From Apostichopus japonicus (Eukaryota > Echinodermata > Holothuroidea > Aspidochirotida > Stichopodidae), in the NCBI RefSeq assembly GCF_037975245.1, contig NC_092583.1, forward strand, positions 5,365,264 to 5,429,263: 64,000 bases of DNA, in the 5' to 3' direction. This document shows positions 1 through 64,000 of this stretch, piece after piece. How positions within the stretch are numbered: the first letter of the stretch is position 1; each line of letters opens with the position of its first letter. The notes beneath the pieces are model-generated. The model had not been told where the DNA came from, made no database searches, and worked only from the letters and a program-made list of their open reading frames with translations. The translations under genes were made by a program, and so were the position numbers.

Positions 1-1030
1 GTATTAAAAGTTTCCAACTGTAACATCTATGACATTGCTATGACAGTTAATTTAAGGAAGGAAAATGTCATATCCATATTTAAGGGCACTGTATAAGTGG
101 CTCGAAATCTACTACAGTGGGCAGGCCTTAACAGAAAATTCTTCTAAGGGCAATATCTTCAACTGTATGTCCGATTAAGTTCATTCTTGGTATGGTAATG
201 TAGATACAGTAGTCAGTACACGTTCTTTTCAATAACCATTTTTACCTCATTTATTACTAATAAGTGGGTGGGGCTAAATTGGAAATTGTCAAATGACTTG
301 TAACAGGATATCTCAACAAACACAAGTTGAATCAATGTCATACTTGGTAGATAGATTACCTACAGTATTATGAGTAGATGTGCCCTATTGGTTTTGGTTC
401 CTATCTCATAAATATTAATAAGTGAGTTGGGGCTGCACCATAAAAGTGTTAAACTCAATATCTCTGCAACGATATGTCCGATTTCGTTTATACTGGTATT
501 TTGATGTAACCACATATAAAGTACATGTTCCTTTCAACAAGAGCTTTTACCTTATTAATTTTCATGCATGGGTGGGGCTTAATGGGAATTCATAGCAAAT
601 GGCTTGTGAACACAACATCTCAACATGCACAGGTTGAATCAATGTCATACTTGGTAGGTAGATGAGTAGATGTGCCCTATTGTTTTTGGTTCCATATCTT
701 GAATATTAATGAGTGGGCAGGACTTAACAGAAATTCTTAAAATGTCAATATCTCTTCAACTGTATGTGTGCGATTTAGTTTATAGTTGGTATGGTGATGT
801 ACATAGTAAAGTACATGTTCTTTGCAACAACAATGTTACCTCATTAAGATTTATAGGTGGCTTGGGTTTAAACAGGAAATCTTCACAAACATCTTGTAAA
901 CACAAAATCTCAACCAACACAGGTTGAATCAATGTCGTACTTGGTAGGTAGATCCAGATTGGTGAATGTAAGAATGTAATTGAAATTGGTAGAGGTCAAA
1001 TGTCACATGAGGTTGACAGACTGTATCAAA
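1..1030. repeat. Tandem array of ~145-160 bp modular repeats
   Basis: About five diverged modules follow one another. Each has a segment like AATATTAATGAGTGGGTGGG (near 253, 412, 555, 700 and 840) followed by phrases such as CAATATCTCTTCAAC and GTCATACTTGGTAG. Modules of two kinds alternate. The same family returns at 17080-17560, so it is dispersed through the genome. I see no coding sequence; short open frames here carry no recognisable protein. The family is not identified. Confidence 0.75.
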
Positions 1031-1468
1031 GTCTGAAAACCTTTTAAACATGAGAACTCCAAATTACAAATTAGCTACAATTTATCTGTGAATTCTCCAA
1101 TGCTATGATTATTTTTGGGGGGAACATAGTTTGGTCAGTTCAGATTATTGAAGGGTCTCTATATGAGATTGAGCATCCGCATTGAGTTTGACAATATTTA
1201 GTCCATTTATAAAGAGGTAGTACAAAGTTTACTCTGACACTCTCATGAACTGTGCGATGATAGTGATCGTTCATTAATTGTTGCAAACAAGCCATATTTT
1301 CTGAACAAAAAAGAAAAGTAAACACAAATATCTGTGCCAAAATAACTTTTATCTGGATCAAAATTCACCAGGAAAACCATTTGAATATTGACACACTTAA
1401 CAAAACCAACAAGGTTACTTAATTTAATTTAAAAACCACAGTGACCCATTCAACATATCAATAGTATC

Positions 1469-1474
1469 TTTATT
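1469..1474 (-). terminator. Poly(A) signal AATAAA for the RIIa-domain gene
   Basis: TTTATT on the + strand reads AATAAA on the minus strand. It lies about 120 bases downstream of a good 3' splice site (TTATTACAG, exon starting at 1596), so 1596 to about 1450 would be the last, probably untranslated, exon of the RIIa-domain gene. The exon link is inferred from splice signals only. Confidence 0.45.
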
Positions 1475-2139
1475 CACAGTTTTACAACCAGCATCTGCGG
1501 TTTAGTGTTCAACATACTTGTGGCTACAAATGTTAGCATTATCTTCAGTATTCCTTTGCTGTTGTCTAAATCAGGTTGTGGGTCTCTTGAAGACATCTGT
1601 AATAACATTAATCAAATAATATTAGGTGAGACATAATTTAGGCAAACAACTGATTCAGCATAGCCATGGTACAGGCTGTTTTTTATTCAGCAAAAATAAC
1701 CATATTCCCTTTTTAATGTCAAAGACCTCTATTATTTCCCTTCAATGTACTGTATTTGAATGGAAACTGAAGTTACAGAATATACATTGTTGTTAACATG
1801 CAACTCATAAGCCATTGCTGCTTGATTTCATTTTTATCTGTATCATTGCAAAACCCAATAAAGAACCTTTTACAATTACCTTCTGTGACCTCCATTTGAT
1901 TTTATTCATCCATTAATAGACTCTTTGATGATCATCTTAGCTAAACTGAATTAACCATTGTGTTTGCCTATCTTTGAGCTTGTTTCATCGACCACTTCTC
2001 TCCTTTGATTCCAATTACTAAACTTGTCCTTGTTACATCATATGCAGCAGATAATATTTGAAAAGATGTAAATCAAACTTCTTTTCTGAAAATTTCTTTG
2101 CAAGTTATACCAACCTGAGCTAAGGTTTCCTTTGATAGC

Positions 2140-3138
2140 CTAACTCTTTTGGCTTGATATTTCAGATGATCTCTGTTCTCTGAGCTGTGCATACTCTGTC
2201 TCAACTTGTGCAAGTACCCCATTCTTTACCACAGGATCCAAGCCTGTTTCTGTAGCATAAACACAAAACACATAGTATCAATCCACTAAATGGTTACATC
2301 ATACATGTCTCAACATTTGGCTTTCATATGAATGTGTTATCATGCTAGTCACAAAAGGAATTTTTTTTATTGAAATGCCCTGACTAACCAACTTTTGCTC
2401 GATTCTCTACAATAAAAAATGCTGTGTTGAAAAAGGATGACGAAACACTAAATGAAAACAATTTTTATTATGTAATTGGAACTACTTAAAATTGAATACT
2501 GTACCATTTCCTTGTTCTTAATCGCTGCAGTTATACTGTAGAAGGAATAATCATTTGGGCTATTAAAGCGGTTATACTTTGCATACCAATTTTGAGCCTT
2601 CTAAGTTTTATACAATCAGAAATTCTGGGTTCAAACAGCTTTACATCTTAGCATTTGTGTAGCAGTTTTGTATTTTGCATGGCATTTTGCTAAATGACAC
2701 CAGCTGAGTAATATCATGACATAAAAATAATATGTTTTAAGCCACAGATTTTATGCTTTGGAATACATGTGCAATGTTTGACTTAATAACTTATAACTGG
2801 GACAGCATCTGTGTTTAAAGATCAAAGTGTGCAACTCAGAAATAATAGCTGACATATATTTACCATTAGCTGAAGAAGTAAATATTGACTGTAAGCAAAG
2901 CCTGAACTTTCTCATCCCATTAAAGTTTTACCTGTTTAACCATGTAGTTTAGTTTATAAATACAGATCTTACTTTCTCTGATATTCACTAAGTCATCAAG
3001 GAAACCAGAAATGAACTGCAACAAGTTATCTGGATTTGCCCTCATAGCTTCTTGGGAAATCAACCACAAGATATTTCCAAACCCTGATGGTATTTCTAGT
3101 CTGGAAGCACCATATCTCATAGATGTATCAGCAGACAT
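2140..3138 (-). CDS. Small RIIa (SPA17/CABYR/DPY30-type) domain protein, spliced
   Basis: Two coding exons: 3145-2973 (ATG at 3138) and 2249-2140 (stop TAG at 2142-2140). They join in phase through the donor AGAGAAA|GTAAGA and the acceptor GCTACAG|AAACAG, giving about 91 residues. Residues 14-56 have the shape of an RIIa dimerisation/docking domain: an IPSGFGN start, a helix, a PDNLLQF turn, and a second helix ending in NIREKTGLDP. Sperm protein SP17 has the same order (IPQGFGN, QPDNI, EKREKTNFDP). Family members dock A-kinase anchoring proteins, often in cilia and sperm tails. The stop lies 25 bases before a donor (CTCAG|GTTGGT), so a 3' UTR exon at 1596 probably follows. Seven bases upstream of the ATG in the same exon are open, so an earlier coding exon is possible. 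A LINE lies just upstream on the same strand. Confidence 0.72.
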
Positions 3139-3145
3139 TGGAAAT

Positions 3146-3545
3146 CTGAAATATCAAGTCAGTTTTCCAGAGGTTATGAAGAAAATTGTAGAAACATGTA
3201 AATATCTGTAGGTATTAAAAATAATAAAAGATGAATTAAAAAGAAAAAAATGGACAGGTTAAAACATGCCACAATGCTTATGTAAGTTCAGATTTCCACA
3301 GTAAAGAGTAAAATCTGGAATTTGGAAATAGCACATGTAGGCTAATTTTTCTAAAAAAATATTATTTATTCATCGTTATTGTGAAATGTAGCAGGCTGTG
3401 GAGCAGATGTTCTTCAGCAAAGTACAGTGGATAGGTAGTTAATTTATGCTACATGCATTGGAATGGTTAAGGTCATACATCTAAAGGTTTTGTCATTTTC
3501 TGTATGTACCAATCTGATGCATGGTTGGCACTTTTTTATCATAGT
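3146..3545. other. Short AT-rich interval, nothing recognised
   Basis: This lies between the first visible RIIa-gene exon and the LINE tail. It has A-rich and T-rich runs and no splice-flanked open frame that I can support. It is probably 5' flank or first intron of the RIIa-domain gene. Confidence 0.5.
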
Positions 3546-3675
3546 AGAATTTTTATTTATTAACTTTATTCGTAACCAGGGGTCCTGTCACTGGTAAACC
3601 AGTGTTCTCCCCAGGATCCCTGCACATATAAAACATACAAAATATAACAAACAGAACACATAAATAAATACAGAA

Positions 3676-3752
3676 TATAGATATAAAAATATAAAAAATA
3701 AATAAATAAATAAATAAATAAAAAAAATATATATATAAAAATAAAAATCTAA
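3676..3752. repeat. AT-rich simple repeat (TTTA)n/(AT)n in the LINE 3' UTR
   Basis: Runs of AAATAAATAAAT followed by ATATATATAT lie just below the LINE stop codon. It is a simple microsatellite inside the element's 3' untranslated region. Confidence 0.8.
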
Positions 3753-3759
3753 TTCGATT

Positions 3760-6700
3760 TCAAAGATTCCAGAAAGCCAGGCCATTTCTAATTGCACATT
3801 TTAGTTTATTTTTAAAGGTATCAGTGTTATTGCACATACGAATATGCCAAAGCAGTGCATTCCATTGATTAACCCCATGGCAAGTTTGACGACGTCTCCC
3901 CCAAATAGTGTTGGAATGTGAAAGGCAGAAACCACCAGAGGTAGAGGCTCTTGTGGCAGATTCACTCGAGGAGACATGGGCATACTTGTCACAGAGATAG
4001 TCAGGAGCAGCTGCTATGTGGATTTTATGCATAAAAACCTGACGGTGATAATTCCATCTTTGCTCTATAGGGATCCAGGATAGAGCTGAGAGAACATCAG
4101 CTGTAGGTGCAGTCCTAGGAAGATCTAGAATAATCCGACCAGCTCTTCCTTGCAGAGATACCAGACATTTTTTATACTTGGCACAGGTGTTAGACCAGGT
4201 ACAACTAGCATAATCAAAGTGGGGGCTTATCAAACTATTGTACACCATAATCCTGTATTTGTGTTGAAGATACTTCTTAACCCTCCCAAGTATCCCAAGA
4301 CGGCAGGATATTTTCTTGCAAATCATAGATAAATGGTCTTTGAAAGTTAAGGTACTGTCCAAAAGCACCCCAAGGTACCTAAAAACATGAACCTGTTCTA
4401 TATCATGTGAGTCATAATGGAGAATGAGAGGGTCAGCTCTCTTCATCATGGTTGGTGTGCCAAAAAGCATACTTTTGGTCTTTTTTACATTCAAAGTCAA
4501 TTTGTTTTTGACCAGCCACTTGCCAATCAGAATAAGATCTGTAGAGAGAACCTGCTGTATTTCACATATTTTCTCAGAGCTATAAATAACAGCTGTGTCA
4601 TCTGCATATAAAATTGCCTGGCTTTCACTTGTGGCAGATGGAAGATCATTTATGTATATAGAGAATAGTAATGGCCCAATGATAGATCCCTGTGGAACGC
4701 CAAATGCAATTCCCATCATATCTGAATACTGGTTCTCAATCTGAACAATTTGGTATCTGCCCGCAAGATAAGAGCCGAACCAATCCAATGCAGAGTCAAC
4801 AACTCCATATGACCGAAGTTTGTCAAGCAAGATGTCATGATCAACTGTATCAAAAGCTTTTTTAAAGTCAAGGAACAAGATGCCAGTGTAGTTCTTTCTT
4901 CCACAGGCACCGTCCATGTTTGACAAAATATCATCAACCACATAGCTGAGAGCCGTAGTAGTGGAGTAACCAGGTCTGAAGCCTGATTGCCATTTGTTAA
5001 GGATCTTGTTACTAGTTAGATACTGATACAGTTGATCATGAACAACTCTTTCCAAGATTTTTGACACAACTGGCAGAACTGAAATAGGTCTATAATTGTC
5101 GACCTGACTGCGTGTCCCATCTTTGAAAACTGGTGAGACCTTGGCAGTCTTCCAGTCAGAAGGGAAAACCCCATGAGAGAGTGAGAAGTTGATAATATAA
5201 GTAAGAGAAGGAGCAATGTGGGAGGCAGATAGCCTCAACAAACGAGCACTTATGTTGTCAAGGCCAGTGGCTTTCCCGGCAGACAGGCCCTTTAATTGCT
5301 TCTCAATCGAGTCAATGCTAACTGTCTGGAACCGGAAATTACATAAAGTATCATTTGTGGAAGGAGTGTGGGGTCTAGAATCGAATTTACTAGCTAGCTC
5401 ACTTCCAATGTTAGCGAAAAAATTGTTGAAGACATTAGCAATTTCACACTTGTCATTAACAACAATACCATTATCAACTATGCTAGCAATGTTATGGTGT
5501 TTGCTACTATGCATTGCTTCTTTAAGGGTAGACCATAATTTAGAGGAGTCATTTTTAGTGTCCTCAATTTTGGTTTTGAAGTACTCACATTTTAGTTGGG
5601 AAGCCAGATTATTGAGTTTGTTTCTACATTTTTTGTACCTGGCCCAAATGTCCAGTGAACCATGTTTCTCAGCGACCTTCTTCAGGTGATCCCTCTCCCA
5701 GGTCATCGAGATGAACTCATCAGTGACCCAGGGAGTGTGCTCACCTTTAACAGTCACAGTTTTCAGAGGTACATGGGCATCAGACACTTCATTAAAGAGA
5801 GTTTTCCAAGTATACCACATGAGGTCAATATCATCCAGACCTTCAATACAGGAAAATGGGATTTTGGAGATATCATCAATAAAAGCTTCCTGATGGAACC
5901 GTTTGAAAGATCTAGTAGTGATCTTTCTGGGAATATGTTTGGGTTTGTTAGCCCTTCTAACAGCATAAATCAGCCTATGATCACTCAGACCAGTGGGTAT
6001 CACTCCTGACTGAGTGACATAATTTTTACGGTTCACATAAATGTGATCTAAGAGGGTTCGTGAGTGAAGAGTCACACGGGTGGGCTCGGAAATCATTTGA
6101 CTGAGTTCATTCCGACGTGTATAATCATGCATATCCTTAGTAAGACCTTTCTTGCAAGTGGGAAGAAGATCTAAATTGAAATCACCTAAAATCAAAGTTT
6201 CATAATTACAATCCAATGCATTTGATATATTGTTCAATATGTCATTCAGGTAAACAAAATCTGAGTTGGGAGACCGATACACCGAGCCAATCAAAATTGG
6301 TCTGGTCTTCGGTAAAATAATTTCAGTCCATAGACAATCGAGGTGGTCTACCTCAAGGTCCAGACGTCTACGTCCCACCAAAGTGTTGGAGATGAATGTC
6401 GCTATACCATGAGATTTGGAGGTGGTACCATCTTTCCGTTCACAGGTGAAGCCAGGTAGGGTTATGCTTTCATCCGGTACACTATCATTCAGGTTAGTCT
6501 CTGATAGTGTGATGACATCAAATGGCTTACTAGCCATACTCAGTTTCAGTGTATCATAAGATGAGCGGATTCCCTGAATGTTCAAATGGCAGATTTTGAG
6601 TCCCCTTGGTAGGTCTATATCGAAGGGATTACCGTTGGTAATGTTGGTGCTAGTAGCTGTATCTGTGGAAGCAGAGTCCAGGCTAGTGTCAGATAATGAC

Positions 6701-7233
6701 TGATCTGAGTCAAAGAAGGAATCTGCAAACTGGAATGGCACTTGGCACTGATTACACAACCAATCCTCGTCAGTTCCGGAAAGTCGGTCGTAAGTGGCAA
6801 CAGATACATCAGTACACTTAATATGGTACCATATATTGCAGTTGTCACACTGGATACCACGTTGGTTGATTCGGACTGGTTTACTGCACAGCCCGCAGGG
6901 GAACTTGTAGTTTGGGCCTGGATTTGTGTGGATATCCCCTGCCATCAGCAATAGGTAGATAAAAGCAAGTTTATAAAATTTGAGTGGACGCTCCTGGTGC
7001 CGTCTGGAGCTAGCTGCTAACGCTCGTTTATGACGGCGATTCAGAGACGCATCACATCTTTCTTTGATAAGGTTAGACAAGGCATAGATGGAAAACGAAG
7101 TTCCCCCTCTGGATCCTTTAGTTGGTGACTCTAATTCCAGCTCCAATGACAGATTAGGCATATAAATGGCCTTAGTTATTGCAATGAATGCCAGCAAAAT
7201 AGGTAGGCAGAAATGTATAAATCTTACCGCCAT
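3760..7233 (-). CDS. LINE polyprotein: 2A-like motif, PHD finger, APE endonuclease, reverse transcriptase
   Basis: 1157 residues in one frame. Residues 1-22 are hydrophobic and signal-like. A hydrophobic stretch at 87-97 leads into GDIHTNPGP (99-107), a 2A-like translational recoding motif. A C4HC3 PHD finger follows (C113, C116, C129, C132, H137, C140, C160, C163). The APE-type endonuclease spans about 212-424, with LNIQG, SETN (E245), VYRSP, GDFN (D351) and SDHR (D418, H419). The reverse transcriptase spans about 690-960, with DFKKAFD (D789), GVPQGS and YADD (876-879). The C-terminal region has the W/Y-rich shape usual in CR1/L2. The protein would nick genomic DNA and prime reverse transcription of its own RNA. 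The ATG context GCCATGG fits the start. All catalytic motifs that I can check are present. Confidence 0.96.
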   Translation of the reverse strand: MAVRFIHFCLPILLAFIAITKAIYMPNLSLELELESPTKGSRGGTSFSIYALSNLIKERCDASLNRRHKRALAASSRRHQERPLKFYKLAFIYLLLMAGDIHTNPGPNYKFPCGLCSKPVRINQRGIQCDNCNIWYHIKCTDVSVATYDRLSGTDEDWLCNQCQVPFQFADSFFDSDQSLSDTSLDSASTDTATSTNITNGNPFDIDLPRGLKICHLNIQGIRSSYDTLKLSMASKPFDVITLSETNLNDSVPDESITLPGFTCERKDGTTSKSHGIATFISNTLVGRRRLDLEVDHLDCLWTEIILPKTRPILIGSVYRSPNSDFVYLNDILNNISNALDCNYETLILGDFNLDLLPTCKKGLTKDMHDYTRRNELSQMISEPTRVTLHSRTLLDHIYVNRKNYVTQSGVIPTGLSDHRLIYAVRRANKPKHIPRKITTRSFKRFHQEAFIDDISKIPFSCIEGLDDIDLMWYTWKTLFNEVSDAHVPLKTVTVKGEHTPWVTDEFISMTWERDHLKKVAEKHGSLDIWARYKKCRNKLNNLASQLKCEYFKTKIEDTKNDSSKLWSTLKEAMHSSKHHNIASIVDNGIVVNDKCEIANVFNNFFANIGSELASKFDSRPHTPSTNDTLCNFRFQTVSIDSIEKQLKGLSAGKATGLDNISARLLRLSASHIAPSLTYIINFSLSHGVFPSDWKTAKVSPVFKDGTRSQVDNYRPISVLPVVSKILERVVHDQLYQYLTSNKILNKWQSGFRPGYSTTTALSYVVDDILSNMDGACGRKNYTGILFLDFKKAFDTVDHDILLDKLRSYGVVDSALDWFGSYLAGRYQIVQIENQYSDMMGIAFGVPQGSIIGPLLFSIYINDLPSATSESQAILYADDTAVIYSSEKICEIQQVLSTDLILIGKWLVKNKLTLNVKKTKSMLFGTPTMMKRADPLILHYDSHDIEQVHVFRYLGVLLDSTLTFKDHLSMICKKISCRLGILGRVKKYLQHKYRIMVYNSLISPHFDYASCTWSNTCAKYKKCLVSLQGRAGRIILDLPRTAPTADVLSALSWIPIEQRWNYHRQVFMHKIHIAAAPDYLCDKYAHVSSSESATRASTSGGFCLSHSNTIWGRRRQTCHGVNQWNALLWHIRMCNNTDTFKNKLKCAIRNGLAFWNL
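6913..6939 (-). other. 2A-like peptide-skipping motif in the LINE ORF
   Basis: Codons 99-107 read GDIHTNPGP. This matches the 2A core D-(V/I)-x-x-N-P-G-P, in which the ribosome fails to form the G-P bond (here G106/P107). Such motifs are described near the N-terminus of APE-type LINEs from sea urchins and other animals. Skipping here would release a signal-like peptide of 106 residues from the PHD-endonuclease-RT protein. Activity is inferred. Confidence 0.85.
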
Positions 7234-7250
7234 GATTTATACTAGGGCAC

Positions 7251-9220
7251 AGAGAGGGCCTAGTTCCACGAAATAATAGTAGGCCAAGGTTGGTTACCGC
7301 GTCAATGCACCTAGGCAACGGTATACACATGTATACCAATGTGAAGCCTACTTGTCAATATCACTTTCTCACTTGTCTCTGCCTTTCTTTTCATCAAGAG
7401 TAACGAACGTCGAACATCAGCAATAGAAACGATCATAAGAAAAAATAAGTATCTTGATCCCGTAGTATTTTCTGTTCCAGAACCATGTTTTCCAGTAAAC
7501 TGATCAGCGCAGCTCAATCTCAAGTCGGATAACATGCACGACGTAATACCTGTTCTAGAAGTAATTTTACTGCTATTTATGAGGTGATTGATGGTTTAGT
7601 TTTGTAGAAACCAATAATAACGCTTTTGATGACGTAAATTCCGGACAGAACTAAATGGCAATGAAAACGGCACATATTTTGTACATCATTACGTGATAAG
7701 TCTTCAGTGTTAGCTACAGGGTTATAACACATTCCTCCTCTTTCATAAACGCACCCCTAGAAAATGAATGAAATATTAAAGTTCATATGAGGAAGAACCA
7801 ATAGATTTATGCATAATTTTTATGTGTGCAGTAATTTCAAGCATCTTACATAGCATTCTACTATGAGTTATCAGATAAAATATTTCCTGAACAATCCATA
7901 CTGACCACGAAGACTTATGTGCCAAAGGTCGCTATTTTGTCAGCAATAGTCTGACCAACACATCAAAGTGCCCTTGCTATTTATCTGGATGAATGTCTAA
8001 CAACATGACCCATTTTCTTATTCATCTGGCAGCTTGACAAAGTGCAGTTTGCTGCTGAAAGCATGTAGTCTACATAAAGGAAGTAGGCCTAGGCATATTT
8101 CAGAACTGTTAACCAGATATAGCCTAGCTATATCTGCAAACATGTGCAGCCACAGTGATGGTTTTGTGAAAGGATAGGCCCAGCTGGTGGTGCAGCAGTA
8201 GGCTATAGCCTATATGAACATTGCTTATCCAGATCTATTCTGGGGACATACATTTGACAGATGCTCAAAACTAATGATATAAGACATCAGCTCAGAAAGC
8301 AAAAAATGCATTCTACAACCTTAATTTGGGGCTCAGCTACTCTATTCCTATCTTAGTACAAAGTAGTATAGGGTAAATAGTAATTAGTATAGCTTAGGCC
8401 TAGGCTATAGACTTAGCCTAAGTAACTATGCAGAATTATTCCATCAAATGTTAGAAGCTTTACGGTTTGCATGCATCATCTAAAATTTTAACCGCGCTGC
8501 AGCCATTAGGCCTAACTTGGCCTGTTTTCATTCATCAGCTCCTGATTAATTGTACTTTATTGTTAATGTTATGATAGGGTAGTCTAGGCATAACATCATT
8601 CAGCTGCTAACGTTAGGCTTGGCATCACCTTTGCTTGTTATCGTGCTAAACGATAAGTAGGCTATATTTCTTCCCAATCATCTGAAATATTGACCGAAAA
8701 AGGAAGCGTGGCTTCTCTTAAATATTTCTATGTTACATCCTTCATGAAGCTGTAGCTTGTCATAATTTACATTTGTCAGGCTAAGATTATACTACTAATT
8801 ACTAGTAGTAACACTTGGCCTCGGCTAGGGCCTAAGCCTACGGGAGGTCTATTTTAACTGTTCGCCTACACTGTATCAACTGTTCAAAATACATTTTCGT
8901 TCGTTCTCTAATCTCCCTGTAAGTGTAAAGTGTAAGCACGAATAAGTCTCTAACGCTCACTTCGGACATCAAGGCCTAGGGTTTTACCGAAATAACGAAA
9001 ACGATACCTGTTTCTTATCCTTTTTTATCACAATTAATTGTAACTTAGTTTCACTGAATTGCTTAAATGCCTTGTCCGTCCAACTGAGATGACCAAAAGC
9101 CCAAACAAATTGACTGAAGTAGGCTAATGGGTACGCAACAATTACGGATATACAAAGTGTACCTAGCGTAGATGTTCTTTTGTGTTCATAACACAATTTT
9201 TACAACAACAAAAAATATAC
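7251..9220. other. Intergenic or intronic stretch rich in TAGGCCTA-type words
   Basis: I find no supported gene. The segment 8080-8860 is dense in the palindromic words AGGCCTA, TAGGCCTAGG and TAGCCTA. A minus-strand open frame at 8984-9196 has no in-frame ATG, but it ends at a possible donor (AACAG|GTATCG). I do not call it a gene. Confidence 0.4.
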
Positions 9221-9227
9221 TGTGGTA

Positions 9228-9266
9228 CATAAGTACGTCATTGGTTGTAGGCGGGACTAGTTACCT
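9228..9266 (-). promoter_or_regulatory. Possible GC-box/CCAAT/CRE promoter cluster
   Basis: Read on the minus strand, CCCGCCTACAACCAATGACG places a GC box, a CCAAT box and a CRE-like TGACGTA within 30 bases. That density is typical of a metazoan promoter. It could serve the minus-strand RIIa-domain gene, with the LINE in a first intron, or a transcript I cannot see. No TSS or linked exon is proven. Confidence 0.25.
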
Positions 9267-10146
9267 TTGGAGATGAAAGATTGCAAGTCACTCCACGTAA
9301 ACGTAATTGCGATCAAATTCAAACTTTAAACTTGGTTGGTAAGTGTCTGACCCACATAATTCTGTCGTCCGACCATGTAATTTCGTGCCTGCATGATTTA
9401 TGACTTTATGTTAGATGTCAAAGATCAAGAAACCTAAAAATTGGGTTTTAACCAGTTTCTGCTTGTCAACATGTAGGGGAAATTCATCATACAATACGAT
9501 ATGTAAATAATAATGACCCGAATTCTAAAGTTGAACAGATTGAGGTGTTAAGGGTCAAAGGTCAATTGAGGTTAATTTGGCCTAAATTTTAAGAAAAAAT
9601 GTGTTGCGAGCTCCTCCTACACTGTAAGTCCATTCAAATTCTAACTAATTGTGTGCACAAACGGCATATGAATGCCAAGAGTAATTTTGCCATGAAGAGG
9701 TGAGATCTGCAACTCCATGGATTGCCCTCTTCTTTGTATGATGTTTGTAGCCTTGTCCTGACTTACTTAATTGCAAAGCAATTGCTAATTGTCACACGGC
9801 ATTACTATTTTTGTATATATAAATTTCAATAACAAGTGATAATAAGTTTGATTAATAAATGAATAACTTGCAATAAAAACTTAAAGGATTTGCAAGAACC
9901 GATTAAGGATTTGCATTAACAAATTGACAATTGCAATAGCAAATTAGTACTTTGAAATTACACAATATTTATTTGCATGACCCACAATGACAACAATTAA
10001 GATGATCAGCCCACACAGTTCACTGACCTTGTGAAGCACGGTGCAGCGTGGTTGGACAGAAATGTCGTGCATACAAAATATCGTAATACATTTGGTAATA
10101 TAACACGGTCAAGGAAACCAAAACAGCAGCATCTGTCCTTTTAGTT

Positions 10147-10370
10147 CATAGGCGTTCGTTTGTTTCGCGTGAACGTTCGTTTTTATTTCGTGCGAATGTC
10201 CATTTGATTATGTTACATCTTCGTTTTAATGGTGGCGCTTGTTATTTTGTTCTGAGCACTCGTTCGTTTCGCGTGAGAGCGTTCGTTATGATTTCGAGCG
10301 AATGTTCTTTTGCTTACAATACATCTTCGTTTGTATGGTGGCGATTGATCTTTTTGTTCTGACAAGTGGG
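10147..10370 (+). repeat. Two-copy tandem duplication of ~110 bp
   Basis: Copy 1 begins at TTCGTTTGTTTCGCGTGA and copy 2 at TTCGTTCGTTTCGCGTGA. Both run through ACATCTTCGTTT and GGTGGCG to TTTTGTTCTGA. An open frame of 128 codons starting at 10239 lies over it and looks like chance in T-rich DNA. Confidence 0.7.
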
Positions 10371-10379
10371 TCAGTTTTG

Positions 10380-11035
10380 ACTTTCCCGTGCTCCTTGTTT
10401 ATCCTTCGGTTGCATGTGTTTGATATGTTTCACATGCAATATGATTGTCTTTTTATATTTATTTCCCTTTTAAAGTGTGCCTTTCACAATTTTTTACATT
10501 GGTATTATATATGTTTGTTTCATTTTGCATATTTTTTCGTTTCACTGAATTTCTTTCTTGTTTATTTGTTTCGTCGTTGTATGTTTTTTCCCAAATGGCC
10601 GCCCATTGTTATGAAACAATTATGATCGCAGCATTTGCGTGTGTCGCAGTCCGTGATTTTTCATTAGTATAGCCTGCCAGCGCACCGGCGCAGGGAGCTC
10701 CTCGTGTGAGCGATGGGGGGGGGGGGGGGAGGTAACTGACACATTTGAAAGCATTACAGGATCCGATTGTAATAATTCCCTAAGTGGCGTACCGGGGTAT
10801 ACCGATATGGCGCTGACCATCAAATCACCCCATGGGTAAATTGCCGATGATGTCGATTCACATATACAATTGGCCCAATGAACCAAACTCCCGAAATTCT
10901 GTCAGAGAAAAGTCAGTGGTGTACACATGATTTCACAGGTGATGGGGGGGGGGGGGGGTAATTCAACATTTTTTTCAGGTTACAGGTTTTAAAACTTAGC
11001 TTCCTGGTGGTCTTGAATCTCATAACTATTTTCAG
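10380..11035. other. Non-coding stretch with poly-G tracts
   Basis: It is T-rich to about 10620, then holds two long G runs (near 10717-10730 and 10944-10958), each preceded by GATGG. No gene is recognised. The G runs resemble those ending the dispersed GGCGTAGCC family further along the window. Confidence 0.4.
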
Positions 11036-11092
11036 ATAACAAAAAGTGGTAAAGTTGAAGCACGCGTGAGAGCATTATTTGACTTCCAAGCT
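11036..11092 (+). pseudogene. Isolated SH3-like exon fragment (tentative)
   Basis: After an acceptor-like TTTTCAG, one frame reads KVEARVRALFDFQAG. The ARVRALFDFQA core resembles the first strand of an SH3 domain (ALYDFxA). A weak donor GTATAT follows, and the frame closes soon after. I found no neighbouring exon carrying the rest of an SH3 fold, so this may be a stray fragment, a lone exon of a gene that I cannot trace, or chance. Confidence 0.2.
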
Positions 11093-13040
11093 GGTATATA
11101 TAATAAGTGAGTCAAGCATTATTAAGAAAAATTAAGTTGGATTTGCCGTTATTGTTAACCAGATACCATTCACAAAATACCACAATATTTCAAAAATTGG
11201 TATCTTCGCCATACATAATGCTATATGAGGATGTGGTTTGATCGCTTAGATGCAGAACATTTCAGCTACTGGACTAAACCTTCCGAGAACACCCATTTAT
11301 ATTCACGTTAACCCCTTAAATATCCAGAAATCGTTTATATGCTGGTTTGACTGCGAACATTTAGAGACGTTCACGTGGGTACCAGATAGTAAAGTCAATG
11401 TGGATACAAAATTACTTGTCCCTTTATGGCTTCCATTAAAAAGGGATTCGTAACTCATACATTTCATGGTACAGCGTCACTACGAACGTGTAAAATTGTG
11501 CGTTTGACTCCACATGCTATTCTGCGATAAGAGAAAGAGTGTGGAATGATATCCCTTTGGCGTTCCATATGCAAAGACCGACGAGAAAATTGATCTTGCA
11601 AGAATGCTGACAACAGTGTATCGCCGTGTGTGCGCAAGCAATGAAGCCCTTCAAAAAAGTTGTACGCAAAAAGCAGACCATTTGTACGTCTTCATACATA
11701 CATACATTGTGCATTCGACTTTGAAAATGAGTTTTATTTTACCGGCTTTTTGTACTTTACACAATAGAGATATGTTATGGCGACCAGATTGTTAAGTACT
11801 ATACTCCTGTCTTAAGAACCAACTTTGAAAACTTTGCCTCTAATGACTTGAGTAAGTGGAGTGTTTTGTGCAACTTTTCAATGGCTGGAATGTGTCACTT
11901 CCGGTATCTGAGAGGCACAATGCAAACATTTTTCTTGCTTTTATTATTTTAGTGCTCCACTCTAATAGTGTTATAGTTGTCCCTTGAAAATGCCTTGAAA
12001 AAGCAACTCTCTCTCCTCCCAACCCCCTTCCCACACACCTACTTTTGTGCAATACTTCCATATTAGTCTCTGCATGCAGTTCTCAGTTTAATGTTAATGT
12101 TTCAAAGTGGGTTGTAGCCTATTTTCCTGGTATTGAATTGTTAGTGATAGCCCAGGACATCATAACCGTCATCCCATGTTATTATGGTATGTGGATCTAT
12201 CGTTAGGGATATATTACAGTTTTAAGTAAAATGAGGTGGTGATAATTTTTGTCATTATAGGCTTTAGTCATATCGCATCCGGAAGGACAGCCGTAGCCGC
12301 TCTATAGGTCTAGCCTAACTATATCAAGGGTCAACTGAATAACAATACAGCAGCTGGGCAGACGAGTAAAGTAATTAATTTCCTATGTAATTGCTTCTAC
12401 TATCACTTCCTTAGAATTACCTGTAAAACTGCAGTCCACTGCCACATATTGACGATTTTGTCACTCAAAGGCGGCAAACACGGTATCACCATATCGAGTG
12501 ATTTATGTCAACTTTATAACTTGAGTTATGTCACAGACATAGTGTTTGTATTACGTACCGTATTACTTTCTTGCTTGTATTACTTTGTATTTGTATTACT
12601 TTATACTTTGTACTTTGTACTTTGTATTACTTTCTTGCCGTACAAGCAAAGCGCCACCAGTCAGATGGATGGCTTCAGTATATGTTCGTGACGTCATTCT
12701 TCTTACATCAATTTCTATGGGATTTTCCAAGTTTCCGCTAAGGCTAAAGTGGAAGTAACATTGGTATGAACCCGGTATGTACAAGATTTTAAACACAGAG
12801 CTGAGTTCGTCGAAGAACGTAGTCCGGTACATTACTGTATTGTGGGAGTTCCTCTTTTGGGAATTCATGACCTAAAAATGTGCCTTCATTTGCGCGAACG
12901 TTGACCATCATCTACTTAAAGAAAGAAGCTTCGTCTGCCACAGGCATCACCTGTCTATCTCACTTCCATGGCGTAATGGTAAGCTTCAGATCGTGTGTCT
13001 TCAAACGAAGCAATGTTGCCATGGTTCTCATGTAAACAGC
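11093..13040. other. Intergenic stretch, no gene supported
   Basis: Short open frames on both strands lack recognisable motifs and convincing splice partners. A low-complexity tract made of TTTGTATTACTT/CTTTGTA words lies at about 12540-12640. Confidence 0.4.
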
Positions 13041-13053
13041 GACTTGGTCAGAG

Positions 13054-13082
13054 CATGGAGCTATAAACAGAATAGCTCCATG
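13054..13082. repeat. 11 bp perfect hairpin flanked by a 10 bp direct repeat
   Basis: CATGGAGCTAT and ATAGCTCCATG flank a 7-base loop. TGGTCAGAGC occurs on both sides (13045-13054 and 13081-13090). The arrangement resembles a very small inverted-repeat insertion with a duplicated target, or an operator-like site; neither is proven. Confidence 0.5.
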
Positions 13083-13848
13083 GTCAGAGCGTATCATCAG
13101 TGTTGCTTACACGACAATACAACCTTTGCTGGGGTTCAGACTTTGCAATTTTTTGGTTTCTATGACTCGTAAGGTTCACTTCACAGTTCCCGATAGCCTT
13201 GCAGGTTGTATACCAAGCCTTACAGTTGTTACAGTACTGTTGTTACTGTTCGTAATATGTACACAATTCTTGATATGCCAGATGGGGTCATTGTTTATGT
13301 TGGCTAACATTGGCTAGGCCTAGGCTAAATATTGTTCAAGGACCTTGTGTGGTTCAGGTTTCTATTCCTCTTTACTTTAAGGAAGGGCTTTGCTTACATT
13401 TCTCGGAATAATTGCAGAATACCCAGCAACTCTCACACTTCCGGCTTGTTAAGAATGGTAATACATTGTTTACAGTTTAGCCTTGAATATCACTTTCAGT
13501 TTCGGTCATAATCTGTGAGATTCAAGACTTACAGGGTATTCTGCAATCAAGCACATTTCTCTAAAGGTGTGTTTCACAAAACTGTTGTGAAATGATGATA
13601 TAAATTTGCATGTTTGTCCAGCATATCTAGCCAAACAAAAGGTTTAGACGCAAAAATAATTGGTGTTGAACAAGCTTAGGTATGTATACACTTTGATATC
13701 GCAAAAGTCAAAGAATCAGTACCAAGTATCTGCAAATTTTGTACATGGAAGTAGAACCTACTGCTATTAGAAATACAGCATGTACCCTATTGGGTTTATC
13801 ACAAGCTTCTAAACTTGACCAGTTCATGTCTAGTAGTTGTGTGTGTGT

Positions 13849-13904
13849 GCTACTGGCATGACATCAACATGGAGTGGCCTCCATGTTGATGTCATTCCAG
13901 TAGC
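13849..13904. repeat. 26 bp inverted repeat (hairpin), 4-base loop
   Basis: The arm 13849-13874 and its reverse complement 13879-13904 differ at one base. The outer ends read GCTACTGG and CCAGTAGC, and the loop is TGGC. It sits about 900 bases upstream of the NWD-like start codon. The loop is very short for a typical animal microRNA precursor. Confidence 0.75.
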
Positions 13905-14736
13905 CACCATTATAGGTCAAGATAAGGTCAAGTAATCATTCCTGGTATTTCTAGCCTGCAACTATGTTTTTACGTAGTTTGGTAACATGGCAATTTCTAC
14001 AGTATTTAGTCAATAATGCATATATTCCATTAGCATTGTAAAATCACAGTGCATCAAGGTAATTTAGAACCAAATGTGTCGAATACTTGGGTGGGATCGC
14101 TGTATATCTTACTCTGTGATCTGTTTTTTTCATATATGAAACTTCAAATACAGTACTTGATCTAAGTACAGTATTACATTTAAAGGAGATGCCTCCTGGT
14201 TGTCAAACTATATTCCTGGCAAAGATGTCTGTTAATTGTATACAATTTGTACTTGCGTGCTAAGACTGTGTGACTCTTTATCAACAGTATTTTACATATA
14301 TGTTTTAGGACATCAGCGGTACTTACATGTACTTTTACACTGTTGTGCAGTTGTACAGGATAAATTGCTTTCTGCAAAGTGTATTTGAGGATTACTTGGG
14401 CAGGAAGACTTTAATTAATACAGGATATGAGCAAAACTACAGTATAGAAAAAAAATTAACGAACACTAGGAAGAGATGTATACTCTCAGTACTGAAAGAT
14501 TAAAATAATATTGAGAGTACTGAGTCTGAGGGAAATATTCATATTTTTGATGCTCTAATAAACTTTACAGAGGATGATACTGTTTTCATAGTCATTCCAT
14601 GACTTTGATTTGCATGATAATGCAATTACTACAACTGGTACTTTTCTGTAATCTGGCCAGCAAGCCCAACATTGAAGTTCATGCGAATTTGAATTTTTTT
14701 ATTTATTATCCCATTAACAGAATTTTGTTAGTCATC

Positions 14737-14763
14737 ATGGACGATTTCATGCAGACTGTATAA
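14737..14763 (+). promoter_or_regulatory. Upstream ORF in the NWD-like leader
   Basis: ATG at 14737 opens a frame of eight codons (MDDFMQTV, then TAA). It ends 22 bases before the main ATG at 14786. A good acceptor (CCATTAACAG) ends at 14720, so both are probably in the same exon of the mature mRNA. Such a uORF could lower translation of the main frame. Confidence 0.4.
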
Positions 14764-14785
14764 TTTGAAGACGGATAATCCTAAA

Positions 14786-17700
14786 ATGGATATTGATGAA
14801 GCAAAGAGGTTACCGGGATTTGCTGATCTCCTCAAAGGATTTTGTAATGATATTCCATCGCAAAAGTCCACCACAGTTCGTGTTTTCTTAAGCTCAACAT
14901 TCACAGGTGATTATTCTTTTGAACTTTGTAATGTGTCTGTCAGTCTGAAGGTCCATCTACAGTAAGGGTAATTGTGTAAGTTCATTCGTAAAATTCATTT
15001 CAGAATTTAACATCAAAAGAAGAGCGTTGAATAAAGAAGGCCTGTGTCACTGAAAAACTTTTGAAACGCTTTTATGGTGAAAGTTTAAAGTATGAAGAAC
15101 ATATTATTTGGTTAGAATTTCAAACTGAGTGTTGGGGAACAGGTTAGTTTGACTGATGCATGTTGCAGATAAATGTCATGAACAAGACCAGTGCATTTTG
15201 ATGAAAGTACCGTCTATTTTTCAAAGTTTTACAAATCGAAAGATAGATAAGATTTGACTAGATGGAGAAATTTTATAATATGGGACGTAGAATTGTTCAA
15301 ATGGATTGTAATGGTGACATGACTGGTTTGGTATTACAGTCAGTCACATCTGTGTATTACAAAATAATAAATGTTGACAGTAAATCATTTAAGGATGCAA
15401 AACACTATTAATGATTCCTTAACCATCAGGATTCATGAGTACTCTTGGACGTACTTTGAACGTACTGTTGTATATTTATCAAACGATTGTATTTTTGTTT
15501 TATACTAGATATGATTCATGAACGAAACAAGCTTCTGAGGGAAGTTTATCCAAAACTACAGCGCTACTGTCAAGAGAGAGGTCTGGACTTTGAAGTAGTT
15601 GATATGCGATGGGGCGTTCATGATAATGTTACTACTGATCATAAGACAACTCATTTATGCATGGTGGAAATTGACAACTGTAGAAACCTATCTCAAGGTC
15701 CCTGTTTTGTGGTAAGAATGGTTATATGCATTGTTTCATGTCCTATCTCCTCTTGGAGTTAGGTCTTACAATTTTATGATAACCTTGTAGTTTTTTCTCA
15801 CATACTTTCTTTGCATGTGACTGATATATCAGTGTTGGTCTTTTTTCCCCATAACAGTATGTCTGTTTGCAACACTTATCAAAAGGAGCAAGTTCAAAAA
15901 CAGATGATCAATCACCAATAAACAAATCTCAACACTTCTTTGCTATTCAAACTTTGTTCCTTATTCGTTTTTATTTCTGACATGATATATTATCATATCT
16001 TGCATTTATCCATCAAAATGTTGGTTCTCTCATCTTTAGTTTTTGGTTACGATGCTAAAGGTACAGTAACCTTTATACCTTTGTATGTACATATATCTTT
16101 GGTTCTGCTAAAGAGAACTAAGTCATGCAGGGCCTATTGTGTATAGCAATCTACTCCTTTCTAACATGATCTTTCTTCCTGCACCAATGGGGTAAATCAC
16201 GGCTGAAGTTAAACAATTAAGTATGCACCTTAGAATAACAGGGCAAATGTGGCTATTATGAGTTTAGGCATATATCAAAATAAGGGAGACTTTACCTTTA
16301 GAGGGCCTCTGCATAGACAATACTGCCTAAACTATGTGTTTGTGTCGAAGTGTGCTGAACACATCTTCGCCTTCAGATGGTTAGAAACCTGGGAGCAAGA
16401 AAGTCTTTGCAGGTGCTCTTTACAAAATTAATCCAAAGCCTGAGACTTTTTCGTCAGTTTGATGACTGGGAAACGTAAAGAAACTTAAAATTTCGGTTTT
16501 CAGAAGTATTTTTGCAACCTCCTAAGTACACAATTTGTTGGTATTGATATTAACAGTATATGACAGAGTGTCGTATCTGCCTAGTATTAGTGCTGAAGTG
16601 AATAGCTTTTCCTCAACCGACTCCTTACATGTACATCACAGGGTGAACTGCAGCCACATGAGCTCTTTTTGCAAAAAGAGCAAATTCCTTTTCCAAGTGA
16701 TTTGATCAAGTTTTACCCAGTCCCATAAGAAAATAATGCAATGTGCCATACATCAATGGAAAGGTACAAGTATAATGATTCAAGGTAACATAAATTTAAA
16801 TGGATTACAAGATGTCGAAAAAACCACCAGTTTTGCAGTTTAACTAAATGACTGCATTAAGTGTATGCACTTACGTCATCTGTTCATATATTTCATCCAT
16901 ATGTAATTTGATCAGATTTAGCTACTCCCAGGTTACCCATACATGCCAGAGTTATATCAGATATTGAATACAACAGACCTATACTCTCGTACTCACGCAA
17001 ATTGAATGTGTTATTTATCTTGTCTCCCTCCTGTACTGAAGCGGGAATACGACACCATGATATGCAGATGTTCCCTATTATTTGTGGTACCCATCTCATG
17101 AATATTAATGAGGTCTTAACATAATGTTCATCTAATGGCAATATCTCTCCAACAGTATGTTAAATTTAATTCTTTTTTGGTATGGTAATGTAACTACATA
17201 CTGTAGTAAGTACATATTCATGTCAACAAAATTTTACCTCATTAATATTCATGAGTAGGTGGAGCTTAGCCTGGGATATCATTGAAAAAGACTTGTAAGC
17301 ACAATATCTCAACAATGCTGAGTCCAAACAAGTTGAAACAAATGTCATACTTGGTAGATTGTTGACCTATGATGAGTAGATGTGCCCTATGGGTTTTCGT
17401 TCCCACCTCATGTATATTAATAAGTGGGTGGGGCTTACCATGAACTTATTAAACTCAGTATCTATGCAACCTGACTATACTTGGTATAGTGATGTAACTA
17501 CATAGTATGTACATATTCTTTACAACAACAATTAGGTCTAAATTTGTTGGGACCATCTGGGCCCAAAAATATTCCGGGTGCAGCTTTGGATCATGTGGTC
17601 CTAAATTTTATTTCCACCTCAAAAAAGTTTTCCATTACAGGATTGTTAGATTACATCAGAATGATTTGAATCTTTTTTCAAATTCTTCATTTAAAAAATA

Positions 17701-20700
17701 AATTGATAGAAGTTATTTGTTTGTTTGTAAGTGGAATCAATGAAAATATAAGCAGTTTTAACTTTCCTAAGCCTTTCATTTAATGTGAAATTTTCTTTCA
17801 ATTACTATAACTACCAGCGTATCACCAGTTATGAAACTACACCAAAATATGCATTGTTACTGTATTGCATTAGTATTACAAAAAATACAATAAAAGTTTC
17901 ATTCTTTGAGGAAGAGTGTTGTACTTGGCATACTAACATCATAATTTAGCATAGGCCACACTTACACTTTCAGAACAGATACTGTAGCAATAGTAAACCT
18001 ATTCTATAGAAAACAGTCCATAACATCACATGCAATGTTCATTGAACTAGTTTTCTTAGGTGAATCAGGTGGTAAGTGAAATATGAAGAGTGCAGTAATT
18101 GTGGCCAATTTAAGTTGGATAGCTGACCTACAGTACTGTATAATTACTATTGCATGTTTTTCTTACATTTTTCAGGCATTTCTTGGTAACAAGTATGGCT
18201 ACAGACCATTAAGGGCCACTATAGCTGCTGAAATGTTTGACAAGCTCTGTGATTTACTTGAAAATGAGGTTGATTCTTCTAAGTTACATCTTTTGAAAGA
18301 CTGGTACTGTAAGGATGATAATGCAGTACCACCAGTGTACCACCTGCAGTCGATCTCTCGCAAGCTTCACCACTATGATGATGTTGAAAAGCAAGACTTA
18401 CAGAAAGAAGCAAGAGACAAATGGTGGCAGATCAGTAATGTTATGAGAGAAACTTTGCAGAAAGGTGCCCAGATAGCTGTCACAGCAGGAGTGTTCACTC
18501 AAGATGAGGTTCAAGTTTTCTTCAGTTCAGGTGAGCAAAGTTTTTCAAATACTCTAGTCAGGAGTATTGTTGTCAAGTCCAGCACAACCATGTCTGAATC
18601 CAAGTCCAATGGCATCTGATCTGAGTCCTATATGCAGATTTATCATTGCCTGATTGTATCTTTTAGCTTTTAGTAGCATTATAAAGGTTTGTTGCATTTG
18701 CTGACTAGAGCAACATTGCATGATTTTTTTTGTGATTTGTCTAAGGAAACTTTGTTTCAGGAGTAGAATTGATATAATGACCATTACAATGAATCATTTA
18801 AAGAACAATGTCAAAAGTGTTAAAGTAATCAGTAACTTATGAAAGGTGGTGAATAAAGGTGTAACCCTTGCAGAATGCAGTAAAAATGGTTGTCATGAAG
18901 GATATTTAATTTCAAAGTTTCAAAGTATGTTACTGAACAGTCTTCTTACATGAATAAGTTAATACAGTTATTATATATATATATTTACATCTCTTTAGTG
19001 ACAGAGCAAGAAGTAATGCAAGCTTTCAAAGACAACAACAATCCTGAAAGTAATGTTTTAGTCTTCTTAAGACACATGAATGGTATTGAAAGCTGTGAAG
19101 GACCAATGAAAAGGAAATTTATTGACTGCACTGATGATGGGTAAGTGTTCAAAGTAACTACCCATATTAATTTACAGCTTACAATTTGACACTTAAGAAG
19201 GTTACTGTAGGTTTATACTAGTTGTAGGAAAGAATGAAATGCAAGTTTACTTTGCATAGAACTGATACAAACTTAACTTATTAAACCACCTTTTGCAGAG
19301 CCTCTCCTGCCCCTGCACCCCTGCTTTAGATCCTTGTATATCAACTGCACAGTGGAATATTGTTTAATTACAGTATGTCAAGAAAGAGTAAACAAGCACA
19401 GTAGTAAATTCATGATTATAACAAAGTCATGAAGTAATTGGTTTACAAATAAGTTTAAGTGTGTTTGGCTGTCCAAATAAAATTTACTACACCGTGGATT
19501 GTTTCTGATTCAAGATCGATTACCTTCTGACTACAAGCAATATATAGTTATGATCAATGAAATGGATAACATTTCTGTTGGCTGCCTATCTGAGAAAGCT
19601 TCTGTAATTCCTCGATGACTAGTTTTGTTGTAAGGAATGTAAATTTATTTGTTTCATTCAGGAGTGTAAATATGGAAGCTCAGGGACTTCTAAAGAGACT
19701 TAAGGAGGAGGTCCTACCATCTATGCTACCTGCTTCATCAATCCATGAATACACTATTCCATGGAAAGAGAGTGGGGTGGATCCATCCAGTACGGACCAC
19801 AAAGAATATCTCAGTGACATCACACAACAGTTTTATCACAGTATGATGGCAATGATAAACAATAAACTGCATGAGAAGTCAAAGATTGTATCGACTGAAC
19901 TCAGTGCCTTCTACGAAGAACTAATTCATCAACACACTTTTCAAGCTGTGAAATGCAAGTAAGTACACAGTTTCCTTCTTTTTTTTTGTTTTTGGTGAGG
20001 GATCATCAAATTTAAAATGACCTGGAAGTTCTGGAACTCTAAACTCCACAGTGGGAAAGCGTACAAACCATTGAGGGTCATGTGATGTGCTCTTAGGTGC
20101 TACTAACGTATTATTTAAACCTTTGATAGTTCAAAGAGATAAGCCTTGCAAACAACAGAATGCTACTATAACTGGCATTTACTAAAAATTTGAGAGTAAT
20201 TGCTTACTTAGGATTGGATGATAACGTTGTTGAGGTTTACTTTCCATCTTGTAAAATGCTTGATATGCATGGAACCTGGGTTACTATTTGAACATCTACT
20301 GTCAAGGTCTTATAGATTGATTTCGATGGTACCTCCTATCATATCATACACGCTTGTTTATATGCAAAAATGGCAAGGAGCCTTGTGTAGCTAAGGAACA
20401 ACGAATCCTGTTGTTTGCTTCTATGTATGTGTATAAGCTGCATGCGTTCCAGGTGCAGTTCGACTGTTTGAAAGAAAATACTAAAAATGGCAATTTTGGA
20501 ATTGAAAATGGTGGTAAACATTGGAACATTGGAGTCTAGCCCAGTGGTACATTTTTCCAATGTTTACCTCTATTTTTAATTCGAAAATTGCCATTTTGAG
20601 TATTTTCTTTCAAACAGTCAAACTGCACCTGGAACGCACACAGCTTATCACGTACCACTAAGCTAGACTCCATTGTTCTCGTAGCTTCACAAGGAATGTG

Positions 20701-23700
20701 GTAGAGCTATGAGATCGTGACATTAGTTGTTGTAGAACACACATCTATAGAGTACTATAGGAGTTGAGTGCTACAAGGGAGCGTGTCACATGACCGTACA
20801 TGGTTGGTATTTGCACATCTCCTCATTGACATAGTAGGTCTGTGTTAATGTATATGCTGATGTGAGGTGAGAGGTGTATATAAAAGATTGTCATGTTGCA
20901 ACTGTTCACATGTGGATACCAACAAGACTGTATTTTGATGGTAAAACTCAAATTATAACTTTAGGTATTTTGATGGTAACACTCAGTATATGTAATGATC
21001 ATTTTACAAAGATGATATCTGTTGTAAGTTGATATCTTCACTGTTATATTTTTCTTTCAGATCCTTCAAAGGTCGAGAGGATGTATTTGCTGCTCTCCAT
21101 ACCGTCCTTGAGGTTAAATCTGACAAACCATGTATTCTCCATGGCATATCTGGATCAGGCAAAACCTCAGTAATGGCAATGCTGGCAACAAATGCAAAAA
21201 GTATCTTCACTGGGGATCTGGTGTGTGTCTTGAGGTTTTTGGGAACTTCATCGCTCAGTTCAACTATTCGTGACACCTTACTCAGTGTTTGTCGACAGGT
21301 AATCAAACCATTTGAACTCAATTGCGAGAAAACACAACTTTCTTTGTACTACTGTGAAGGTGTAGGCATGTGTGCATGCGTGTGTGGGTGTGTATGCGGT
21401 GCCTGGTCTTGTAAACACGATAACTCAAATGGGCATGGATTATTTTTTTTATTATACTTAGTGTGTCAATCTATGTAATATAGGTCTCACATAGCAGTCA
21501 AAACTCATCCTACCGCAGCATAGGTCAAAGTATTAAAATGTGTTTGAGATGATGTGTACCTTTTTGTGGCAGGTGAAAAGTCTAAAGACTTTGCAAGCAT
21601 GATGATCCAAATGTAAAGCTTGCATGAACTTTACACATATGTAGATCCTCCTTAGCATGAGAATCGTGGAGTCCACTAATGTAACAACTTGAAAGTCTTA
21701 AATGCCCTGTCCTATATTAAATGTTCTCATATTAAATATGGTAACAAATAACTTATTCTGTTGGCTTGCCGCTATTGAAACAGACTTCCTTTTCATATTT
21801 TGTTCTTCTTTATCTAGATTTGTTTTGCATATGACATGGAACAACCAAAGGATGATGAAGTTGAAGATTTTCATAAATTGGATATATTTTTCAAGTCACT
21901 TCTGATGAATGCTCCCACTAAAGAGAAGCCATTGTTTTTATTGTTAGACAGCATTGACCAGCTGTCATCTAAAAACAATGCTTACTCAATGAACTGGCTG
22001 CCTCTTAGTTTCTCTAAGTATGCCCATATAGTTGTTTCCATGCTACCAGTCGTCAATAACTGCCTGCATAGCATGCAAAAACTTCTGAAGGACCAAGACT
22101 GTTACGTGGAAATGACACCTGTAAAGCAAAACCTAGGTCTACAGATTGTAGATGGATGGTTGCAGCATCTCGGGAGAACAATAACAGAAGAACAAAGAAA
22201 CATCATTTCCACTGCCATGATCAACTGCCCGCAACCTCTGTACTTGAAAATCGTGTTTGAGCAATTTTCAAAGTGGCCATCTTACAAGTCAGTGAAGGAT
22301 GTGCAGCTGCCTGCTACAGTAAGAGCTGCTATAACAGAGCTGTTTGAGGAACTGGAGCGCAAGCATGGGCAACTGTTGGTGTCCCATACCTTGGGGTATC
22401 TTACAGCAGGTCGTCAGGGACTAACAGGTAGTGAATTGAGTGATGTTCTCTCATGTGATGATGAAGTGTTGAATGTGGTCTATCAGTACTGGGACCCACC
22501 AGAGGAAACTGTAATTCGAATTCCATCCTCAGTCTTAAAGCGGATCAGATATGATATGATAGAATTTCAAACTGAACGCCAAGCAGGAGGAAAAACTGTC
22601 ACAGGTTGGTACCACAGACAGTTTATAGAGGCTGCCTTTGATCGTTACTTGTCAGATTCATCTGTGTTTCGCAAACGGCACAAGCTGATTAGTGACATGT
22701 ACCTGGACGTGTACTGTGAAGGTAAAGTAAACCCCATTGAACTTTCACTGAGAGGAAAGGTCTTTCCAAAGGCAGATCGTCAGGTGGCCCCTCAACCCTT
22801 GGAGTTTGACAAGGCTCTCTTCAATCTTCGTAAATTGCAGGAGTTACCTTACCACTTATCTTGCTGTAAGGACTCTCAGAGACTAACTGAAGATGTCATT
22901 TACAACTTTGAATGGCTCTTTGCAAAACTGAGGTCCTGCTCTTTCATAGAGTTAATTGGAGACCTGGAGATGATGGACATAGACTGCAGTGTCCTGAAAG
23001 ATTCTCTACTCATGTCCAGAAGTAGTATTCAATCTGACCCTAGTGCTTTAGCTGGTCAGCTGATTGCAAGGATAGGAGATCTACGAGGTCAGTCTTCTCA
23101 CTTGAATCACCTTCTGGAACAGTGTGAACAATGGATTGCCACTAGTAGTCTTCCTGTCTTTGTGCCTAGGTCTGCTTTTCTGAAGCCTCCAGGAGGACCC
23201 CTGGTAACAACATTTGCTGGTCATCCATCTAGGGTCCTGAAGGTGGCTGCCTCTGAGATTCACCAGGTAATGATTTCTGCCTGTGAAGATGGTAATGGCC
23301 ACCCTCTGGCTTATGTATGGGATATAGAAACATATGAACTAATCCAGGATGTTCGTGTTCCAAACAATACTGAAGGAGGGTTTGGAAGTATTATTCTGGA
23401 AGTGAGCCCTAGTGGAAACCATTTTGCATTTGGTTCTGAACAGCTCAAGTTGTTTAAGACGTCAAGTGGTGATGAAATCTTTGCATTTGAATGTGACAGG
23501 GGAGACAGTGCTTCAGCATTTAAAGTTCTGAAGTTTATTGACAACAGTTGTGTTGCTGGTCTACAAGAGAATGGACATGAGATTCTGATGTGGAACGTGA
23601 CAGATGGTACCTTAATGTATAAGCTCAAACACCCTGCAGTTGTGACTCATCTGGATGTAAGCAATCCCTCAGTGATGGTGACTGCATCTCAGGATGGTAT

Positions 23701-26700
23701 TTTAAGTTGGTGGTCCTTGAAGACCATGTCTATTACTCACTCATTTCAAGTTTTCAGGGACAGCAAGTTTACAGCCCTTGCTGCCTCTGATGATTTGGTT
23801 TTCCTCAGTGGTGGTGATGGATCTTTGCAGCTCTGGGCATCTAAAGGGTCCCCTGTTGAGCCAACCCACACATTTCCTCCTCACCAAAAGCCAGTTTCAT
23901 GTATGTTTCTGTTAAACCAAGATACCTTAGTAGCTGGTTATTTTGATGGTTCTCTTAAATTTTGGAGTTTATCAACCAAAGAATGTCTGAGATCTTCTAA
24001 AATACATCGGAAAGAGATGACATGTTTTGCAGCTGTTGGTGATTTGCTTATCGCTGGATCATTAGATGATACCTTAAGTGTTTGGCTTCCCAATCAAAGC
24101 GGTTGTGTCAACATTCTAGAGGGTCACTCCTCGTGGATTGCAGATGTTGCAGCAATACCTGCCAAAGGTAGTCAAGTCATGATATTCTCAGCCTCCAATG
24201 ACAAGAGTGTTACTTTGTGGGACCCTGAGGATCACCTGGTAAGTATCATGATAAATTCAGTTTGATATAGCTGCTTCAGCTCAACATGAAATTTCTGCAT
24301 TCTCAACATTGAATTCCTTACAATTATAACTACAGTATTAGGCATGTTTTGTATATGACGTCTAAATGGTATGATCAATTAATCATAGAAAAGAAGTAAT
24401 ATCTGTACGTAAGCCACACTGTTATCTTCATAGTCACATTAATGATCAATAAATTCTTGCCTAATCTGCTAACTTGTGTCTCACTTGCAACCATTCTAGT
24501 AACTTCTGATAAACATTTTTGTCTTTCTATGTAATAACAGTTACTAGCATTTTACTGAATATTTGTATTAAAAATGGTTTCTTATTATATCTTGTTATGC
24601 TGTAGGTAAATGACAGAGAGCGGCATAACAAACAACCACATTGCATGGCAGGGACTAAGGATGGAGAGTTGTTATTTACAGGCTCATCAGATGGAACTAC
24701 TAAGTTGTGGGACTTTACTTCAGGAAAATGTCTGCATACTTGGGAGGATGCTGCCACCAGCTGCTTACTCCTCATCGATGATGATAGATGGCTAATTGGA
24801 GGGTTTGGAGATGGTCAGCTGAAGATGTGGGATGCAAATAAATTAGACGATTATGAAATGACCACTTGTCACACTGATGCTGTTGTATTTCTCAGCAGTT
24901 GCTTGCAACTCTGTTTGTTCCTGTCTGGTTCAAAGGACAGACTTGTCAAGCTCTGGGATGGAAGTGATTGTATCATGACATTCCAAGGGCATACGGACAC
25001 TGTCATGGACGGGAAATGTACACAGGATGGGAGAGACATCTATGTGACTGGTGCGACGAATGGAGAAGTCAAATTTTGGAACAATTGTGGGGAATGCTTA
25101 GAGACTACAATGCATTGTAAAGGACTAGAGCTGGTTGTGATCTCCTACAATAGTCAATACGTTGTGACAGGTGCTAGAGGACAAACAATGATTGTGTGGT
25201 CCTTATCTGAAGGGAGTATCGGTTCCAAACTGAAGGCTGTCTCTATTAGTGTTGATTCAGTCAAGGGTCTAGCATTCTCTCACAATGATGAGTTCATCCT
25301 CTGTGGAATGCATATTGGCAAGAAACAGCTCTACAGATGGAAGTTTCTAGATGAGAGCAACACTGAACAAATGTAAGTCATGGCTTAGGTTGGCTTCATG
25401 TTTTACATCTGTAGATTTCCAAGTTATGGTAAGGTTCATGTCACCATGATCTCGGATATTATTTGCGGTTAACTTAAAAATCAAATATTAGATAGTTTTG
25501 AGGTTACTGAACAATATAAGTTGTCTTGATCCCTGCCTTCATTTTTCCTTTAACATAACATGTTCCATCAGTTGTGTGACAGACAGTGAGACCAGATCAA
25601 TGCTACTCTTGCTTCCTGTGGTGTTGTTGTTGTAATTCATTCTTTTTTTTCCTTCTACTTCCTAACCGTTTGGAACAACATTGTTTGGTTTCAGGTATTT
25701 TGAAGGTCACACACATGCTGTAATGTGGCTGTACATTACAAGTAATGACAAATACCTTTTCACCGGATCTAGAGATTGTACCATGAAGGCTTGGGATCTG
25801 ATGTCAGGCAAGGTTCTTGCTTCATTTAACTGTGCTTCTCAAATCAAATACTTCCAAGTTGCAGAAATGACTGACAGCCACTACAGGATAATGGCAGCTA
25901 ACAAAACTGGAGAAATGGCATTGTTTGACTTCTACCTTGGTGAAGCTGAAAGAGTTCCAAATTATTCTAGGTAATAAATATTTTTTAATTCCTTGATTGC
26001 CTGGTTCAAGAGTTTCAAATTATTCTAGGTAATAAATATTTTATATTCCTTGTTTGCCTGAATAAAGCTGCATTTTTCTTAAACTTGCCACAATCTAGTG
26101 ATACCATACATTGAGATTAGAGGAAAATAGAGTCCACCAAAATTATCCCAAGAATTATGATGCAATGTTAAAACCCAACACATAATGCTGCTTTAAGTTT
26201 GAGATGCAGGTGCTGAGGTTGGTGGGGTGACAAATTCTAGCCATTCAGTTAAAATGCTACAAAATATCTCTATTCATGTACTGTGGCATATGTCTGGTCA
26301 ATGTTGGAAATTGCTCCTCTTCTCTTATTCATTATATAAGCACATGTTTGTCAATTGTAAAGATTTAAAGTTGTAGCATGTGTAACTAGGTATTTTGAAT
26401 ATGTGCTAATATTAAATTTTACTGTATGGCAACAGTATTTTGTATTCATTTAACACATTCACAGTTTTCAAATGTCTAAATTGACTCCTGAATCTAGGGA
26501 GGGTGGCTTTTGGAAAATAAAGAGTAATTTGAACTTACTGGTTTATATAGTTTAGCTGTGTTGTTCACTTATGATTATTTTAATTTTGTGTTGATTTGAT
26601 GCTATCGTATTTGGTTTGGATACTTTCCTCCTATACAGAGATGCAGACGATGCTGAGGCTACTGCCAGGCTGAATGAACCCATCCAAATAACTGACGAAA

Positions 26701-26756
26701 CACCCAAACTACGTACAAAGTACATGAAGAGATCAAAGCTCTGCCAGGTTGTTTGA
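14786..26756 (+). CDS. NACHT and WD-repeat protein, NWD1/NWD2-like, 10 exons
   Basis: Exons 14786-14906, 15509-15711, 18176-18530, 18999-19140, 19662-19958, 21061-21298, 21818-24238, 24606-25372, 25695-25970, 26639-26756. All introns are GT-AG and phases match throughout: 4938 nt, 1645 residues (human NWD1 and NWD2 are of similar size). Residues about 30-150 are a DUF4062-like region (VRVFLSSTFTDMIHERN, FEVVDMRWGV, FLGNKYGYRP), the N-terminal signature of the NWD family. The NACHT ATPase has Walker A GISGSGKTS (401-409) and Walker B LFLLLDSID (491-499). From about residue 900 there are some 14-16 WD blades (ends such as TLWDPE, KLWDFT, KAWDLM), enough for two propellers. It is probably a cytosolic STAND ATPase that oligomerises on sensing a ligand; the ligand is unknown. 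The start is the first in-frame ATG after a stop. The gene looks intact. Confidence 0.93.
17080..17560. repeat. Second copy of the ~150 bp modular repeat, in NWD-like intron 2
   Basis: Three modules with ATTAATGAGG/ATTAATAAGTGGGTGGGG at about 17100, 17245 and 17410, and GTCATACTTGGTAGAT plus GATGAGTAGATGTGCCCTAT between them. They match the array at 1-1030. The copy is non-coding and lies wholly inside intron 2. Confidence 0.7.
20375..20700. repeat. Imperfect, permuted inverted repeat in NWD-like intron 5
   Basis: Arms of about 87 bases (20436-20525 and 20558-20646) are reverse complements with roughly 10% mismatch; both hold GGCAATTTT and CCAGGTGCAGTT. Outer CCTTGTG-AGCT motifs (near 20380 and 20690) pair as well. 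A further pair, GGAGTCTAGCCCAGTGGTAC (about 20530) and GTACCACTAAGCTAGACTCC (about 20652), is inverted but placed differently in the two arms. No ORF is present. It is probably a MITE-like or foldback relic. Confidence 0.65.
25950..26065 (+). repeat. 58 bp tandem duplication across the exon 9 splice donor
   Basis: Copy 1 spans the end of NWD-like exon 9 and its donor (ATTATTCTAG|GTAATA, GT at 25971). Copy 2 begins at 26008 and repeats the same words, with a second identical donor core at 26029. Reading from exon 9 into copy 2 meets TAA at once, so use of the second donor would end the protein early. Confidence 0.85.
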
Positions 26757-28370
26757 AGCTCCAAAGTATAGACAGGAGATCTCAAGGAATCAGATCCAGT
26801 GTTTGTTTTTATCTGTATGAAGCTGTAAGCCTCAACACCATTGGTTGAAACATGAAAACATTCACTTCTGTGTTCATGTTGACAACCTGTCAATTCAAAG
26901 GGAGTTTATAGTCTGTAATCTAAATTCAGTTTGATATAAACACTGAATTAAGTAAAGTTGTCAACTTGCTTGTTATGGTTGATGGCTAAACAAGAGCAGG
27001 ACCTCCAAATACCCTCTATAATCGAACCTGTTTATGAAACTTGAAGAGAATAGGTTTTATTTTTACATTAACAATTTGTTTTACACAGCTAACAACAACA
27101 ATCTGGAAATCTAACAGCAAGTTGATAAAATAGTGTTTGATGTCTTTCCTTGTTAGGACAATAATGTTTTAACTTAGGTTACTTTTTATTTCATTTTCCT
27201 AGTTTATAACAAAAAGTTTACATTTGCTATGTGAGGTAATTTACTGTACATTGTAATGGTAGTCATACGCTGAAATAGTTGTAAAGGTATTTTATAGATG
27301 TTTGAAATCATGAAGAGCTTATGTTACTTAATTTTACATAAAGAAATCACCTGATGGCTGGAGATGCTGCTCGTTGCATTGTTCCTAAGTATATGTACAC
27401 AAGTTTTCATCTCTGTATACTTGCTTATTACACAAATCTATTTTTCTGTAAGTTGGTAGTAACCATGTCACTACAATGTAAATTTTTTGTATTTGATACT
27501 AAAAATTTTATTTTCACAAAACTGGACAAGCATTCCATAAATATTTGCAATTAACTGAAACTGTAGATCATGTCATACAGTAGATGTGTCTATTGGCCAT
27601 ATCTTAAACACTTTTATATAAAAATCTTCAGTAAATTTGGTCTTTCAATATGTAACAAGCAATAGCTAAAAGTTTTAAGTTTCTATTTGATAAATACGAT
27701 CAAAGATATTATGCAATAGCTGTAATACAGTTAAAATGAACACAGCAGGTCATAGTAGCAGCTTGTATGCAACATCAGGTAGTTTTGAATTATGCTTAGC
27801 ATTGTTGGAGTCTATATAACAGAGTTTACCTGAATGGATCAATACTTGTATTGAACATTGCATTACATAGATTATTTCACTTGTTGCTCTATTTAAAAGA
27901 ATCTGTCTATAAAAGAGTCTCTATTTAAAAGAGAACATGTCTTGAGACAATTTGTACATTTCTCTATCCGGTGGTTCACCATAGAATAGATATTTGATGT
28001 TGTTTGGTGTTTGATCTCAGTAATACTGCTTCCAACACTCACCCTAACTTACTATTTACTACTCTTGTTCTTTCTCTTTCATGCAAAACTTACCATGGCC
28101 CTGATTGAATCAATTCATGTGCCTGGTCATAACAGTTTGAGTTTTGTTGTGCAATAACCTTTAGTATTTATTAGATAACCAATTTCATTAGATTGACATC
28201 TACATATTTCAATCCAAGTGCCATATTTACAATTTTAATTTTGTTTATCACAAAATAATTAGAACATTGTATCAGGTCAGTCAATATAGCTTCTGCTAAG
28301 TTTGTATCATTTTGCTTTTTTTTTCTGTTTTTTTACCTTGTGAAAACAAAAAACAATGTAGTATCACTTT
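26757..28370. other. NWD-like 3' flank, no further gene seen
   Basis: This AT-rich sequence follows the NWD-like stop at 26754-26756 and probably includes the 3' UTR. I could not pick a confident AATAAA signal. A 66-codon open frame at 27354 has no features. Confidence 0.4.
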
Positions 28371-28374
28371 AATG

Positions 28375-28830
28375 ACCACAGTGGACCTCAAAACACCCCA
28401 AGAGATGTAATACATGGGTCATGGTTCAATAATTTCTTAAATGGCTACAACAGACCTCAGAACACCCCCCCCCCCTACACACACACACAAAGAGATGTAA
28501 TACTTGGGTCATGGTTCAATAATTCCTTTAATGGCTACACCGGACCTCGGAACACCCCCCCCCCAAGAGATGTAATACATGGGTCATGGTTCATTAACTC
28601 TTTAAATGGCTACAACAGACCTCAGAACCCCATCCCCCCCACAAAGATGTAATACATTGTTCAATAATTCATTTAATGGATACACCGGGCTTCGGAACAC
28701 CCTCACCCCCCACAATATGAGATGTAATAAATTGGTCATTGTTCAATAATTCCTTTAATGGATACACCAGACTTCGGAACACCCTCACCCCCACACACAC
28801 ACAATGAGATGTAGTACATCGGTAAATCAA
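28375..28830. repeat. ~75-110 bp minisatellite, five to six copies, C-rich junctions
   Basis: Units contain GAGATGTAATACATGGGTCA, GGTTCAATAATTCCTTTAAT, GGCTACACCGGACCTC and GGAACACC, then a C run with or without (CA)n. The C runs vary in length between copies. Confidence 0.8.
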
Positions 28831-28879
28831 CACCATACGTGTCTTGAAGAGGACATTTGAGATCAACAGGGTGCAAATT

Positions 28880-29240
28880 CTGAAACCTCATAGTCATATT
28901 AACTCCAAAAGTAAACTTGGGTTAAGTTATATTTGGTATGTGGATTCACCATATGGTTATAAGAACCCTGCTGTTTCAGCAATGGTCAACAGTCCTTAGT
29001 TAGGTCAACAGGCTAAGAATCAGTCTAAAAAACTATGTTATCTCTTTGATTCCAGATAGAAAGCTTGGATGAACTGTATGCATTTATGTATATCCGCTTA
29101 ATAGTAACTACAAGAAGCATATTGCCTAGTGTAGAGGTAAAAGATCATTTGAGATGAACAGAAGAAGACATAGTAACTCCATACATGGGATGTGCATCCA
29201 TACTTGGGATATGGATCCATCAAAACAGATACGACTAGTA
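28880..29240. repeat. Dispersed repeat with ATTTGGTATGTGGATTCACC motif
   Basis: The segment has TATTTGGTATGTGGATTCAC, then a phrase like AAGAACCCTGCTG. Related phrases occur at 32160-32440 (GGTATATGGATTTGCCATAT, AAGAATCCTGTTGCTT, and GTCAAA words). The family is unassigned and non-coding. Confidence 0.5.
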
Positions 29241-29345
29241 AGCAGTGGCGTAGCCAAGGGGGGGGGGTCTGGAGGGCGACAGCCCCCTACGAAAGCTTGT
29301 CGCCCTCCACTGGGATTTGGGGTGTCGAAAATTACATGTGCGAAA
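29241..29345 (+). repeat. Dispersed GTGGCGTAGCC/poly-G repeat, copy 1
   Basis: It starts CAGTGGCGTAGCCAAGGGGG and continues through a G run and GGAGGGCGACAGCCCCC. Related heads recur at 29873, 45408, 45792 and 48273. It may be a SINE- or MITE-like family; I see no clear Pol III boxes or target duplications. Confidence 0.5.
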
Positions 29346-29872
29346 AATATATCATTGGTCTGAATGTCTCGAATCTCCACTATGACCACTCATGAACGAC
29401 CCTTCGACCGCGGGCGGCAGTAGGCTATAGTTGCTGAAAAACCGGCAGTGACATAGCGCATAGGCCGGGTTTTCACTTCTGGGACGTACCCTGATGCTCT
29501 TATAACCGCTAATAAAAAAAATCAAGAAGGAGACAATACTATCGCTGAGAATCAGTCTATCACCCTAATAATGTTTCAGACGCATTCTTTGATGTCAGTT
29601 TGACATACAGTTCGGTCATTTCAGTATGTTACTTGGCTGAAAGCCCAGTCAATCTTTCCTTATCATTCCGCGCGCAATTTGCAGATTTGTCGAAAATGTC
29701 AATGCCGGTTTCAAACTCACAAAAGATATGTCATGATATTTCAAAGTAACTTACAAGACCGTTTTTTTCCCTCTCTATTTCACTAAACTATTTGATAACC
29801 ATATATCAAGACATGTGATCTCAAAATAAAGGATGGTGAGAAAACTTTACAGCAACTTACAAGCATGGGCGT

Positions 29873-29962
29873 CAATCCTGGGGGGGGGGGCAGGGGGACA
29901 CACCCCCCACATTTAGATGGGTGGGGACACACTATCAAATGCCCCCCCCCCCCACATATTTA
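29873..29962 (+). repeat. Dispersed GGGCGT.../poly-G repeat, copy 2
   Basis: It starts GCATGGGCGTCAATCCTGGGG, cut short here, with a G run, then GGGGGACACACCCCCC and a later C run. The G run and C run could pair as a hairpin. Confidence 0.45.
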
Positions 29963-32900
29963 GTGTCGTTGCTCTACTTGGTTAGGGCTTACACATCTCA
30001 GGATTCATATCATCGAATACTAGAAGTTCATTTCTATGAAAAGTGACCGAGATTTTTCACATCGGTATGACCTGCAACTTTGTCTGTTTGTCGCGACGAG
30101 CGAAACTTGAGACTGAAACCACGAGCTGTGTGTGGATAACGGTGCGACCGGAGCCTACAACTAGTTCAAGAAGTCATGGCACTTCATAGCTAGAGCCAAA
30201 GCCTGTACATATTTGTTGTTAAGTTTGTAGATGGTGTTTCAAAGACGGTGCCCGTTCCCTAATATTGGGAAAATGAAATAGGGAGCATATTCCGTGGCAG
30301 CGCTTCCCATGTTACCTAGTTGTTGAGTGATACCGGAGTTTACCCCACAGTGAGAACACTGGGTACGCGGTGGTTACATAGTACGCTCCAACCAGAATTC
30401 ACCCGATTACCAGATGCAGATCCACCTAGCATTATTTTGATGCCATCATCACTTTAGCCACCACTCACATGGGACCTATTCTAAGTCCGACAATACATGC
30501 GCATGTATGAGGTCCTGAAAATATAATTAAAGTGGTTTGTCTTGCCATCCTTGTTTCAAATTTCATAGAAATGTATTTTCGTAGACCTAGCAAAACATTC
30601 AAACTGACACAGTCCCATTGGAAGTGTGTCACGGGTGGCATTAAAAGTCATTGGTGGTTTAACATGCTGGCGTATGACGACTTTTGGCCAAATTTGCGCT
30701 AAGCTCACTATACGAACTCGGATCTGGGACTGTGCCTTAGTAGTTAGTTATTTAAATTGTTAATAATGGCGTATGAGGAAATCTGGAAATGCACTATTTT
30801 GTGGTATGACTCTCAGGACGGCAAGTCGAGAAACTCACATGCAGTCGCGGCGAATAGCTTCCTTCGCCTGTATGTCCGGGACATTTTGGGACATCGTTCC
30901 TATAGGCCAATATCTGAGGCCCTGGGGTCATTCCTTGACCAACTTGGTGCAATATAATGTGCCCATTTCGAAGTAAATTTATTCACAGATTGTTAGTTGT
31001 CATGGATTCGAACAAATGAGTGACGAATTTGTAATTTTCTCCCGAAATCACGCAACTAGATGGCTGCTATCCAGCCTAGCAAGTGCCATCTCGGGCGATC
31101 TGGCAGGTATTGAAATCTGAAATTTTCTTGGTGCGCTGCGCGCCAACTGATGGTGCGCTGCGCGCCAACTGATGGTGGCGCTCCGCTTAGATAGTACTTA
31201 CGGCCGAAATACTAAAATCGATTACGTCCCCCTCCCCCCCCCCCAATGTTTCAAATCGGATTGACACTCCTGGTTGTGACCAGGCAGCGTTTACGAAAGT
31301 TAACAGTTCGTCTAGTTTTGTGAGCAATTTTATGTTGTCTAGGCCAGCAACGGTTGGGTAGAATAGGGTTCGTTAACACAAGAACGTGAAGAATACCAGT
31401 CAGAATAACAATACAATTAAGATGGCAAACATCTCCTAGATTTAATATTCCTACTGGCTATCAGTCATTATTCGCAAAGTATAGAACAATTTAAGGAGTC
31501 TTGAGACAACTTTGCTGTTGTTGCTGCTATGATTTTTGGAAGATAGATGCTCTTACAACCTCTGATTTTCATTGCGTAAAAGATCGCTTTGATTTAGGCG
31601 GTGTAATGGAATAAACACGTTTTTTTTTCGCGCATTAATCTGCAGCTAAAAGACAAGATACATAATTGGGAAAATGTACGAAGTCGCTCTAATCGAGCAG
31701 CGGTTCAAAGTAGCAGTGAGGTACTGTATAGGCTTAGGACTCCAGCACACCTAGTATCTGTATAGTATATGCCTAGTAAAATATAGGAGCCCTAATGTAA
31801 CAGAAGACAAGCTATCTTCGTAGGTATTTTTTTACAGTGTTTTTTTTTTTTGTGGTAATTTTAATTGTTTGAGACGCTACAGTAGGCCTGGCTGCTTGTT
31901 AATGATTCTGCGTCATATTTTGCTCTGTTCATCATTTACTTTTGGTGGAAAATGGTTAAATTTCATACTGCACAGAAATATGATTTTCCAATGTGCAATT
32001 ACGTAGCACCATAAACCTGTCTAAGTGCGTTATCTTTTTTTCACAGAAAGTATTGATGTTGTATTTCTGTACTATGGAGACTTGAACAACAATCATAGGC
32101 CTAGTGGCGAGTGGAATTTGGCGATTAGATTTTTAGTCACGGTCGCCAAGTAGCGAGTACTTTAAAATATATTTGTCGAGGCCTGTAAACCTTAAAAACA
32201 TGATTTCTCATGGTAGAAATTATGGATACTTTTCATATATACATGGTATATGGATTTGCCATATTGAGTACAAGAATCCTGTTGCTTGTGAGGTCAAATC
32301 TCATATAGGTCACCAGAGGTCAAACTCTGAAAAACCTCTTACATGATATCTAACGATGGGAATCGTGGATACCTCTAATATTTGGTGTGTGTATTCATAA
32401 CATTGAGCACAAGGACCCCTATTGCTTTTGATGGACGTGTGCAGTGCCAGACTGACCTGTCTTATCATGCCATAGTGTTATTGTAACAGCTAGTTCTGGT
32501 TATACTAACAAGCAGAAGTCTAGTGCATTGAAGTCATCGAAACCTCATTGCATTTTGCATTCTGGTTATTGTAGGGTGCCGCAATCGGCAATGTGGTGCC
32601 TCGTGATGCTATATGAACATATGCAACATTAAGGTCTTCTTCCTTTGCTGAATTATTGTTTATTGAAGGAAACTAATCCACCAAAATGAGAGGAAATTTC
32701 AAGAAATGCAAAACGGAAGCAAGCCATTATCACCGCTAGGCTAATACATCATTTCCAAGCACTGTTAAGAAGAAACCAACGATGCATTCTATGCTAAGCT
32801 CTGTGTATGACTTCATTTCTGCCAAGCTTTGACCGCCTCTGAACTAACATCACCCTCATTGTATGGAGAGTGTCGCACGTGCAGCTGTTCCCATCGCAAG

Positions 32901-33850
32901 TGAGATTATCCGCTCAAACAAGTAGTTAAACTTTAAGAGAAACTCAGATAATGCCACGAACAGAGAGTGACTTTCAACTACGTTCACATAATGTATTATG
33001 AAATCTGCCGGATGAACCATAGAGAATTTGAGTGTGTGTGTGTGAGAACTGTTCTTGTCTTAGAAGCACGTCCAATGTTGTCAGATAGTCATGTTGTTTA
33101 TTGGTAACCTGCAGCCCCCCCCTCCCCCTTCACATATATATATATATATATAGCCATAAACTCGACGGCAAGGAAGTTCGTTTATACTTCCTTGCTCGAA
33201 GTGTACGTACTCCCATAAACACAGCCACAACGCATGGAACGACAATTAACGGACCACAAGTGATTATAATAATATGAAGTTGCATGAATATACATATCTT
33301 AGTTTTCTCGATTATCTGTGGCCCTTGTGAAACGCCAAAAGGACCGCAGAGTACGTAATCGCTATTGTCATCCTGTACTGTAAAGTTTTCATAGTGCACT
33401 TTTATATAATCATCGTGAACCTTCATGTAATGTTACATTATGATTATCATTTGTAGTCCTTTTGACGTTCTTTATTACTGGAGATTGCATAAAGATGTCA
33501 TATCCCAGTTAATTACTCTTAATTCTGCATGTTTCAAGGCCGCTAGAGCATAGGGAAAAGTTTCCAACTGACATGTCCTTCCTACCAAATGACAGCTGAT
33601 AGCTTGAGTGATTGTCTCATTTAAATTATCCCACAATGACCTTTTATATTTGAACCTAAAAGAGGTTGAAGTCTAGCAAAGTACTCCCCAACCCATCTGA
33701 CAACTCCATCTGCCAGCTGAGGAATCTTTCTGTTTCACCCAGGAATTCTAAACGCCTTAAATCACATCCAATCCTCCCGATGTTAGACCATCAGTAGTTT
33801 ATTTCATCCTTTTGAAAACATGACAAAAAGTCACTCTTTAGGTCTAGTTA
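29963..33850. other. Long stretch without a supported gene
   Basis: It contains a 22 bp tandem repeat at 31130-31173, part of the dispersed repeat noted at 28880 (32160-32440), and a (TA)n tract at 33133-33152. A minus-strand ATG-started frame (33426-33130, 98 codons) has one hydrophobic segment but resembles nothing I know and ends in the (TA)n tract, so I leave it uncalled. Confidence 0.4.
31130..31173. repeat. 22 bp GC-rich tandem repeat, two perfect copies
   Basis: Two identical units, starting GGTGCGCTGCGCGCC and ending AACTGAT, are followed by a shorter related GGTGGCGCTCCGC. A similar word set (GGAGCGCCACCATCGG, TTGGCGCGGAGCG) occurs in opposite sense at 45838, inside another dispersed repeat. 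Confidence 0.7.
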
Positions 33851-33933
33851 GCACTATTTATAGACAATAGTTAACCTTTCAGGTTTATAAAGGCCTTCAC
33901 TACACCTTATTGCGGTATCAATTGTTTTTCACA

Positions 33934-33945
33934 CGCATATAAGGA
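33934..33945 (+). promoter_or_regulatory. Possible TATA box of the carboxypeptidase gene
   Basis: GCATATAAGG lies about 340 bases above the carboxypeptidase ATG. A donor-like ATAG|GTGAGT at 33977 and an acceptor-like CGTTAG at 34257 would allow a short 5' UTR intron between them. This is signal matching only. Confidence 0.3.
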
Positions 33946-34275
33946 AGACATCCTTTGATATGTTCAGTCGCTATAGGTGAGTTAGTGATTTTTATATAAT
34001 TTGATGTGGAATAAGTAATGTTGCGTTTCATACAACTAATTTTCATTGGGATCCAGAGTTGTCCTTGATATTTACACTAGGCATTGAGGCAGACCAGGTT
34101 GTTTTTGCAAGTGTGGGTCATTCAAAAGCTGTTGCATCTGTCAAGATAAGGAGGCTTAATGAGGGCTCGATCTGATAAGACAGTAAGAAGGATTCAATAT
34201 TGAAGTATTCACTTGCTTCCTTTTTGTTGAAAAGTTTTGAATCACCATTACGTTAGTTGAGTCAAAGATACAAAG

Positions 34276-37200
34276 ATGTATTATATTTTCCTTATCCTCG
34301 CGAGTCTGCTAGGAGCGTTCGCTGCAAAGGACTACACTGGGTAAGTATATGGAAGTAATATTAACATGATGTATATTACATGCTATCATGACAAGGATAT
34401 ACTACACTGGGTAAGTATGTAAGTAATATTAACATTATAAATACATCAACCAAGTTTCACCGAGACTCAAACGAATTCCAAGGATGGCAAGTTTACAGCG
34501 TATAGTATTTATCATTAAAAGTTTCTTGATATATTTAAGATATAGCTTCATATGCTTTCTATAGTCACTTCGCCCAACAACCATTTCGCCCAACTGCCAT
34601 TTCGCCCAATCAGCCTGGTCATTTCGCCCAACCAGCCTGGTCATTTCGCCCAACCAGCATGGTCATTTCGCCCAACCATCATAGTCATTTCGCCCAACCA
34701 GCATGGTCATTTCGCCCAACCATCATAGTCATTTCGCCCAACCAGCATGGTCATTTCGCCCAACCGTGTTGGTCATTTCGCCCAACCTTATTTTTACTAA
34801 TATTCAGTCAGAACAATATTACTTTTTCTATTCCACTAGTTCAATTTGATTTATTTTGGATTAGGTTACTTCGTAATAGGTAAATAAAAACGTGAGGTTC
34901 GCTCGATAACGATCGGAGTCTGAGCAGTTATTTCGGGTATAATGGGAGGATTACACTACTTTAGGCGTTTACGCATACAATGGAAGTGCTTGCGAGTCAC
35001 TTCGCCCAACAACCATTTCGCCCAACTGCCATTTCGCCCAACCAGCCTGGTCATTTCGCCCAACCGCGTTGGTCATTTCGCCCAACCAGCATGGTCAGTT
35101 CGCCCAACCGTGTTGGTCATTTCGCCCAACCGTGTTGGTCATTTCGCCCAACCGTGTTGGTCATTTCGCCCAACCTTATTTTTACTAATATTCAGTCAGA
35201 ATAATATTACTTTTTCTATTCCACCAGTTCAATTTGATTTATTTTGGGTAAGGTTACTTCGTAATAGGTAAATAAAGTGAGGTCCTCTCGATAGCGATCG
35301 GAGTCTGAGCAGTTATTTCGGGTATAATGGGAGGATTACACTACTTAAGGCGTTTACGCATACATGGAAGTTATATTATTATACAAACAAAGGGGAATCG
35401 GTGTGGAATAATATAACCGTTTCTATTTCACTAGTTCAATTTGATTTATTTTGGGTTATATTATTGGTAGTTATATTATTATTATTATTATATGGAAGTT
35501 ATGTTATTATAAAAACAAAGGAGAATCGGCATGTTTGAGGAACTGAATAGTTGTCTTTTTCTGGAGCATTAAGTGGCCCTAAGAAGAGCCGTTTGCATAT
35601 TTGAGGAACTGTAGTTTTCATCTTTCTGGAGGATAGTTCAGGAGCTGTGTAACCTCACATCGTTGGGGCAGGGCTTTTATCCATCCTTTGGGTTTATCCC
35701 ATGTGATTGACAGGCTGATGTCAATAATTGATGTTATTGCATTTGTGAGTCAGTAATCCGCAGTTATTGGTTTGGTCAGCCAAGCGTTAATCCGGTCAAC
35801 CAGACGTTTATCGGAGGCCTATTGTTTGTGGTTTATTAATCCACACCTATTGTTCTGCTTGATGACTTCGGTCAAGGTTTATCAAGTCCGCCAGGCATTA
35901 ATCAAGGGTATTGTTCACAGCAGTTATGTGTTTATCTAGTTCTACATAGTGTTAATCTAATGTTATACAAACACAGGGGAATCGGTCTTCATAAAAACCT
36001 ATCAAACCTAACCCGTAAAATACTGGTCCATCCTACTGACTAACAATTCCGGAACGTTAAGTGAAAAACAATATATATATAAAACCCGTCCGTAATATTT
36101 ATCAATGTAACCACATATGTAATCACATATGTAGGCCTAATCAATTTAACCACGACTTCAAGTTTCCTTAATACTCGGTTCGTATCCCGTAACGTTAACA
36201 ATTCCCGACCGTTTACTATCAAACCTAACCCCTAAAACACTGATCCATCCTCAAGATTCCTTAATATTCGGTTCGTATTCTGTAACGTTTCCTTACTAAA
36301 GTTATACAAAGAAAAGGACTTCAAGTTTCCTTAATATTCCTTAATATTCGAACGTTTACTATCAAACCTAACCCCCAACACACTGATCGGTCCTCAAGTT
36401 TCCTTAATATTCGGTTCGTATCCTGTAACTTTAACAATTCCCGAACGTTTACTTTTCAAGTATCAAGGTTGGGCGAAATGACCAGGCTGGTTGGGCGAAA
36501 TGACCAGGCTGGTTGGGCGAAATGACCAGGCTGGTTGGGCGAAATGACCAGGCTGGTTGGGCGAAATGGTAAGGTTGGGCGAAATGGCAGTTGGGCGAAA
36601 TGGTTGTTGGGCGAAGTGTCCTGCTTCCATGGAAGTTATATTATTATACAAACACGGGGAATCGGTCTTCATAAAAACCTATCAAACCTAACCCCTAATA
36701 CACTGATCGATCCTCAAGTTTCCTCAATATTCGGTTCGTATATCCTGTAACGTTAACAATTCCCGAACGTTTCCTTTCCAAGTATCATATTTAATCAAGG
36801 TTGGGCGAAATGACCAGGCTGGTTGGGCGAAATGACCAGGCTGGTTGGGCGAAATGGTAAGGTTGGGCGAAATGGCAGTTGGGCGAAATGGTTGTTGGGC
36901 GAAGTGTCCTGCTTCCCTTCATATAATGAGGTTATTAGTAGTCTTTGTGAATAGAGATCAAAGGATATCTTACGGTAAGTACAAATTTATAAAGTACTTT
37001 AATACTACATTTGTTCTGGGTTTCGTACTGACAGTTTCGAACTCCTTGACACGAATCAGAAACTGGACTATGGGAAAGAACATCAGCTTTCTAGTCACTT
37101 CGCCCAACAACCATTTCGCCCAACTGCCATTTCGCCCAACCAGCCTGGTCATTTCGCCCAACCAGCCTGGTCATTTCGCCCAACCAGCATGGTCATTTCG

Positions 37201-40200
37201 CCCAACCATCATAGTCATTTCGCCCAACCAGCATGGTCATTTCGCCCAACCGTGTTGGTCATTTCGCCCAACCTAATTTTTACTAATATTCAGTCAGAAT
37301 AATATTACTTTTTATATTCCACTAGTTCAATTTGATTAATTTGGGGTTAGGTTACTTCGTAATAGGTAAATAAAAACGTGAGGTCCGCTCGATATCGAGC
37401 GGAGTCTGAGCAGTTATTTCGGGTATAATGGGAGGATTACACTACTTTAGGCGTTTACGCATACAATGGAAGTTATATTATTATACAAACACAGGGGAAT
37501 CGGTCTTCATAAAAACCTATCAAACCTAACCCCTAAACACTGATCCATCCTACTGACTAACAATTCCCGAACGTTTCCTTATTAAATTGAAAAAAAATAT
37601 ATATAACCCGTCCGTAATATTGAAGTACTATATTTAATCAATGTAACCACTTTATCAATGTAACCACATATGTAATCACATATGTAATCAATTTAACCAC
37701 GACTTCAAGTTTCCTTAATACTCGGTTCGTATCCCGTTACGTTAACAATTCCCGAACTTTTACTATATCAAACCTATCAAACCTAACCCCTAAAACACTG
37801 ATCCATCCTCAAGATTCCTTAATATTCGGTTCGTATCCTGTAACGTTAAAAATTCCCGAACGTTTCCTTACTAAAGTTATACAAAGTAAAGGACTTCAAG
37901 TTTCCTTAATATCCCTTAATATTCGAACGTTTACTATCAAACCTAACCCCTATCACACTGATCAATCCTCAAGTTTCCTTAATATTCGGTTCGTATCTTG
38001 TAACGTTAACAATTCCCGAACGTTTCCTTTTGACATATCATATTTAATCAAGGTTGGGCGAAATGACCAGACTGGTTGGGCGAAATGACCAGGCTGGTTG
38101 GGCGAAATGACCAGGCTGGTTGGGCGAAATGACCAGGCTGGTTGGGCGAAATGACCAGGCTGGTTGGGCGAAATGACCAGGCTGGTTGGGCGAAATGGTA
38201 AGGTTGGGCGAAATGGCAGTTGGGCGAAATGGTTGTTGGGCGAAGTGTCCTGCTTCCGAACATGCTTTCTAGTCACTTCGCCCAACAACCATCACATAAA
38301 CGCTTTCTGGTCACTTTCGCCCAACTGCCATTTCGCCCAACTAGCATGGTCATTTCGCCCAACCAGCCTGGTCATTTCGCCCAACCAGCATGGTCATTTC
38401 GCCCAACCAGCCTGGTCATTTCGCCCAACCAGCATGGTCATTTCGCCCAACCAGCATGGTCATTTCGCCCAACCATTTTTTTTAACTCATATTCAAGCCT
38501 GTCAGAATAATATCCCTTTGAATATTTCACTAGTTCAATTTGATTTATTTTGATATATGTTTTATATATTACTTCATAGTAGGTAAATCAAGTGATGTCC
38601 GTTCGATATCGATCGGAGTCTGAGCAGTTATTTCGGTTATAATGGGAGGATTACACTACTTTAGGCGGTTAACTACGCATACAATGTAAGTTATATTATT
38701 ATACAAACAAAGGAGAATCTATTTCACTGTTTTCTAAATTCACTGATCCATCCTACCGACTGTAACCACGACTTCAAGTTTCCTTAATATTCGGTTCGTA
38801 TCCCGTAACGTTAACAATTCCCGAACGTTTCCTTATTAAATTGACCAATATTGAAGTATAATATTTAATCAATGTTGGTCGAAATGACCAGCAAGGTTGG
38901 GCGAAATGACCATGCTGGTTGGGCAAAATAACCAACAAGGTTGGGCGAAATGGTAAGATTGGGCGAAATGGCAGTTGGGCGAAATGGTTGTTGGGCGAAG
39001 TGACCAGCTGGCACATAAACAGTTTGCAATGTCGAGGCTAAAGATATTTGCAATTGTACTCTCTTGCAGGCTCAACTAAGATGATACTTTCTCTAATGGT
39101 CTTAATTTCAGGTATAAAGTCTTGCGGGTTACTCCTCCGGACGAATCCTCTTTTAACTACCTACATGTATTGGAATCTCAGGTAGGAGAGTAGTAATGTA
39201 TATCCCGATTTGTGATGCAACTTATCCTTGTTCTTAGGAGATAGACCTGTCTTGGTGCTCAATATCCATACCTATCGAACACTCTATAAAGAAGTTGGAC
39301 GAAATATTTAACTCAAGTACACTCGGTACGTATGTATCCAACAAAATGTGGGTACAGTTTTACCCCTAAAGAAGTAAAATGCAGACAATTTTGACAAATT
39401 GATCACTTTTTGGTAATTAATTTGGTTACATTATCGCATGTTTACTTGTTTTGGGGCAAACATTGCTTAGATGTAGTTGGATACATACGCCATCCAGAGT
39501 TGGTTTAAATATTTTCCCCGGCTTCCTGACAGAATTAACCCTTTCCTTGTTCTTGTAGATATTTGTACGTACATAAGTGCATATCTATCGAATTGACCTT
39601 TAATCTTGGAATATATGCTAGTGGTGTGTTCGTTTAAATTCTTAATCTTTATTTAAATTTCATTTGTGTTTCTGGGGGAGGTGGGAGGGGGGGGGGACGG
39701 CCTGACTTCCAATCTATATTTCTCATTGTACTGACGATCTTCACAACCGATATGGTGTTTGTATTTTATCTGGGAGGTGGGTGGGGGGGGGGGGGGCAGA
39801 CGGCCTGACTTCCAATCTATATTTCTCATTGTACTGACTATCTTCACAACCGATATGGTTTTTGTATTTTATCTGGGAGGTGGGTGGGTGGGGGGAAAGA
39901 CGGCCTGACTTCCAATCTATATTTCTCATTGTACTGACGACCTTCACAACCGATATGGTGTTTGTATTTTATCTGGGAGGTGGGAGAGGGCGGGGGGGGG
40001 GGGACGGCCTGACTGCCAATCTATATTTCTCATTGTACTGACTATCTTCACAACCGATATGGTTTTTGTATTTTATCTGGGAGGTGGGTGGGTGGGGGGA
40101 AAGACGGCCTGACTTCCAATCTATATTTCTCATTGTACTGACGATCTTCACAACCGATATGGTGTTTGTATTTTATCTGGGAGGTGGGAGAGGGCGGGGG

Positions 40201-43200
40201 GGGGGGGAGACGGCCTGACTTCCAATCTATATTTCTCATTGTACTGACGATCTTCACAACCTATATGGTGTTTGTATTTTATCTGGGAGGTGGGTGGGGG
40301 GGGGGGGAGAGACGGCCTGACTTCCAATCTATATTTCTCATTGTACTGACGATCTTCACAACCTATATGGTGTTTGTATTTTATCTGGGAGGTGGGTGGG
40401 GGGGGGGGGGGAGACGGCCTGACTTCCAATCTATATTTCTCATTGTACTGACTATCTTCACAACCGATATGGTGTTTGTATTTTATCTGGGAGGTGGGAG
40501 AGGGGGGGGGGGGAGACGGCCTGACTTCCAATCTATATTTCTCATTGTACTGACGATCTTCACAACCGATATGGTGTTTGTATTTAATCTGTCAGCATTC
40601 GAAATGATTTTATATATTTAATATCTTCCTTTTTTGTGTCTATCGAATGTGATTATACCTAAGAACTCTTTGTTCTTCATTTTCCATTTCTCAGTATGAC
40701 TTCTGGAGTGAGTCCCGAGGTGTCGGCTATTCAGCTGATATTATGGTATCAGAAGATTATCGAGGGATCTTGGTTTCAAAGTTGGAGGAAAGAGGTTTCA
40801 ACATTGAAACAATGATCGATGATATCCAACCATTAATTGATGGACAGATGAATACAAGAGCTCAATCTGGATTTAGTTATGATGATTATCATACTCTTGA
40901 TGAGGTAACTATTTTCTTTTGAATAAATATGTCATTGTTTAGCTTTAATGTCATCACTCTCACATTTATATGATAACAAGATATATTTCACTCAAACCGC
41001 CCCAAATGTCACACAAACCTCATATTTGGATACCTTACAATATACATATAAAGGAATTGGCTTTGTTATTACATCCATTCGTTGATATGACGTTTGGTTT
41101 TTCGAGTCCAGGCATTATCTTGGCTCCTATTTGTAAAAATTATAACTACGTCACATTCATAACCAATATCGTGTGCAGAAACAGGCAAGCAATGAAATGA
41201 TTAATATATCCTGTTCAGATTCGCCAATGGATGCTTGATTTCACGGCAGAGAACTCTGATTTGGTTCAGATGGAACAAGTGGGAACAACATATGAAGGTC
41301 GAGATATTCAGAAAATTAAAGTGAGTGTCTATAGTAGTGAAGTCATATTTGTAGTCCATATATTATAGAATTTATCATTTCAATCGCTACGTAATCCCCC
41401 CAAAAATTCTGGGATGATGGTTGATTTTCCTTTCTTCGGACACATATATGATTAATCCATGCGTCTATATGAGTATATACTATAAGTCAATAACCCAGGT
41501 TATGAGAAATTGGGGGAAATCAATTTTCAATATTTCTCATGGTCCCACTCAAGTACAAATGCAAGCCACTGGAATCATATGAATTGTAACAGGGAGTTTA
41601 CACGGATTGCAACACCTGAATACAAGTATACGACTATAGTGTGTTAGATATCACCGTTCTCACGGGTAGCGTTTGTTTGTTGGTTTTAGATTCTAATGCA
41701 ACTTGTCATATACCAACAATTTGTTTATACTAGCCAGCATGGGCATCACTTACATACTCTTAAACGTTTGTTTAAATTGTTTGAACTAACATCTCTATTT
41801 CTCTTGCAGATTTCCTCAGACTTCAGTGACACCACCAGGCCAATATTCTTCATGATCGGAGGGACACATTCTCGGGAATGGGTTACTCCTGCGACAATGA
41901 TGGCAGTGGCAAAACGCGTAATGTATCCAATACACGAACTAGCGTGAATGGCGTCAGCATTTCATGCTATGCGACACATGAAACAATCTGAAATAAATCA
42001 AAAGTTGACTGCCAGCTCACCTGCCGTTATCAACTTATTCAAGTTTTCAGAACTCTTCTTAATGTTATAACATAGAACATTGTTTGAACGTTTTACACTG
42101 ACCTTATCTTTAGAGCATTACTTTATAATATAATATAACATAGTACAGGGTTTGAACGTTATATGGTGACCTTATCTTTAGAGCATTACCGGTACTTTAT
42201 AATATAATATAACATAGTACAGTGTTTGAACGTTTTACACTGACTTTATCTTTAGAGCATTACTTTAAAATATAACATAACATAGTACAGTGTTTGAACG
42301 TTATACAGTGACCTTATCTTTAGAGCATTACTTTATAATATAATATAACATAGTACAGTGTTTGAACGTTATACAGTGACCTTATCTTTAGAGCAATACT
42401 TTATAATATAATATAACATAGTACAGTGTTTGAACGTTATACAGTGACCTTATCTTTAGAGCATTACTTTATAATATAATATAACATAGTACAGGGTTTG
42501 AACGTTATATTATCTTTAGAGCATTACCGGTACTTTATAATATAATATAACATAGTACAGTGTTTGAACGTTTTACACTGACTTTATCTTTAGAGCATTA
42601 CTTTAAAATATAACATAACATAGTACAGTGTTTGAACGTTATACAGTGACCTTATCTTTAGAGCATTACTTTATAATATAATATAACATAGTACAGTGTT
42701 TGAACGTTATACAGTGACCTTATCTTTAGAGCATTACTTTATAATATAATATAACATAGTACAGTGTTTGAACGTTATACAGTGACCTTATCTTTAGAGC
42801 AATACTTTATAATATAATATAACATAGTACAGTGTTTGAACGTTATACAGTGACCTTATCTTTAGAGCAATACTTTATAATATAATATAACATAGTACAG
42901 TGTTTGAACGTTATACAGTGACCTTATCTTTAGAGCATTACTTTATAATATAATATAACATAGTACAGTGTTTGAACGTTATACAGTGACCTTATCTTTA
43001 GAGCAATACTTTATAATATAATATAACATAGTACAGTGTTTGAACGTTATACAGTGACCTTATCTTTAGAGCATTACTTTATCTAGAATATAACATAGTA
43101 CAGTGTTTGAACGTTATACAATGACCTTATCTTCAGAGCATTACTTTATAATATAATATAACATAGTACAGTGTTTGAACGTTTTACACTGACTTTATCT

Positions 43201-46200
43201 TTAGAGCATTACTTTAAAATATAACATAACATAGTACAGTGTTTGAACGTTATACAGTGACCTTATCTTTAGAGCATTACTTTATCTAGAATATAACATA
43301 GTACAGTGTTTGAACGTTATACAGTGACCTTATCTTCAGAGCATTACTTTATAATATAATATAACATAGCACACTTGGACCATATTTACAGTGACCAACT
43401 CGTTAGAGCATAAGTATATCAAAGAATATAACATAGATATTACAGTGTTTGGACGTTAATTATACAGTGACCTTATCTTTAGAGCATTACTTTATCATAG
43501 AATATTACATAGTGCAGTGTTTGGACGTTTTACAGTGACCTTATCAATATAGCATAACTATACCATAGGATATAACATAGTTCAATGTCTTTAGAGCATG
43601 ACTATATCATAGAATTGTGATATTAGAAGGCAACGTCGTTAAACTTTTGTCAGACTTCTAAATTGGCGTCAGCTTAAGTCGATGTGCTTTCCTACATTCT
43701 CTGTTATACAGGTCCTAACGTCATAGATTGCAAACCATGATTTTTTTCCAATCATTTGTCATTGCGTTTGGAGCTCATTTCGTTTCTAATACATTTTGCA
43801 ACAGTTTTTAAATCAAACCTGCCAACCATTTGATAGTGTTGCCAAAACACAGCAAGCTTTATGAATAAACTACCTCTAGTACCGCTGAAGAATCCAAGCC
43901 GGTGAGGAATGTTATCGAAATTAGATTATTATAGGATTTGCTTTTCTTCTCATTGCCTTATATTATTTCAAGTAATTGAAAGCTAAGTGTGAAAAGCAGC
44001 TTTAATTCCACTTTGCTTCGCATTTCAATTTTTAGTTGGTCGATGAAAGTGGCACGGAAGGGAATCTATTGGAATTGATGGATTTTCATATTGTTCCTGT
44101 CTTCAACCAAGACGGTTACCATTTCACGTGGACCGATGTAAGTATACTGCTGAACTTACCATATAAATGGGGAACGTAATCCACTTATAACGTGAGCGGG
44201 AAATAAATAATAATAAAAATAATAATAAATACAAACACACCTGACACAAAAACTTGGAGAACTTGCATGGACGCTGTACGTGCACCCTTCCATGGCCGTC
44301 ATGTAAATTTACATGATGGTATGCACAATGTATACCGACTGTACCATGCGTTTACTGAGCCTGGCTCACTATGTGCCCGTGAAGCAACCTATACTTTAAT
44401 TGTTTAACAGTTTAACGTAGTATGGGAATACATTACATTTTCGACCACAATTAGCACACCATTAATTCTTTCTACTGATGGATAGTCTATTTTTCAAATT
44501 TTGTATACGCCGAAAATTCCATTATCTCACTTTAAGGTCATATTGTGCATGCACATGCATGATGATTCTCTCTGTACATCTCTCATAAGGTAATAATTTG
44601 CTTTTTGTGTCCTAAGGATCGAATGTGGCGTAAGACCCGAAGTCCAAACGATGCATCGCCCTGCGTTGGAACAGACCCAAACAGGAACTGGGACTGCCAA
44701 TGGGGAAGTAAGTAATATACGTCTGTGTAAACACAGTGTATAAACATAGTCCAGACGGTCGAAGAGACGCCTTAGAAGTTGGAACTTTTTCCAGCAGTAT
44801 TGTTAGTCAATGGGAGATATAATAACCAATCACATGTGTAGTATTTTCCGTGACGTAGTGCAAAGTATTTGTTGTAAAGCATTTATGTTTCCAAATTGTG
44901 AAAGAAGCGAAACAGAAATGTTTATTTCTTCTATAAAGCTCGTGTAGTTCACCTGGACTTGTTTTATCTGCTATCCCTTTAAATGTATTTCCTCTTTACA
45001 TTGAGGCTACAATTTTTAACAGTCACAATAACATATAACAAGGACAATTCTTTAAGTGTGACATATCTAATTATTATTTCAGCTGGCGGGTCCAGCAACT
45101 TTGAATGCAGTGCAACATATATGGGATCCAAACCTGCCTCCGAGATCGAAATCAAAAATATGCAGGATCATGTCTCCGCTATTAGAGATCGAGTGAAAGT
45201 CTTTATGGATGTCCACGCATACAGCCAGTACTGGATGTATCCCTATGGTCATTCAGATGTACTACTACCCGCCGATGACGATGAACTGGTAAGAGTCTTT
45301 AAGTATGAAGTCAATTAGAGTACACAGATATCATGTAAGGAATTATGTTCTTTTCTGTTTTCCCTTCTTCTTGAGGAGGTTCTTGAACTTCTTGACATGA
45401 GATCGGGAAGCAAGGGCGGCGGAAGCACTTTTAATCTGGGGGGGGGGGGGCACCGACATCAAAGGGCACTTTGCAGAAATTCGATTGGACTGATGCAGCC
45501 TTATATTTAGTACCCTTTATAACTCTTATTGTATTAACTTATTTGCGTATACACATCACTCCATCAACGTCCCCCCCCCCCCCTTCAAGGAAAATATGCA
45601 TACTAGCACTGCAATATCCAATATGCAAATTGGGAAACAAGTTTTCTTTTGAGACAAAATGAGGTGAAAACATGCTAGTTGCTAATGTAGGAATCTTCCG
45701 AATTAGAGTTTATTTCTTGTTAATATCTTAACAATTTTTTTCCATTCGGAAATAGCATTGACTTTGACCCACAGAAATTCATTAAAAGTCAGGGGCGTAG
45801 CCAGGATTTGCAAAGTTGTATGCACGACTATCTGAGCGGAGCGCCACCATCGGTTGGCGCGGAGCGTACAAGAAAATTTTTGGTTTTACAAACCCCTCAG
45901 ATGGCCGGAAACGGGCCTTCCCGAGTGTTCATTCTGGTTCCCTGGCCTCAAGTTGCTAACTTGAGACACCTCAATTCTTATGTAGAAAAAGGGCACATTT
46001 TTAACCTGAGGAAAAGTGGGGGGGGGGGGGCACGTGCCCCCCCGGTTCCGCCGCCCTTGTCGGAAAGGGTGGAAGCTCATGGAAGGTGAACTTTTTTGTA
46101 GAGCCACATTTAGTGTATCTACTGTGTGTGTATTATAAAGAAGACAAATCGTTTTTAGACATCAAGTTTTTCCACACTTTTTTGCCTTTCTGTCGCAATT

Positions 46201-47574
46201 ATAATTGTGCTGATTAACTTGTGATACAGTGGTTTTCAATTCCCTCATTCCACCGCCCTTTACAAATGGTGAATGAAGGATGTTTTAAAGGATGAACCAA
46301 GGAGTGAACCTTTGGTCGTTGAAACCGACTCCCATGCGAGGGGGGTCAGTGGACCCACCCCATTGTTTAATTACATGTCAAATGGTGCATTCTGAGGCAT
46401 TATTAGATTATAAATTAGGTCTACTCGCAAGGCTGTGCTAATAAATACATTTGATATTTCTGTGCAATGGTTGAAAAAGGGGCTGTGCACCCTAGCTGTA
46501 GTCTATTTCTTTCCTAGATGTAAAATACCCCCCCACCCCCTATCTGAGGTTGGGGGAGGCATGGCGCAAACCACTGTTATGAGGAAGCTTAATAGGAAAA
46601 ATATACCTTGGTAATTTCAAAAAATACAGAAACTTATTGATTGTTCGATACTTCCATCTTTTAGAGAGAGGCATCAAAAGCCGCTGTCGATGCTGTGTTT
46701 TCTGTTCATGGTAAAGTTTACGAGAATGGACCCATAGCAACTGTCATATGTAAGTACTGCGCCTCAATTGAGTATTTGTTGAGATCGTGTTGTGGAGAAT
46801 AGCTGCAGAGAACACTCATACAGTACACCAAATAAACAAAACAGAATATAAATAAACACCTTTTTAATTTTAACAATCTACGATATGTTATACAAATGAT
46901 AATACATGTTTAATCGGCTATTCTTTTGTTTTACTTTTCATGGTAATCTTGTTTGACCGAAATCTTACACAAAATTATAACAGTATAACACAAGAGAATC
47001 TGCTCTGAATCTGCACATTTGTTGGGTCTAGTATAATTTGGATCGATAATTTATTCATCCGTGCTGCAACTACGTTTCTCCATAAAATTTCTGATTGTAT
47101 TTGACGCCATAATAGTTGAGTTTGATGCTATGGCTGCGATGGATGCTATCAAATGTTTAACACTACGATTAAGTTGTTGATGCTATAAGAATGTTTTAAT
47201 GCTGTCAAGTATTGTTGATATGATTGTACATGCATTTTGACTGTGTTTGATGCCGGTGCAGCTGCGATCATCCAGGTTTGTTATTTTGGCGCTCCGTTTA
47301 ATGTTTTCTTTGAGCTTTACAGGATTACAAGACTTATCATCAATAAGGATCGTGCATTATGTTATCTTTCCTTTACTTAGACGTGGCTAGTGGATCATCA
47401 GCAGATTGGGGCTACGACGTAGCTGGGATTAAACATTCCTATGCTCTTGAATTGAGGGATACTGGCGAATGGGGCTTCCTTCTTCCACCTTCACAGATCA
47501 GTGACACAGCAGAAGAGTTCTTTGCGGGTTGTGCAGCATTGACACATTATCTCAGAGATCACAGCGGTCTATAA
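34276..47574 (+). CDS. Secreted metallocarboxypeptidase zymogen (peptidase M14A), 10 exons
   Basis: Exons 34276-34340, 39112-39181, 40695-40904, 41219-41320, 41810-41917, 44036-44137, 44617-44707, 45083-45288, 46665-46749, 47381-47574. Introns are GT-AG with matching phases: 1233 nt, 410 residues, the usual length for the family. There is a signal peptide ([16 protein letters not shown]), an activation propeptide from about 17 to 100 (YKVLRVTP), a likely tryptic activation site after R100, and a 310-residue enzyme. Zinc ligands are H169 and E172 (HSREW) and H294 (DVHAYSQ). Substrate-binding residues are R224 (WRKTRS), N241-R242 (DPNRNWD) and Y347; the catalytic base is E370 (ELRDTG). The enzyme removes C-terminal residues from peptides, probably in the gut lumen. 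The position that sets A or B specificity (bovine 255) is Ala354, not Asp, so an A-like preference is likelier than a B-like one. It looks intact. Confidence 0.95.
34326..34435 (+). repeat. 70 bp tandem duplication across the exon 1 splice donor
   Basis: ACTACACTGG|GTAAGTAT is the exon 1 donor (GT at 34341). The same string recurs with GT at 34411, followed in both copies by GTAATATTAACAT. Read-through past the first donor gives GGG TAA, so the second donor could not support the full protein. Confidence 0.85.
34554..36916. mobile_element. Foldback (TU-like) element E1, interrupted by E2
   Basis: Non-autonomous DNA element flanked by the 8 bp direct repeat CTTCATAT (34546-34553 and 36917-36924). 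The left arm is a tandem array of 16 and 22 bp units built on TTTCGCCCAAC (34564-34787). The right arm is the inverted array (GTTGGGCGAAA, 36799-36906). The ends are GCTTTCTATAGTCACTTCG and CGAAGTGTCCTGCTTCC. Without E2 and its target duplication, E1 is about 714 bp. There is no coding capacity. Confidence 0.82.
34988..36628. mobile_element. Foldback (TU-like) element E2, nested in E1
   Basis: Flanked by the 8 bp duplication ATGGAAGT (34980-34987 and 36629-36636), a sequence present once in the uninterrupted relative E4. The left array is 34995-35175 and the right inverted array 36467-36618. The middle (about 35176-36466) contains a spacer shared with E1 and E4 and internally repeated modules such as TTCGGTTCGTATCC and AACAATTCCCGAACG. 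The length is 1641 bp. No transposase ORF. Confidence 0.85.
37086..38257. mobile_element. Foldback (TU-like) element E4
   Basis: Left array 37095-37273, shared spacer 37274-37475, internally duplicated modules, right inverted array 38052-38247. It starts GCTTTCTAGTCACTTCG and ends CGAAGTGTCCTGCTTCC. The flanks share GAACAT (37078-37083 and 38258-38263); the last two bases of the expected 8 bp duplication differ, and a 28-base foldback end abuts directly. Length 1172 bp. Non-coding. Confidence 0.78.
38264..38292 (+). mobile_element. Orphan foldback terminus
   Basis: A 28-base piece with the family's left end (GCTTTCTAGTCACTTCGCCC, then AACAACC) lies between E4 and E3 with no matching right end of its own. 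It was in place before E3 inserted, because the E3 target duplication lies directly after it. Confidence 0.6.
38302..39012. mobile_element. Foldback (TU-like) element E3
   Basis: Flanked by the 8 bp duplication ACATAAAC (38294-38301 and 39013-39020; the preceding C is also shared). It starts GCTTTCTGGTCACTTTCGCC and ends GGGCGAAGTGACCAGCTGG. Left array to 38474, spacer 38475-38690, right inverted array 38875-39002. At 711 bp it almost equals E1 without its nested insert, which suggests the basic size of a short subfamily. No ORF. Confidence 0.82.
39668..40590. repeat. 100-106 bp minisatellite with poly-G, nine copies
   Basis: In carboxypeptidase intron 2. GACGGCCTGACTTCC recurs at 39696, 39799, 39899, 40003, 40103, 40209, 40311, 40413 and 40515. 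Each unit has TATCTGGGAGGTGGG followed by a run of up to about 12 G on the coding strand. Open frames through it are repeat shadows. The G runs could form quadruplexes in the transcript. Confidence 0.95.
42050..43580. repeat. 68 bp minisatellite, about 20 copies, with higher-order structure
   Basis: In carboxypeptidase intron 5. Units contain CTTATCTTTAGAGCATTACT, ATAATATAATATAACATAG and TACAGTGTTTGAACGTTATA. A five-unit block with the variants ACCGGTACT and TTTTACACTGACTTTATC (from about 42160) recurs at about 42515, so the array grew partly by multi-unit duplication. Units near 43400-43580 are diverged. Confidence 0.95.
45405..45480 (+). repeat. Dispersed AAGGGCGGCGGAAGC/poly-G repeat
   Basis: In carboxypeptidase intron 8. 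The head AAGGGCGGCGGAAGC leads to a G run and a GGGCAC word. The same head appears inverted at about 46050-46066, next to another G run. Confidence 0.5.
45788..46075. repeat. Composite dispersed repeat, GGGGCGTAGCC head with inverted GGCGG end
   Basis: It starts AGGGGCGTAGCCAGGATTTG, passes CTGAGCGGAGCGCCACCATC and a poly-G, then GCACGTGCCCCCCC and CCGCCGCCCTTGT in inverted sense. It lies in carboxypeptidase intron 8. Two repeat units seem to be joined head to tail-inverted. Confidence 0.5.
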
Positions 47575-49769
47575 GAGATTTATGGTATTGATTCACGGAC
47601 ATGCACACTCATCTTTAACGTGAATTATATCTAATTGTTAATTACTTGCTATTGATTCTGATCGCACCATAATATGATTCGACGATAGACTTAAGTGTAA
47701 ATCATGTCCTCTGAACTAGTAAACAATGGCTCACTAAACATTGAAAATGACTTTGATTTCTGTGTTTTATTGTAAGGTGACGGTTATATGCTTCTTTTTA
47801 TCATTTCAGACAGTTGTAAAGAATAACATTAATTTACATTTACAACCCTCAGTCATTAAATGCAAATGACTGCATGAACACAATACCATCAGCCTGGTCC
47901 TTGGCTAATGTTAAAGCATCATTATGCATTCAATTCGTAAACATGAACTGATCGATCCCACAATCTAAAATCCTTTATGGTAATATTTTATAGTATATAC
48001 TCACACAATCTTGACGATGTTCTTTTCCAAAAGACAAAATTGGCCCCTTCACAGAGATCAATGAAAAATTCCAACCAAGTACTTAAAACTTGAAGGTGTC
48101 CCATTGTGATATATGCATCTTATTAATTGTTCGCCTCAACAAAAACAAAAAACACACAACCGGACACCTTTAAGTGCTTCGCATTTTTCATTCCTTCAAC
48201 CCCTGCAAAGTGACCAAAATTTTGCAAGAAATGGACATTATCATAATTGTGTAATTATTTACTACACAAAGTAGCAGTGGCGTTCACAAAGGGAAGGGCC
48301 ATTGCCCCACGTCTGATCATCAGACCGGTAAATTGTGGGGGAACTTTAACCAGGAAAGAAGTGGACCATTCCTATGGGTGCCCCCCTCCCTCCCCCCACT
48401 GCATTTTTTCAACTTCACTTCACTTATATTTACAGTAACTTATATAGACTTTATAACCCAAATATGCCTCAGAATGCACCATTTGGCATCTAAATTATTT
48501 TAATATTTCTTTACAAAATCCTTCATTCACCTCTGGCCTTTCCACAAAGGTCAACCGCTGCCTTAATCAGTCGTGAAAAATTTGCACCCAATCATCCACC
48601 AACCCCCCCCAACCCCGCCCCACCTTTCAAATCCTTTGCACATCATGAAAATATATCTCCCAAAAATTGATCTGATTATATATTTCAGTTGGTATAATAT
48701 ATATACTTGCCTAGAAGTCCTTACAGTATGCACAACTGAAAGAAATTGCCGCAAAAAACAGATTTAAAAAAATAAAACATTAAAATTGAACTCAATGTGT
48801 TTAATTTTGAACAGCTTCTCAAAGTGCTAAGAAATCTGAAACAGCAAAATATATTGCTTCACTTTCAAATTAAAAACTTTGTTTTCATCAGACTGGCTAT
48901 GAGTACTTACACAATAAGTGTAGTATGATGTACTAAATAAACAATTCATGATAGAAAACATAAAAACTTTAGTATAAACTATTTCTAGAAAAATATTAAT
49001 AGCTTAAATTTGAGGAAATATACCTTCTAACCAACACTAGCTAACAATAGATACATGATAGGTAAGCAAATTTGTGCAGTTATACAGATTAATTAGAAAT
49101 ATACTAGCTATGATCTTTGGAACAATTGTTATGACAGAACACCTAGTTAACCTGAAATATCATGTTAACTAGAAGTAGTATGTATATTTATGAACAATAT
49201 AAGACAAAGTTATTTCAGAGATATAAATATTACTCCAGTCTCATTCCATCTTAATACTAATATGTATAAACAGTACAATTTGTTGTAACATGTGTTTGAT
49301 ACATGATTCTGTAGGAGAAACCCCTCATCTGTGAAGAAGAGTGTAAGTACAACTAACAAGCATTGATGGATGGGAAACTATATTGAGGGTATAAATTGAC
49401 ACTCAAAGTGGAAACTTTCAAGGATGGAAAATAAATATGCCTGTTTATCATGTATCACATTCCATTTAAATTGAGTCTACTGGTCAATATTATGTACAAA
49501 CACAGTAAATATGTCAATATGAGTTTGAAGATCATATGAGAAATGGTACATGTGATTCAACCAACTCTAAAAGCTCTCAAGGTTAATTTCTCAAGTGTAA
49601 AATAAAAACCCTAAAACTTGGATCATCAGTCTTGCTCAAAGGTTCATAAACCTTTTCCATATTAAAATAATATCAAAATATCAATATGATTTCATATTGC
49701 ACATATATTGCATATGACATCCCAAAATATTCATTTGAATAATTTCATAAAAAACAGAGTAAATCCACT
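47575..49769. other. Intergenic stretch between carboxypeptidase and the 57 bp array
   Basis: AT-rich with no supported gene. 48273-48410 has another dispersed head (GCAGTGGCGTTCACAAAGGG) with C-rich runs. No clear AATAAA for the carboxypeptidase gene was found within the first 300 bases. Confidence 0.4.
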
Positions 49770-49774
49770 TCACA

Positions 49775-51592
49775 GACAGAATGGACATCAAGCCTCACAC
49801 TAAAGGTAACATGTTAGCTCTATCTTGTGCAGACAGAATGGACATCGAGCCTCACACTAAAGGTAACATGTTAGCTCTATCTTGTGCAGACAGAATGGAC
49901 ATCGAGCCTCACACTAAAGGTAACATGTTAGCTCTATCTTGTGCAGACAGAATGGACATCGAGCCTCACACTAAAGGTAACATGTTAGCTCTATCTTGTG
50001 CAGACAGATTGGACATCGAGCCTCACACTAAAGTAACATGTTAGCTCTATCTTGTGCAGACAGAATGGACATCGAGCCTCACACTAAAGTAACATGTTAG
50101 CTCTATCTTGTGCAGACAGAATGGACATCGAGCCTCACACTAAAGGTAACATGTTAGCTCTATCTTGTGCAGACAGATTGGACATCGAGCCTCACACTAA
50201 AGGTAACATGTTAGCTCTATCTTGTGCAGACAGATTGGACATCGAGCCTCACACTAAAGGTAACGTGTTAGCTCTATCTTGTGCAGACAGAATGGACATC
50301 GAGCCTCACACTAAAGGTAACGTGTTAGCTCTATCTTGTGCAGACAGATTGGACATCGAGCCTCACACTAAAGGTAACATGTTAGCTCTATCTTGTGCAG
50401 ACAGATTGGACATCGAGCCTCACACTAAAGGTAACGTGTTAGCTCTATCTTGTGCAGACAGATTGGACATCGAGCCTCACACTAAAGGTAACGTGTTAGC
50501 TCTATCTTGTGCAGACAGATTGGACATCGAGCCTCACACTAAAGTAACGTGTTAGCTCTATCTTGTGCAGACAGAATGGACATCGAGCCTCACACTAAAG
50601 TAACGTGTTAGCTCTATCTTGTGCAGACAGAATGGACATCGAGCCTCACACTAAAGGTAACATGTTAGCTCTATCTTGTGCAGACAGAATGGACATCGAG
50701 CCTCACACTAAAGTTAACGTGTTAGCTCTATCTTGTGCAGACAGAATGGACATCGAGCCTCACACTAAAGTTAACGTGTTAGCTCTATCTTGTGCAGACA
50801 GAATGGACATCGAGCCTCACACTAAAGGTAACGTGTTAGCTCTATCTTGTGCAGACAGAATGGACATCGAGCCTCACACTAAAGGTAACGTGTTAGCTCT
50901 ATCTTGTGCAGACAGAATGGACATCGAGCCTCACACTAAAGGTAACGTGTTAGCTCTATCTTGTGCAGACAGAATGGACATCGAGCCTCACACTAAAGGT
51001 AACGTGTTAGCTCTATCTTGTGCAGACAGAATGGACATCGAGCCTCACACTAAAGGTAACGTGTTAGCTCTATCTTGTGCAGACAGAATGGACATCGAGC
51101 CTCACACTAAAGGTAACGTGTTAGCTCTATCTTGTGCAGACAGAATGGACATCGAGCCTCACACTAAAGGTAACGTGTTAGCTCTATCTTGTGCAGACAG
51201 AATGGACATCGAGCCTCACACTAAAGGTAACGTGTTAGCTCTATCTTGTGCAGACAGAATGGACATCGAGCCTCACACTAAAGGTAACGTGTTAGCTCTA
51301 TCTTGTGCAGACAGAATGGACATCGAGCCTCACACTAAAGGTAACGTGTTAGCTCTATCTTGTGCAGACAGAATGGACATCGAGCCTCACACTAAAGGTA
51401 ACATGTTAGCTCTATCTTGTGCAGACAGAATGGACATCAAGCCTCACACTAAAGTAACATGTTAGCTCAATCTTGTGCAGACAGAATGGACATCAAGCCT
51501 AACACTAAAGTAACATGTTAGCTCTATCTTGTGCAGACAGAATGGACATCAAGCCTCACACTAAAGTAACGTGTTAGCTCTATCTTGTGGAA
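49775..51592 (+). repeat. 57 bp minisatellite, 32 copies, open in one frame
   Basis: Units start AGAATGGACATCGAGCCTCA and pass GTTAGCTCTATCTTGTGC. I count 32 copies. Most are 57 bp, exactly 19 codons, so the + strand reads a 19-residue repeat (MDIEPHTKGNVLALSCADR) for up to 286 codons (50605-51465). A few 56 bp units shift the frame and close it at TAG. There are no splice signals or leader, so it is more likely a homogenised minisatellite downstream of the minus-strand ZC2HC1-like gene, or in its 3' UTR, than a coding region. Confidence 0.95.
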
Positions 51593-51796
51593 CTTGTAAG
51601 ACATAACAGCCTCCTTAACCTAAAATCGACACCGTACATGGGAGATGAGATTCCATATCTTTACAATATTGCATTACAAAATGTGGCAAGTTGATGCACT
51701 ACACATGTGAAATGCCTGTGGAATTACATAATCAGATAATAGTTTAGGGTTGGTTAGTTTTCCTCTATTAACAGAACTAGTTTAAGGTAGTACTGG

Positions 51797-54700
51797 CTAC
51801 CTGGGAGATATGAAAGCCCTTTGAATGCCACAACTACAGCAAAACTTTGAAGTAGAAGTTGGGTATTGAGTGCCACAATCATGACAGAAGGGTGCCAACA
51901 CACTATTTTCTCTCTTAACCATTGACGTCTCCCTCATGATTTGTGGGGTAGTACTTCTCTGACCAAACATAACACCATTTTGGTAGCTGGAGCTGTTGTC
52001 TCCTGCAGCCTGTAACCTAGGTGACTGGTAACCAGGAGGTGAGACTGGAGAGCTAGGATCAGAACTGTAACCACTGGAGTTTAAAGAAGTACTGGCCAAT
52101 CCAAGGGATGTTGTCCTGACAAGAAAATGATAGGTCCAAAAATGTATTAGCAAACAATGATATCTTCCCTATCTCGCTATCTATACAACTTAAAGGGAGT
52201 GAAGACTCACGCACAAAGAAACGTCTGATGCCGGCATCAGACCTATTTTCGAATGAGGTGCAAGATGTAACAAAAGTGTTAGACACCACCATCGATCCCA
52301 GAAAATACACACACAGCTTGCTACCGTCGGTAATTAGACACTAGTGTACAGTTAATACATGCAACTACGGTTAATACCCACAACACAGTGTACATAGCAG
52401 CGATGGACATCTCAGCAGGGAGTTGTTTTGGAACTCCCTGATCTCAGGTCCAGATGAAAGATATTACAAGGTACTGTCTGCATTTTGTAGCGGCAAGAAG
52501 AAAACTTCACTTGCAAGCAACGGAAATTTAACTTTTTTCAGAGGGCGGCATGCGGTTTGGGGTGAGTCTTCAATGCCTTAAATTACTGGAAGGAAAGAGC
52601 AGTTAGACCATCTTATATTTGTAAATCATATCAAGCATATAACAAGTAAATGCTTTTTGACATCTGTCAAGATTTCATAATCATTGAAACTAAGGACATT
52701 ACAACTCACATTTCATATTGAGTATTATCAGCCTGGCTTGGAAGATTCTCCTTTCTCATGCGCTCTCTTGAGATGCCAACTGGAGTCCTTGATGCATGGG
52801 GAGGACTCCTGAGATGTTCCTGGCTACCATAGTGGCTTACAAAGTCATTACCATGGGGTCTAGTTGGGTTCATGGCTTGATTAGGGGGCACTACTGCAAC
52901 ATTCTCCACATCCTTCATGGAACCATCAGGAGATGGAGGCATGTGAAATGTCTCTACCTCATCAGAGAACCTGCATAGAAATTGGAAAAGAGGAAAAACA
53001 TAAATCTATTCAGTAAAACTCTTCTTATTTAATCATGACTACAGAATGTGGTACAATGTATTTGAAATTATTATTAAGACCTGCAGGATACTAACCTTAC
53101 ATTGCCTTTTGGGGTTCTGTTCCTAGGATACTTTTTAAGAGCACCTGAGACTGGCCTCCCAATGGAGTGTCTTGAGTTATTGTTGGGAGAAGGATCGCTG
53201 TAAGAGGATGATGGGGTAGAGTTCCTGGATGTAGAGGCTGAAACAGAGACAATCTTCCGCCGTGGTGAAGTGGTAGGTCTAAAGCTCTTTGGTGGTGCTG
53301 CTACAAGTTGTGATGAATAATTATTCAAATTATTGGCTGAAACAGGAGAAAATAATTAACAGCAATATGACTGTTATATTAAAACACTGAAATGATTGTT
53401 AATTCGCCTACAAATGTAGTCCAGTCGAGCCAAATATTGTGTGTATGTTTTTGTGACGTATGTGAGTATGCAACAACATTACAGAGCCAATTGGCTGTAT
53501 TCTACATTCTGACTGACACAGGTTGGTAAGCTTCTTCAAAAACTTATAGTTTCAAATGAAAAAGATACACTTCATGCATACTGCTAATCATATTCACTGT
53601 TTGTCTATTCCCAATCACCGACACTCAATTACACCAACAAAAGCATTGCAAGAACAGTTATAGGCACTGATGAACCTCTACTCAAGGATCAAATGAGTAC
53701 ATTTTGACAGATTTTACAAAGTGTAGACCAGGAGACTTTTCAAGTAAAAGAAGTAAGATATTGCTATGCTCAATTATTTCACATGTGTCTAGTCTGAAGG
53801 CTGGTTTACACTCCATAATATCTCTTGGGCGATAGATGTAAACGAACCATCTATGGTAAAAACATCTTCATAGCAAGAAATATTTTGACCATATATGGTT
53901 TGTTTATATCTATCGCCGATGAGTCTGTCTTTAGTCTACATATACTCAAGTCTTAAGTTACTGAACATGTATGATATGTACTGGTGTTGTTACAACAAGG
54001 GGAGTTACTTACCACTATATGACCCACTAAAGGCACTGGAATACATAGGAACACCACCATACAGAGGCTGACTAGGAACCACCTCTTTAGTCCGGATGAC
54101 CCTTTGGTAGTACTATGGGAGAGAACAATAAACAAAAGATTAATAAGAACAACAACTCACATTTATTCCTAAACAAACCTTAGAGGAAAGAAAATCCAAA
54201 GGAAGAAGAATAAACCAATAACAATATACACTATCTTTGCTATCATGGTGTAAGCCTTTATTGATTACCTAGAACTCAGAAAGCAGCATTCATTCAGCTG
54301 ATGAAACTGTAACTTGCCACGCATGTGTACTGATATCAAGGGTACAACAGTTATGTAAATAGTGACAGGATATTTCCTAATTATACAACAACTTGAGACT
54401 CTTTCCACCAAGAAAGGATGTGGTTTCTCATGCCTTACTTGTCCTAACATCTTTTAAGACTCACCTTTGCAGCTAGAAAGCAAACTATTAGACTGATATC
54501 TCTAACATCACACTTCAAGAGTTAATATACAAAACTTTGACTTCTCCTCATTACATATTACTGGAGATTCTGTAATGCCAGGGCATCTAACTATCAGATA
54601 TACACTTCAACACAATTATGTCTGTCTCATAAAGGATATATGCCTGGAATGTATTCATATTACTGGAGATTCTGTCATGCCAGGGCATCTAAGTATCAGA

Positions 54701-57700
54701 TATAACACTTCAACACAATTATGTCTGTCTCATAAAGCTTGGATATCTGCCGGGAATGCATTCATATTACTGGAGATCCTGTAATGCCAGGGCATCTAAC
54801 TATCAGATATAACACTTCAACACAATTCTGTCTGTCTCATAAAGGATATATATATATGCCTGGAATGTATTCATATTACTGGAGATTCTGTGGTGCCAGG
54901 GCATCTAACTATCAGATATAACACTTCAACACAATTATGTCTGTCTCATAAAGGATATCTGCCTGGAATGTATTCATATTACTGGAGATTCTGTAATGCC
55001 ACGGAATCTAACTATCAGATATAACACTTCAACACAATTATGTCTGTCTCATAAAGGATATCTGCCTGGAATGTATTCATATTACTGGAGATTCTGTAAT
55101 GCCAGGGCATCTAACTATCAGATTTAACACTTCAACACAATTATGTCTGTCTCATAAAGGATATCTGCCTGGAATGTATTCATATTACTGGAGATTCTGT
55201 AATGCCAGGGAATCTAACTATCAGATATAACACTTCAACACAATTATGTCTGTCTCATAAAGGATATCTGCCTGGAATGTATTCATATTACTGGAGATTC
55301 TGTGGTGCCAGGGCATCTAACTATCAGATATAACACTTCAACACAATTATGTCTGTCTCATAAAGGATATCTGCCTGGAATGTATTCATATTACTGGAGA
55401 TTCTGTAATGCCAGGGCATCTAACTATCAGATATAACACTTCAACACAATTATGTCTGTCTCATAAAGGATATCTGCCTGGAATGTATTCATATTACTGG
55501 AGATTCTGTAATGCCAGGGCATCTAACTATCACATATAACACTTCGACACAATTATGTCTGTCTCATAAAGGATATCTGCCTGGAATGTATTCATATTAC
55601 TGGAGATTCTGTAATGCCAGGGCATCTAACTATCACATATAACACTTCGACACAATTATGTCTGTCTCATAAAGGATATCTGCCTGGAATGTATTCATAT
55701 TACTGGAGATTCTGTAATGCCAGGGCATCTAACTATCACATATAACAAGTTCAACACAATTATGTCTGTCTCATAAAGGATATCTGCCTGGAATGTATTC
55801 ATATTACTGGAGATTCTGTAATGCCAGGGCATCTAACTATCACATATAACAAGTTCAACACAATTATGTCTGTCTCATGAAGGATATATGCCTGGAATGT
55901 ATTCATATTACTGGAGATTCTGTAATGCCAGGGCATCTAACTATCACATATAACAAGTTCAACACAATTATGTCTGTCTCATAAAGGATATATGCCTGGA
56001 ATGTATTCATATTACTGGAGATTCTGTAATGCCAGGGCATCTAACTATCACATATAACACTTCAACACAATTATGTCTGTCTCATAAAGGATATATGCCT
56101 GGAATGTTTTCATATTACTGGAGATTCTGTAATGCCAGGGCATCTAACTATCACATATAACAAGTTCAACACAATTATGTCTGTCTCATAAAGGATATAT
56201 GCCTGGAATGTATTCATATTACTGGAGATTCTGTAATGCCAGGGCATCTAACTATCACATGATAACACAATTATGTCTGTCTCATGAAGGATATATGCCT
56301 GGAATGTATTCAAATACTCACAGCTTTCCCTCTTCCTGTTTTACTGCCACCAACATCTGCTGCAGCTCTTTTACTAAGTGATTTGATTGGTTCACCGTAA
56401 GTCTTTGTTCTCTGCTGACAAAATGTTATATGTCGTGCACCTGCTTTGGCATTGAAACGACGGTTGCAGTAAGGACATGGTACATAATCTGAAAAAGCAA
56501 AGTTAATTATTTGGGGAATCAAGGTCTGCCTTCTGCATGTATTACATACTGTAACATTACAGATAAACATCATTAATGTACTTCTTTTAATATGAATTTG
56601 TTACAAATTTTGAAAACAAAATGTTACAGGTGATTTTTCAATGGCCCTACAACAAGAGAATAGATTAATGACAGATTGTGATCTCTAAAATCAAGTTAAG
56701 CCAATCAGTACACATAATTGTATGATGAAATGATACAGAACTATCACTGGGGAGATTTACACGGTTGTAATCTTTAATAGAGATGAATTTAGCCTGGAAG
56801 ATTTCTGGCAACCAATTCATTCACCATTTGCCAGTCATGAAATTCATCTAGAGTAGGAATATGTCCTACTGCCAGCAACAAACATAACCTTGCATTTCAA
56901 ATAGAGATACTGTAAGTGTCAGCACAATGAATCCAATATCATATTGTAGGTCTTGTAAGACAATACCTAGAGTTATTTTAGATGTATGTTTAGTAGGAAT
57001 AGCTGCCTACAATTGATATAACATGTTACTTCCAGGGAACTGCTGCACAGGACCTGACTACATTCTGTCAATAAACTCCTTTTCTGTGAGCAAGTTAACT
57101 CCAGCTCCTACATTCTTACACAGTATTTTTCAGGATTAAGCAACTTTGAATGCTGGCAGACCAACCACCAAAAGAACCTGTTTTAACTAGCATGTCATCG
57201 TTGCCGTTGTGTGCTATTTGCTTAGCGTGACCAAAGGGAAATTTCCGCTTGGTCGAGGTCGGGCTTAGGTCAATACTGCCATTTACTGGTTGCCTTTCAT
57301 ATCCACCTCCTCGATTTGCATACTTATGTAATCGATGTACAATTACGTAATCGATGCATACTTGCGTATTATGTGAGGTACACGTGCTTCATTCCTCTCC
57401 TGGTTCAGAGAGGCGTCGCATGTGCTCCTATAGCATTGTTCCTTAGTATGTAAGTATTCTAAATGTTTTATATAGGTATTAAGGGGCTTGATATTGTAAT
57501 TGTATATCTCTTTTAATATCGTGTTACAGAGATTTGCTTTTAATATGATTTGCTGTATGCTTGTGCCTGTTATTTTGATTGCCTTTTTGTTGTTTGCTTA
57601 TTTGTAAGAGTATCTGGAGTAGAATATATCGCCAGAGGTTATTTCTTTGTTGGTATTCTCTACATTCTCCAGAGAGCCGCCGTTAACCCCAGAAAGCCGC

Positions 57701-60700
57701 TGTTAGCCCCAGAAAGCCGCCATTAATCCCTGTAAACCCCTGTACACTACAGTTTGTCGTGCTGTTGGTTTTGCCAGGTAACGATTGTAAGTTAAGTTAT
57801 AATTATCAAGAATGTAATTGACGCCAATCTTTCTCTATGTTTTGTTTCACGTTACCAAATGTTAATTGTTATACTTCTTCCTTTTGTGCATTATTATGTT
57901 ATCATTGATTTGTGCAAATTCATATGTTTGTTCACCAATGTTTGTATATATTGATGTTTTGATATCTTTACTTTATAGTCGCTGTGGATCAACGTGGTCA
58001 GGAAGATTGGACTGATCCATTCTGTTGCGGTTTTTTTTATATTGCTGTGACGCAAACTATTGCATTCTCAATGTATATGGGAATTTGGGTGGGTAAAACT
58101 ACCAATTAATGTGCTTTTAAACTAATTTTGAGTTCTAAACGGTACAATAACAAATTTAATATAATTACACATAAACGATGAGGAATGCGTAATTACAGTC
58201 CCCTATACTAGGCGCTACCACGCGGGCGTCTACAATAGCGTCTCTTGAGGTTGGGCAAGAAGGTCGATATTTTCTAACGAAGACTCTCATTTGTTACCCC
58301 TAGGTCCGATTGAAAACTTTAACCAATCACAATAATTTTTATATGTACAGAATCTGTCACTCATTTGTAATGCATATTCAATTTAGACAAAGAGGAGGGC
58401 CAGTGTTATAGTGACACAATTGAACTTTCAAAAATGGGAGATTCAAAGCCACACGACGCTACATGTTGCCATGTGCAGGTTTCAAAAGTTACGTATTTTT
58501 ACATTTTTTAACCCCCAAAGTCCGATTGTGCCATGCTAAATAGAAACTAGAAAACAACAGAGATATGAAGACATTTATTCCACCTTTCTAAAGATGTTTT
58601 AGACAAAGTGTAATGAAATGAAGAAAGAACTGTTATCAGTGAAGAAAAACATGGCCTAACAGTAAGTCAACGAGGGGTGTGGGTAGTAACTGTTGTGACT
58701 TTCCGCCGCTGCATAAGGAAGAGCGCTAGGGAATTGATATGGTATAAGAACCTCATGGCAATATTGAGCTTAATGAAGGCCCTCTCTTGTTGACAGTGTC
58801 CACACATGACCATTCTGTGGTACAATTGAATTGATAACTTAGGCTATGACACCATGAGAAGGAAGACACTGTAACATCCACCATGCACACATAATTGACC
58901 TAAGCCCTACTCTTCCTATTTTACTTCCTTTTCAAAGTACTCTAATACAGTTCTGTCAATAAATGATTCATTCATTTGACTCTTTACCCTGGACAACCTG
59001 TTTAATGTTTGTAGCTTGGTCACTTGCCTCAAAATCTTCTTCCATTCATGCACATTTTCTTGTCTCTAAATATTTCAATTGCAATGTTCACCATTTTATT
59101 GGACTCCACATCTAAGAAAAGGCGTTTAGTAATATCTTAAGCATTAGCACACAAACTTGAAAAGGTTGTCAGATAGAAGGGAATGTTTTTGTTCAGTTAT
59201 GGAAAGAACTGCACATGTTGACAAATTTTACTTGTCAAAGACAAGCAAATGCATGATATTGTCTGTTTGAACAAGATAAAATAGACAGCTGTTCTGACCC
59301 TTCAACATGCACTACTCACACGCACTACTGCATTATCCCTGTTATTATTCCCGAACAAATTTCAGTTTGACCATCATTATCTTACATCAGTTAACGACCA
59401 TAGTACAGTAGTTGGGTTAACATCTAACACGTGATGGATAAAATCTTTTAAGATTGTTTTAGGGCAGTGGATCAGATACAGGAGAACTGGCTTCCATAGC
59501 TGGTGTTTTATTTGGATTATCTTCCTCTACAGGAAGTATGTCTGCAATCATGTTATCGTCAGAATCACTCTCTGATCGGAATAATGTGAAGTATATATGT
59601 GAAGATTATCCCTTACTTGATTAGGCTCCCAATCCTTGTCAAGACTTTGGAATTTCCCAGGATCATTCACAAAACATTCCTGATTTGGTCCTGGTCTAAA
59701 CGTAACTGCATTTTCTAACTGAATTTTGACAGGGCCAGTTACCTCATTGATGATAACAGTGACCGACTTAGGACCTCTTTGGGTAAAGTTACGAGCATGA
59801 ACTTTTTCTCCTTCTTGAAAATAACCAGACCCAGCTGTTTTATTGTGAGTTTTCTTTTGGGCCTCTCTTTTCTGAGTAACCCTAGCCTCAACGTTGGGAT
59901 GGAGTAAGTCCAATGTCGAGCCCATGTTTCTACCCTGCAGCAGTTCAGCTGGGGAAACTCCCATACTAGTATGGGGGTTTATTCTATACTTGAATAGAAA
60001 TCTTGATATTTTATCATCTAGAGACCCTTCTTTCAGTCTCTTCATTCCTTGTCTGAAAGTCTGGACTGCACGTTCTGCATTTGATGACGGGTCATAAGGA
60101 GTGGAAGTGATATGCTTGTTGTGATTCTGCATACAGAATTTCTTAAATTCTTCACTTACAAACCAATCGCCATTATCACTAACCAGCATGCTTGATTGAG
60201 CAAAGGACTTTGGATAGTACAGTAGTTCCACTGGTCCTGGAATTCATGTTATGCACTTCTGTCCATTTGGAATGAGCATCAACAAGTATTAAAACATATG
60301 ACCCATAAATGGGCCGGCTCTGGGTGGAGTTGGCCTACTCTCTTGGCAAATGGGGCACTACTTGACCGAGTTGTCAATTTCATGATCCAACATTGGCCAC
60401 CAAATAAATGTGCTGCTACAGTTGTTCCGTAATTACATTATTTGGCTAGAGCTCTTTATTTTGCTACGTACATATACGTAGGAAGAAACGGACTCACGCT
60501 GCTTATGAAAATGACTGTTGAATTACAGCATTGTACAATTACCCATGGCATTGGATTTTGGTGTTTACCCATTATTTCCAAGAAGTCCTTGTAAGTTTGG
60601 TTTCCAGGGTTCTCTGGCAATACTAGATGCCCCAACATATTGTAGGCATATGCCACAATTACACTCACGAAAATTAATTGTTTCTTGGTTTCTTCGGTTA

Positions 60701-63450
60701 TATCGTTCGCGGCAAAGAAACGGTTATGTCTTTCCACGTACCGGGTCCACTCCTCCTTCTCCCCTTTAATAGGGTAGTTTATAATATGATATATCATGAG
60801 TCATCATGAGACTTGCAGGGCCAGTCACTAATAGCATGTTAATACAAATCTACCACAATCACAAATATAAACAATCTTTTGTGTAATTGTGATAACAGAT
60901 CCATAACACTAAGTTGGGTAATATGTCTACAAGAGATTAGACTGAAACCATCATAAATGATGGTGATAACTAGTAAAACCCATTGTAAGAGCAGCAACAA
61001 GAAGTGAAGAGGTGACTCACTTGGATTAACGGAAGGAGGCGGCGGAGGTGGTAATGGTCCTCCTGTTCGGATGGCTTTCTGAGCATCACGGGCTGATCTT
61101 ATAGCATTGACAAAATCCAAATGGTTCTGCCTCCAGTTTGTGACCTTCACACCACTCTGCTACAGATGTCAAAGAAAGGACAGTTTCATAAGTAATGAGT
61201 ATATGAATGAACACTAGACAAAAACTACTCTCTACCCTCAAATCACAATCAGCTGTTTCATTTTTGTACTATTGGTAAAACACCATATTAAAAAGTATTA
61301 AACAATGCAGTACTTATTATTGTAACACCATGTCATTTTAAAGGTATTTTCACAAAACCAATCCATTGATACTAAAGGGAGTACCACTGATAGTAAAGAC
61401 GGTGCCAGTCCACTGATAGTAAAGGGAGTACCAGTCCATTAACAGTAAATGGGATAACACTGATAGTAAAGGGAGTACCAGTCCACTGAGAGTAAAGGGA
61501 GTACCAGTCCACTGATAGTAAAGGGAGTACCACTGATAGTAAAGACGGTGCCATTCCACTGATAGTAAAGAGAGTACCAGTCCATTAACAGTAAATGGGA
61601 TACCACTGATAGTAAAGGGAGTACCAGTCCACTGAGAGTAAAGGGAGTACCAGTCCACTGATAGTAAATGGAGTACCACTGATAGTAAAGACGGTGCCAG
61701 TCCACTGATAGTAAAGAGAGTACCAGTCCATTAACAGTAAATGGGATACCACTGGTAGTAAAGGGAGTACCAGTCCACCTATAGTAAAGGGAGTACCAGT
61801 CCACTGATAGTAAAGGGAGTACCACTGATAGTAAAGGGAGTACCAGTCCACTGATAGTAAAGGGAGTACCACTGATAGCAAAGAGGGTGCCACTGATAGT
61901 AAAGGGAGTACCAGTCAACTGATAGTAAAGGGAGTACCACTGATAGTAAAGGGAGTACCAGTACATTGATAATAAAGGGAGTACCACTGATAGTAAAGGG
62001 AGTACCAGTCCACTGATAGAAAAGGGAGTACCACTGATAGCAAAGAGGGTGCCACTGATAGTAAAGGGAGTACCAGTCCACTGATAGTGAAGGGAGTACC
62101 ACTGATAGCAAAGAGGGTGCCAGTACATTGATAATAAAGGGAGTACCACTGATAGTAAAGGGAGTACCAGTCCACTGATAGAAAAGGGAGTACCACTGAT
62201 AGTGAAGAGGGTGCCAGTCCACTGATAGTAAACAGAGTACCACTGATAGTAAAGGGAGTACCACTGGTAGTAAAGGGAGTACCAGTCCACAAATAGTAAA
62301 GGGAGTACCACTGGTAGTAAAGGGAGTACCACTGATAGTAAAGGGGGTGCCAGTCCATTAATAGTAAATGGGATACCACTGATAGTAAAAGAGGCTTCCC
62401 TGGTTGTTGAAAAGGTATATACAGCCATTTATATGTCATTATTGAGTTATTTTTGCACTGAGCACTAGAAATTTGAAACTGCATGGGGCTCTGTTCCATA
62501 TGATTGTGGAAATGGTAATCACAGCTTAAAACTGCAAAGTGGTACTGATATCCTTCCAAAAAACCAATTCCACAGACATATTTATAATTTCAGATGGGTA
62601 TTCTCCGATTAACCTTTACTATCTAAAGGTTAATCGGAGTATACCCATCGGACATACTTCTTGACATACATGTGAGAAGCGACATCATGTAATGATGCGT
62701 GACAAGAGGTGCAAAGGAAGTTATATAGTAAACCACCTTTTCACCATTTAGAAACCTTACAGGAAAATGTGTCTCCACCATGCTTGGTTCTTCACTGTCT
62801 AAATATAACTTAATTGTTTCTTGGTTAACTCTAATCTCCTCATACGGCAGAAAAATGATGGCTGATAAAATTTGTCTCTTTGTCAGAACACTTTAACTTT
62901 CTTAGAATCACAAAGACAGTCATTCTGTACCTGTGGCACATCTAACTTTGTTGTTTTGGTAGCTCCCTGTGATCTCTGTTTTCTTGAATCAAAGACTCTA
63001 CGTTTCTTATCTCTCAGTTGATGGTTTCTGCATATTTTCTCATGTCTTTCCTAAAATGACAGAGAAAAAGAGAAGAGGAATAGTTACATTAGCTGGCATT
63101 CATATCTAAACTGCTGCTTTTATACATTGATGGGAATCAATAATTGATACGTCTTACAAATAACAGTCATTTACTCAATTTACTGAATTGGACAGAGACA
63201 GAAGATTTCACTGCAGCATGGCAAGACATTTAAAGATGATTAGATACTGTACAAGTCATCACAGAACTGAAACTCTTCAATGTCAATCCAAAAAAACATT
63301 AAGTGAAAGGTTTGTTAGAAAAAGCCAAGTTCAGAATATAAAATATATACTATTACAAATCCTGAAGATGCATCCTAAGTTATGCTTACCAAAGACTCTG
63401 GGTAAAATTTCCTCCCACATGACTGGCATGGATGTAGCTCAGGGCCACCT
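51797..63450 (-). CDS. ZC2HC1: Zinc finger C2HC domain-containing protein 1-like, 3' eight exons
   Basis: Exons in order: 63450-63390, 63050-62931, 61156-61021, 56488-56322, 54112-54013, 53336-53096, 52970-52710, 52115-51797 (stop). All introns are GT-AG and phases agree, giving about 467 residues in the window; human ZC2HC1A has about 325. The first exon with the ATG lies beyond 63450. C2HC finger 1 is CQSCGRKFYPESLERHEKIC; then KKRRVFDSRKQR, NWRQNHLDFVNAIRSA and a proline run (PLPPPPPP); finger 2 is CPYCNRRFNAKAGARHITFC. A long Ser/Pro-rich linker follows, and a C-terminal CxxC...CxxC ribbon (CHDCGTQYP, CCSCGIQR). The same order occurs in vertebrate ZC2HC1A/B, whose molecular role is poorly known. 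A or B cannot be chosen here. The extra length is mostly in the linker exons. Confidence 0.92.
54545..56310. repeat. ~103 bp minisatellite, 17 copies
   Basis: In the ZC2HC1-like intron between exons 56488-56322 and 54112-54013. Units contain ATTACTGGAGATTCTGTAAT, GCCAGGGCATCTAACTATCA and ATTATGTCTGTCTCATAAAG. Variants (CAGATATAACACTTC, CACATATAACAAGTTC) cluster in neighbouring copies, and the lower-coordinate end has units with extra TATATA. The array ends about 10 bases before the splice donor of exon 56488-56322. Confidence 0.95.
56489..59540. other. Part of a large ZC2HC1-like intron, no gene supported
   Basis: A threefold 22-base repeat (AGAGCCGCCGTTAACCCC and relatives, about 57670-57740) is the only clear structure. 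57180-58050 is less AT-rich than its surroundings and might belong to an older element, but I could not assign ends. Confidence 0.35.
59548..60797 (-). mobile_element. Broken Ty3/gypsy-like LTR retrotransposon relic
   Basis: Fossil in the large ZC2HC1-like intron, same strand as the gene. It has two recognisable parts: a gag-like segment (about 60456-60797) and an integrase-like segment (59548-60231) with the core-domain look of the K02A2.6-type Ty3/gypsy integrases. It is incomplete and broken, with at least two breaks, and no flanking LTRs were recognised. The age is probably moderate, since the protein families are still easily recognised. Confidence 0.8.
61365..62395. repeat. 21/26 bp alternating minisatellite
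   Basis: In the ZC2HC1-like intron between exons 63050-62931 and 61156-61021. Two unit types, GGGAGTACCACTGATAGTAAA (cut here to 20: GGGAGTACCACTGATAGTAA) of 21 bp and a 26 bp form with CCAGTCCACTGAT, alternate irregularly over about 1 kb. Minus-strand open frames, up to 329 codons of W/Y/L/P-rich text, are shadows of the repeat: both unit types read open and there is no coding context. Confidence 0.93.
62593..62649. repeat. 26 bp inverted repeat (hairpin), 5-base loop
   Basis: Arms 62593-62618 and 62624-62649 differ at one position. The stem ends are GATGGGTAT and ATACCCATC, the inner stem is CCTTTA/TAAAGG and the loop CTATC. It lies in the ZC2HC1-like intron just outside the 21/26 bp array. 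It has the same arm length and near-perfect match as the hairpin at 13849. Confidence 0.8.
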
Positions 63451-64000
63451 CTAGCAGCAAAGGCTAACGAAGACAAAAAACATTACTGTTGCATTAACAT
63501 AACTCCACTGTGGCAGATAACTTCAGCCCCAATGAGTGCAATTTCAGTTCCTGTAACAGTTAAAGAAATGCACATTAAAACCAGCTTATTTTAATATGAT
63601 TGGTTGCAACCATGCCTCAATTTGATAACAATTAATGGGCACCTACATAAGCCACACAACACAATATTTTGAACAAGTTGTTACAATCAGTCAACTTTTT
63701 ATATAAATATTTCACTTAATTGGAGGATCTTCCATGAACAATGGTTTTCCTTGTACATGTAAGAAGCTCAGTGATGCAGTCAAAATAATTCTTCGAAGGA
63801 TGAATTAAGAAGATAAAATAAATCCCCTACTGTAAGCACAGAAATGTATCTGATTGAACTTTGGCAATTCTTTGTGAGAATTGTCAGGACTACTTAAATA
63901 CCTACTGTACCCTGTCCTAAGATAACATACAAGCAACTTTGCAAAGTTCTTAAGTTGTCCGTGTATCCTATGAAAGGCTAATTTACCACAATATTAACTA
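63451..64000. other. ZC2HC1-like upstream intron, no exon supported
   Basis: The acceptor TTGCTGCTAG just above 63450 shows that the gene continues upstream. I see no convincing first exon with an ATG before the window ends. Confidence 0.5.

Follow-up and report, generated by a model that had tools for sequence, protein, structure and literature searches.

To what class of DNA do the inverted tandem repeats that fill the first intron of a carboxypeptidase gene in Apostichopus japonicus belong, and, if they are mobile, what moves them? Within the 64,000-nucleotide stretch analysed here (the window), four elements, E1–E4, at 34546–39020 are a real, well-preserved cluster of one foldback transposon family. 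They are probably four copies of a single non-autonomous family of foldback DNA transposons that is moved in trans, most likely by a transposase of the Mutator (MULE/Phantom) type. The description of the family is drawn from four copies in a single intron; it may be a previously undescribed foldback family, and the cluster looks like a novel family within an established class of mobile DNA, not like something unprecedented. With splice sites read from the sequence, intron 1 spans ~34341–39111 (4771 bp), of which the elements occupy ~4246 bp. The preliminary description, which had the cluster filling intron 1 of a carboxypeptidase gene, therefore stands as to coverage, while the identity of the gene comes from its downstream exon, which matches the zinc carboxypeptidase M14 family (Pfam, E 3.8e-14) and procarboxypeptidase A in the PDB (E 3e-12); the two joined leader exons (45 aa) had no match in Pfam. 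Intron-bearing NWD1-like genes were read in the window in addition to the carboxypeptidase gene, and Rfam and tRNA scans over the whole window gave no match.

The inverted arrays in every element are built from units of 16, 18 and 22 bp, with CA(C/T)TTCGCCCAAC as their core. Exact copies of TTTCGCCCAAC occur 56 times in the window (32 on the plus strand and 24 on the minus strand), all of them inside 34546–39020, compared with ~0.017 copies expected from base composition. The unit map comprises 69 core units in eight arms plus one fragment, with spacings of 22 bp (41), 16 bp (15) and 18 bp (4), so that both spacings of the 16/22 bp tandem unit first proposed were found and an 18 bp step on the right ends has to be added. 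Both arms open with CACTTCGCCCAAC inside the outer 10 bp and continue with 16 bp steps; one 18 bp step then follows in the right arms only, in all four elements, before the 22 bp units begin. In E4, the left arm is missing the first 16 bp unit, and its end carries an additional T. Spacer variants are mixed in the left arrays, and the right arrays of E1–E3 are near-uniform.

Features are on the plus strand unless stated. E1, the outer element, was delimited by its termini, arrays and duplication (34554–36916; 2363 bp including E2, or 714 bp once E2 and one duplication copy are removed); it opens with a left array of 11 units (34554–34788; unit map and alignment) and closes with a right array of six units (36799–36916, minus strand; unit map). 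Nested within it lies E2 (34988–36628; 1641 bp), which ends in a right array of eight units (36467–36628, minus strand; unit map) and in which self-BLAST showed that part of the left module is present a second time (35406–35529), followed directly by a private segment (35530–35962) of ~433 bp; at E ≤0.1 the private segment matched nothing else in the window, bar an internal repeat. E3 (37086–38257; 1172 bp) is an uninterrupted copy. Six bp after it starts a 29 bp orphan left terminus (38264–38292) with the letters of the E3 left end; the four elements first described, one of them nested, were borne out, and this fragment between E3 and E4 had been overlooked. E4 (38302–39012; 711 bp) belongs to a divergent subfamily with near-inverted outer ends, as judged from left-module divergence, its hairpin fold and a comparison of its ends.

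Are these arrays the ends of transposons, or minisatellites that happen to face each other? Read along the plus strand, the arrays run forward, forward, reverse, reverse, forward, reverse, forward, reverse, an order already noted in the preliminary description to which the unit map adds one orphan forward unit. This bracket-like order was dropped as proof of foldback elements, as four arrays in each orientation can be arranged in 70 ways, 14 of which are balanced (20% by chance). Inverted segmental duplications of minisatellites, with orientations alternating by chance, could produce it, and the window is also rich in minisatellites other than the array units. The case for transposons instead depends on target-site duplications, a restored insertion site and homology at the level of individual units. 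With element ends set by the shared termini, the 8 letters outside the five left ends were compared with those outside the four right ends (20 pairings), and 8/8 matches were found in three pairings: for E1 (CTTCATAT, at 34546–34553 and 36917–36924), E2 (ATGGAAGT, at 34980–34987, within E1, and 36629–36636) and E4 (ACATAAAC, at 38294–38301 and 39013–39020). The pairing of E3 with itself matched at 6/8 (GAACATCA/GAACATGC), and the remaining 16 pairings at no more than 4/8. The chance of an 8/8 match was 8.5e-5 (200,000 random 8-mer pairs from the window), and, when duplication lengths of 4 to 12 were tried, E1, E2 and E4 matched in full at 8 only, upholding the three exact 8 bp duplications reported from the first inspection. 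For E3, we suggest that the 29 bp fragment may interrupt an 8 bp duplication on the right flank (GAACAT + fragment + CA), a reading in which the two added letters (CA) would match by chance at 1/16. Three exact 8 bp duplications placed precisely at common ends, together with the restored target described below and non-repeat modules that are common to the elements and fixed in orientation, make the minisatellite explanation very improbable.

The nesting of E2 provides the restored target. When E2 and one copy of ATGGAAGT are removed from E1, the junction region becomes collinear with the uninterrupted E3, and the restored stretch is recognisable also in E2 and E4; E2 therefore entered an existing E1, and the order proposed earlier, E1 before E2, is corroborated by both this collinearity and the 8/8 duplication of E2. 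Duplications, fixed ends and nesting together mean that defined units of DNA were inserted. Aligned without E2, E1 shares 652 identities with E3 over 667 aligned letters, with 552 gap letters, and the gaps reflect a 44 bp double unit that E1 has and E3 lacks in the left array, a right array with fewer units in E1 than in E3, and a repeated right middle of which E1 has lost a large part. Read from the alignment, this pattern suggests slippage or unequal exchange. The shared left modules of the first three elements are similarly close (differences of 8/189 for E1/E2, 9/193 for E1/E3 and 10/189 for E2/E3), and that of E4 differs at 25/198 positions from both E1 and E3; a second alignment of the E4 left module gave 29/190, with the tail of E4 poorly aligned there.

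All four elements have long inverted arms of tandem repeats, as first described: each arm matches the reverse complement of its partner at 84–93% over 112–180 bp, and the unit map places the long inverted portion of each element in its array. The common termini are close to each other but not uniform. The right terminus is identical in E1–E3 and differs at 4/17 positions in E4, and the left termini are alike but not identical, with two extra bases in E1, two changes in E2 and one change plus one extra base in E4. Read inwards, the outermost 10 bp of E1–E3 resemble GCTTTCTAGT at the left end and are GGAAGCAGGA at the right end; inverted matches across these 10 bp number 3/10 in E3, 4/10 in E2 and 7/10 in E4. 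The outer ends of E1–E3 are thus not inverted copies of each other, given the 3/10 and 4/10 of E3 and E2, and the inverted repeat of E1–E3 begins interior to these 10 bp. E4, the one element of the four that was folded (as single-stranded DNA), has an energy of −162.7 kcal/mol, compared with an average of −71.3 over 20 shuffled sequences (z = −15). The marks of foldback elements are accordingly present, namely long inverted ends of short tandem repeats in variable number, a single strand that forms a long hairpin (E4, one of four) and target-site duplications at both ends (exact in three of four, 6/8 in E3). The sea urchin TU elements (Strongylocentrotus) combine long inverted ends, whose outer part consists of short tandem repeats, with a modular middle and 8 bp duplications; next to those outer repeats lies a further, inner inverted domain. 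Assignment of the cluster to this TU/foldback class, as originally put forward, agrees with the general architecture but not with the inner domain: in E3, the element in which left and right middles were compared, inverted similarity is limited to short stretches, at best 14 bp at 93% (E 0.048) and 20 bp at 80%.

The elements were first described as having no ORF. None of the 33 cluster frames of at least 50 aa had a Pfam match above the curated cut-off, and no transposase or autonomous copy was found among them. Of the sub-threshold hits, the closest were a zinc knuckle in the antisense frame at 38047–38268 (19.2 bits against a cut-off of 20.8; E 0.0013, 8 residues) and a viral regulator domain (18.2 bits, cut-off 27; E 0.0036); both were judged to be chance. 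As the elements lack coding capacity, any movement they still undergo would occur in trans. Searches of viral and bacterial/archaeal contigs with the array pattern and a conserved 21-mer of the left module gave 0 matches, which carries little weight for an animal element, and among the literature matches listed for the letters of the array unit no title concerned a transposon; these matches were taken as primers.

How might such elements be mobilised? We propose that a transposase encoded elsewhere would bind the CA(C/T)TTCGCCCAAC core repeats in the arrays of both ends, pair those ends, excise the element and insert it through an 8 bp staggered cut. Each array would be an amplified form of the recognition site at the terminus, with two units of 16 bp first, one of 18 bp next on right ends and 22 bp units after that, and slippage or unequal exchange would alter the number of units. 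The 13-letter core carries 8 counted substitutions in 897 positions over the 69 units, a count that leaves out the fixed C of the outermost unit. In E4, the core is changed at 6/195 positions compared with 25/198 in its left module (Fisher p 5.5e-4), and on our reading two of the six changes trace to the extra T. On the sequence comparison, the low level of change in the E4 core relative to the left module suggests constraint, although homogenisation of the arrays before E4 split off could explain the low core variation without binding.

Which superfamily would supply the transposase is a separate question, and the 8 bp duplications were at first taken as hAT-like. Typical hAT duplications are indeed 8 bp long, and a hAT transposase as the mover of these same non-autonomous foldback transposons is consistent with that length. 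However, hAT termini are of the CA..TG type, while the ends here are GC... and ...CC or ...GC (G...C), and this mismatch makes a hAT mover unlikely. Duplication length alone does not separate the superfamilies, since MULEs duplicate 8–11 bp and many Mutator groups 9 bp (PMC6446971); the 8 bp found at three of the four elements falls in this range, and the hAT attribution is not favoured. What favours a Mutator-type transposase is the form of the outer ends of E1–E3, because asymmetric, non-inverted ends outside the arrays are documented in Mutator elements, in particular Tm1 of Meloidogyne, a family with an autonomous member that codes for a Mutator transposase of the Phantom type (PMC3169594). 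Tm1 resembles E1–E4 in its composite inverted repeats with a variable number of short tandem units, its 8–10 bp duplications (present in 45 of the 53 copies that are complete) and its many non-autonomous copies, and it resembles E1–E3 in the short asymmetric motifs at its extreme ends, outside the inverted repeat (PMC3169594). Unlike E1–E4, Tm1 has units of 13–15 bp, mostly 9 bp duplications and a known autonomous copy with transposase (PMC3169594), and its terminal motifs, compared by eye, have no sequence in common with the termini of E1–E4. Counted against the Mutator type are the 6/8 flank of E3, the nearly inverted ends of E4 (7/10), which set it apart from the subterminal inverted repeats with short non-inverted outer ends that E1–E3 share with some Mutator/Phantom members, and the length of all three exact duplications (8 bp, where many Mutator groups have 9). 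The preference for a Mutator-type over a hAT transposase is our choice and not proven, and we hold it with moderate confidence.

A second Mutator system offers a partial parallel. Muta1 of Aedes aegypti is an active Mutator element with nine copies of a 12 bp subterminal repeat (PMC5225508), and it is similar to E1–E4 in having subterminal tandem repeats and duplications of 8 or 9 bp; its non-autonomous copies have variable repeat numbers and unrelated middles and are termed type 2 foldback by the authors (PMC5225508). In contrast to E1–E3, the 10 bp terminal motif of Muta1 is palindromic and lies within the inverted repeat, so that the ends are not asymmetric, and in contrast to E1–E4 its repeats are 12 bp, its transposase is known and it moves in yeast (PMC5225508).

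A foldback element of another superfamily with 7–9 bp duplications (P/Galileo-like or Merlin-like), or of a superfamily undescribed so far, is a rather unlikely alternative to the Mutator-type reading, as nothing at E1–E4 points positively to any of them. The duplications of Galileo differ in length from the 8 bp of E1–E4. The alternative draws on the independent origin of the foldback form across superfamilies, Galileo of Drosophila being P-type (PMC4079207, PMC3688188, PMC3169594). Galileo resembles E1–E4 in its long, internally repeated ends, and its repeats are binding sites for the Galileo transposase (PMC3688188). By analogy, the repeated core of E1–E4 is a natural candidate transposase-binding site. 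The P-type transposase of Galileo is unlike the candidate proposed for E1–E4, and Galileo is likened to them by description, not by sequence (PMC3688188). Similarly, Tetris of Drosophila virilis is a non-coding foldback element with tandem repeats inside its ends, 8–10 bp duplications and no autonomous copy found (PMC4079207); unlike E1–E4, it has a 220 bp repeat, and its repeats have escaped into satellite arrays (PMC4079207).

The right end of E4, GCCAGCTGGTCACTTCGCCC, is close to the array unit ACCAGCCTGGTCATTTCGCCC, which leads us to raise, speculatively and with considerable doubt, that the family could represent a distinct foldback lineage in which a terminal inverted repeat turned into the repeat unit, recognition shifted from a single terminal site to an array phased at 16, 16 and then 22 bp, and the extreme ends of E1–E3 (10 bp) were freed to diverge. 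If this were true, the family could, given its echinoderm host, show which superfamily moves TU-like elements. If the ends are of Mutator type, the cluster would be a further animal case for many foldback elements belonging to the Mutator superfamily and would support the view of their arrays as multiplied transposase binding sites. In practical terms, a single intron provides an ordered pair of insertions (E2 after E1), three exact duplications and a unit-by-unit map of the arrays, from which the ends of the family can be defined, and defined ends suffice for a genome search for its transposase.

The spacers of the arrays have a symmetry of their own. The 11-letter spacer of the commonest 22 bp unit, ACCAGCCTGGT, is a perfect dyad around one base and accounts for 17 of the 39 counted spacers, and in the other spacer variants three to five of the five dyad positions pair.

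An additional 29 bp copy of the left terminus of the foldback family, which comprises the four non-autonomous elements E1–E4 with inverted arrays of short tandem units in intron 1 of the carboxypeptidase gene, lies between E3 and E4 at 38264–38292. This copy is identical in its letters to the left end of E3, is positioned 6 bp downstream of that element and stands immediately ahead of the 8 bp target-site duplication of E4. It may represent the leftover of a fifth element or, alternatively, a templated insertion; its flanks, GAACAT before and CA after, would make the E3 duplication complete.

Within E2, the element nested inside E1, the stretch 35406–35962 contains a second, partial copy of the left module (the non-array segment common to the left side of E1–E4), followed by approximately 433 bp that have no match elsewhere in the window and are possibly captured DNA. 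The left middle of E3 holds a 20 bp perfect palindrome (37384–37403; a self-match on the opposite strand), and imperfect counterparts, as judged by eye, occur at the same position in E1, E2 and E4.

Retrotransposon-like frames were also identified. On the minus strand, an open frame of 1158 aa (3760–7236) encodes a PHD finger, an endonuclease and a reverse transcriptase, and is an apparently intact LINE-type retrotransposon. A second minus-strand frame (59548–60243) weakly matches the integrase core of retroviral type, with an E value of 5e-4 and a score under the curated cut-off, and is perhaps the remnant of an LTR retrotransposon.

An NWD1/TEP1-like gene region at 21818–25376 encodes an NWD1-type winged-helix domain and numerous WD40 repeats. 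At 49773–51589, a 57 bp unit is repeated 32 times at 98% matching, and this array encodes 19-residue repeats in an open frame, with 288 aa in one stretch. Other long minisatellite arrays are found at 39683–40591 (unit 102 bp), 42066–43588 (68 bp), 54554–56312 (103 bp) and 61357–62389 (units of 47–73 bp).
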